Positions 1-36,970 of a stretch of DNA of 36,970 bases are shown here, piece after piece. The translations under genes were made by a program, and so were the position numbers. The stretch covers positions 1-36,970 of the forward strand of contig JAAWNQ010000021.1 of the NCBI GenBank assembly GCA_022799035.1, in the 5' to 3' direction. Position 1 is the stretch's first letter. Every line of letters begins with the position of its first letter. This stretch comes from Oscillospiraceae bacterium. Lineage in GTDB: Bacteria > Bacillota > Clostridia > Oscillospirales > Oscillospiraceae. The notes beneath the pieces are model-generated. The model made no database searches and had not been told where the DNA came from. It saw nothing but the letters and a program-made list of their open reading frames with translations.

Positions 1-122
1 CGGATCTGGGTGGGGGTCATCTCCTGGGCGCCGGTGGTGGCGGCGTTGGCCTTGGCGATGGCGTTGTAGATCTTCTGGGAGTCAAAGGTCACTTCCTGAC
101 CGCTTCGCTTGATGAGTTTCAT
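1..122 (-). CDS. nrdD: Anaerobic ribonucleoside-triphosphate reductase, N-terminal fragment (ATP-cone)
   Basis: Only the first 40 codons are inside the window; the gene runs off the left edge. The peptide begins MKLIKRSGQEVTFD and continues KIYNAIAKAN, which is the start of an ATP-cone, the allosteric nucleotide-binding domain at the N-terminus of class III (oxygen-sensitive, glycyl-radical) ribonucleotide reductases. That enzyme makes dNTPs from NTPs under anaerobiosis. An ATP-cone also occurs in class I/II reductases and in NrdR, but NrdR has a zinc ribbon first, which is absent here. A purine-rich GAGGGG lies about 11 nt before the ATG. The upstream region holds a good promoter and two NrdR-like boxes, which supports the ribonucleotide reductase call. 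The class is inferred, since the catalytic domain is not visible. Confidence 0.72.
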   Translation of the reverse strand, partial: MKLIKRSGQEVTFDSQKIYNAIAKANAATTGAQEMTPTQI

Positions 123-201
123 TGGTGTGTGTCCCCTCTCTATATGGATAAATATAATGTTATGTCCGTTGGATGACATAATGTGGCGGCGAAGTATCCA
201 C

Positions 202-230
202 AGTATACCCTATGTTGGAGGGAAATGCAA
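202..230 (-). promoter_or_regulatory. Sigma-A-type promoter of nrdD
   Basis: On the minus strand TTGCAT (225-230) and TATACT (202-207) are separated by exactly 17 bp. The predicted start near 195 leaves a leader of about 70 nt before the ATG at 122. The stretch 123-451 otherwise holds only this promoter, the NrdR-like boxes and the divergent transporter promoter. Confidence 0.65.
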
Positions 231-237
231 GAGGAAT

Positions 238-285
238 TTACAAGATATTGTGTACAAATTTTTATGCGACTGCTAAATGTTGTGT
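238..285 (-). promoter_or_regulatory. Pair of NrdR-box-like operators upstream of nrdD
   Basis: Compared with the remembered NrdR consensus ACACWATATATWGTGT, the site at 238-253 (read on the minus strand ACACAATATCTTGTAA) matches 13 of 16 positions. The site at 270-285 (plus strand, ending TGTTGTGT) matches 11 of 16. Their starts are 32 bp apart, about three helical turns, the spacing typical of NrdR box pairs. They sit directly upstream of the -35 of the nrdD promoter. NrdR itself is not encoded in the window. Confidence 0.55.
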
Positions 286-391
286 GTTTGGAGAAAAAGG
301 GGAAGGTGCGGAAAAGCCGGGGTTTTGGGGGATTTTGGGAACGGAAACGGAAAAGTCCGGCGTCAAAGAGGGGGGGTGGGCCATCTTTGGG

Positions 392-420
392 TTGACTTTT
401 TATCCCTGTTTTCGTATCAT
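392..420 (+). promoter_or_regulatory. Sigma-A-type promoter of the NSS transporter
   Basis: TTGACT (392-397) and TATCAT (415-420) are separated by 17 bp, placing the start near 427. This gives a short leader containing AAAGGAG just upstream of the ATG at 452. Confidence 0.7.
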
Positions 421-451
421 AGGGGGTAATTGGAGCAAAGGAGAGAGAGGC

Positions 452-1816
452 ATGAAGCGAGAAAATTTTGGCTCCCGGCTGGGGTTCCTGCTGGTGAGCG
501 CCGGGTGCGCCATCGGCATCGGCAACGTGTGGAAGTTCCCCTATGTCACCGGGGAGAACGGCGGCGGGGTGTTTGTGCTGTTTTACCTGCTGTTTCTGGT
601 GATCATGGGGGTTCCTGTGCTCACCATGGAGCTGGCGGTGGGCCGGGCCAGCCGCAAGAGTGCGGTGCAGGGCTATCAGGCGCTGGAGCCCAAGGGCTCT
701 AAATGGCACATCCACGGCTGGTTCTGCATGATCGGGTGCTATCTGCTGATGATGTATTATACTACGGTATCCGGCTGGATGCTGGGGTACTTCTTCAAGT
801 TCGCCGGGGGCGCGTTCAACGGGATGGCTATGGAGGCGGTGGACGGGGTGTTCTCCGCCATGCAGGCCAACCCCGGGGAGATGGGCCTTTGGATGGGGGT
901 GACGGTGATCGCGGGCTTTCTGGTATGCTCCCTGGGGCTCCAGGGAGGGCTGGAGCGGGTCACCAAATGGATGATGATGGGCCTATTGGGGCTTATCCTG
1001 GTGCTGGCGGTCCACAGCCTGACCCTGCCCGGGGCGGGGGAGGGCGTGAAGTTCTACCTGCTGCCCGACTTTGGCCGGGCCATGGAGCAGGGGCTGGGGA
1101 AGGTGGTCACCGCAGCCATGAACCAGGCCTTCTTCACCCTGAGCCTGGGCATCGCCGCCATGGAGATCTTCGGCAGCTACATGAGCCGGGACAACACCCT
1201 GGCGGGGGAGGCGGTACGGATCTGTGGGCTGGACACCTTTGTGGCCCTGATGAGCGGCCTTATCATCTTCCCGGCCTGCTTCTCCTTCGGGGTGACCCCC
1301 GACGCGGGCCCCTCCCTGATCTTCGTCACCCTGCCCAAGGTGTTCACCGGCATGGCCGGGGGGCGGCTGTGGGGGAGCCTGTTCTTCCTGTTCATGTCCT
1401 TCGCCAGCTTCTCCACGGTGATCGCCGTGTTTGAGAATCTGCTGGCCGGGTGCATCGACAACTTCGGTTGGAGCCGGAAGAAGGCGGCATTGATCAACGG
1501 GGCGTTTGTGCTGCTGGCCAGCGTGCCCTGTGTGCTGGGGTATAACCTGTGGTACTTCAAGGCCACCCTGCCCAACGGGAGCGTGGGGCAGATACTGGAC
1601 ATTGAGGACTTTTTGGTGTCCAATCTGCTGCTGCCCCTGGGCTCCCTGGTGTATCTGCTGTTCTGTGTGAGCAAGTGGGGCTGGGGCTTTGACAACTACC
1701 TGGCCGAGGCCAACACCGGGAAGGGGCTGCGGATGTCCCGGAGGTGGAAGGTCTACTTCCAGTTTATCCTGCCGGCGCTGATCCTGGTGATCCTGGTGCA
1801 GGGCTTGATGGGGTAA
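452..1816 (+). CDS. Sodium-dependent amino-acid transporter, NSS/SNF family
   Basis: A 454-residue polytopic membrane protein of the neurotransmitter:sodium symporter family (LeuT, MhsT, Tyt1 type), which couples Na+ entry to uptake of amino acids or related amines. The N-terminus carries the family signature: SRLGFLLVSAGCAIGIGNVW followed by KFPYVTGENGGGVFVLFY, i.e. the unwound TM1 that binds Na+ and substrate, then TM2. About eleven hydrophobic segments follow and the length fits bacterial NSS proteins. The start at 452 was chosen because AAAGGAG sits about 9 nt upstream; the frame is open further upstream but those residues do not look like NSS. The gene is monocistronic, between its own promoter and the terminator at 1831-1858. 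The substrate cannot be told from sequence. Confidence 0.92.
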   Translation: MKRENFGSRLGFLLVSAGCAIGIGNVWKFPYVTGENGGGVFVLFYLLFLVIMGVPVLTMELAVGRASRKSAVQGYQALEPKGSKWHIHGWFCMIGCYLLMMYYTTVSGWMLGYFFKFAGGAFNGMAMEAVDGVFSAMQANPGEMGLWMGVTVIAGFLVCSLGLQGGLERVTKWMMMGLLGLILVLAVHSLTLPGAGEGVKFYLLPDFGRAMEQGLGKVVTAAMNQAFFTLSLGIAAMEIFGSYMSRDNTLAGEAVRICGLDTFVALMSGLIIFPACFSFGVTPDAGPSLIFVTLPKVFTGMAGGRLWGSLFFLFMSFASFSTVIAVFENLLAGCIDNFGWSRKKAALINGAFVLLASVPCVLGYNLWYFKATLPNGSVGQILDIEDFLVSNLLLPLGSLVYLLFCVSKWGWGFDNYLAEANTGKGLRMSRRWKVYFQFILPALILVILVQGLMG

Positions 1817-1830
1817 AAAGAAAAGAGAAA

Positions 1831-1858
1831 GGCCACGCCGGAAGGCGTGGCCTTTTTT
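1831..1858. terminator. Rho-independent terminator, probably bidirectional
   Basis: A perfect 9-bp stem, GGCCACGCC / GGCGTGGCC, with a GGAA loop is followed by six T on the plus strand. On the minus strand it is followed by a T-rich run, the complement of the A-rich 1815-1830. It lies between the convergent transporter and galM, so it can end both transcripts. Confidence 0.85.
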
Positions 1859-1864
1859 GTGTCC

Positions 1865-2854
1865 TCACAGGTGAAGGAAGCGGAACGAGATCCGGCGCCG
1901 GTAGACGTCCCCGGCCCGGAGGAGGGGGGAGGGGAAGTGGGGGTGATGGGGGGCGTCGGGATAGAACTGGGGCTCCAGACAGAGGCCCTGGCGGGGGCCA
2001 TAGAGGGCTCCGCCCTTTCCCGGGCGGGGGGTGAGAAAGTCGGCGGTGTAGAGCTGGACCCCCGGGAGGTTGGTGGAGAACTCCACGGCCACCCCCGAGG
2101 CGGGGGAGTGGAGGAGGGCGAAGGGGGTCTCCGCCGGGGTGTTGAGGACAAAGTTGTGGTCAAAGACCTGGCCGGAGAGTAGGGTGGGCTGGGTCAGGTC
2201 GAATGGGGTGCCCGCCACGGGGAGGATCTCTCCGGTGGGGAGGTTGTCCTTGCCGGAGGGAGTGTACTCCCGGGCGTGGAGGGTGAGGATGTGTCCGTCC
2301 ACCGTTCCGCTGTCCTGGCCGGAGAGGTTGAAATAGGCGTGGTTGGTGAGGCTCGCCACCGTGTCGGCGTCGGAGAGGGCCTCATAGGAGATGGTGAGGG
2401 AATCGGGGGTGAGGGCGTAGGTCACCTCCACCTTCAGAGTCCCGGGGAAGCCCTCGTCCCCGTGGGGGGAGGTGAGGGAGAAGGTGACGGAGTCCTCCCC
2501 CGGGGCATAGTCCCACCACTTTTTATGGAAGCCCTCCGTCCCGCCGTGGAGGGTGTTTTTCCCCTCGTTGGAGGCCAGGGGCCAGACCTTTTCCCCCAGG
2601 GGCAGGGAGGCCCCGGCGATCCGGTTGGCGTAGCGGCCGATGGTGCCCCCCAGACAGGCGTCCTGTATGGCGTACTCCTGGGGGGTGTCGTAGCCCAGGC
2701 AGAGATCCAGGCGTTTTCCATCCCGGTCGGGGAAGCGGATGGAGCGGATGGCGGCGCCGTAGGGGATCAGCTCCACCTCCAGGTCTCCGGCGGAGAGGGT
2801 GAGGAGGGGGAGGTCTTTCCCGTCAAGGGAGCCGAAGGAGGCCGTTTTCACCAT
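1865..2854 (-). CDS. galM: Aldose 1-epimerase (galactose mutarotase)
   Basis: 329 residues, the usual length for GalM. It interconverts beta- and alpha-D-galactose so that galactokinase receives the alpha anomer. The family landmarks are GRYANRIAG (residues 73-81), H103 in TLHGG, the catalytic acid H172 in TNHAYFNLSG, and the catalytic base E294 in LEPQFYPD. It is the last gene of the galactose operon. Its ATG lies 3 bp after the galE stop and has only a weak ribosome site inside the end of galE, so translational coupling is likely. The terminator at 1831-1858 follows directly. Confidence 0.95.
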   Translation of the reverse strand: MVKTASFGSLDGKDLPLLTLSAGDLEVELIPYGAAIRSIRFPDRDGKRLDLCLGYDTPQEYAIQDACLGGTIGRYANRIAGASLPLGEKVWPLASNEGKNTLHGGTEGFHKKWWDYAPGEDSVTFSLTSPHGDEGFPGTLKVEVTYALTPDSLTISYEALSDADTVASLTNHAYFNLSGQDSGTVDGHILTLHAREYTPSGKDNLPTGEILPVAGTPFDLTQPTLLSGQVFDHNFVLNTPAETPFALLHSPASGVAVEFSTNLPGVQLYTADFLTPRPGKGGALYGPRQGLCLEPQFYPDAPHHPHFPSPLLRAGDVYRRRISFRFLHL

Positions 2855-2857
2855 GGC

Positions 2858-3847
2858 TCAGTCCCCGTAGCCGTCGGGGTGGGAGGAATGCCAGGTCCAG
2901 GCGTCGGAGATGATCTGGCGAAGATCCCGCTTGGGCTTCCAGCCCAAAAGCTCCTGGGCCTTCCGGTTGGAGGCGATGAGGACAGGGGGATCCCCCGCCC
3001 GGCGGGGCTCTATGGTGGCGGGGATGGCCTTACCGGTGACGGCCCGGGCGGTGTCGATGATCTCCTTTACGCTGTATCCGTCCCCGCAGCCCAGGTTGAA
3101 GGGGCCGCTCTCCCCGCCATTGTCCAGGTACTCCAGGGCCAGAAGGTGGGCCTCGGCCAGATCCTGAACGTGGATATAGTCCCGCAGGCAGGTGCCGTCA
3201 GGGGTGGGGTAGTCGTCCCCGTAGACACCCACGTGATCCCGCTTGCCCAGGGCGCACTGGAGGACGATGGGGATGAGGTGGGTCTCGGGGTGGTGATCCT
3301 CCCCGATGCCGGCCTCCACGTCGGCTCCGGCGGCGTTGAAGTAGCGCAGGGCGGCGTACTTGACGCCGTGAGCGGCGTCACACCAGCGGAGAAGGCCCTC
3401 GATGGCCAGCTTGGAGGCCCCGTAGGGATTGATGGGGTCGGTGCGGTCGGTCTCCTCGATGGGCTGCTTCTCCGGCTCACCGTAGGTGGCGGCAGTGGAG
3501 GAGAAAACGATCTTGTTTACCCCGTGGTTTTTCATGGCGGTGAGGATGCCCACCGCACCGGAGACGTTGTTGTCATAGTACTTCAGGGGGTTGCCCACAC
3601 TTTCCCCCACCAGGGAGAAGGCGGCGAAATTGATGACCCCGTCGATGGGGAACTCGGAAAAGACCCGCTCCAAAAAGGCGGCGTCCCGCAGGTCTCCCAC
3701 CCGGAGCTTGGCTCCCTTCACCGCCTGCCAGTGGCCGGTACACAGGTTGTCTATCACCACCACGTCGTAACCCTTCCGTACCAGAAGGGCGGCCATGTGG
3801 CTGCCGATATAGCCGGCGCCGCCGGCCACCAAGATGGTTTTTAACAT
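2858..3847 (-). CDS. galE: UDP-glucose 4-epimerase
   Basis: 329 residues, an extended short-chain dehydrogenase/reductase. It reversibly converts UDP-galactose to UDP-glucose with bound NAD and closes the Leloir cycle. GGAGYIGSH (residues 9-17) is the NAD-binding glycine motif. S116/S117/T118 in FSSTA together with Y142 and K146 in PYGASK form the catalytic set. A strong AAGGAGG lies upstream of the ATG, and the gene starts 15 bp after the galT stop in the run galK-galT-galE-galM. Confidence 0.97.
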   Translation of the reverse strand: MLKTILVAGGAGYIGSHMAALLVRKGYDVVVIDNLCTGHWQAVKGAKLRVGDLRDAAFLERVFSEFPIDGVINFAAFSLVGESVGNPLKYYDNNVSGAVGILTAMKNHGVNKIVFSSTAATYGEPEKQPIEETDRTDPINPYGASKLAIEGLLRWCDAAHGVKYAALRYFNAAGADVEAGIGEDHHPETHLIPIVLQCALGKRDHVGVYGDDYPTPDGTCLRDYIHVQDLAEAHLLALEYLDNGGESGPFNLGCGDGYSVKEIIDTARAVTGKAIPATIEPRRAGDPPVLIASNRKAQELLGWKPKRDLRQIISDAWTWHSSHPDGYGD

Positions 3848-3862
3848 AAAAATTCCTCCTTT

Positions 3863-5362
3863 TTAGGGTCGGACCTGGGTGATGAACCGGAGAAAGGCGT
3901 CCTGGCCCGACCGGGTGCGCTTAAAGACGCCGGCGTGCTCCAGAACCTGGGCAAAGACCAGGCCGGTCTCCCTCTGGACGATGGAGAGGGCGTTTTCCGG
4001 GGTGATGGTGTAGTTGGGGGCAAAGGCCTCTGCCCAGTCGGCGTGTTTGGCGGTTTTCTCGCCGGAGCGGAGGTCGCCGCCCCGGGCCAGACAGTCCGCC
4101 ACCGCCGCCAGCTCCTCCTTCAGCCGGGCGGGGAGGACGGCCAGACCCATGACCTCGATGAGGCCGATGTTCTCCTTCTTGATGTGGTGGAGCTGGGCGT
4201 GGGGATGGTAGAGGCCCAGGGGGTGCTCGGGGGTGGTGAGATTGTTCCGGAGCACCAGATCCAGCTCGAAGTCCTCCCCCCGCCGCCGGGCGATGGGGGT
4301 GATGGTGTTGTGGGGCTCCCCCTCCGTCTCGGCGAAGATGAGGGCGGCTTCGTCGGTGTAGCCCCGCCAGGAGGCGAGGATCCGGTCGGCCAGCTCCACC
4401 AAGCGCTGGGGGTCCTTACAGGTGAGGCGGAGCACCGACATGGGCCACTTGACGATGCCCGCCGCCACATCCCCGAAGCCGGGGAAGGAGACGGGGGTCT
4501 CCACCGGGGCTTTTTCCATGGCGAAGGTGTAGCGGCCACCCTGGAAGTGGTCGTGGGCCAGGATGGAGCCCCCCACGATGGGAAGGTCGGCGTTGGAGCC
4601 CACGAAATAGTGGGGAAACTGGCCCACAAAGTCCAGCAGCTTGGCAAAGCAGGCACGGTCGATCTTCATGGGGGTGTGCTCCCCGTTGAAGCAGATACAG
4701 TGTTCATTATAGTACACATAGGGGGAGTATTGCAAGAACCAAGGGGAGGAGTGGATGGTGATGGGCACAACCCGGTGGTTTTGCCGGGCGGGGTGGTTCA
4801 CCCTTCCGGCGTAGCCCTCGTTCTCGGCGCAGAGCATACACCGGGGGTAAGCCGATGCGGGGAGGTTCTTGGCCGCGGCGATGGCCTTGGGGTCCTTCTC
4901 CGGCTTGGAGAGGTTGATGGTGATATCCATCTCCCCGTATTCGGTGGGGGTCTTCCACTGCATATCCTTGGCGATCCGGTCCCGGCGGATATAGTTTGTG
5001 TCCTGGCTGAAGGCGTAATACCAGTCGGTGGCCTTTTTGGGGTCCTCCTGGCGCAGGGCCTGGAAGGTGGAGCGGACCTCATGGGGCCGGGGGGTGAGGC
5101 GGCCCATGAGCTCGGTATCGAAGAGATCCCGGTAGACCACGGAATCCTCGGTAAGGCCCCGGGCGCAGGCGTCGTCCAGCAGCTCGGCCAGAATGGGGGC
5201 CAGCTCCAGCGTCCCGGGATCCCAGGTCCGCTCCGGCTCACTGTAGCTGTCCAGCTTTAATACGTCCAGGATGGTGTTGACGGCCCAGAGGTATTCGCAC
5301 TCCTTGATAAGGCCCTTCCGGAGGGCGTAGTCGGCCAGCTTGGCGATGGCGATATCCACCAT
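3863..5362 (-). CDS. galT: Galactose-1-phosphate uridylyltransferase, Firmicute type (family 2)
   Basis: 499 residues, much longer than the roughly 350-residue E. coli GalT and matching the Gram-positive family. It exchanges UMP between UDP-glucose and galactose-1-phosphate. The segments around YNEHCICFNGEHTPMKI and GGSILAHDHFQGG are diagnostic. The His-Asp-His-Phe-Gln stretch takes the place of the HxHxQ active site of family 1. The ATG at 5362 is preceded by AAGGAGG at good spacing, 12 bp after galK. The N-terminal MVDIAIAKLADYALRKGLI is also typical of this family. Confidence 0.95.
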   Translation of the reverse strand: MVDIAIAKLADYALRKGLIKECEYLWAVNTILDVLKLDSYSEPERTWDPGTLELAPILAELLDDACARGLTEDSVVYRDLFDTELMGRLTPRPHEVRSTFQALRQEDPKKATDWYYAFSQDTNYIRRDRIAKDMQWKTPTEYGEMDITINLSKPEKDPKAIAAAKNLPASAYPRCMLCAENEGYAGRVNHPARQNHRVVPITIHSSPWFLQYSPYVYYNEHCICFNGEHTPMKIDRACFAKLLDFVGQFPHYFVGSNADLPIVGGSILAHDHFQGGRYTFAMEKAPVETPVSFPGFGDVAAGIVKWPMSVLRLTCKDPQRLVELADRILASWRGYTDEAALIFAETEGEPHNTITPIARRRGEDFELDLVLRNNLTTPEHPLGLYHPHAQLHHIKKENIGLIEVMGLAVLPARLKEELAAVADCLARGGDLRSGEKTAKHADWAEAFAPNYTITPENALSIVQRETGLVFAQVLEHAGVFKRTRSGQDAFLRFITQVRP

Positions 5363-5374
5363 GACGATCCCTCC

Positions 5375-6649
5375 TTATATGAGCCGCACCCCGCCCACAG
5401 GGCGGATGGTGAGCACATGGCAGGCCCCCTGGCCCAGGAACCGGTCCATCTCTGCTTTGAAGCGATCCAGAAGATCCAGAGGGACGAAGGCCTGGACGGT
5501 GCCGGCGAAGCCGCCCCCGTGGACCCGGCAGGCTCCCCGGCTCTGGAGGAGTCCCTCGGCCAGAGCCAGGGTGAGGGCCACTTCCTGGTGGGCGGCGGCC
5601 CCGGCGGGGGCCACGTTCTGAAGGAGGCGCCAGCTGGACAGGCCAGATTCCCTCACCAGGGAGAGGAAGGCGTCGAAGTCGTTCCGGCGGAGGGCGGCCA
5701 CCTGGGCCTCCACCCGCTTGTTGTCCTCATACACGTGGATGGCCCGGAGAAGGGCCCGGTCCCCCGCCTTGGCCCGGAGCCGGGGGAGGGCGGAGTAGAA
5801 GTCGGCCTCGGGCACCTCCCGGAGGAAGGACTTGCCGAAGTGGGCACAGACCGCCTTCAGCTCCTGGGTGACGGCGGCGTACTCCCCGGTCAGGTCGGCG
5901 TGGTCGGCGCCGCTGTCGATGATGCACAGGGCGTGGCCGGCGGAGTGGAAGTCGAAGTCCACCTTCTCCACCACCGGGTCGGCGTTGTCCCGGAAGTCGA
6001 TGGTCACCATGCCTCCCACGGCGCAGCCCATCTGGTCCATAAGGCCGCAGGGCTTGCCGAAGTAGACGTTCTCGGCGTACTGGCCCACCTTGGCGATCTG
6101 AACGCTGTCGTAGCGGCCATCGCAGAAAAGCTGGTTCAGGATGGTGCCGATAAGGACCTCGAAGGCGGCGGAGGAGCTGAGGCCGCTGCCGCTCAGGACC
6201 TGGGAGGTCATGACCGCGGAGAAGCCCTCCAGGTTATGGCCCTTTCGGGTAAACCAGGCGGCCACGCCCCGGATGAGGGCGGCGGTGGTGTTGGCCTCCT
6301 CGGGGTGGAGGGTCAGATCCCGAAGATCCACCTCCAGGTCGGGGAAGCCCTCGCTTTTGATCCGGATAAGGTTTCCGCCGGTGGGGGCCACGGCGGCGAT
6401 GATGTCCAGATCCACGCTGCCGGTGAGGACCCGGCCGTGCTGGTGGTCGGTGTGGTTGCCCCCCACCTCGGTGCGGCCTGGGGCAGAGAAGAGGGCCGCC
6501 CGGTCCTGGGGGCCGAAGGCGGACTCCAGAGAGGAGAGAAGGACCTCATACCGCTTCGCCTGGGTGGGGATGGCCTGGGGGGAATAGAGGGGGGAGAGGA
6601 GCTGGGGAAGCTGGGAGCGGAGCTGGGCGGGGGAGGCTGTGATGTCCAT
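5375..6649 (-). CDS. galK: Galactokinase (GHMP kinase)
   Basis: 424 residues from the chosen start. It phosphorylates alpha-D-galactose with ATP, the first committed Leloir step. The galactokinase signature is present as GRTEVGGNHTDH (residues 58-69), a variant of the GRxNLIGEHTDY form with Asn for Glu and His for the final Tyr. The ATP-binding GHMP motif is SGSGLSSSAAFEV and the C-terminal motif is GGGFAGTVQAFVP. The frame is open to 6688, but the ATG at 6649 is preferred: it has AAAGGGAG about 7 nt upstream, and the earlier ATG would lie inside the preceding gene. The gap to the binding-protein stop is 25 bp. Confidence 0.95.
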   Translation of the reverse strand: MDITASPAQLRSQLPQLLSPLYSPQAIPTQAKRYEVLLSSLESAFGPQDRAALFSAPGRTEVGGNHTDHQHGRVLTGSVDLDIIAAVAPTGGNLIRIKSEGFPDLEVDLRDLTLHPEEANTTAALIRGVAAWFTRKGHNLEGFSAVMTSQVLSGSGLSSSAAFEVLIGTILNQLFCDGRYDSVQIAKVGQYAENVYFGKPCGLMDQMGCAVGGMVTIDFRDNADPVVEKVDFDFHSAGHALCIIDSGADHADLTGEYAAVTQELKAVCAHFGKSFLREVPEADFYSALPRLRAKAGDRALLRAIHVYEDNKRVEAQVAALRRNDFDAFLSLVRESGLSSWRLLQNVAPAGAAAHQEVALTLALAEGLLQSRGACRVHGGGFAGTVQAFVPLDLLDRFKAEMDRFLGQGACHVLTIRPVGGVRLI

Positions 6650-6674
6650 GGGAATCTCCCTTTCTATTGGTTTT

Positions 6675-7730
6675 TTAATCCGGGTCAAGGAACTGGGACA
6701 GGTTATCCTGGGTCACGGGGCGGTAGGGGAGCCAGACATACTGGCCGTCGGTGAGGTCCACGGTCTGGGACGGATCCTCCCCGTTATAGAGGGCGAGGGC
6801 CAGGTCAATGATGGCCTGGGCCTGTCCCTTCTCGTCGTTTTTCACGGTGGCGTAGAGCTGGCCGGAGGCCATGGCCTCCAGGGCGGGGGCGGTGCCGTCG
6901 ATGCCCACGATGAGGGGCCAATCCTGCCAGTCCCGCTCCCGCATGGCGTCGATGGCCCCCAGGGCCATATCGTCGTTGTTGGAGAAGAGGACCTCGATCT
7001 GATCCCCGTAAGGCTCCAGCCACTGGCTCATCCGGCCGGCCCCCAGGGAGCGGTTCCAGTTGGCGGTATCGTTGACCAGCTTCTCCACCTCCACCCCGGC
7101 GTCGGTGAGGGCCTTGACGGAGTACTCGGTGCGGATGAGGGCATCCTGATGGCCCGGTTCCCCCTCCAGCATGGCGTACTGGAGAATACCGTCCCCGTTG
7201 CGGTCCAGCCGTTCCCGGTCCTTCTCCCAGGCCTCCAGCACCAGCCGGCCCTGGAGGGCGCCGCTCTCCTGGGCGCTGGCCCCCACGTAGTAGATCTGGC
7301 TCCAGCGCTGGATGTCCTCCTCCACCGGCTGGCGGTTGAAGAAGATGAGGGGGACGTTCTCCGCCTGGGCCTTGTCGGCCACCACGGCGGCGGCGGTCCG
7401 GTCCACGATATTGACGCACAGCACGTCGCAGCCCCGGTTCAGGAACCGGTCCACCTGATCCATCTGGGAGGTCTGGTTGCCCCGGGCGTCGGAGATGAAG
7501 AGGGTGATCTTTTCCCCCGTCTCGCTCTCCGCCTCCTGGGCCAGCCGCTCCAGGCACTGGCTCAGGGAGGAGATGAAGGTGTCCTCCTGGGCGTATAGGG
7601 CCACCCCGATCCGCAGGCCGTCGCTGTCCGTTGTTCCGCCGCCGCAGCCGGTGAGGAGCAGCAGGCAGAGGAGAAGGCAGAGCAGGTTACGAGGTGACAG
7701 GGAACAGCAGCTTTTGATTTTCCGGTTCAT
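6675..7730 (-). CDS. Galactose/glucose-binding lipoprotein, MglB paralogue
   Basis: 351 residues. A signal peptide ends in the lipobox LLTGC, so the protein should be anchored to the outer face of the membrane. The rest is a periplasmic-binding fold very like E. coli MglB. By eye the known sugar contacts are kept: Asp and Phe in QEDTF, Asn in CVNIVD, His/Asp/Arg in GHQDALIR, Trp in TANW, Asn in SNNDDMA, Asp in GIDG and Asn in VKND. A calcium loop is visible at DRNGDGILQ. The start at 7730 follows GGGGAGGA and makes a proper signal peptide; it overlaps the upstream gene by 44 bp, implying coupled translation. No permease or ATPase is adjacent, and the real uptake set is further upstream with its own MglB. 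A role as sugar receptor for the neighbouring kinase is therefore more likely than transport, though it could also feed MglA/MglC. Confidence 0.85.
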   Translation of the reverse strand: MNRKIKSCCSLSPRNLLCLLLCLLLLTGCGGGTTDSDGLRIGVALYAQEDTFISSLSQCLERLAQEAESETGEKITLFISDARGNQTSQMDQVDRFLNRGCDVLCVNIVDRTAAAVVADKAQAENVPLIFFNRQPVEEDIQRWSQIYYVGASAQESGALQGRLVLEAWEKDRERLDRNGDGILQYAMLEGEPGHQDALIRTEYSVKALTDAGVEVEKLVNDTANWNRSLGAGRMSQWLEPYGDQIEVLFSNNDDMALGAIDAMRERDWQDWPLIVGIDGTAPALEAMASGQLYATVKNDEKGQAQAIIDLALALYNGEDPSQTVDLTDGQYVWLPYRPVTQDNLSQFLDPD

Positions 7731-8610
7731 AGATATCCTCCCCTCGCAGAATGGAGAAGGGCAATGGCTCCAGGCCGCCCTTTTCCCCCTGGGCGGCGGA
7801 TACCGCCTGACGGACGGCCAGATAGCCGGCGGCATAGTCGTTCCAGGCGGCCAGGGCGGAGATGACCCCTTTTTCCAGATGGATGATGATAGCGGTGGAG
7901 GTCCCCACGCCATAGAGGGAGAAGGGGAGCTCCTGGCGGCTGTTCCTGTCGGCGGCCTGCCGGGTGGCGGAGGGCTCGAAGGCCATGACCCAGCGGTGGG
8001 AGACGTTCTCCTCGGGAAGGGCGGAGACGGTCTCGGTAGGGACGCCCAGGCCCTCCAAGGTCTCCCGGGCGGCCATCAGCCGGGCGGAGACCCCGGTGGA
8101 GGCGGGGGAGGAGTCCCAGAGGAGGACGGCGCCTCCGTCCCAATCCAGGAACAGGGCCTGGGCCAGTTGACGGCCCAGAAGGTCGTTGTCGGGGGCGGCC
8201 ACCCCGGAGAAGCTGCCCACGGGGGACTCCAGGGAGACCATGGGGCAGTGGCCGGGGAGCTGATCCAGGGTCTGGGTCAGGGAGAGGGGGTCGGCGGGGA
8301 CCACCACCAGGGCGTCGGCCCCCTCCTCCACCTCCCGGCGGAGGCTCTCGGCCTGCTCGGCGCTGTTGCCCGAGGAGGCCAGGGTGAGGAAACGAAGCTC
8401 GGCCCCCAACTCGTCGGCGGCCTGCTCCATGCCCTGACGGGCGGTGGACCAGCCGGCGCTGTCCTCGTCCCGGAGGAGAACGGACAGGCTTAGCCGCTGG
8501 GGGGGAGCTTCGGAGCGGAACAGCTGGGGGATCAGCAGGGAGAGGAGCACCGACAGGGCCAGGACCACCAGGATGATCCCCTGGATAAGGTCATTTTTTC
8601 GAGTTTTCAT
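7687..8610 (-). CDS. Membrane-anchored periplasmic-binding-protein-like sensor subunit
   Basis: 307 residues. A single uncleaved N-terminal membrane segment (about residues 9-31) is followed by an extracytoplasmic sugar-binding-protein-like domain of the Peripla_BP_4 type. It lacks the lipobox and calcium loop of its neighbour. The position of the conserved sugar-binding Asp near the C-terminus reads YGVGTST instead of GVDA, so it may bind a different ligand or none. The start overlaps the kinase stop as ATGA, a very tight coupling. By analogy with XylFII of the clostridial XylFII-LytS/YesN xylose sensor, it may form the extracellular face of the kinase complex or serve as the docking partner of the lipoprotein encoded next. 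That role is inferred from architecture and context only. Confidence 0.75.
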   Translation of the reverse strand: MKTRKNDLIQGIILVVLALSVLLSLLIPQLFRSEAPPQRLSLSVLLRDEDSAGWSTARQGMEQAADELGAELRFLTLASSGNSAEQAESLRREVEEGADALVVVPADPLSLTQTLDQLPGHCPMVSLESPVGSFSGVAAPDNDLLGRQLAQALFLDWDGGAVLLWDSSPASTGVSARLMAARETLEGLGVPTETVSALPEENVSHRWVMAFEPSATRQAADRNSRQELPFSLYGVGTSTAIIIHLEKGVISALAAWNDYAAGYLAVRQAVSAAQGEKGGLEPLPFSILRGEDIYEPENQKLLFPVTS

Positions 8611-10424
8611 AGCACATCCCCCTGCAGAAGCTGGGCTGCCTCCCGGGTGAGGGCGGGCAGGCGGATCCTGACCAGGGTCCCCTCGTCAGGCTCGGAGAAA
8701 AGAGTGAGGCCGTATTTTTCCCCGAAGGTGAGCTGGATCCGCTGGTGGACGTTGCACACCCCGATGCCCGAGCCGCTGGAGGAGCCGGAGGCGGCGGAGG
8801 GGACGGAGGGATCCAGCAGGGAGGCGGCCACCTCGGGCCGCATCCCCAGGCCGTTGTCCGATACGTCGATGAGAAGGTCCTCCCCCTCCCGGTAGGCGGT
8901 GACGGTGATCTTTCCCTCCCCCTCGGCGCTGGCCATGCCGTGATAGATGGCGTTCTCCAGCAGGGGCTGGAGGGTGAGCTTCAGGCAGTACAGTCCCTCG
9001 GTGCCGGGGAGAGAGCGGATCTCGGTGGAGAAGGTGTTCTTGAAGCGGATCTCCTGGATGGTCATGTAGTGGCGGCCGTGCTCCAGCTCGTCGGAGAGGG
9101 GGATGATATTCTTCCCCTTGCTCAGGGAGATACGGAAGAACCGGGCCAGGGAGGTGACCATCTGGACGGCCTCCTCCTGCCGTCCGGACTCGGTCATCCA
9201 GATGACCGAGTCCAAGGTGTTGTAGAGGAAGTGGGGGTTGATCTGGGACTGGAGGACCTCCAGCTCACTGCGGCGCTTCTGGCCCTCCTGCTCGATGATG
9301 TCGTCCATCAGGTGGTGCATGGTGGAGACCATGGAGCGCACCGCGTGGGCCAACTGGCGGACCTCGTAGCAGCCTGCCTCTTGGATGTCCACGTCCCAGC
9401 CCCGCTCCAGCTCCTTGATGGACCGCTCCAGCTGGCGGATAGGGTCGGAGATCCGGGCGGAGATGTGGAAGTTGAGGAAGGCCATAAGGAAGATGGAGAA
9501 GAGGACCAGGGGCAGGGCGAACTGGAAAAGCTGGAGGGAGCCGGCGGTCCAGCTCCGTTCCGGGGCCACCCCCACCAGCTTCCAGCCGGTGTAACCCACG
9601 GTCTTGACGGTGACAAGCCGGGGCTGGCCCTGGAACTGCTCCATGTGGCTGCCGTCCTTATAGCCGGCGGCGGTGAGGTTGTTCTCCTCCAGAAGGCCGG
9701 TGTAAATGAGCTGCTGCCGGGGGTGGTAGATCAGCTCCCCGTCCCCGTCGATAAGGTAGAGGTAGCCTCCATCCCCCAGGGCGGCGTCCCGGCAGACCTG
9801 CTCGATGCCGGCGAAGCTCATGTCCACCAAGAGGATGCCCCCCTGGGTGGAGCCGTCCCGGGTAAGCTGGACGTGGCGGCTCAGGGATACCACCCAGCGG
9901 TAGGGCCGGTCCGGGTCGTCAAAGAGGTTCTGGACATGGGGGGTGGAGAAGTGGAAGTTCTCCATGCTCCGGGTGGCGGTGAGGAACCAGTCCTCCCCGC
10001 TGGGGGAGACTCCGGGCTTTAGGGTGGAGAGGGGGACGGAGGACACGGGCGCTCCCCGGCTGTCAAAGACGGCCAGGGAGACCAGGGCGTCCCGGTTCTC
10101 CTCGTAGAGAAGGTTCATGGAGGGGGTGAGGCTGCCCTGGGCCAGGTCGGTATTCTTGATGACCCGGTAGTAGACCGTGTCGGAGATCCGCATCATCCGG
10201 CGCAGGTAGCTGTCCAGATTCAGGTTGGCCTGGGCCAGGATCCGCTGGCTGTTCTCCGCCACGCTCTGGCGGTTGGCGGCGGAGAAGCGCCAGAACAGGC
10301 TCAGGCCCATGATGAGGATGCCCGCCGCGGCCACCAGGGTGAAGGAGAGGGAGATGACCATCTGGATGTTCATTTTTCGATAATTTTCCGCCCATTTCCG
10401 GGCCAGATTTCGGAAAAATGACAT
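8607..10424 (-). CDS. Sensor histidine kinase, YesM/LytS-type
   Basis: 605 residues. TM1 is at about residues 20-45, followed by a large extracytoplasmic region (about 46-300) of probable dCACHE type with a DGDGELIYHP segment. A second membrane segment and HAMP-like linker follow. The His_kinase domain has the phosphoacceptor H398 in QSQINPHFLYN. The ATPase domain has N491 in LLENAIYHG, then DNGLGM and GSGIGVCNVHQRI. The ATG at 10424 has AGGAGG upstream; the frame is open to 10835, but that extension overlaps the regulator gene and does not look like protein. It is the partner of the AraC-type regulator upstream and is fused by ATGA to the binding-protein-like gene downstream, pointing to sugar sensing. 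Confidence 0.92.
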   Translation of the reverse strand: MSFFRNLARKWAENYRKMNIQMVISLSFTLVAAAGILIMGLSLFWRFSAANRQSVAENSQRILAQANLNLDSYLRRMMRISDTVYYRVIKNTDLAQGSLTPSMNLLYEENRDALVSLAVFDSRGAPVSSVPLSTLKPGVSPSGEDWFLTATRSMENFHFSTPHVQNLFDDPDRPYRWVVSLSRHVQLTRDGSTQGGILLVDMSFAGIEQVCRDAALGDGGYLYLIDGDGELIYHPRQQLIYTGLLEENNLTAAGYKDGSHMEQFQGQPRLVTVKTVGYTGWKLVGVAPERSWTAGSLQLFQFALPLVLFSIFLMAFLNFHISARISDPIRQLERSIKELERGWDVDIQEAGCYEVRQLAHAVRSMVSTMHHLMDDIIEQEGQKRRSELEVLQSQINPHFLYNTLDSVIWMTESGRQEEAVQMVTSLARFFRISLSKGKNIIPLSDELEHGRHYMTIQEIRFKNTFSTEIRSLPGTEGLYCLKLTLQPLLENAIYHGMASAEGEGKITVTAYREGEDLLIDVSDNGLGMRPEVAASLLDPSVPSAASGSSSGSGIGVCNVHQRIQLTFGEKYGLTLFSEPDEGTLVRIRLPALTREAAQLLQGDVL

Positions 10425-10630
10425 GGGGCGTCTCCCTCCTCTCTCTTGTTGTGTGGCCAGGATATGGTTCCCTGCCGGGGAACCACGGGCATCGCCCAGT
10501 CCTGCGGCAGCTCCGGCAGGCCGGACAGGGAATAGTCGTGCTCCTGGCTGGGCAGGGAACCCCGTTCGAAATTCACGGATATGCTCTCGGGGAACAGGAC
10601 GACCCGCTCCGGGGTGAAGGCGGCCTCCAT
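10370..10630 (-). CDS. Uncharacterised 86-codon ORF between regulator and kinase
   Basis: The 238-bp gap between regulator and kinase is unusual in an otherwise tightly packed operon. It contains an ORF starting MEAAFTPERVVLFPESISV that overlaps the first 55 bp of the kinase. Roughly four fifths of its codons before the overlap end in G or C, like real genes here. The same frame continues coding-like upstream of the ATG (KALRAE before the Met). No signal peptide, membrane segment or known motif is seen, and there is no Shine-Dalgarno before the ATG. It may be a remnant of a decayed gene, a small protein translated by coupling, or a chance frame. I do not recognise it. Confidence 0.3.
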   Translation of the reverse strand: MEAAFTPERVVLFPESISVNFERGSLPSQEHDYSLSGLPELPQDWAMPVVPRQGTISWPHNKREEGDAPCHFSEIWPGNGRKIIEK

Positions 10631-10662
10631 CTCGGCACGGAGGGCTTTTGATGGATCTTCTT

Positions 10663-12270
10663 TTACGGGTTGGAGCCGCTGCGGTACTTGGAGGGGGAGA
10701 GGCCGAAGCGGCGCTTAAAGACGTAGCTGAAGTAGTTGGGGTCGGTGTAGCCCGTCCGCTCGGCGATGAGGTAGGTCTTTTCGGCGGTGTCCCGGAGGAG
10801 GCGGGCGGCCTCGTCCATCCGGATCTCGGTGACATAGGTGGTGAAGGGCATCCCCACCTCCCGCTTGAAGAGGGTGGAGAAGTAGGTGGGGGAGAGGTGG
10901 AGGTGAGAGCAGACGGTATCCACGCTCAGCTCACTGTCGGCGTAGTGGGCGGCGATAAAGCTTTTGGCCTGCTCCACCAGACGCCAGGCCGAGTCGGAGC
11001 GTTGGCGGCCCAGAAGCTCCTGGAGCCTGAGACAGCGCTCCCGAAGCCAGCGGCCCAGCTCCTCCGGGCCGGAAAAGTGGTCGGTGGAGATGGAGCCGTT
11101 GAAGTTGGGGCCAAAGACCGCCTCCACCGCCACGCCGCCGGAGCGGGTCAGACGGAGGAGGAAGGCCACCAGCTCCAAAAGGAAGAGATGGCACTGGGAC
11201 AGGGATAGGCCTGCCTGCCGCAGCCGGTCCATCATCTCCCCCACCACCTGCTCCACCTGTTGGGGGGTGCCCAGCTTGACGGCGGCGGAGAGGGTGCGCT
11301 GATCCTCCTCCTCAAAGGAGAGGGTGGCGGGGACCTGGGGCTCCAGATCCCCGATGAAAATGACCCGGCCGCTGCCCTTCAGTACCCGGTAGTCCAGGGC
11401 CGAGCGGGCCCCCTTCACGCTGCGGTGGAGCTCCTCCGGCCCGTGGCAGGGAAGGCCCACCCCGGCGGTGAGGGGGACGCCCAGATAGCTCTGGGACAGG
11501 CGGCTGAGCCGCTCCAGCTCCTCCAGAAGGGGGTAGAGCCGGTCGGGGGCGGGGAGCCGCACCAGAAGGACGGGGAGATCCCCGTAGAGGACGGAGAGGA
11601 AAGGACAGTCCTCCAGCGAAAACTGTTTTTCCAGAAAGGACTGAACAGAGAGAAGGAGCAGCTCGTCCCGCTCGGCGTCGGCGGCATGGTCGGGCAGGTC
11701 GGCGTGGATCAGGGCGGCTGTCCACAGGCCGGGAGGAAGGTGGATATCATAGCGGGCGGCCCGGTCCTGGATCTGGTCGGGGGAGAGCTGACCGCTCAGG
11801 AGCCGGGTGTAGAAAAGCTCCCGCAGGATGGGCAGGCTCTCCTCATAGTGGCGGCGAAGGGCCTCCATGTCCCGGTGCTCCAGCCGCTGGGCGTCCAGCA
11901 GCTCCCGGAGCCGGGTCAGCACCCCGGAGAGCTCCTGGGCGTTGATGGGCTTAAGGATGTACTCCGACACCCCCATGCTTACCGCCTGGCGGGCGTACTC
12001 GAAGTCGTCAAAGCCGGAAAAGACTACCAGCTTAGCCCCCGGCAGGGACTGGCGCAGCCGGCGGCACAGCTCCAGGCCGTCCATGAAGGGCATCTTGATG
12101 TCGGTGAGGACCACATCGGGGTGGAGCTGGTCGCACAGCTCCAGGGCCTCCTCCCCGTTGGCCGCCTCCCCCACCAGGGTAAAGCCCAGGGAGGGCCAGT
12201 CGATCTTCCGGCTGATGCCGGAGCGGATCTCCTCCTCGTCGTCCACCAGCAGGACCCGGTATTCCTCCAT
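10663..12270 (-). CDS. Response regulator with AraC-type DNA-binding domain, YesN-type
   Basis: 535 residues. The receiver domain is at 1-120: acidic pocket D10/D11, phosphoacceptor D57 in LTDIKMPFMDG, and the lysine in YILKPI. A long middle region of about 300 residues, typical of YesN regulators, follows. The C-terminal AraC-type double helix-turn-helix (about 430-530) includes LSPTYFSTLFKREVG and the family signature GYTDPNYFSYVFKRRFGLSP. GGAGG sits 8 nt before the ATG. It heads the transcript that also carries the kinase, the two binding proteins and galKTEM. A likely target is the mglB promoter, where two 12-bp direct repeats 21 bp apart abut a poor -35; that link is inferred. Confidence 0.93.
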   Translation of the reverse strand: MEEYRVLLVDDEEEIRSGISRKIDWPSLGFTLVGEAANGEEALELCDQLHPDVVLTDIKMPFMDGLELCRRLRQSLPGAKLVVFSGFDDFEYARQAVSMGVSEYILKPINAQELSGVLTRLRELLDAQRLEHRDMEALRRHYEESLPILRELFYTRLLSGQLSPDQIQDRAARYDIHLPPGLWTAALIHADLPDHAADAERDELLLLSVQSFLEKQFSLEDCPFLSVLYGDLPVLLVRLPAPDRLYPLLEELERLSRLSQSYLGVPLTAGVGLPCHGPEELHRSVKGARSALDYRVLKGSGRVIFIGDLEPQVPATLSFEEEDQRTLSAAVKLGTPQQVEQVVGEMMDRLRQAGLSLSQCHLFLLELVAFLLRLTRSGGVAVEAVFGPNFNGSISTDHFSGPEELGRWLRERCLRLQELLGRQRSDSAWRLVEQAKSFIAAHYADSELSVDTVCSHLHLSPTYFSTLFKREVGMPFTTYVTEIRMDEAARLLRDTAEKTYLIAERTGYTDPNYFSYVFKRRFGLSPSKYRSGSNP

Positions 12271-12309
12271 GGAGCTGCCCTCCTTTTCGGGGTGAGATAT
12301 GGCGATTCC

Positions 12310-12338
12310 ATTCTACCATATTTTTTCTCTCTTGAAAA
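12310..12338 (-). promoter_or_regulatory. Promoter of the regulator-kinase-gal operon
   Basis: On the minus strand TTTTCA (12333-12338) and TAGAAT (12310-12315) are 17 bp apart. The -35 lies in the last bases of the upstream operon's terminator stem, so terminator and promoter share sequence. The start would be near 12303. Confidence 0.5.
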
Positions 12339-12370
12339 TGGGGGCTGGCCTTTGCCAGCCCCCATTTTTT
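12335..12370. terminator. Terminator of the mgl operon
   Basis: A 15-bp stem, AAAATGGGGGCTGGC with its complement, around a 4-nt loop. On the minus strand the transcript leaving the mgl genes ends in TTTT then C; on the plus strand six T follow. It separates the mgl unit from the regulator-gal unit. Confidence 0.75.
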
Positions 12371-12374
12371 GATA

Positions 12375-12581
12375 TTATAGGATCCCCCTGCTGTGCAGAA
12401 AGCTCACCGCGATAATGACGACGATAGCGGCGACACACAGGCCGATGAAGATGTCGAAGGCCAGCAAAGGGACGCTGCGGAACCGCTCGTAAAAGCCGTG
12501 GAACAGGTTGGCAAATATGGAGGGCTTGTAGGGCTTTGGCTGCCCGTTGTCCCGGGAGCGCTCCTGGTTTTTGTCTGCCAT
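12375..12581 (-). CDS. Small single-pass membrane protein, last gene of the mgl operon
   Basis: 68 residues from the ATG at 12581, 1 bp after the mglC stop. A charged, proline-containing N-terminal half (MADKNQERSRDNGQPKPYKP) is followed by one hydrophobic segment at about residues 38-62 and a short tail ending HSRGIL. No cysteines or known motif are present. The spacing and the terminator right after it make it part of mglBAC. It may be an accessory of the ABC transporter, such as a stabilising or regulatory subunit, but no function is recognised. The longer frame to 12638 would reach into mglC and is not supported. Confidence 0.6.
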   Translation of the reverse strand: MADKNQERSRDNGQPKPYKPSIFANLFHGFYERFRSVPLLAFDIFIGLCVAAIVVIIAVSFLHSRGIL

Positions 12582-12582
12582 C

Positions 12583-13605
12583 TTACTTCTTGGCCACATA
12601 CTTGCGGATGTCCACCGCCACGGCCACCACGATGACAAGGCCCTGGACGATGTTGTTGTAGAAGGGGTTCACCCCCAGGAACTGGAGGACGATCTTCAAA
12701 AGTTCAAAGACCAGCACGCCCACCAGAACGCCGCCCACAGTCCCGATGCCGCCGGTGGTGGACACGCCGCCGATGGTACAGCCGGCGATGGCCTCCAGCT
12801 CATAGCCCTGGCCCAGGGTGGAGCTGGCGCCGCCGGACTTGGGGGCCAGCAGGAACCCGGCGATGGCGTACATGATGCCGGCGGTAACGTAGATGAGGAT
12901 CTTGGTCCGGCCGGTGTTGACGCCCGAGACCTCGGCGGCGTTCTCGTTGCCGCCGATGGCGTACATGTACTTGCCGTGGGTGGTCTTATTGTAGATGAAC
13001 CAGAACAGCACTCCGAAGATCAGGGCCCAGGCCAGCAGGTAGGGTACACCGGGGAAGCCGCCCTTCTCCTTGGAGGCGAACCACAGGCCGTTGACAAAGG
13101 CCTTGTAGCTGTCCTTGAAGGCGCCGATGGGCTGGGCGTTGGTAAAGACCAGGGCGATGCCGTAGACGATGGTCTGGGTGCCCAGGGTGGCGATGAAGGG
13201 GGGCACGTTGAGCTTGGAGATGATGAGACCGTTAATAAGGCCGATGAAGGCGCCCAGGGCCACCACGATGACCAGGGCCACGGGGATGGAGAACTCCGGC
13301 CACTGGTACATCCGGGCGGAGTAGCCGGGATCCTGGAGGAGGGTTCCGGCCAGGCAGGCGGCCAGGCCCACCTGGCGGCCGGCGGACAGGTCGGTGCCCT
13401 TGGTGATCAGGCAGCCCGACACGCCCAGGGCGATGAGGAAGCGGACGGTGGTGTTGCTGATCAGGGCGTTCAGGTTCCGGAAGGAGAAGAAGTTGGGCAC
13501 AAACATGCCCATGGCCAGACTGACCACCGTCAGCAGGACAACGATGGGGTTATTCTTGATCCAACTCCAAACGGAGCCTAAAATGTTGGTTTTTTTCTTT
13601 TCCAT
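12583..13605 (-). CDS. mglC: Galactose/methyl-galactoside ABC transporter permease
   Basis: 340 residues and about ten hydrophobic segments, a BPD_transp_2 permease. It forms the membrane channel of the galactose importer with MglA and MglB. The segment around SGCLITKGTDLSAGRQVGLA is characteristic of MglC/RbsC-type permeases, and the later GIALVFTNAQPIGAFKDSY also fits MglC. The ATG has AAGGAGG upstream. It is the third gene of mglBAC, 30 bp after mglA. Confidence 0.93.
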   Translation of the reverse strand: MEKKKTNILGSVWSWIKNNPIVVLLTVVSLAMGMFVPNFFSFRNLNALISNTTVRFLIALGVSGCLITKGTDLSAGRQVGLAACLAGTLLQDPGYSARMYQWPEFSIPVALVIVVALGAFIGLINGLIISKLNVPPFIATLGTQTIVYGIALVFTNAQPIGAFKDSYKAFVNGLWFASKEKGGFPGVPYLLAWALIFGVLFWFIYNKTTHGKYMYAIGGNENAAEVSGVNTGRTKILIYVTAGIMYAIAGFLLAPKSGGASSTLGQGYELEAIAGCTIGGVSTTGGIGTVGGVLVGVLVFELLKIVLQFLGVNPFYNNIVQGLVIVVAVAVDIRKYVAKK

Positions 13606-13635
13606 AATGTCAGTCCTCCTTATATCGGCTGGGTC

Positions 13636-15147
13636 TTACGCGAACTGGGCGGCCAGCTCCATGATGTTCTCCTGGGTGGCGTCCTTGCCGTCGATGAAGC
13701 CGGTGACCCGGCCGTCGCACATGACCATGATCCGGTCGGACATACCGATGAGCTCCCCCATCTCCGAGGAGATCATGATGATGCTCTTGCCCTGTTTGGC
13801 CAGCTCGGCGATGATGCAGTAGATCTCGTACTTGGCACCCACGTCGATGCCCCGGGTGGGCTCATCCAGGATGAGGACGTCGGGGTCGTTGGCCAACCAC
13901 CGGCCGATGAGGACCTTCTGCTGGTTTCCGCCGGAGAGGGATTGGATCTGGGTCTTGCTGGAGGGGGTCTTGATGTTCATTTTTTGGACGTTGTCCTGGA
14001 CCAGCTTTTCCACCTTTTTACTGTTGATGGCCACGCCCAAGTCCAGATACTGGCTGAGGGAGGCCACCGAGATGTTGTCCGCCACGCTGAGCACCCCCAG
14101 GATGCCGGTGGCCCGGCGGTCCTCGGTGAGCATGGCCACACCCTGGTCAATGGCGTCCTTGGGCCGGGAGATCTTCAGCTCCTTACCCTTGTATGTAACG
14201 GTGCCGGTGGTGTGGGAGCGGATACCGAACAGGCCTTCCATCAGCTCGGTGCGCTGGGCGCCCACAAGGCCGCCCACCCCCAGGATCTCCCCCTTGCGCA
14301 GCTCGAAGTTTACATTGCGGAAGCTCTTGGGGTTGATGGAGGTGAAGTCCTTCACCTGGAACACCACCTCGCCGGGGACATTCTCCCGGGGGGGATAAAG
14401 GTTGGTGAGCTCCCGGCCCACCATCTTGGAGATGATGAAGTCGGTGGTGAGGCCCTTGGACTCCCATGTGCCGATATACTGGCCGTCCCGCATGATGGTG
14501 ACCTCGTCGGAGATCCGGAGGATCTCGTCCATCTTGTGGGAGATGTAGACGATGGACACCCCCTCGGCCTTCAGATCCTCCACGATACGGAACAGGGCCT
14601 CCACCTCGTTCTGGGTCAGGGAGGAGGTGGGCTCGTCCAGGATGAGGACCTTACAGTTGGCGCTCACCGCCTTGGCGATCTCCACCGACTGCATCTGGGA
14701 GACGCTGAGCTCCCCCAGCTTCTGCTTGGGGTCGAAGTCCATGCGGACCTTCTTCAGCAGGGCGGCGGTCTCCTCGTACATCTTTTTGTGATCTACCATG
14801 GGGATGAAGCCCAGGGCCTTCTTCATGGGGTAGCGGCCCAGGAAGATGTTCTCCCCGATGGTCCGGGCGGGGATGGGCTGGAGCTCCTGATGGACCATGG
14901 CGATGCCCTTGTGCAGGGCGTCCAGGGGATCCCGGATATCCACCTTCTCCCCCTCGAAGAAGATCTCCCCCTCATCCATCTTGTAAATGCCGAACATACA
15001 CTTCATGAGGGTGGACTTTCCGGCGCCGTTTTCTCCCATCAGAGCGTGGACGGTGCCGGGACGGAGCTTCAGCTGGGCGTGATCCAGGGCCTTGACGCCC
15101 GGGAAGGACTTGCATACGTCCCGCATCTCCAAACGGTACTCGCTCAT
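13636..15147 (-). CDS. mglA: Galactose/methyl-galactoside import ATP-binding protein
   Basis: 503 residues with two ABC ATPase domains in one chain, the standard architecture for monosaccharide importers. The first domain has Walker A GENGAGKST, signature LSVSQMQSVEIAKA and Walker B VLILDEPT. The second has the usual degenerate Walker A region (GVGGLVGAQRTELMEG), signature LSGGNQQKV and Walker B VLILDEPT. It energises galactose uptake through MglC. The ATG at 15147 is chosen because AGGAGG lies 8 nt upstream and the MSEYRLEMRDVCKSFPGVKA start is typical; the frame upstream is non-homologous. Confidence 0.95.
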   Translation of the reverse strand: MSEYRLEMRDVCKSFPGVKALDHAQLKLRPGTVHALMGENGAGKSTLMKCMFGIYKMDEGEIFFEGEKVDIRDPLDALHKGIAMVHQELQPIPARTIGENIFLGRYPMKKALGFIPMVDHKKMYEETAALLKKVRMDFDPKQKLGELSVSQMQSVEIAKAVSANCKVLILDEPTSSLTQNEVEALFRIVEDLKAEGVSIVYISHKMDEILRISDEVTIMRDGQYIGTWESKGLTTDFIISKMVGRELTNLYPPRENVPGEVVFQVKDFTSINPKSFRNVNFELRKGEILGVGGLVGAQRTELMEGLFGIRSHTTGTVTYKGKELKISRPKDAIDQGVAMLTEDRRATGILGVLSVADNISVASLSQYLDLGVAINSKKVEKLVQDNVQKMNIKTPSSKTQIQSLSGGNQQKVLIGRWLANDPDVLILDEPTRGIDVGAKYEIYCIIAELAKQGKSIIMISSEMGELIGMSDRIMVMCDGRVTGFIDGKDATQENIMELAAQFA

Positions 15148-15194
15148 AAGCAAAACCTCCTGTCTCCATTGATCGCTCCCGAACTCAGGGGAAG

Positions 15195-15214
15195 AGGGCC
15201 GCGCCGGCGGCCCT
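15195..15214 (-). repeat. Short hairpin in the mglB-mglA gap
   Basis: AGGGCCGC and GCGGCCCT are perfectly complementary across a 4-nt centre. It lies 48 bp upstream of mglA and has no T-tract. Confidence 0.5.
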
Positions 15215-15279
15215 GCTCCGCTCAGGCCGGGGGAGATCAAGGGTGATTTCCAACCTGATATGGGTCTCACAAGTTCAGA

Positions 15280-15312
15280 CTGTGGGTGGACGGCTGTGCC
15301 GTCCACCCACAG
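15280..15312 (-). repeat. Strong hairpin just after mglB, probable mRNA-stabilising element
   Basis: Two perfect 15-bp arms (CTGTGGGTGGACGGC and complement) surround a 3-nt loop, 25 bp after the mglB stop. No T-run follows on the minus strand, so it is not a standard terminator. In binding-protein operons such hairpins typically protect the upstream mRNA so that the binding protein is made in excess over ATPase and permease. The 190-bp gap to mglA contains only this and the smaller hairpin at 15195-15214. Confidence 0.7.
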
Positions 15313-15337
15313 GTAAATTTTGGCTCTTTCGGGGGAC

Positions 15338-16405
15338 TTACTTCACGTAGTTGGCGTCCACCTTCACGTAGTCGACCCAGTAGTAGTTCTCGATGCTCTT
15401 GCCTTCCAGCAGCTCGATGCCCACGTCAACAGCCTTGTGGGACTGGCCGATGTGGTCGTTGAGGACGGTGCCGGTCATGGTGCCATCCTTGACCATCTTC
15501 TGGCACTCCTCCAGAGCGTCAACGCCCAGCAGGTAGATGTCCTCGCCCACCTTGCGGCCGGCCTGCTCAATGGCGGTAGCGGCGCCCAGAGCCATGCCGT
15601 CGTTGTTGCAGAAGATGACGTCGATCTTGTCGCCAAACTGGTTCAGAGCGTTCTGGGCGATCTGCTGGCCCTGGGCGGTATCCCAGTTGCCGATGTTGGA
15701 GACCAGCTCCTCCACCTCGATGCCGGCGTCGGTGAGGGCCTTGATGGAGAACTCGGTGCGGTACTGAGCGTCGGGGTTCTCGGGGTCGCCGATGATCATG
15801 ACATAGGAGACCTTGCCGTCGCCGTTGATGTCGCCCTTGTCGGCCAGATCGCGGACGATCTCGCCCTGGTAAGTACCGGACTGACGGGCGTCAGCGCCCA
15901 CGTAGCAAACCTCGGCGTTGTCCACGATGCCGGGGTAGGACTCGTCCACGGTGTTGCCGTCGGCGTCCACGCCCAGAGGCTCACGGTTGATGAGCACCAT
16001 GGGGATGCCGGCGTCCACAGCCAGGTCGATGAGGGTGTCGGCGGAGGAGGTCTGGACAGGGTTGCAGATGATCAGATCCATGCCCTGGGTGATGAAGTTG
16101 TTGATCTGGTTGGTCTGCTCGGCCATGTCGTTCTTGCCGTCCTGAGTGACCACGTTGTACTTGACGGTGTCTGTCTCCTTGCTCTTGAAGTAGCTCTCCA
16201 GCTCGTTGCGGTACAGGGTCATGAAGTTGTCGTTGAACTGGTAGATGGACACGCCGATGTTGTAGGTCTTGACCTCAGCGGCGGGCTCGGAGACGGCGGG
16301 ATCGGGATTAGCGGCCTGGGTGGGAGTGGGCTCCTTGGGAGCGCAGCCGGCGAACAGGCCCGTGAGCATGACCAGAGACAGTGCGAAAGCGATCTTCTTT
16401 TTCAT
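15338..16405 (-). CDS. mglB: Galactose-binding lipoprotein of the Mgl ABC transporter
   Basis: 355 residues. The lipoprotein signal ends in LFAGC with Cys21 as the lipidated residue, followed by a Pro/Ala-rich linker. The body is a galactose/glucose-binding fold with a calcium loop at DINGDGKVSY. By eye the sugar contacts correspond to those of E. coli MglB: Asp/Phe in FNDNF, Asn in ICNPV, Asp/Arg in NPDAQYR, Trp in GNW, Asn in CNNDGMA, Asp in GVDALEE and Asn in VLND. The one difference seen is Asn where E. coli has His152. It delivers sugar to MglA/MglC. AAGGAGGATCACC precedes the ATG. Codon use suggests high expression, as expected for a binding protein. Confidence 0.95.
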   Translation of the reverse strand: MKKKIAFALSLVMLTGLFAGCAPKEPTPTQAANPDPAVSEPAAEVKTYNIGVSIYQFNDNFMTLYRNELESYFKSKETDTVKYNVVTQDGKNDMAEQTNQINNFITQGMDLIICNPVQTSSADTLIDLAVDAGIPMVLINREPLGVDADGNTVDESYPGIVDNAEVCYVGADARQSGTYQGEIVRDLADKGDINGDGKVSYVMIIGDPENPDAQYRTEFSIKALTDAGIEVEELVSNIGNWDTAQGQQIAQNALNQFGDKIDVIFCNNDGMALGAATAIEQAGRKVGEDIYLLGVDALEECQKMVKDGTMTGTVLNDHIGQSHKAVDVGIELLEGKSIENYYWVDYVKVDANYVK

Positions 16406-16439
16406 GGTGATCCTCCTTAAAAATATTTGAGACAGCTTT

Positions 16440-16460
16440 GCCAGGGAAACATTTCCTGGC
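16440..16460 (-). promoter_or_regulatory. Palindrome just downstream of the predicted mglB start site
   Basis: GCCAGG and CCTGGC arms, with nearly symmetrical AAA/TTT inside them, make a 21-bp inverted repeat about 4-24 nt into the predicted mglB transcript. It could be an operator for a dimeric repressor or a 5' mRNA hairpin. It does not contain the CG centre of LacI/CcpA operators. No GalR-type repressor is encoded nearby. Confidence 0.4.
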
Positions 16461-16470
16461 TGACGCTACC

Positions 16471-16534
16471 ATTTTACTAAAGAAGGAGGGGAAAAACGAT
16501 AGAAAATTCTTGGATGTTCCATGAAAAAACTTGG
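16471..16534 (-). promoter_or_regulatory. mglB promoter with tandem activator-like direct repeats
   Basis: On the minus strand the -10 is TAAAAT (16471-16476). At 17-bp spacing the -35 is TCGTTT (16494-16499), a very poor match. Immediately upstream are GAAAATTCTTGG (16502-16513, plus strand) and GAAAAAACTTGG (16523-16534), identical at 10 of 12 positions and starting exactly 21 bp apart. A weak -35 with two same-face direct repeats is the classic layout for an AraC-type activator, so these are candidate sites for the regulator encoded at 10663-12270. The rest of 16406-16759 is AT-rich and holds the palindrome at 16440-16460, a small TCCGA/TCGGA inverted repeat at 16568-16582 and the divergent RidA promoter. 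Confidence 0.55.
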
Positions 16535-16666
16535 TTATTTGCGAAAGAAAGGCAAGGGGGGCCTCTTTCCGACACTATCGGAGCATTCGTGGAAGAAAGG
16601 GAGAATGAAGTTGAAATTTTGTGCAGTATATATAAAAAATTTCACTTAATATTGTGAGATTGCTCA

Positions 16667-16695
16667 TTGACTAAAAATAATTTTATTGTTATGAT
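16667..16695 (+). promoter_or_regulatory. Sigma-A-type promoter of the RidA-permease-aminotransferase operon
   Basis: TTGACT (16667-16672) and TATGAT (16690-16695) are 17 bp apart, near consensus. The start would be near 16702, giving a leader of about 58 nt. Confidence 0.7.
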
Positions 16696-16759
16696 AAAAG
16701 TGCAATCGGTCGAAAGGAAGACCGTGAAACCCAACGAGGAAAAAGAAGGAGGAATGAGT

Positions 16760-17131
16760 ATGGAGATCGTTCACACAGACAGGGCCCCGGCGGCCATCGG
16801 ACCCTACTCCCAGGCGGTGACGGTGGGAGGACTGCTGTTCACCTCGGGCCAGATCCCCATCGACCCGGTTACGGGGGTCATTGCGGGGGAGACGATTGAG
16901 ACCCAGGCTGAGCAGGTGATGAAGAACCTGGCCGCCGTGCTCACGGCGGCGGGGACCGGCTTTGAGAAGGCGGTGAAGACTACCTGCTTCCTGGCGGACA
17001 TGGGGGATTTTGCCGCGTTCAATGAGATCTATGGAAAATACTTTATCTCTAAGCCCGCCCGCTCCTGCATGGAGGTGGCCAAGCTGCCCAAGGGCGTGCT
17101 GTGCGAGGTGGAAGTGATTGCCCAGCTGTAA
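16760..17131 (+). CDS. RidA family enamine/imine deaminase
   Basis: 123 residues, the usual RidA (YjgF/TdcF) length. These trimers hydrolyse reactive enamine/imine intermediates released by PLP enzymes. Family landmarks are AAIGPYSQAV near the N-terminus, LFTSGQIPIDPVTG, the substrate carboxylate-binding Arg in KPARSCMEVAKLP, and the acidic residue in CEVEVIAQ. The frame has three earlier ATGs. 16760 is chosen because AGGAGG lies 7 nt upstream, whereas the ATG at 16754 is only 1 nt from it. It is the first gene of an operon with an amino-acid permease and a PLP aminotransferase, which fits a role in cleaning up products of that enzyme. Confidence 0.92.
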   Translation: MEIVHTDRAPAAIGPYSQAVTVGGLLFTSGQIPIDPVTGVIAGETIETQAEQVMKNLAAVLTAAGTGFEKAVKTTCFLADMGDFAAFNEIYGKYFISKPARSCMEVAKLPKGVLCEVEVIAQL

Positions 17132-17152
17132 AAATAGAATAGGAGGGAAATC

Positions 17153-18517
17153 ATGAGTGCAGAAAAGAAACAGACAACAAATACCAATGCGAATGCAGGG
17201 CTGTTGAGCCATTGGGGAATTCTGGCTTTGGGTGTGGGCGGCTGCATCGGAAGCGGCGTGATCTCACTGCTGGGCTATGGGATCGGCAGAACGGGACATT
17301 CTGTTTGGCTGGCCTTCGCCATCGCACTGCTGATGGGCTTTATTATCTGCATTCCGGTTTTGTTCGTCACTGGCTCCGTTTGTCTGCCGGGTGGAACTTA
17401 CTCTCTGATCACTGCTATTTTGGGGAAGAAGGTAGCAGGAATCTACATTATAACTTTCTTTTTGAATATACCAGGGATCGCCCTGTATGGCTTGGCAATG
17501 GGACAGTATATTCAGTCTTTCCTGCTGGGGGTCTCAGTACGGACGGCGGCAGTGGTGATCTTTACACTGTTCTTCTTCTATACACTCATCGGCGTAAAGG
17601 CCCTGGATAAGCTTCAGAAGGTTACCACCATGCTGCTTCTGGCGGGCTTGGCTACCTTTATCTTGGTGGGGCTTTCCAAAGCAGATTTCTCGATGGTCAA
17701 TCCGGCCACGAACCCGGAGTTCCTGATGAATGGTCCTAAGGGGCTGTTCAGCGCCGCATTTTTGCTGATGTATGCGGTAAGCCAGTCCGGCATCATGTTT
17801 TTTAGCCGCCTGGCCCGGAGGCCAAAGCACGACATTCCTTTTGCCATTGTGGGTACATCCATTGTGCTAACCGTCGTTTATCTGTGTATGAGTGTGGCTT
17901 CTTCTGCGGTGCTGCCCATTGAGCAGACAGCCAACCAACCTTTGACCTATGTGGCCAAGGAAATCCTGCCTGCGCCGGTATTTGTGTTCTTCATGATTTC
18001 CGGTCCGCTGATGGCGCTGGCTACATCCCTGTCGGCCAGCTTCATGATGTATGCAGAGCCTATCATTGTGGCAATCAATGACGGCTGGCTTCCTAAAAAA
18101 TTGGGAGTTACCAATGGAAAGGGTGCGCCCTGGGTCATCATGTTATTGGAGTATCTGGTGGTCATGATTCCCATTGCTCTGGGCTGGGATCTGGATATGA
18201 TCGCGAATAGCGTACTCCTGATCTCGGCTATCACCGGGATCCTGCAGATCATTGCATTGGCGCTGGTACCCAAAAAGTACCCGGAGGCATGGGCCAATCG
18301 GGAGTGGGGAAGAAAGCTGCCCACTTGGCTGTTTTATGCCTCGGCGGTGGTGGCCATCTGTGTCCAGTGTGCTTTGGCCCGGAACTCTATTGCCTCCATC
18401 AAGCCCTACATTGTGATTGTTACAGCGGTCGTTCTGGTTATTAGTATTCCATACTCTATCAAAATGGTTAACGCTGGTAAGATCGCAACTCGAGAGATCA
18501 ATATCAAGGACAAATAA
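17153..18517 (+). CDS. APC-family amino-acid permease
   Basis: 454 residues with about twelve hydrophobic segments. It belongs to the amino acid-polyamine-organocation superfamily: the N-terminal segment GVGGCIGSGVISLLGYGIG carries the glycine-rich TM1 motif (GxGxxIGSG) that binds the substrate backbone. AGGAGGGAAATC precedes the ATG, 21 bp after ridA. Codons use more A/T in third positions than the galactose genes, so a different history is possible. The substrate is not deducible from sequence; linkage to an aminotransferase suggests it imports the amino acid that is transaminated, or exchanges it for a product. Confidence 0.9.
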   Translation: MSAEKKQTTNTNANAGLLSHWGILALGVGGCIGSGVISLLGYGIGRTGHSVWLAFAIALLMGFIICIPVLFVTGSVCLPGGTYSLITAILGKKVAGIYIITFFLNIPGIALYGLAMGQYIQSFLLGVSVRTAAVVIFTLFFFYTLIGVKALDKLQKVTTMLLLAGLATFILVGLSKADFSMVNPATNPEFLMNGPKGLFSAAFLLMYAVSQSGIMFFSRLARRPKHDIPFAIVGTSIVLTVVYLCMSVASSAVLPIEQTANQPLTYVAKEILPAPVFVFFMISGPLMALATSLSASFMMYAEPIIVAINDGWLPKKLGVTNGKGAPWVIMLLEYLVVMIPIALGWDLDMIANSVLLISAITGILQIIALALVPKKYPEAWANREWGRKLPTWLFYASAVVAICVQCALARNSIASIKPYIVIVTAVVLVISIPYSIKMVNAGKIATREINIKDK

Positions 18518-18527
18518 GGAGTGGGAT

Positions 18528-19712
18528 ATGGGTATTGAGGAGCGAATGACAGCGGGATTCCGGGAAAAAAGAAGCGGGCTGTTCGGGACAGCGGGAGCCG
18601 GGGCTGCCAAGCCGGTGACCAATTTGGCCAGTGCGGATCTGTTCTATCCGGAGATGCCTTTTCCACCTTCTGTTCGGCAAGCGATAGCCGCCGCTCTGGA
18701 GGATCCGTCCATGGCACATTATGGACATCCATTGGGAAGAATATCGTTGCGGCAGACGATTGGGAAACGGCTGGAGAAAAAGTACGGTCATTCGGTGAAC
18801 CCGGATCAACATATTCTGGTATTTCCGGGATCAGAGTTAGCTATGCAGGTCGGAATGCTGCCCTTTCTGGAGCCGGGGGATGAGGTGCTGATCCATGATC
18901 CTGGCTATCTGGCAAACAGCATTGATCCTCAGGCCGTGGGGGCTGTTCCGATAGCGGTACCTTTGAAGGGAGAGTCCTTTTGTCTGGACATGGCCGAATT
19001 TGAAAAACGGTTGACCTCACGAACAAAAATGGTGATCCTTACATATCCAAACAATCCCACCGGGACAATCTATTCCGCTGAGGAGCTTCGAGACCTGTGT
19101 CGGTTTGTAGTCCGTCATGATCTGATTCTGTTGTGCGACATGGCCTTTGATGACTACGTCTATGATGACGGAAAGTTATTGTGGCCAGCAGCGGAGCCAG
19201 GAATGTGGGAGCGGACGGTATCCCTGTTTACGGTATCGAAAGGATGGGGCCTGTGTGGGCTGCGAGTAGGGTATATGGTGGCTGACACCCCGGTTTTGGA
19301 TGCGCTGCTGGGAAGAATCCCGGCGTTAATGGGTGGGGCGGCCAATATCGCCCAAGTGGGAGCGGAGGCGGCTTTGCGGGATGACCGACTGTTGGAGGAG
19401 AATAAACGGCGGTTGGAGATCCGGCGAAACAGTACCTATGAGCGGCTGTGTCGTGTGCCAGGACTGGCCGTGACCCTGCCCCAAGCTGGGTTTCAATTCT
19501 GGATCGATGTATCACAGTTGGGGACTGGAACTGAGGTGATTCGCTATTTGAAGGAGAACGCCCAGGTTCTGGTCAATAATGGGGCGGCGTTTGGCCCGGT
19601 CAACGGGCGAGACCGTCTGAGGCTGGTTTTTGGCTGTGTAAACGAGGAGAGTATATATGACAAAGCCATTGACCGTCTCTGCGAGGCATTAAAGAGCTAC
19701 CCTAAGAGATAA
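18528..19712 (+). CDS. PLP-dependent aminotransferase, class I/II (fold type I)
   Basis: 394 residues, typical of aspartate-aminotransferase-like enzymes. It carries ILTYPNNPTGTIYS, an Asp in LLCDMAFDDYVY for the PLP pyridine nitrogen, the Schiff-base Lys in FTVSKGWGLCGLRVGY, and a C-terminal Arg region (RDRLRLVFG) for the substrate carboxylate. The start at 18528 follows TAAGGAGTGGGAT and lies 10 bp after the permease stop; the frame is open earlier but overlaps the permease. It probably transaminates the amino acid brought in by the permease. A carbon-sulfur lyase or a specialised aminotransferase cannot be excluded. Third-position GC is lower than in flanking genes. Confidence 0.88.
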   Translation: MGIEERMTAGFREKRSGLFGTAGAGAAKPVTNLASADLFYPEMPFPPSVRQAIAAALEDPSMAHYGHPLGRISLRQTIGKRLEKKYGHSVNPDQHILVFPGSELAMQVGMLPFLEPGDEVLIHDPGYLANSIDPQAVGAVPIAVPLKGESFCLDMAEFEKRLTSRTKMVILTYPNNPTGTIYSAEELRDLCRFVVRHDLILLCDMAFDDYVYDDGKLLWPAAEPGMWERTVSLFTVSKGWGLCGLRVGYMVADTPVLDALLGRIPALMGGAANIAQVGAEAALRDDRLLEENKRRLEIRRNSTYERLCRVPGLAVTLPQAGFQFWIDVSQLGTGTEVIRYLKENAQVLVNNGAAFGPVNGRDRLRLVFGCVNEESIYDKAIDRLCEALKSYPKR

Positions 19713-19721
19713 GAAGACAAG

Positions 19722-19758
19722 AGACGCTCCCCGTCCATAGGACGGGGAGCGTCTTTTT
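19722..19758 (+). terminator. Rho-independent terminator of the aminotransferase operon
   Basis: A 15-bp perfect stem (AGACGCTCCCCGTCC and complement) with a 3-nt loop is followed by a run of T. Confidence 0.9.
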
Positions 19759-19759
19759 C

Positions 19760-19788
19760 TTGCCTTTCACGGAAATATATTCTATAAT
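19760..19788 (+). promoter_or_regulatory. Sigma-A-type promoter of the YheO-type regulator
   Basis: TTGCCT (19760-19765) and a perfect TATAAT (19783-19788) are 17 bp apart. It starts directly after the T-tract of the upstream terminator. Confidence 0.65.
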
Positions 19789-19822
19789 ATGAAAGAAATA
19801 ACAGCCCAATGGGAGGTGAAGT

Positions 19823-20482
19823 ATGAGCGAACAGATGGCGTTGACCCCGGTGGACCGGGCCATATTGGAGTCCTATAAGGCCGTACTGGACGGGTTTTCC
19901 TCCTATTTTGGGGAGGGGTATGAGATGGTGCTCCACAGCCTGGAGGATTATGACCACTCGGTGATCAAGATCGTCAACGGCTACCACACCAGCCGGGTGG
20001 AGGGAGCCCCTATCACCGATCTGGCCCTTTCCATGCTGGAGAAGATCCGTTCCCAGGGGGGGGAGCCAAAGGCGGTCACCTACTTCACCCAGAACCGGCG
20101 GGGGGAGCCCCTGAAAAGCTCCACCATCCCCATTTTGGGGGAGGGGGGCCGGATCATCGGGCTGCTGTGCATGAACTTCTATCTGAATACCCCCTTCCGG
20201 CAGGTGATCGGGGATTTTGTTCCCCTGTCCACCGAGGGGGGGGAGCTGCACGCCGAGACCTTTACCGACAACGTGGACGAGCTCATCGGCAACGCGGTGG
20301 CGGAGGTGCGCCGGCAGGTGGAGGCCGACGAGGCCGTTACGGCGTCCAACAAAAATAAGGAGATGGTCCGCCGGCTGGAGGCCAAGGGGATCTTCAATCT
20401 GAAGGACGGGGTAGCGAAGGCGGCCCAGGCCCTGCGGATCAGTAAAAATACGGTCTATCTCCATCTTCGGAATCTGAAATGA
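19823..20482 (+). CDS. YheO/DauR-type transcriptional regulator (PAS-like plus helix-turn-helix)
   Basis: 219 residues. The N-terminal YheO-like PAS domain (about 10-125) includes FGEGYEMVLHSLEDYDHSVI and the segment around RIIGLLCMNF. The C-terminal HTH (about 165-219) ends GVAKAAQALRISKNTVYLHL. Members of this family control amino-acid catabolic genes, for example DauR for D-arginine use in Pseudomonas, and often sit beside RidA-type genes. It is next to the RidA-permease-aminotransferase operon but has its own promoter and terminator. Control of that operon is a reasonable inference; the effector is unknown. GGGAGGTGAAGT precedes the ATG. Confidence 0.88.
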   Translation: MSEQMALTPVDRAILESYKAVLDGFSSYFGEGYEMVLHSLEDYDHSVIKIVNGYHTSRVEGAPITDLALSMLEKIRSQGGEPKAVTYFTQNRRGEPLKSSTIPILGEGGRIIGLLCMNFYLNTPFRQVIGDFVPLSTEGGELHAETFTDNVDELIGNAVAEVRRQVEADEAVTASNKNKEMVRRLEAKGIFNLKDGVAKAAQALRISKNTVYLHLRNLK

Positions 20483-20490
20483 AACGGAAA

Positions 20491-20518
20491 ACCGGGCCGC
20501 GGCAGCGGCCCGGTTTTT
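20491..20518. terminator. Terminator between the YheO-type regulator and spoVFB
   Basis: ACCGGGCCGC and GCGGCCCGGT form a 10-bp stem around GGCA, followed by five T on the plus strand. On the minus strand the following TTTCCG is a weaker tract that may also stop the spoVF transcript. Confidence 0.85.
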
Positions 20519-20522
20519 GTAT

Positions 20523-21113
20523 TTATTCCTTGGGCCCCAGCACCAGGGGCTGGAGCTGACGGCCCTCCAGAGCGGCGGAGACCGTGTCGGTCACAAGGGA
20601 GAAATCGGCCACCAAGGAGGTGGGCTTACCCTGGGGATCATCCTGGCGGAAGGGGACGAAGTAGACGTGCTTTTTATCCAAAAGAGCCCCAATGTTCTTT
20701 GCGGCTCCTGCCAGGGCATCGTTGGTGGAGACGGCCAGGATCAGGGGCCGGCCGTTGCGGAGGTGGGCCTTGGCCGCCAGGGTGACGGTGGTATCGGCCA
20801 CCCCCGCGGCCAGCTTGGCCAGGGTGTTGCCCGTGCAGGGGCAGATCACCAGGGCGTCCAGCAGCTTTTTGGGGCCGATGGGCTCGGCCTTGGGGAGGGT
20901 GTCGATGACCCGCTTGTCGCAGATCCGCTCCATCTCCCGCAGCCAGTTGTGGGCCTCGCCGAAGCGGGTGTCCAGGGCGGCGGAGTTCTCCGAGACGATG
21001 GGGGTGACGTCCCCGAAGCGGGCCTTTACCGCCTCCAGGGCGGACATGGCGGTGGAAAATGTACAGAAGGAGCCGCAGAAGGCAAAGCCGACGCGGCAGG
21101 GAGTTTCGTTCAT
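20523..21113 (-). CDS. spoVFB: Dipicolinate synthase subunit B
   Basis: 196 residues, a flavoprotein-like (UbiX/PanC-related) fold with VGFAFCGSFCTFSTAM at the N-terminus and CPCTGNTLAKLA in the middle, both typical of DpaB. With subunit A it makes dipicolinic acid from the dihydrodipicolinate-pathway intermediate in the mother cell, for loading into the spore core. Two starts are possible. The ATG at 21119 overlaps the spoVFA stop as ATGA, but AGGAG is only about 1 nt from it. The ATG at 21113 has good spacing and is preferred. Confidence 0.92.
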   Translation of the reverse strand: MNETPCRVGFAFCGSFCTFSTAMSALEAVKARFGDVTPIVSENSAALDTRFGEAHNWLREMERICDKRVIDTLPKAEPIGPKKLLDALVICPCTGNTLAKLAAGVADTTVTLAAKAHLRNGRPLILAVSTNDALAGAAKNIGALLDKKHVYFVPFRQDDPQGKPTSLVADFSLVTDTVSAALEGRQLQPLVLGPKE

Positions 21114-21115
21114 AA

Positions 21116-21979
21116 TCATACTCCTAACTCGGTCAATATGTTATAGATGGCGGTCTTGATGGCCAGGCCCGCGGTGACGGGGGCGGTCTTGCCGGGGAGG
21201 GAGAGGGCCCAGATGACCTTCACCCCCAGGTCGGAGGCGGCGGCAAAGTCCACCCCTCCCGGCTTGGAGGCCAGGTCGATGACCAGGCAGCCCGGTTTCA
21301 GGTCGGAGAGTTCCTCCCGTCCCAGAATGGGAACTGGGACAGTGTTGATGATGAGGTCATAGGAACACAGCCAGCCTGAAAGCTGCTCGGACCGCTCGGC
21401 CCCGCAGCCCCAGACCTGAGCCCAAGCCAGGTCGGAAAACTTCCGGGCGGCAAGGCTTACACCGGCGCCCAGACCCTTGAGCTGCTGACAAAGGACCTTT
21501 CCCAGCCGGCCCGCTCCGATGACGAGCACCCGGGCGCCGTGGAGGGTGATGGGCAGCTCCTCCATGGCGATCTGAATGGCCCCTTCGGAGGTGGGGACGG
21601 CGTTGGCGATGGCCAGCTCCTCCCGGGCAAAGTAATCCACCAGTCGAAGCCGGCGTGTATCCGCCTCCCGCTGGAGCTCCGGGGAGACCCGGCCGGCGCA
21701 GAGAAGCTGGCCGGGGCGGAGGGAATCCAGGGTCTGGGTGAGCAACACCCTCTGGTCTGAGAGGGGGGCGTTGAGAAAGTCCCCGTCGGCGGCGGGGAGA
21801 GGGAGAATGACGCAGTCGGCCATGCCTGCCCCGGAGAGACTGTCGGCCCGGAGGCTGGGCTCCACCCCCCGCTCCAGGGCGTAGGTATGTACGGTATGTC
21901 CGTCCTCGCTGAGGGCTTTGGCTAAGGTGGCCTGCCGTGGGTCCCCGCCGATGACCCAGAAATTCAAACGTTCCCGCAT
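21116..21979 (-). CDS. spoVFA: Dipicolinate synthase subunit A
   Basis: 287 residues, the usual DpaA length. The N-terminal NAD-type fold starts FWVIGGDPRQATLAKAL, and a second nucleotide-binding motif is VLVIGAGRLGKVLC, with SKPGGVDF near the end. It is the dehydrogenase-like subunit of dipicolinate synthase and marks the organism as an endospore former. It is first of a two-gene operon with spoVFB. GGAGGAAACGCCT precedes the ATG. A sigma-K-like promoter is found 30-57 bp upstream, which agrees with mother-cell expression. Confidence 0.94.
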   Translation of the reverse strand: MRERLNFWVIGGDPRQATLAKALSEDGHTVHTYALERGVEPSLRADSLSGAGMADCVILPLPAADGDFLNAPLSDQRVLLTQTLDSLRPGQLLCAGRVSPELQREADTRRLRLVDYFAREELAIANAVPTSEGAIQIAMEELPITLHGARVLVIGAGRLGKVLCQQLKGLGAGVSLAARKFSDLAWAQVWGCGAERSEQLSGWLCSYDLIINTVPVPILGREELSDLKPGCLVIDLASKPGGVDFAAASDLGVKVIWALSLPGKTAPVTAGLAIKTAIYNILTELGV

Positions 21980-22008
21980 AGGCGTTTCCTCCGTTCTGAT
22001 TGCTGGGC

Positions 22009-22036
22009 TATTCTATGCCGGAGGGGGCCGGAGGGT
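22009..22036 (-). promoter_or_regulatory. Sigma-K-like (late mother-cell) promoter of spoVFA
   Basis: On the minus strand the -10 reads CATAGAATA (22009-22017), matching the sigma-K form CATAnnnTA. An AC -35 element (22035-22036) lies 17 bp upstream. Known spoVF operons depend on sigma-K. The motif is short, so the match alone is weak, but gene and position agree. Confidence 0.55.
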
Positions 22037-22037
22037 G

Positions 22038-22078
22038 AAAAAAGGCCCTTGTCTTATCCTTAAGACAAGGGACCTTTT
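22038..22078. terminator. Terminator of the XRE regulator gene
   Basis: CCCTTGTCTTA and TAAGACAAGGG form an 11-bp stem around TCCT, extended by AAAAGG/CCTTTT flanks. On the minus strand it is followed by six T, right after the XRE gene and just upstream of the spoVFA promoter. Confidence 0.85.
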
Positions 22079-22079
22079 G

Positions 22080-22406
22080 CTATGTTCTGGGATGCTCCAC
22101 CGCCAACAAAAAGTTTTTCAGAATGGACTCGGCGTAAACCCGCTTTTCCGGCGGACAGCTTTGGAGCATATGAAACAGGGGCGGCGTTTCCTGCCGGCTT
22201 TGGGTCCCAAAGAGAATGTAGTCGGTGGAAAGCCGCAGGATCTCCGAGATCTTGCACAGGGTCGGGACAGACATGCCCTTGACCCCAAGCTCGATATCGG
22301 AGCAGAACTTTGGGGTCACCTCCAAAAGTTCGGCAAATTGTTCTCTGGTATATCCGATAAACTCCCGCTGCTTTCGGATACGGTTGCCAACACTGGACCA
22401 GTCCAT
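22080..22406 (-). CDS. XRE-family helix-turn-helix regulator
   Basis: 108 residues. An N-terminal Cro/C1-type HTH (about 5-65) contains RIRKQREFIGYTREQFAELL, then EVTPKFCSDIELGVKGMSVPTLCKISEIL, a textbook XRE pattern, followed by STDYILFG. A C-terminal extension of about 40 residues may be for oligomerisation. GGAGGGGAGG precedes the ATG. It is divergent from the zinc-ribbon membrane protein gene. The shared region carries 12-bp direct repeats around that gene's -35, so it is probably its local regulator and perhaps its own. Confidence 0.9.
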   Translation of the reverse strand: MDWSSVGNRIRKQREFIGYTREQFAELLEVTPKFCSDIELGVKGMSVPTLCKISEILRLSTDYILFGTQSRQETPPLFHMLQSCPPEKRVYAESILKNFLLAVEHPRT

Positions 22407-22462
22407 GGGCCTCCCCTCCTGTTCTTCTCATAGTTTAACCCTGAAAGTTGCGGTTATAAATA

Positions 22463-22502
22463 AACTTATAGGGTTGACTAAGTAGAACTTATAGGGTAGA
22501 AT
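22463..22502 (+). promoter_or_regulatory. Promoter with 12-bp direct-repeat operators, zinc-ribbon membrane protein gene
   Basis: TTGACT (22474-22479) and TAGAAT (22497-22502) are 17 bp apart. AACTTATAGGGT occurs perfectly twice, at 22463-22474 and 22486-22497, 23 bp apart. One copy runs into the -35 and the other fills the spacer and touches the -10. A bound protein would block RNA polymerase; the divergent XRE regulator is the obvious candidate. Confidence 0.6.
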
Positions 22503-22565
22503 AAACGGGCCCGGACCTCCTTGTGGGGGGAGGAAAGGAAATAGAAAGAGAAGGAGAGAAGACCT

Positions 22566-23123
22566 ATGATCTGTCCCAAATGTGGCAAGGAAAACCCGGA
22601 AAACACGCGGAACTGCTCAGAATGCGGCACGGCTTTGACCGTTCCGCCCAGTGAGTGGGGAGGAATAGAGGAAGGCCGCGTGGCGGCTTTTGTGGGAAAC
22701 AACCAACCTTACTATGTGACCAAATGGAAGATGATGAAGGGAACGGGGAGTAAGGTGAGTTGGAACTGGTGCGGCTTTCTGCTGAGCACATACTGGCTGA
22801 TGTACCGGAAGCTGTACGTGGTAGCGGCCATCAAGTTTGTGGCGGATATCATTCTGTCCATGTTGGGAACACTGGGAACGGTGGTTTCCCTGGCCCTTTG
22901 GGTGTGTATGGGGCTTTTCGGAAACTACCTCTACTTTCAACACATGGAGAAATGTCTTCGGGAAGCCGATCTGCTGAACGAGGGGGAACGGGCGGTCTAT
23001 CTGTCCAAAAAGGGGGGAACCACCATCGTACCGGTGGTGATCCTGCTGGTCCTCTATGTGGGGTTGATCCTGCTCATTGGGATCGGAGTCGCGGCCTTGC
23101 TGGGCGCCAACTACTATTATTGA
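22566..23123 (+). CDS. Zinc-ribbon membrane protein, DUF2628-like
   Basis: 185 residues. An N-terminal zinc ribbon has CPKCGKENPENTRNCSECG (two CxxC pairs, residues 3-21). A cytoplasmic segment follows with KVSWNWCGFLLSTYWLMYRK, a pattern typical of DUF2628 proteins. There are then about four hydrophobic segments, the last near the C-terminus, which ends in several Tyr. Function is unknown; such proteins are small inner-membrane proteins often under local regulators. AGAAGGAGAGAAGACCT precedes the ATG. It has its own promoter with probable operators and its own terminator. Confidence 0.82.
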   Translation: MICPKCGKENPENTRNCSECGTALTVPPSEWGGIEEGRVAAFVGNNQPYYVTKWKMMKGTGSKVSWNWCGFLLSTYWLMYRKLYVVAAIKFVADIILSMLGTLGTVVSLALWVCMGLFGNYLYFQHMEKCLREADLLNEGERAVYLSKKGGTTIVPVVILLVLYVGLILLIGIGVAALLGANYYY

Positions 23124-23132
23124 GCACAAAAA

Positions 23133-23173
23133 AGCCGCCTCTGTCCACAAGGGACAGAGGCGGCTCTTTTTTT
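23133..23173. terminator. Bidirectional terminator between the zinc-ribbon gene and asnA
   Basis: AGCCGCCTCTGTCC and its complement form a 14-bp stem with a 5-nt loop. It is flanked by A-rich sequence on the left and a T-run on the right, so it works for both convergent genes. Confidence 0.9.
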
Positions 23174-23175
23174 CA

Positions 23176-24189
23176 TTACAGCAGGATGACCCCCGCGCTC
23201 TCGCAGGCGGCGATGGTGTCCTGATCCCAGATCCCCGCCTGGACCTCCCCGATGTGGGCCCGGCCCAGCAGGTACATGCACAGCCGAGACTGGCCGATGC
23301 CCCCGCCGATGGTGAGGGGCAGCTTACCCTCCAGCAGCAGCTTGTGGAACTCCAGGCTTCTCCGCTCATCGTGGCCCGAAATCTTCAGCTGCCGATCCAT
23401 GGCCGCCGGATCCACCCGGATCCCCATGGAGCTCAGCTCAAAGGCGCAGCCCAGCACGCTGTTCCAGACCAGGATATCTCCGTTCAGGCTCCAGTCGTCG
23501 TAGTCGGGGGCCCGGCCGTCGTGGGGCTTGCCGGACTTCAAAGCCCCGCCGATGCCCATGAGGAAGGTGAGGGGGTGGTCCTTCACCCACAGGTTCTCCC
23601 GCTCCTTGGGGGTCTTGTCGGGCCATTTCTCCTCCAGCTCCAGGGCGGTGACGAAGGAGACCTGGTCGGCTACCTTGGGCAGCCGGCACAGGGCGGAGAA
23701 GGCGGAACGGAGGGTATCCTGGGTCTCCCGGATGGCCTGGGCGATGGCCTCCACCGTCCGGCGGAGGTATTCCTCATTCCGGTCCCGGGGGGCGATGACC
23801 TTTTCCCAGTCCCACTGGTCCACGTAGACCGAGTGGAGGTTGTCCAACTCCTCGTCCCGGCGGATGGCGTTCATATCGGTATAGAGCCCCTCCCCCACGG
23901 AGAAGTGATAACGGTACAGGGCCATGCGCTTCCACTTGGCCAGGGAGTGGACCACCTGGGCGTCGGCCCGGGCGCAGGGTACGTCGAAGGAGACCGGCCG
24001 CTCCACCCCGTTCAGGTCGTCGTTCAGGCCGGTGGCGGCCTGGACAAAGAGGGGGGCGGACACCCGGCGAAGATTCAAAGCCCCGGCCAAAGTATCCTCA
24101 AAGATCCGCTTGAGAAGACCGATGGCCTTCTGGGTGTCATAGAGGTTGAGGGAGGGGGCGTAGCCTGTGGGGATAGCGGTTTTCGGCAT
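23176..24189 (-). CDS. asnA: Aspartate--ammonia ligase (asparagine synthetase A)
   Basis: 337 residues, the AsnA length. It makes asparagine from aspartate, ammonia and ATP, and is related to class II aminoacyl-tRNA synthetases. Typical stretches are VSFDVPCARADAQVVHSLAK, then VGEGLYTDMNAIRRDEELDN, HSVYVDQWDWEKVI, and near the C-terminus LPLTIGGGIGQSRLCM with the class II motif 3-like arginine. AAGGAGCCGATCCCC precedes the ATG. It is monocistronic with its own promoter and a shared terminator. Confidence 0.96.
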   Translation of the reverse strand: MPKTAIPTGYAPSLNLYDTQKAIGLLKRIFEDTLAGALNLRRVSAPLFVQAATGLNDDLNGVERPVSFDVPCARADAQVVHSLAKWKRMALYRYHFSVGEGLYTDMNAIRRDEELDNLHSVYVDQWDWEKVIAPRDRNEEYLRRTVEAIAQAIRETQDTLRSAFSALCRLPKVADQVSFVTALELEEKWPDKTPKERENLWVKDHPLTFLMGIGGALKSGKPHDGRAPDYDDWSLNGDILVWNSVLGCAFELSSMGIRVDPAAMDRQLKISGHDERRSLEFHKLLLEGKLPLTIGGGIGQSRLCMYLLGRAHIGEVQAGIWDQDTIAACESAGVILL

Positions 24190-24223
24190 GGGGATCGGCT
24201 CCTTTTATATTTGGATGTTCCCC

Positions 24224-24252
24224 ATTATAAGACCGGCGGGAGGAAATAGCAA
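24224..24252 (-). promoter_or_regulatory. Sigma-A-type promoter of asnA
   Basis: On the minus strand TTGCTA (24247-24252) and a perfect TATAAT (24224-24229) are 17 bp apart, about 35 bp before the ATG. Confidence 0.7.
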
Positions 24253-24265
24253 GGGGCGGGTGTAG

Positions 24266-24288
24266 ATTTTTCCCCAAATGGGAAAAAT
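24266..24288. repeat. AT-rich inverted repeat between asnA and the SLH gene
   Basis: ATTTTTCCC and GGGAAAAAT are perfect 9-bp arms around a 5-nt centre, 14 bp upstream of the asnA -35. It could be an operator for asnA or for the divergent SLH gene. No gene follows that would make it a terminator. Confidence 0.45.
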
Positions 24289-24345
24289 AGCCTTAAAACC
24301 GGTGAATGGAGCGGCTTCGCTCCTTGGGAAAGGGAGGTCTGCTCC

Positions 24346-24936
24346 ATGAAGAAAACACTCTGGCGGCCCCTGTTGGCGGCGGTCCTGTGCCTTGGGGCGG
24401 GGAGGAGCCATCAGTATCTGGCCGCGACGCCGGAGGTGGTCCCCACTCCGCCTGCCTTGCCTCTGGAGGAGCCCTTTGCCGACGTGAGCTTTGGTCAGCG
24501 GTGGTATGACGGGGCCCAGTACGGCTACCGCAACGGCCTGGTCCGGGGGATGACCGAGAGGTCCTTCGCCGGGGAGCTCACCGCCACCCGGGCCATGGCG
24601 GTGACCATGCTGTGGCGGCTGGCGGGGGAGCCGGAGGTCCTGGGTCCCAGCGGCTTCTCCGATGTGGAGCCGGACAGCTGGTATACCCCGGCGGCGGTGT
24701 GGGCTGAGACCCGGGGTATCCTCCTGGGCTACGGGGACAACACCCTCCGCCTCGACGAGTCCGTGACCTGGGACCAGCTGGAGCTGATTTTCGCCCGGTA
24801 TTATGGCGAGGGAAAGCCCGTAGGGGCGGCTATCAGCCGCTCGCTCTCCCAAGGACCCGGCAGACGGGAGGAACCCCTGACCCGGGGAGAGCTGGCCGAG
24901 ACCTTCATGGAACTGCGGGAGGAGAGAGAAAAGTGA
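24346..24936 (+). CDS. Secreted SLH-domain protein
   Basis: 196 residues. A basic N-terminus and a hydrophobic stretch (MKKTLWRPLLAAVLCLGAG) form a signal peptide. About three S-layer-homology-type segments follow: FADVSFGQRWYDGAQYGYRNG then TATRAMAVTMLWRLAG; FSDVEPDSWYTPAAVWAETR then VTWDQLELIFARYY; and a shorter last one, LTRGELAETFMELRE. These repeats bind secondary cell-wall polymers. No other domain is present, so it is a small wall-associated protein of unknown purpose. It is convergent with the lysozyme gene, 16 bp apart, with no obvious terminator between them. Confidence 0.82.
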   Translation: MKKTLWRPLLAAVLCLGAGRSHQYLAATPEVVPTPPALPLEEPFADVSFGQRWYDGAQYGYRNGLVRGMTERSFAGELTATRAMAVTMLWRLAGEPEVLGPSGFSDVEPDSWYTPAAVWAETRGILLGYGDNTLRLDESVTWDQLELIFARYYGEGKPVGAAISRSLSQGPGRREEPLTRGELAETFMELREEREK

Positions 24937-24952
24937 CCGGGAAGGCGGGGGA

Positions 24953-25912
24953 TCAGGGGATCTGAAATACCTGTCCCGGATAGATCAGGTTGGGGTTCCG
25001 GATACCGTTCAGTTCCGCGATTTGGTTTACCGTAACTCCATACATACGGGAGATCCCCCATAGGGTATCACCGGGCCGAACTGTATAGGTCCGATAGGTG
25101 GGGGCTTCGCCTGGTATTTGAAGTATTTGGTTTACATAAATTAAATTCGGGTTAGGAATATGGTTCAGCTCCACCAGCTTCTCCACCGTGGTCCCAAACC
25201 GCCGGGACAAGGCCCAGAGGGTATCCCCCCGGCGGACGGTGTAGGGGAAGGTGGTCTCCCCCGTGGCAAGGAGGACCCCATCAGTAAACCTGTCCCGGTC
25301 CACATAGCCCGTAATGCCGGAGACCAGGCCCTGGTTGGTATACTGCCATCCGGTCCACTCTGTCCAGTGGGTCCCGTGGAGGCTGGGCTCCCTTACCCCC
25401 CACTGGGCCAGCCAAAGGGGGTATTCCGCCACCGCCGCCCCCAACTGGGCCGAGGCGGTGGAGTGGTCGGCGTAGATCATGGGCCGGTGTCCCGTCAGTT
25501 CCTCCACCCGCTCCAGAAAGGCCAGGGCGGCGGCGGTGGCCTCCTCCGTGGACAGCTCCCGGTGCCCCTCAAAATCCAGCACCGGCCTGCACTGGTACTC
25601 CTGCTCCTGTAACAGCTGGGCGAAATGCTCCGCCTCCCGCCGGGCCCCGGCGGGGTCGGTGGCGTTCATATAGTGATACAGCCCGAAGGGCAGCCCCGCC
25701 GCCCGGGCTCCGTCCCGGTTCTGCCGGAACCGCCCGTCTACCCCCCGGGAGCCGTAGCTGGAGCGGATATACACCACCTGGATCCCGCTGTCCCGGACGG
25801 CGGCAAAGTCGATCTTCCCCTGGTAAACGCTGACGTCGATCCCCTCCATTGCCATGGCGGAGGGCAGCAGTGTCAGCAGACACAGGAGAAGGGCCAGACA
25901 TTTTTTCCACAT
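24953..25912 (-). CDS. Secreted GH25 lysozyme with two LysM repeats
   Basis: 319 residues. A signal peptide (1-21) is followed by a GH25 muramidase domain (about 22-205): GIDVSVYQGKIDF holds the first catalytic-site Asp, PVLDFEGH the catalytic acids and LYHYMNATD the barrel strand. Two C-terminal LysM repeats start YTVRRGDTLWALS and YTVRPGDTLWGIS and bind peptidoglycan. It cleaves the beta-1,4 bond between N-acetylmuramate and N-acetylglucosamine. GAGGTGACGACCT precedes the ATG. The promoter region resembles the sigma-K site of spoVFA, so it may act on the sporangium or spore wall late in sporulation. The DNA of the LysM part is visibly less GC-biased than that of the catalytic domain. Confidence 0.93.
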   Translation of the reverse strand: MWKKCLALLLCLLTLLPSAMAMEGIDVSVYQGKIDFAAVRDSGIQVVYIRSSYGSRGVDGRFRQNRDGARAAGLPFGLYHYMNATDPAGARREAEHFAQLLQEQEYQCRPVLDFEGHRELSTEEATAAALAFLERVEELTGHRPMIYADHSTASAQLGAAVAEYPLWLAQWGVREPSLHGTHWTEWTGWQYTNQGLVSGITGYVDRDRFTDGVLLATGETTFPYTVRRGDTLWALSRRFGTTVEKLVELNHIPNPNLIYVNQILQIPGEAPTYRTYTVRPGDTLWGISRMYGVTVNQIAELNGIRNPNLIYPGQVFQIP

Positions 25913-25942
25913 AGGTCGTCACCTCAAAGGGTCAAGTTTCCC

Positions 25943-25969
25943 CATTCTATGCGCCGGAGCGGAAACGGT
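25943..25969 (-). promoter_or_regulatory. Sigma-K-like promoter of the GH25 lysozyme gene
   Basis: The minus strand reads CATAGAATG (25943-25951), one base off CATAnnnTA. An AC (25968-25969) lies 16 bp upstream. The 12 bases GGCATAGAATGG-like core closely matches the spoVFA promoter, which reads GGCATAGAATAG. It overlaps the -35 of the divergent icd promoter. Confidence 0.4.
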
Positions 25970-25997
25970 TGACGGCTCCCCCTCCCGGTGGTAAACT
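25969..25997 (+). promoter_or_regulatory. Sigma-A-type promoter of icd
   Basis: TTGACG (25969-25974) and TAAACT (25992-25997) are 17 bp apart, leaving a leader of about 25 nt that contains AAAGGGGG before the ATG at 26027. Confidence 0.65.
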
Positions 25998-26026
25998 GAG
26001 ACAAACGAAAAAGGGGGCCTTTATCC

Positions 26027-27238
26027 ATGGAAAAGATCAAAATGACCACCCCTCTGGTGGAGATGGACGGGGACGAGATGACCCGCATCCTCTGGGCGGA
26101 TATCAAAAAGGAGCTGCTGGAGCCTTACATTGACCTGAAGAGCGAGTATTACGACCTGGGCCTCCCCCACCGGGAGAAGACCCGGGATCAGGTGACGGTG
26201 GATTCCGCCGAGGCCACCAAGAAATACGGCGTGGCGGTGAAGTGCGCCACCATCACCCCCAATGCCCAGCGTGTGGAGGAGTATCAGCTCTCCCAGATGT
26301 GGAAAAGTCCCAACGGCACCATCCGGGCCATTTTGGACGGCACGGTGTTCCGCGCTCCCATCATGGTCAAGGGGATCTCCCCGGTGGTGAAGAACTGGAA
26401 AAAGCCCATCACCATTGCCCGTCATGCCTACGGGGATGTGTATAAAAACAGTGAGTTCCAGCCCAAGGGGCCGGGGAAGGCAGAGCTGGTATTCACGGCG
26501 GCGGACGGCAAGGAGACCCGCCAGACTATTTTTGACTTTACCGCGCCGGGGGTGCTGCAGGGGCAGTATAATACCGACAGATCCATCACTTCCTTTGCCC
26601 ATTCCTGCTTTCAATATGCCTTGGATAGCAGACAGGACCTTTGGTTTGCCACCAAGGATACCATCTCCAAGCAGTATGATCACCGGTTCAAGGACATTTT
26701 CCAAGAGGTTTTTGACGCGGAGTACAAGGAGAAGTTTGAAACGGCGGGCATTACCTACTTCTATACCCTCATCGACGACGCGGTGGCCCGGGTCATCCGC
26801 AGCGAGGGGGGGTTCATCTGGGCCTGTAAGAACTACGACGGGGACGTGATGAGCGACATGGTCTCCACCGCCTTCGGCTCCCTGGCTATGATGACCTCCG
26901 TCCTGGTGAGCCCCGAGGGAAACTACGAGTACGAGGCCGCCCACGGCACCGTCACCCGCCATTACTACAGATACCTGAAGGGGGAGGAGACCTCCACCAA
27001 CCCCATGGCCACCCTCTTTGCCTGGACGGGGGCTCTGGAAAAGCGGGGAGAGCTGGACGGCCTTCCCGCCCTGCGGACCTTCGCCCGCAAGCTGGAGGGG
27101 GCCGCCATCGCCGTCATTGAGGGGGGCGTGATGACCCGGGATCTCTCCGCCCTCTGGGAGGGGGAGGATCCCGCCCAGCCTGTGACCAGCAAGGATTTTC
27201 TCAAAGCCATCCGGGCAGAGCTGGAATCCGCCCTCTGA
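26027..27238 (+). CDS. icd: NADP-type isocitrate dehydrogenase, eukaryotic-like subfamily
   Basis: 403 residues. It oxidatively decarboxylates isocitrate to 2-oxoglutarate, supplying NADPH and the glutamate precursor. The start [16 protein letters not shown], the [12 protein letters not shown] segment, [17 protein letters not shown] with the isocitrate-binding Ser/Asn/Arg, and [17 protein letters not shown] with metal-binding Asp residues are those of the homodimeric, roughly 400-residue class shared with eukaryotic cytosolic and mitochondrial enzymes rather than E. coli Icd. The coenzyme loop region [16 protein letters not shown] fits NADP. It stands alone with its own promoter. Confidence 0.95.
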
Positions 27239-27301
27239 CCCAACCGGGGCTGCCCTTGCCGCCGGGGCAAAACGCGAAACAAAAGGAGATCATAACGAAG
27301 G

Positions 27302-27339
27302 GTACCCCCACGGAGCCGCAGGGCAGGCCGTGGGGGTAC
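27302..27339 (+). repeat. 12-bp inverted repeat between icd and trkA
   Basis: GTACCCCCACGG and CCGTGGGGGTAC are perfect arms around a 14-nt G/C-rich centre. No T-run follows. It may be an imperfect terminator for icd or an operator upstream of the trkA promoter. The remainder of 27239-27471 holds only the trkA promoter and ribosome site. Confidence 0.5.
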
Positions 27340-27367
27340 GCTTTGCCGTCACCCCGCGATCCCCCCC

Positions 27368-27395
27368 TTGCAAGAAAAAAGAATCGTGTTATAAT
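27368..27395 (+). promoter_or_regulatory. Sigma-A-type promoter of trkA-trkH
   Basis: TTGCAA (27368-27373) and TATAAT (27390-27395) are 16 bp apart. The leader is about 70 nt. Confidence 0.65.
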
Positions 27396-27471
27396 ATATC
27401 CTGGTTTTATATGGATACATGGGCATATCAGCCCATCAAACTATCACTTCCCGACGAAAAGGAAGGGTCAT

Positions 27472-28836
27472 ATGAATATCATCATTGTAGGCGACGGCAA
27501 GGTGGGCGCGGCCCTGGCTACCCAGCTCTCCTCCGAGGGCCATGACGTGACCATCATCGACTCCAACCCCCAGGCCCTCAGTGAGAGCGCCGAGCGCCTG
27601 GACGTGATGGCGGTCACCGGCAACGGGGCCTCCATGGCCACCCTCCGGGCGGCGGGGGTGGAGAAGGCCGACCTGCTCATCGCCGCCACCAGCCGGGACG
27701 AGCTGAACCTGCTTACCTGCCTCACCGCCAAAAAGCTGGGGGCCAGGGGTACCATCGCCCGGGTCCGGAACCCGGAGTACTCCGACCAGCTGGTGGCCAT
27801 GCAGGACGAGCTGGGCCTTTCCATGACGGTGAACCCGGAGCTGGCCGCCGCCCAGGAGGCCTACCAGCTGCTCCAGTTTCCCTCCTTCCTCAAGCGGGAC
27901 ACCTTTGCCAAGGGCCGGGTGGAGATCGTCTCCATCCCTGTGGGCAAGGGCTCTCAGCTTATCGGGATCCCCCTTTTTAAGCTCTATGAGATCGCCGGGG
28001 TCAACGTGCTGGTCTGCGCCGTCCAGCGGGAGGACGGGGTACATATCCCCTCGGGCGGCTTCACCCTTCAGGAGGGGGACACCATCTTCGTCACCGCCGG
28101 CATCCAGGACCTGGCCCGTCTGGTGAAGAATCTGGGTCTGGTGGAGAAGCGGATCCGCAGCCTGTTCATCATCGGCGGCTCCCGGATCGCCTTCTATCTG
28201 GCCAAGCGGTGTCTGGACAGCGGGATGAACGTGAAGATCGTCGAGCGGGAGCATAAACGCTGTGTGGAGCTGGCCGAGCTTTTGCCCAAGGCCACCATCA
28301 TCGAAGCGGACGGTTCCCGGGAGGATATTCTGGCCGCCGAGGGGGTCAAGAGTTATGACGCTGTGATCACCCTCACCGGGATGGACGAGGAGAACCTGGT
28401 CCTGTCCATGCTGGCCAGTCACCTGGGGGTGGGCAAGGTCATCACCAAGATCAACCGCCTGGAGTATGCCGGGGTGTTCCGGAAGGTGGGGATCGGCTCC
28501 ATCATCAGCCCCAAGGGCCTGTGCTGTGCCCACATCCTGCGCTATGTCCGGGCCATGTCCACCGCCAGCGGCATCGAGAGCGTCATCACCCTCCACTCCA
28601 TCGTGGACGGCCAGGTGGAGGCCCTGGAATTCCAGGCCGGCCCCGACGCCCGCCACCAGGGCCAGGCCCTGAAGGACATCCCCCTGAAGAAGGGGATCCT
28701 GATCTCCTGCATCACCCACAAGGGTCATACCATCATTCCCAAGGGCGACAGCAGCTTTACCGCCGGGGATACGGTGATCGTGGTCACCGCAGGCGGCGCT
28801 CCCATCAGCGACCTGGACGATATCTTTGCCGACTGA
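27472..28836 (+). CDS. trkA: Trk potassium uptake regulatory subunit
   Basis: 454 residues, the size of the duplicated TrkA. Two RCK/KTN modules each have an NAD-binding RCK_N and a small RCK_C domain. The first begins MNIIIVGDGKVGAALA with the GxGxxG motif and acidic D33 region (VTIIDSN); the second begins near LFIIGGSRIAFYLA. It sits on the cytoplasmic face of the TrkH channel and gates it with nucleotides. GGAAGGGTCAT precedes the ATG at 27472. The frame is open to 27256 but that extension is not TrkA-like. It is followed by trkH after 52 bp. Confidence 0.95.
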   Translation: MNIIIVGDGKVGAALATQLSSEGHDVTIIDSNPQALSESAERLDVMAVTGNGASMATLRAAGVEKADLLIAATSRDELNLLTCLTAKKLGARGTIARVRNPEYSDQLVAMQDELGLSMTVNPELAAAQEAYQLLQFPSFLKRDTFAKGRVEIVSIPVGKGSQLIGIPLFKLYEIAGVNVLVCAVQREDGVHIPSGGFTLQEGDTIFVTAGIQDLARLVKNLGLVEKRIRSLFIIGGSRIAFYLAKRCLDSGMNVKIVEREHKRCVELAELLPKATIIEADGSREDILAAEGVKSYDAVITLTGMDEENLVLSMLASHLGVGKVITKINRLEYAGVFRKVGIGSIISPKGLCCAHILRYVRAMSTASGIESVITLHSIVDGQVEALEFQAGPDARHQGQALKDIPLKKGILISCITHKGHTIIPKGDSSFTAGDTVIVVTAGGAPISDLDDIFAD

Positions 28837-28888
28837 TCCCGCCGCTGTGAGAAGGTCTTAACTCCCATTCCCGTGAGGAAGTGTGTCA

Positions 28889-30343
28889 ATGAACCGTAAA
28901 ATGATAGGCAAGATCATGGGCTTCCTGCTTTTGCTGGAATGCCTTTTCTTCCTCCCCCCGGCTCTGATCTCGGCCTGGGATGGGGAGCGGGCGGCCCTGG
29001 CGGCCCTGTTCACCACCATGGCCGTCTCCGCCGGGGCGGGGGCCATCCTGTGGCTGCTGTGCCGCAACGCGGAGGGACGCTTTTACGCCCGGGAGGGGTT
29101 CCTCATTGTGGGCCTGGGCTGGATCCTCCTCTCGGCTGTGGGAGCCCTCCCTTTCTGGCTGTCCGGGGAGATCCCCCACTATGTGGACGCCCTGTTTGAG
29201 GTCATCTCCGGCTTCACCACCACAGGGGCCTCCATCCTCACCAACGTGGAGGGGATGAGCCGGGGTCTGCTGTTCTGGCGCAGCTTCACCCACTGGTTGG
29301 GAGGAATGGGGATCCTGGTGTTTCTTCTGGCGGTGGTACCCATGGGGGAGGGGGGATACAGCGTCCACCTTCTCCGGGCGGAAAGCCCCGGCCCCAGTGT
29401 GAGTAAGCTGGTGCCCAAGCTGCGGCAGACCGCCGCCATCCTCTACCTCATCTACATCGCCCTCACCGTCCTGTGTGTGTTGTTTCTTCTGACGGGGGGG
29501 ATGCCCCTTTTCGACAGCCTCTGTACCGCCTTCGGCACTGCGGGAACCGGCGGCTTTGGGATCAAAAATAACTCCATAGCGGGGTACTCTCCCTATTTGC
29601 AGAGCGTTTGCACCGTGTTCATGGCCCTGTTTGGGGTGAATTTCAGTATCTACTTCATGCTTCTTCTGGGCCGGATCCGGCAGGCTTTTCTGAACGAGGA
29701 GCTGCTGGTGTACCTAGGGATCATGGGGGGCGCCATCGCCCTCATCACCGGGAACATCCTGTCCCATTACGGGGGCGATCTCCGAAAAGCCCTTCACGAG
29801 GCGGCCTTCGCCGTGTCCAGTATCATGACCACCACCGGCTTTGCCACCGAGGACTTCAACCTCTGGCCTCAGCTCTCCCGGAGTGTCCTGGTGGTCCTCA
29901 TGGTGGTGGGAGCCTGCGCGGGCAGCACCGGGGGCGGCATCAAGTGCGCCCGGCTTCTGCTGCTGTGGAAGTCCCTGACTGCCCGGATCCGCCGGATGCT
30001 CCACCCCCGCAGTGTGACCCTGATCCGGGTGGACGGAGCCACCGTCAATGAGGAGACCGTCCAGGGCGTCAACACCTATATGGCGGCCTACTGCGCCATC
30101 GCCGTGGTGTCCTTTCTCATTCTGGCGCTGGATGATCTGTCCCTGGAGACCAATCTGACGGCGGTGCTGGCCTGCCTGAACAATATTGGTCCCGGTCTGG
30201 ATCTGGTGGGTCCCACCAGCAACTACGCCCACTTCTCCGACCTGTCCAAGATCGTTCTCATGCTGAATATGCTCTTGGGCCGGCTGGAGATCTTCCCCCT
30301 GCTCATTATGCTTTTCCCCCGGACCTGGCGGCGGGCAAGCTGA
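28889..30343 (+). CDS. trkH: Trk-type potassium uptake protein, membrane subunit
   Basis: 484 residues and about ten hydrophobic segments. Four pore loops supply the selectivity filter: ISGFTTTGAS, FGTAGTGGFG, IMTTTGFATED and LNNIGPGL. Each has the key Gly of the superfamily of K+ transporters. HWLGGMGILVFLLAVVPMG is also diagnostic. With TrkA it imports K+. Start choice: a GTG at 28883 is in frame, but GAGGAA sits only 2 nt from it, whereas the ATG at 28889 has 8 nt spacing. Confidence 0.95.
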   Translation: MNRKMIGKIMGFLLLLECLFFLPPALISAWDGERAALAALFTTMAVSAGAGAILWLLCRNAEGRFYAREGFLIVGLGWILLSAVGALPFWLSGEIPHYVDALFEVISGFTTTGASILTNVEGMSRGLLFWRSFTHWLGGMGILVFLLAVVPMGEGGYSVHLLRAESPGPSVSKLVPKLRQTAAILYLIYIALTVLCVLFLLTGGMPLFDSLCTAFGTAGTGGFGIKNNSIAGYSPYLQSVCTVFMALFGVNFSIYFMLLLGRIRQAFLNEELLVYLGIMGGAIALITGNILSHYGGDLRKALHEAAFAVSSIMTTTGFATEDFNLWPQLSRSVLVVLMVVGACAGSTGGGIKCARLLLLWKSLTARIRRMLHPRSVTLIRVDGATVNEETVQGVNTYMAAYCAIAVVSFLILALDDLSLETNLTAVLACLNNIGPGLDLVGPTSNYAHFSDLSKIVLMLNMLLGRLEIFPLLIMLFPRTWRRAS

Positions 30344-30360
30344 GGAGAGCGAAAAGAGAG

Positions 30361-30395
30361 AAGGGAGATTGTATCGCGTGATACAATCTCCCTTT
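30361..30395 (+). terminator. Hairpin terminator after trkH
   Basis: AAGGGAGATTGTATC and its perfect complement form a 15-bp stem around GCGT, followed by TTTCC. The T-tract is short but the stem is strong and directly follows trkH. Confidence 0.75.
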
Positions 30396-30433
30396 CCATA
30401 TGGCGCAAAACCGGTGTATAAACGGGCAAAAAA

Positions 30434-30452
30434 TGGTTACAATTTGGTTACA
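30434..30452 (+). promoter_or_regulatory. Direct repeat upstream of rubrerythrin
   Basis: TGGTTACA occurs twice, starting 11 bp apart (30434 and 30445), about one helical turn, shortly before the ribosome site. It could be a regulator site. No convincing promoter was found; weak TATAAA and TACAAT elements are near 30416 and 30437. Confidence 0.3.
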
Positions 30453-30471
30453 CTCAAAAGGGGGTATGACC

Positions 30472-31080
30472 ATGTCCGTTTCCTTTGCCGAAAGCCAGAC
30501 CAAGATCAATCTTCTCCGCGCCTTCGCCGGAGAGAGCCAGGCCCGGAACCGCTACACCTTCTCCGCTGGGTTTGCCAAAAAGCAGGGCCTGCCCTGCATT
30601 GAAATGGTGTTCCTGTTCACCGCCAACCAGGAGCGGGCCCATGCCAAGGCCTTCTACGACTACCTGGAAAAGTGCTCCGGGGAGAACATCCCTATTGACG
30701 GGACCTACCCCATCGACCTCTACACCACGGTGGCCGAGCACCTCCGGGCGGCAGAGCACAACGAGATGCAGGAGTATGAGCACGATTACACCCAGTTTGC
30801 CCACATTGCCAAGGAGGAGGGTTTCCCCGAGATCTCCCACCTCTTCTCCCAGATCGCCCGGATCGAAAAGGTCCACGGGGAGCGGTTCGGAGAGTTTGCC
30901 CAGCTGGTAGAGAGCGGTAAACTCTTCATCAGCGACGTGGAGTGTGAGTGGATGTGCCTCAACTGCGGCTATATCGTCACCGCCACCCGCCCCCCCGAGA
31001 AGTGCCCGGTGTGCAAGCACGAGCAGGGCTATTTCGTCCGGCTGGAGATGGTGCCCTGGCAGATGGAAAGTAAAAAGTAA
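30472..31080 (+). CDS. rbr: Rubrerythrin
   Basis: 202 residues. The N-terminal four-helix ferritin-like diiron domain (about 1-145) has the metal ligands in AGESQARNRY, NQERAHAKAFY, AAEHNEMQEYEHDY and IEKVHGERFGEF. The C-terminal rubredoxin-like domain has CLNCGYI and CPVCKHEQGYF for one iron. It reduces hydrogen peroxide in anaerobes. AAAAGGGGG lies 7 nt before the ATG at 30472; the earlier ATG at 30466 is only 1 nt from it. It is monocistronic. Confidence 0.95.
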   Translation: MSVSFAESQTKINLLRAFAGESQARNRYTFSAGFAKKQGLPCIEMVFLFTANQERAHAKAFYDYLEKCSGENIPIDGTYPIDLYTTVAEHLRAAEHNEMQEYEHDYTQFAHIAKEEGFPEISHLFSQIARIEKVHGERFGEFAQLVESGKLFISDVECEWMCLNCGYIVTATRPPEKCPVCKHEQGYFVRLEMVPWQMESKK

Positions 31081-31095
31081 AAAGGAAAAAGCGAG

Positions 31096-31134
31096 GGGCC
31101 ACGCGGTACATGGTACGGCGTGGCCCTTCTTTTT
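31096..31134 (+). terminator. Rho-independent terminator after rubrerythrin
   Basis: GGGCCACGC and GCGTGGCCC close a hairpin with an inner GTAC/GTAC pairing, followed by TTCTTTTT. It lies between rubrerythrin and the convergent LysR gene. Confidence 0.85.
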
Positions 31135-31160
31135 GTGGGTAGGAGGGAAATTTGGAAGGA

Positions 31161-32060
31161 TCACAGGGCTTTTTTGGCGGTGAGCTCCCGGTAGACCGTC
31201 ACCGCCAGGTCCACGTATTTGCGGACGGTGGGGGAGGGGGCGGGGTGGTAGATCACGCCGTACTCCTCGCTCCAGCCGGTGTCAAGGGGGATGGCGGCCA
31301 GCTCGGGGATCTCGGTGACAAAGCCGTTGGCGGTGAGAAGCAGGGTGTCGGAGGCCCCACAGTGGAAGGCCGCCTCCACCTGGTTGTCCACGTCCTCCCG
31401 GAGGAGCAGGTTTTCTCTCTTTCCCAGGCGGGCGTAAACCTCCGTGAGGAGGTCCTGGTACTCCTGCTTGACCATCTGCCGGAAGAGAACGGTGGGAAAC
31501 TCGGCCAACTGGGACAGGGAGAGGGACTTTTCACCACTGAGGGGGTGGCCCCGCCGCATGGCGGCCCGGTAGGGCATGTCGGCCAGCTTGGTATAGGAGA
31601 AGGCCTCGCTGGGGGTGAGGGGATTGTAGAAGGTCTCGCCCACGTCGGTGATGCTGTGGCTCACCCGGAATTCCCCGCTGTGGTTGGGATGGATGACCTT
31701 CTGGATGCGGATATCGGGGTATTTGGCGGCGAAGGCGTCGGTGACACGGTGGAGAAGGGTCTGGTGCTCCACCTGTCCGATCCGCAGCACCTCGGAGGAG
31801 GGACCGGCTCCCCGGCAGCGGGTGAGGACCTCCTCCCAAAGGACCAGGAGCTCTTTGGCCCCCTGGTAGAACTCCTGGCCCGCGGGGGTAAGGCGGACGC
31901 CGCTGGCTGAGCGGTCCAGGAGCCTGACCCCGGCCTCGGCCTCCAGGGAATTGATCTGCCGCAGCATGGCCTGCTTGGAGATGTAGGCGATCTCCTCGGC
32001 CTTGGAAAAGCTGCCCTGGTCCGCCACGGTGAGAAACAAGGAAAGCTGTTTTTCATTCAT
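31161..32060 (-). CDS. LysR-family transcriptional regulator
   Basis: 299 residues, standard LTTR size. The N-terminal winged HTH (1-60) is LSLFLTVADQGSFSKAEEIA then ISKQAMLRQINSLEAEAGVRLLDR. A periplasmic-binding-like effector domain follows from about residue 90. The ATG at 32060 has GGAGGGCCTGTCT upstream and is preferred over an upstream in-frame Met at 32105 that would run through the operator. It is divergent from the extracellular flavin reductase gene and very likely controls it, probably in response to that enzyme's substrate. Confidence 0.93.
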   Translation of the reverse strand: MNEKQLSLFLTVADQGSFSKAEEIAYISKQAMLRQINSLEAEAGVRLLDRSASGVRLTPAGQEFYQGAKELLVLWEEVLTRCRGAGPSSEVLRIGQVEHQTLLHRVTDAFAAKYPDIRIQKVIHPNHSGEFRVSHSITDVGETFYNPLTPSEAFSYTKLADMPYRAAMRRGHPLSGEKSLSLSQLAEFPTVLFRQMVKQEYQDLLTEVYARLGKRENLLLREDVDNQVEAAFHCGASDTLLLTANGFVTEIPELAAIPLDTGWSEEYGVIYHPAPSPTVRKYVDLAVTVYRELTAKKAL

Positions 32061-32083
32061 AGACAGGCCCTCCGATAACATTA

Positions 32084-32102
32084 TGTTACCACTATAGTAA
32101 CA
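32084..32102. promoter_or_regulatory. LysR-type operator in the regulator-reductase gap
   Basis: TGTTAC and GTAACA are perfect arms around a 7-bp centre. It lies 24 bp upstream of the LysR ATG. The reductase has a perfect TATAAT at 32135-32140 but no good -35, so the palindrome sits at about -54 from the likely start, near where LysR activators bind. Confidence 0.6.
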
Positions 32103-32201
32103 CAATTCTCATTCCCGAGCAACAGGAAGCTGTCTATAATTTTATTATACCTCTTAAGCGGCAGCGCATATAGAATAGAACAAAAAAGGAGAGAAAACAG
32201 T

Positions 32202-34163
32202 ATGAAGAAACGGATCACAGCCCTGGTCCTGGCCATTTTCATGGTCCTGGGCACGGTGGCCCTGGCCGCCGGTACGGAGAAGAGCATCACCGTCACCCCC
32301 ATGACCCTGAACATCAACGGTCAGCAGGTCACCCCCACCAAGTCCGATGGAAAGGCCGCCGAGGTATTTTCCTATGACGGCGCCACCTATGTCCCCCTGC
32401 GCTACCTCAGCGAGCTACTGGACATCCAGGTGGAGTGGGACAAAAACGATCCCGATACCGCCAAGCTGGTGGGGGAGGGGTTGAAGGCGCCCACTCAGGG
32501 TACTGTGAGCTTCACCCCCGGGGAGTATAAGGCCTCGGCCGCCGGGCGCAACGGTGATGTGACCGTGACCGCCGCCTTCTCCGCCGGTATGATCGAGTCC
32601 ATCTCCACGGACAGCCGGGAAACTCCCACCATCGGCGTCACTGCCATGGATCAGCTTACGGAGACGATCATTGCCAATCAGTCGCTGGCCGTAGACGCCA
32701 TCACTGGCGCCACCCTGTCCTGCGAGGCCTATCTAAAAGCTCTGATTGACTGCGTAGAGCAAGCGGGCGGCAATGTGGCCGCCCTTAAGAATCATACTGT
32801 GGCCGCCGAGGTCATGAATTACAACACCTCCGCCGACATTATTGTGGTGGGTGCCGGCGGCGCCGGAATGACCGCCGCCCTCACCGCAAGCGAGGCGGGC
32901 GCCTCTGTTATCCTGCTGGAGAAGTCCAACTCTGTGGGCGGCAACACCCTCTGCGCCGCTAATGGTATTAACGCCTATGACGCCGACGTCCAGCTTGCCA
33001 ACGAGGCTTATCAGAAGGCTGACACCTCCTTCGATGGCTTTGTGGCGCTCCAGACCAACGAGCGGAGCCGGGATAATTTGGTTCGCACCTTTATCTCTAA
33101 CTCGGCTGAGGCCATCAACTATATTTCCGGCCTGGGCGTGGATTTTACCGTGGAGATCAGCAACGATGACCGAAACTCTTCCCAAAATTACTACTTGCTG
33201 AAGGCGGAGAGCAACGGTAATACCACCATGATCAATGTGATCAACGCTTTGGATAAAGCTCTGAGCGAAAGCGATGTAGAGCTTTACAAGAATGTGGAGG
33301 CTACCGAGCTGGTGCAGGACAGCACCGGTGCTGTGGTAGGCGTCAAGGCTGTGGATACTTCCGGACGGGAGCTCACTTTCTCCGGCAAGAGCGTCATCCT
33401 CTGTACCGGCGGCTTTGGTAAAAACAGTGAGCTTGTCGGAAAGGTCAACCCCCGTCTGGCCAACGCCACCACAGACGAGCTGGCTCCCACTACCGGCGAT
33501 GGTTTGATCATGGCCCAGGCCATCGGGGCCAAAGCGGTGGACCTGGATCAGATCCAGACTTTCCCTGCCGTTATCCCCGACTATGGCATGGTGCTGCCTC
33601 CCTTCCTTCCCGGCGGCTTCCAGCCCGACTGTATCTACGTCAATAATTCCGCCCAGCGGTTTACCGTAGAAGGCTTTGAGATCCCTGACGCTATCCTGGC
33701 CCAGGATAAGGGGGAGGCTTTCTGTATCTTTAAGGAAGAGAATCTGAGCGGCGGCCTGCGGCCCGCTGTGGAGAGCGGTTTTGTCGTAAAGGACGACTCT
33801 GTGGAGGAGCTGGCTCGTAAGCTGGGGCTGGATGCCGCTGCTCTGCGGACTACCGTGGATAAGTGGAATGCCGACTGCGCCGCAGGCGCGGACAGTCAGT
33901 TTGGCCGTACCCATAAGCTCAACGCCATTGATGGAACTCTTTATGGCTACAAGTTTGGCGTAGGTGCCCACTATTTCATGGGCGGTATCCTCATCAATGA
34001 GAACACTCAGGTATTGAATGAAAACGAGCAGCCCATCCCTGGCCTGTATGCGGCTGGTGAGGTCACAGGCGGCTTCCATGGCACCCAGCGGGTGGACGGT
34101 TCCGGTACCGGTGACGCCATCGTTTTTGGCCGTATCGCTGGAGAGAAGGCCGCGGGGAAGTAA
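32202..34163 (+). CDS. Secreted FMN/FAD fumarate-reductase-like flavoprotein, acceptor unknown
   Basis: 653 residues. A signal peptide (1-23) is followed by a copper-amine-oxidase-N-like stalk domain (about 28-92, with YDGATYVPLRYLSELLDIQV). An FMN-binding domain (about 100-195) has the flavinylation motif DAITGAT, so FMN should be covalently linked at T171 by ApbE. The FAD domain begins IIVVGAGGAGMTAALTASEA and ends GLYAAGEVTGGFHGTQR. By eye, against Shewanella fumarate reductase Fcc3, H590 and R630 match H504 and R544. The His of QAHPT is F454, and the proton-shuttling Arg of TTRDK is missing (FEIPDAILAQ). It is therefore probably not a fumarate reductase but a relative for another unsaturated acceptor. 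Many GGT/GCT codons suggest high expression. AAGGAG precedes the ATG. Confidence 0.88.
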   Translation: MKKRITALVLAIFMVLGTVALAAGTEKSITVTPMTLNINGQQVTPTKSDGKAAEVFSYDGATYVPLRYLSELLDIQVEWDKNDPDTAKLVGEGLKAPTQGTVSFTPGEYKASAAGRNGDVTVTAAFSAGMIESISTDSRETPTIGVTAMDQLTETIIANQSLAVDAITGATLSCEAYLKALIDCVEQAGGNVAALKNHTVAAEVMNYNTSADIIVVGAGGAGMTAALTASEAGASVILLEKSNSVGGNTLCAANGINAYDADVQLANEAYQKADTSFDGFVALQTNERSRDNLVRTFISNSAEAINYISGLGVDFTVEISNDDRNSSQNYYLLKAESNGNTTMINVINALDKALSESDVELYKNVEATELVQDSTGAVVGVKAVDTSGRELTFSGKSVILCTGGFGKNSELVGKVNPRLANATTDELAPTTGDGLIMAQAIGAKAVDLDQIQTFPAVIPDYGMVLPPFLPGGFQPDCIYVNNSAQRFTVEGFEIPDAILAQDKGEAFCIFKEENLSGGLRPAVESGFVVKDDSVEELARKLGLDAAALRTTVDKWNADCAAGADSQFGRTHKLNAIDGTLYGYKFGVGAHYFMGGILINENTQVLNENEQPIPGLYAAGEVTGGFHGTQRVDGSGTGDAIVFGRIAGEKAAGK

Positions 34164-34191
34164 AGAGCATCAACTCTCCTTACTATATCGG

Positions 34192-34225
34192 GCAGGCCCG
34201 GCGGGATATTTCCCGCCGGGCCTGC
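34192..34225. terminator. Strong hairpin between the reductase and miaA genes
   Basis: GCAGGCCCGGCGGGA and its complement form a perfect 15-bp stem around TATT between two convergent genes. Neither side has a T-run, so it is a likely 3' mRNA end or stabiliser rather than a textbook intrinsic terminator. Confidence 0.6.
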
Positions 34226-34248
34226 TCGGTTATTGGAGTCGCTGGAGT

Positions 34249-35148
34249 TTAGCCCCAAAAATGTTCCATGAGCCGGGAGGCCTCCGCTATGGGGTCGGCC
34301 TCCATGTCCAGCCAGTGGACGTCGTTGTCCTTTTTGAACCAGCTTACCTGGCGCTTGGCAAAGCGCTTGATGGCCCGGCCCAGCTCCTGGATGAGGGCCT
34401 CCTCAGTGGGAATTTCCCCGGTGAGGTGGTGGAGGATGTAGCGGTATTCCAGGCCAAGGCCCTCCAGAAATTCGTCGCTGACGCCATTTTTCCGGAGGTT
34501 GGCTACCTCCTCTATCATACCCGCGTCCAAACGGGCCAGGAGACGCCGGTTGATGCGCCGGCAGACCGTCTCCCGGGGGTAGCTTACGCCCAGGGTGAGG
34601 ACATCGTAGCGGGGGTCCCGCTCCGCCTCGGCGTGGGGGTCCTCACCGTTCTGGCGCTTTTCTATGAGCCGCACCAGCCGGGGGCGGTTATTATAGCAGT
34701 CCGCATCCAGCTCCACCCCCGCGGCGGTAAGACGGTCCCGGAGGGCCTCGGTGGGCAGGGCCTCCAGCTCGGAGCGCAGGGCGGGGTCGGGAGGGGCCTC
34801 ATGGAACACATAGCCCTCCGCCACGGAGCGGACATAGAGCCCCGTGCCGCCCACCAGGAAGGGGAGCTTTCCCCGGCTCAGGATACCGTCAATGGCCTCG
34901 TAGGCCATGGGCTGGAACCGGGCCACGGAATACTGCTCCCCGGGGTCGGCCACGTCCAGAAGGTGATGGGGGACCCCCTCCATCTCCTGGGGGGTGATCT
35001 TGCCGGTGCCCAGGTCAAGGCCCCGGTAGACCTGCCGGGAGTCGGCGGAGACGATCTCTCCGCCGTATTTTTTTGCCAGAGCCACACCCAGCCCGCTTTT
35101 GCCGCAGGCGGTGGGACCCAGGATGACGACGAGTTTGGGCAGGGACAT
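34249..35148 (-). CDS. miaA: tRNA dimethylallyltransferase
   Basis: 299 residues. It adds a dimethylallyl group to A37 of tRNAs that read codons starting with U. The P-loop is GPTACGKSGLGVALA, the switch-like segment SADSRQVYRGLDLGTGK holds the catalytic Asp, and LVGGTGLYV and SWFKKDNDVHWLD near the end are also diagnostic. The upstream promoter overlaps the terminator of the S41-SLH gene. AAAAGGAGGCCGTCCC precedes the ATG. Confidence 0.96.
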   Translation of the reverse strand: MSLPKLVVILGPTACGKSGLGVALAKKYGGEIVSADSRQVYRGLDLGTGKITPQEMEGVPHHLLDVADPGEQYSVARFQPMAYEAIDGILSRGKLPFLVGGTGLYVRSVAEGYVFHEAPPDPALRSELEALPTEALRDRLTAAGVELDADCYNNRPRLVRLIEKRQNGEDPHAEAERDPRYDVLTLGVSYPRETVCRRINRRLLARLDAGMIEEVANLRKNGVSDEFLEGLGLEYRYILHHLTGEIPTEEALIQELGRAIKRFAKRQVSWFKKDNDVHWLDMEADPIAEASRLMEHFWG

Positions 35149-35184
35149 GGGACGGCCTCCTTTTTGCTTGTTTGAAGCAGCTCC

Positions 35185-35213
35185 ATTGTAACAGAAAACC
35201 CGCCGGAGGGCAA
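35185..35213 (-). promoter_or_regulatory. Promoter of miaA, overlapping the upstream terminator
   Basis: On the minus strand TTGCCC (35208-35213) and TACAAT (35185-35190) are 17 bp apart. The -35 lies in the loop and the spacer in the 3' arm of the terminator hairpin at 35198-35230. Confidence 0.55.
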
Positions 35214-35230
35214 GACGCGCCCCGGCGGGT
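35198..35230 (-). terminator. Rho-independent terminator of the S41-SLH gene
   Basis: On the minus strand ACCCGCCGG and CCGGCGGGT arms enclose a 15-nt loop and are followed by TTTTCTGTT. It begins a few bases after the stop of the upstream gene. Confidence 0.7.
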
Positions 35231-35235
35231 GTTTC

Positions 35236-36876
35236 TCAGATGAGGCCGGACAGGAGAGCCGCCCCCTGGGCCTGGGTGAGGGGGGAGGAGGGGACAAGCC
35301 CTTGGGGGATGAGGCCCTGCTCCGCCAGCCAGCCCATGGCCTGGGCCGCCCAAGGGGCGGAGGCCCCGTGGGGAGCGGCGGCGGGGGAGCCAGCCCGGCG
35401 GTAGAGCATCACTGCCGCCTCCTGAAGGGTGACGGGGCGGGTGGGGGAGAAGGCGGCGTTTTCATCTCCCAGGACCACGCCCTTTTCGGCGCACCAGGCG
35501 ATGGCGGAGAGGGAGGGGGAGAGGGGGAAGACATCCTCAAAGGGGCATTCCCCGGCCTCTGGAGAGCCGGAGGCGGCCCACAGGAGCCGGGCCAGGCCGC
35601 CGCGGGTCAGGGGGGCGTCGGGATCGGCGGGGAGGTCATAGGGGGCCTCCAGGGCCAGGATGGTCTCCACCAGGGTATCCCGGCCTGCCAGGGCGTCGGA
35701 GAGGGTCTGGTTCACAGGAAGGTCGGGCTTTAGGCTCTCCACGCCCAGGCCCAGCCCGGCCTCAAAAAGGGTCTCAAGGTCGATGAACTTGGTGGAGCAG
35801 TTCACCCGGATACCGGAATTGGGCAGGGAGAAGGACCGGGTGGAGCCGTAGTGGTCGGCGCTGCCGCTGGTGGGGGAGCCGGCCAGTACCGCCCCCAGCT
35901 CCTTGAGCTCCACGGCGTTGATGATGGCGGAGGAGAAGGTGGCCTCCCCGATGAGGCAGTAGACCGTTTTGCCCTGCTGAATGAGGGAGGAGGTCCACTC
36001 CAGAATGGGGTAGAGCACCCCGTCGGAGCCGCCGCCGTTATAGCGCAGGTCGATGAGGAGGACATCGTAGTCCCCGGCCGCCCAGTCCGCCGCAACCCGG
36101 GCGGCGAAGACCTCCATGGGATCCTCCGGATCTTCCTGACAGGTGTTATACTGGATGTAGTAGGCCTTCTCCGAGAGGGGCTGGGCGAAATAGGCCGTCT
36201 TGCGCCGCTGGGAGGTGGGGGCGGCGGGGAGCTCCAGACGGGCCACGGCATTGGCGTCCAGGGCGGCGTAAGCCTCGGGGGTCAGGGATTCCAGGGTCAG
36301 GGTGGCGTGATCCCGGAGGGTGAGGGTCAGGGGGGCTCCCTCCTCCGCCAGACCCAGGTAACACAGGATAGTCTGGGATATGAGGAGCTGGCGGGCCTGA
36401 CGGCGGAGCTTTACCGGGTTGTCGGCGCTGACCAGGGCGGACATACCCTCCACCACCTCCTCCATCGGGATTCCGTTCAGGGCGGTGACGGCCCGGCCCA
36501 GGAGGGCCTTCTGCTCCGCCGGGGCGGCGGTGAGGATCCAGGAGCCGTCGTAGAAGTCCAGGACGAAGGGATAGAGGGGGGAGGAATTCAGGACGGGAGA
36601 GAGGTTAGCGGTGGTGTGGGAGTCCCCCAGGAGGGCGATAAGGCTCTGGAGCTCCAGGGCAAAGTCCTGGTCGGAGAGGGCGGGGAGACGGGCCTGGAGC
36701 TCCGCCTTTTTGTGGGCGAAGGAGGATCCGGCCAGGGAATGGAAGCCGGGGTGGAGCTCCTGGAGGGCGGAGCAGAGGAAATCCAGATCCTCCTGGCGTG
36801 GGTCGGGGCTCTCCGCGGCCAGGGCGGGGGTGAGGAGGAGGGAGAGGGTGAGGAGAAGGGCGGGAAGGCGTTTCAT
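35236..36876 (-). CDS. Secreted S41-type peptidase with C-terminal SLH repeats
   Basis: 546 residues. A signal peptide (1-20, ending TPALA) is followed by a helical N-terminal region with LGDSHT and a PDZ-like part. The S41 (tail-specific/C-terminal processing) core (about 230-400) includes LLIDLRYNGGGSDG and LIGEATFSSAIINA, whose S315 is the likely nucleophile. Three SLH-type segments close the protein: LTRGGLARLLWAASG, then FEDVFPLSPSLSAIAWCAEK with VTLQEAAVMLYRRAG, and WAAQAMGWLAEQGLIPQGL. It should be held on the cell wall. The substrate is unknown. AAAGGAGCCCCCCT precedes the ATG; the 94 bp to the window edge show no clear promoter. Confidence 0.87.
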   Translation of the reverse strand: MKRLPALLLTLSLLLTPALAAESPDPRQEDLDFLCSALQELHPGFHSLAGSSFAHKKAELQARLPALSDQDFALELQSLIALLGDSHTTANLSPVLNSSPLYPFVLDFYDGSWILTAAPAEQKALLGRAVTALNGIPMEEVVEGMSALVSADNPVKLRRQARQLLISQTILCYLGLAEEGAPLTLTLRDHATLTLESLTPEAYAALDANAVARLELPAAPTSQRRKTAYFAQPLSEKAYYIQYNTCQEDPEDPMEVFAARVAADWAAGDYDVLLIDLRYNGGGSDGVLYPILEWTSSLIQQGKTVYCLIGEATFSSAIINAVELKELGAVLAGSPTSGSADHYGSTRSFSLPNSGIRVNCSTKFIDLETLFEAGLGLGVESLKPDLPVNQTLSDALAGRDTLVETILALEAPYDLPADPDAPLTRGGLARLLWAASGSPEAGECPFEDVFPLSPSLSAIAWCAEKGVVLGDENAAFSPTRPVTLQEAAVMLYRRAGSPAAAPHGASAPWAAQAMGWLAEQGLIPQGLVPSSPLTQAQGAALLSGLI

Positions 36877-36970
36877 AGGGGGGCTCCTTTCGGGTCGATT
36901 TTGACTTAGGATAGCAGGGGAAAGGGAAGAAGGGGGGAAGGTTTGATGAAGATTTTATTAAAATTGGGGA

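Follow-up and report, generated by a model that had tools for sequence, protein, structure and literature searches.

Genes and features of the window

The window (the whole stretch of DNA analysed, 36,970 nt) carries a set of sensor genes, a gal block and an mgl transport operon. All features described here lie on the minus strand. The sensor set begins with the gene of a YesN-type response regulator (10663..12270; REC, GGDEF_2 and AraC HTH domains). After a gap of 238 nt, a YesM-type histidine kinase follows (8607..10424; 605 aa counted from the best start), with a dCache_1 ectodomain at residues 53–285 and HAMP, His_kinase (PF06580) and HATPase domains. His_kinase and HATPase in the kinase and REC and AraC HTH in the regulator mark a YesM/YesN pair. 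The kinase gene overlaps by 4 nt (ATGA) the gene of BP1, a membrane-anchored binding protein with a degenerate pocket (7687..8610; 307 aa). This gene in turn overlaps by 44 nt that of BP2, an MglB-like lipoprotein with an intact galactose site and the lipobox LTGC (6675..7730; 351 aa). The gal block (1865..6649) lies 3' of BP2 and consists of galK (5375..6649), galT (3863..5362), galE (2858..3847) and galM (1865..2854). The gaps were 25 nt (BP2–galK), 12 nt (galK–galT), 15 nt (galT–galE) and 3 nt (galE–galM). The gene order from regulator to galM and both overlaps had been described in an earlier note on this DNA and were confirmed.

The mglBAC operon is located directly upstream of the regulator gene. 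It comprises mglB for the transport galactose/glucose-binding protein (15338..16405; N in place of H at E. coli position 152), mglA for the ATPase (13636..15306 as the listed open reading frame, with a likely start near 15148; 686 bits against NCBIfam MglA) and mglC for the permease (12583..13605). The gap between mgl operon and regulator gene contains a terminator-like hairpin (12335..12368; -29.4 kcal/mol, z -5.76). Such hairpins were found in the mglC–yesN gap of 50 of 62 loci vs. 9 of 234 control windows. A TATAAT or TATACT within 125 nt 5' of yesN was present in 46 of 60 loci vs. 62 of 1200 shuffles.

A promoter-like TTTTCA-17-TAGAAT with TG (12310..12338) would start the sensor/gal transcript, and a terminator-like hairpin lies 3' of galM (1828..1855). 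Both are consensus matches only, and the same scan of the window returned 10 promoter-like sites (1.9 expected) and 18 terminator-like sites (9.9 expected). A single transcript from the regulator through galM is plausible from these matches.

The conserved core of the locus was mglBAC plus regulator-kinase-BP1-BP2, with 94 distinct BP1s, mostly from the same order (Oscillospirales). The earlier note had proposed a search for a five-gene order in other Oscillospiraceae; the regulator-kinase-BP1-BP2 order recurs across genera and is therefore more than chance. Conservation of the binding proteins without the kinase had also been considered there; all intact two-protein BP1s that were seen had their kinase, the BP1s of L069 and L119 being cut by the contig end. 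For this genome, the description of the set as built into the Leloir operon is correct. Among the 78 named two-protein loci passing the filters (some on short contigs), only 9 have a gal gene on the same strand within 250 nt 3' of BP2. Fused double binding proteins adjoin YesM-YesN pairs in L139, L141, L143 and L144. No description of the regulator-kinase-BP1-BP2 set was found in the accessible literature searched, at abstract level.

Pocket states and clades of the two binding proteins

BP2 equals the E. coli-type MglB structure 1gca at 11 of 11 galactose-contact positions, and these positions are nearly invariant across 96 distinct BP2s. It scored 264 bits against NCBIfam MglB, for which the equivalog cut-off is 420. 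By sequence and contact residues, BP2 is probably an MglB-family receptor for galactose or glucose. The BP2s form one clade (96 rows, SH-aLRT 93; 100 without L208). L208 is its deepest branch. At this locus, BP1 still has its pocket and lipobox, and the stretch read has no binding protein other than BP2 next to mglA-mglC.

BP1 fits the Peripla_BP_4 family fold. At the conserved pocket positions D, R, N, D and Q, the BP1 of the window has E128, R177, E212, G236 and W256. The earlier reading, in which one binding protein is apparently able to bind sugar and the other is degenerate, is supported: BP2 keeps the 11 contacts, and BP1 has lost pocket residues. Of 95 distinct two-protein BP1s, L208 included, 91 had lost both N234 and D260 (L192 numbering); of the 94 of the conserved core, this likewise applies to 91. 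The pair was intact in 21 of 23 and in 6 of 6 one-protein BP1s. The 23 follow from 24 rows after L134 was removed by hand; this locus was ruled out as a pocketless BP1 without BP2, as a BP2 and an MglB lie on another contig of the same genome. L187 was assigned to the two-protein set by hand (its BP2 is split over two frames). The pocket counts exclude L067 (truncated), L069 and L119 (contig end), second hits in L200 and L206, and L210, L215, L217 and L224 (no kinase just upstream).

The lipid anchor differs as well: a lipobox was present in none of 107 intact two-protein BP1s vs. 14 of 29 one-protein BP1s by pattern and 20 of 29 by eye. The BP1 model (pLDDT 91.0) has an N-terminal helix at residues 2–31.

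Among solved structures, GanP of Geobacillus matched the BP1 profile best (1.6e-26). In the alignment, it carries S at the position of N234 in BP1 relatives. As GanP binds glucose and galactose, N at this position alone is not diagnostic. LuxP and TorT complexes were absent among the 50 matches listed, which excludes nothing. A C-terminal LLFP motif of BP1 was considered as a kinase-docking tag and rejected, since milder forms occur in the ribose-type binding proteins 4rxt and 4wut.

The kinases of 43 two-protein loci (43 of the 90 distinct ones were taken into the tree) form one clade with support 100. The two-protein set seems to be of one origin; therefore, the pocket loss would be one event and not many independent ones.

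The operator upstream of mglB

A 35-bp direct repeat with 21-bp spacing, AGWWTTTTCWWW, was identified by alignment and weight matrix 91 nt 5' of the mglB ATG (16497..16531). A -10-like TAAAAT follows at offset 20 past the operator (16471..16476), and the mglBAC promoter has this -10 box without a good -35. The phase of TAnAAT was consistent: among 50 operator-bearing loci, the offset was 20 in 47 and 19 in 2, and one had no such box.

The weight matrix found the operator in 48 of 54 named loci passing the filters, some on short contigs. It was not found in the other six (L120, L129, L132, L133, L135 and L136); hence, the operator is not universal in these sequences. The operator-bearing loci outside the training set of the matrix numbered 32, and no control hit reached 9 bits. 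The operator was kept even where MglB comes from unrelated lineages.

The genome of the window contains a single site at up to 3 mismatches. Among 250 family genomes, the pattern occurred in 10, with one site each, and all 10 belong to the 12 with BP1, BP2 and kinase (control hits: 0); as the pattern was drawn partly from those same genomes, these numbers speak only for its being unique and for its being absent elsewhere. In the remaining two (G160 and G206), it was not found. Of 22 distant or operator-less loci searched for half-sites, only L187 and L222 had pairs, and one of the two L187 pairs falls inside the BP1 gene.

Within the window, no operator was found 5' of yesN or galK, and the only strong one precedes mglB. 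This runs against the emphasis on the Leloir genes in the earlier note. We infer that this regulator binds this operator; the tandem sites could also belong to a different regulator.

Proposed sensing route and known systems

In gut bacteria related to Oscillibacter, the conserved set probably senses extracellular galactose via two binding proteins and switches on the importer. The specific reading that we rather favour is a galactose four-component system, in which BP2 is the receptor and a dead BP1 passes the signal on to the kinase, with activation of a single transporter promoter as the outcome. The gene set, the pocket states, the clades, and the operator with its phase were read from the DNA; galactose as the signal, the protein contacts, the sign of regulation and the BP2-BP1-kinase route are put forward on that basis. 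Extracellular galactose (or glucose) would close BP2, a lipoprotein descended from a transport protein of the MglB type, and the closed form would act on a membrane complex of BP1 and the dCache kinase. BP1 would be an old sensor binding protein that no longer has a sugar site or a lipid anchor and that, having acquired a transmembrane helix, now serves as relay or adaptor. The kinase would phosphorylate the YesN-type regulator, which would bind the tandem half-sites 5' of mglB and activate the mglBAC promoter. The hairpin 3' of mglC and a separate promoter may keep expression of the sensor genes separate and basal, and in this genome the Leloir genes would ride on this second transcript. For BP1 itself, we hold the chances to be evenly balanced that it is a pseudo-binding-protein, i.e. 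a former receptor without ligand binding or lipid anchor that now works as a transmembrane relay from BP2 to the dCache kinase, with one private operator.

Covariation in 87 paired BP1/BP2/kinase sets (effective number 62) gave no BP1- or BP2-ectodomain pairs above the cytoplasmic control. For BP1, this control exceeded the ectodomain signal; the shallow depth is perhaps the reason.

BP2 may instead be the sole sensor and dock on the dCache domain, with BP1 keeping the kinase off as an independent negative subunit or an assembly factor. This would fit the LevQRST system of S. mutans, where, in the available text of the source, the transmembrane part of LevT alone gave a negative signal (PMC3043104). 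Moreover, the BP1 gene lies next to that of the kinase; in 94 of 103 loci, the two overlap by 4 nt ending in TGA (ATGA 77, GTGA 16, TTGA 1). The one-protein relatives, however, have an intact-pocket BP1 directly beside the kinase, which points to BP1 as the original partner of the kinase, and we consider a sole-sensor BP2 unlikely.

BP2 could also be a second transport protein feeding MglAC, with BP1 alone signalling and a different ligand in its rebuilt pocket. BP2 looks like a normal MglB, and the replacement residues of BP1 are themselves conserved (91 of 95 distinct two-protein BP1s have G at the second pocket position, D260), as would be consistent with a reshaped function. However, BP2 stays with the kinase while the MglB of the transporter comes from at least three lineages, and BP1, BP2 and kinase are present in the identical 12 of 250 family genomes. 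This reading is hence quite improbable. Least probable is direct sensing of a small molecule by the dCache domain, with the two binding proteins doing no more than adjusting its affinity: direct ligand binding is common among dCache domains (PMC6321045, as far as its text was available), and CuaSR without CuaD still perceives cellobiose (PMC10384115, likewise), but the joint retention of BP1, BP2 and kinase would be left unexplained.

If the four-component reading is true, the task of sensing sugar can shift between binding proteins, with the earlier sensor turned into a structural relay. The locus would then be a worked example of how a three-component sensor comes to have four components, and L208 would represent a surviving ancestral-like stage. 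It would also provide a parts list for galactose control in Oscillospirales: regulator, kinase, relay, receptor, 35-bp operator and one promoter. To our knowledge, little is known experimentally about sugar regulation in the gut bacteria of this order.

BP2 belongs to the fold family of E. coli MglB (GGBP) and shares its 11 contact positions; the difference is that BP2 sits with a kinase, while the transporter has its own MglB. GanP of Geobacillus stearothermophilus (6gq0, 6gt9, 6guq) is a BP1 relative titled as a glucose/galactose-binding protein. Hence, the earlier statement that no galactose version had been described is doubtful. GanP, which we take to belong to the GanPST three-component system, is a single protein that binds sugar itself, and we know of no second binding protein acting as relay there.

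The earlier note took XylFII-LytS-YesN of Clostridium beijerinckii as the nearest design. That system, in the source text available, has a single sensor binding protein, which itself binds xylose; here, there are two, and the XylFII-like BP1 is without pocket residues. The LytS sensor domain is reportedly a four-helix bundle, unlike the dCache of the window kinase. CuaDSR of Ruminiclostridium cellulolyticum resembles the proposed system in having a lipoprotein sensor apart from the transport binding protein, together with a kinase, a regulator and a controlled ABC importer, but it differs in its ligand (cellobiose) and in having one sensor binding protein (PMC10384115, available text).

LevQRST is closer than the xylose sensor in that two sugar-binding proteins on one kinase are already known from it. 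According to the available text of PMC3043104, a single kinase and a single regulator are encoded together with two sugar-binding proteins of the ABC type; a transmembrane helix is predicted to anchor LevQ at least, full activation requires both binding proteins, and the complex depends on LevQ for its integrity. The same text gives the differences: fructose and mannose are sensed, LevS is predicted to have at most 5 transmembrane segments and little extracellular part, the binding-protein genes flank the two-component pair with no functional ABC transporter gene nearby, and the targets are fruAB and a PTS operon. As its kinase has a dCache_1 ectodomain, the system of the window resembles LevQRST in its parts list and is not grouped with it here.

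Gene order and conservation of the proposed sensor cassette

The minus strand of the window carries, in this order, mglB (15338–16405), mglA, mglC, the regulator, the kinase, BP1, BP2, galK, galT, galE and galM. BP1 is the membrane-anchored binding protein with a degenerate pocket, and BP2 is the MglB-like lipoprotein with the galactose-contact positions kept. The earlier note had described the regulator, kinase, both binding proteins and gal genes in this order on one strand, and this was upheld. The regulator comprises REC, GGDEF_2 and AraC-type HTH domains, and the kinase dCache_1, HAMP, His_kinase and HATPase domains. An ATGA at the kinase stop codon forms the BP1 start, and BP2 starts 44 nt upstream of the BP1 stop. 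The kinase start is best put at 10424. The regulator–kinase gap (10425–10662) is 238 nt long, compared with 14 nt in locus L015 and 20 nt in L017, and a further open frame in it extends into the kinase gene. A 68-aa ORF (12375–12581, minus strand), probably with a single membrane helix, begins at the mglC stop. It has relatives in ten loci (E < 0.001), matched no known family in Pfam and is possibly a small transporter partner.

BP1 had matches in 14 of 250 family genomes, 12 of them strong (E at most 2.5e-27). Binding proteins kept without the kinase, which the earlier note named as evidence against its reading, were not found: BP1, BP2 and kinase orthologues occur in the same 12 of the 250 genomes (BP2 at least 295 bits, next match 210; kinase at least 511 bits, next match 345). 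None of the three was present in the four same-genus genomes examined. Scanning the contigs of named genomes with a profile (best 80 of 99 loci taken) gave BP1 loci from Oscillibacter, Lawsonibacter, Pseudoflavonifractor, Flavonifractor, Butyricicoccus, Gemmiger, Fournierella and others. The search for the gene order in relatives, proposed in the same note, showed that regulator-kinase-BP1-BP2 recurs, and its position after mglBAC is near-universal where contigs are long enough; in L024, L025 and L133, mglBAC is downstream of BP2. The kinase lies directly upstream and BP2 directly downstream in 104 of the 144 BP1-type ORFs collected.

Origin of the second binding protein

BP2 forms a single clade of 96 (SH-aLRT 93; 100 without L208), separate from the transporter MglBs, which are spread over at least three lineages of the tree. 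Likewise, the 43 kinases used from two-protein loci form one clade (100). The L208 kinase falls outside it and adjoins that of L192, a locus with a single sensor binding protein. Kinase and BP1 of L208 are of this one-protein kind, BP1 retaining pocket and lipobox. The BP2-like protein of L208 is encoded next to mglA and mglC, and the stretch read contains no further MglB.

The simplest history suggested by the trees is that a transport MglB neighbouring a one-protein sensor was recruited as a receptor. BP1 would then have lost the pocket as well as the lipid anchor, and more than one replacement of the transporter would have followed. Recruitment and pocket loss count as one event, not as repeated evidence.

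In the transport MglBs of these loci, N replaces H152 in 68 of 75, and Q stands at position 256 in 46 of 75. They perhaps differ from BP2 in sugar preference.

Predicted operator, probable transcripts and Leloir genes

The aligned regions before mglB have in common AGTTTTTTCAT-N7-CCAAGAATTTTCTATCG, a direct repeat of AGWWTTTTCWWW with 21 bp spacing. A matrix built from 19 sites matched in 48 of the 54 loci that have mglA and sufficient sequence upstream, and 32 operator-bearing loci lie outside the training set. It found no operator in L120, L129, L132, L133, L135 and L136. Reversed sequence (2.7 Mb, both strands counted) gave no match of at least 9 bits. In 47 of 50 loci, a TAnAAT box lies at offset 20 after the operator (offset 19 in two, absent in one), so that the position of a -35 box is overlapped by the second half-site. 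This is how an activated promoter would be laid out.

The window's genome has a single operator site (16497–16531), allowing up to three mismatches, and the window holds no second site of at least 12 bits. A looser pattern (up to one mismatch) matched 10 of the 250 family genomes, with one site each and none in the control. All 10 are among the 12 with the cassette; it was absent from G160 and G206, both with divergent cassettes. This pattern was partly derived from the same genomes, and the informative part is its uniqueness and its absence elsewhere. The operator is kept despite MglBAC of differing lineages and is therefore tied to the sensor, not the transporter. We infer that the cassette's regulator binds it.

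In the window, the mglC–regulator gap contains a hairpin (-29.4 kcal/mol, z -5.76) and, after it, the promoter-like element TTTTCA-17-TAGAAT with TG. Terminator-like hairpins between mglC and yesN, the regulator gene, were found in 50 of 62 loci versus 9 of 234 control windows taken from within kinase genes. TATAAT or TATACT stands no more than 125 nt before yesN in 46 of 60 loci versus 62 of 1200 shuffles. Because a terminator-like hairpin precedes a promoter-like box, the window's gal genes are probably carried by the sensor transcript. Read-through from the mgl promoter into them is possible; their direct control by the regulator is not supported by any site.

The earlier note saw the sensor as built into the Leloir operon. 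This holds for the window, where gal genes follow BP2, but just 9 of 78 named two-protein loci have a same-strand gal gene at most 250 nt downstream of BP2. In 12 a gal gene lies further down that strand, and in 57 that strand has none downstream; a gal gene in any position within the available stretch occurs in 32 of the 78. Leloir genes are outside the conserved core of the cassette. In seven loci (L058, L060, L062, L070, L112, L114 and L127), galK and mglB point away from each other, and the operator lies between them. In L023, an AraC-like gene (7566–8462, plus strand) lies on the opposite strand between BP2 and galK, with a similar one in L020; it is perhaps a separate regulator of the local gal genes.

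Putative fused receptors and known systems

L139 (6585–8465), L141 (4177–6087), L143 (5914–7827) and L144 (6045–7958) each have, on the minus strand, a single ORF of ~630 aa that combines two Peripla_BP_4 domains and neighbours a YesM-YesN pair and a CUT2-type transporter; Pfam confirmed both domains for the first three. A galM-like gene adjoins the ORF in L143 and L144. Another such ORF, in L145 (1347–3260, plus strand), has a YesN neighbour in the stretch covered. These ORFs are predicted to be fused two-receptor sensors, and the place of the first four beside YesM-YesN means that the design of two binding proteins per kinase was found more than once.

The 614-aa ORFs of L137 (1201–3045, minus strand; two binding-protein domains by Pfam) and L138 (3306–5150, plus strand) adjoin mglA/mglC-like genes, with no kinase in the stretch covered. 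In L142 (3703–5616, minus strand), one protein has a methyl-accepting signalling domain and then a Peripla_BP_4 domain (Pfam).

The ligand, protein contacts and expression pattern of the cassette are predictions. Covariation across 87 paired BP1/BP2/kinase sets gave ectodomain pairs no more often than the cytoplasmic control and is uninformative on the contacts. The closest architecture is that described for LevQRST, with two sugar-binding proteins, a kinase and a regulator (PMC3043104). XylFII and GanP are closest to BP1 in fold and design, the XylFII likeness coming from PDB profile and fold matches. Hence, this set varies an already known design. It differs in its dCache kinase, the degenerate BP1, the MglB-type BP2 and the single operator.
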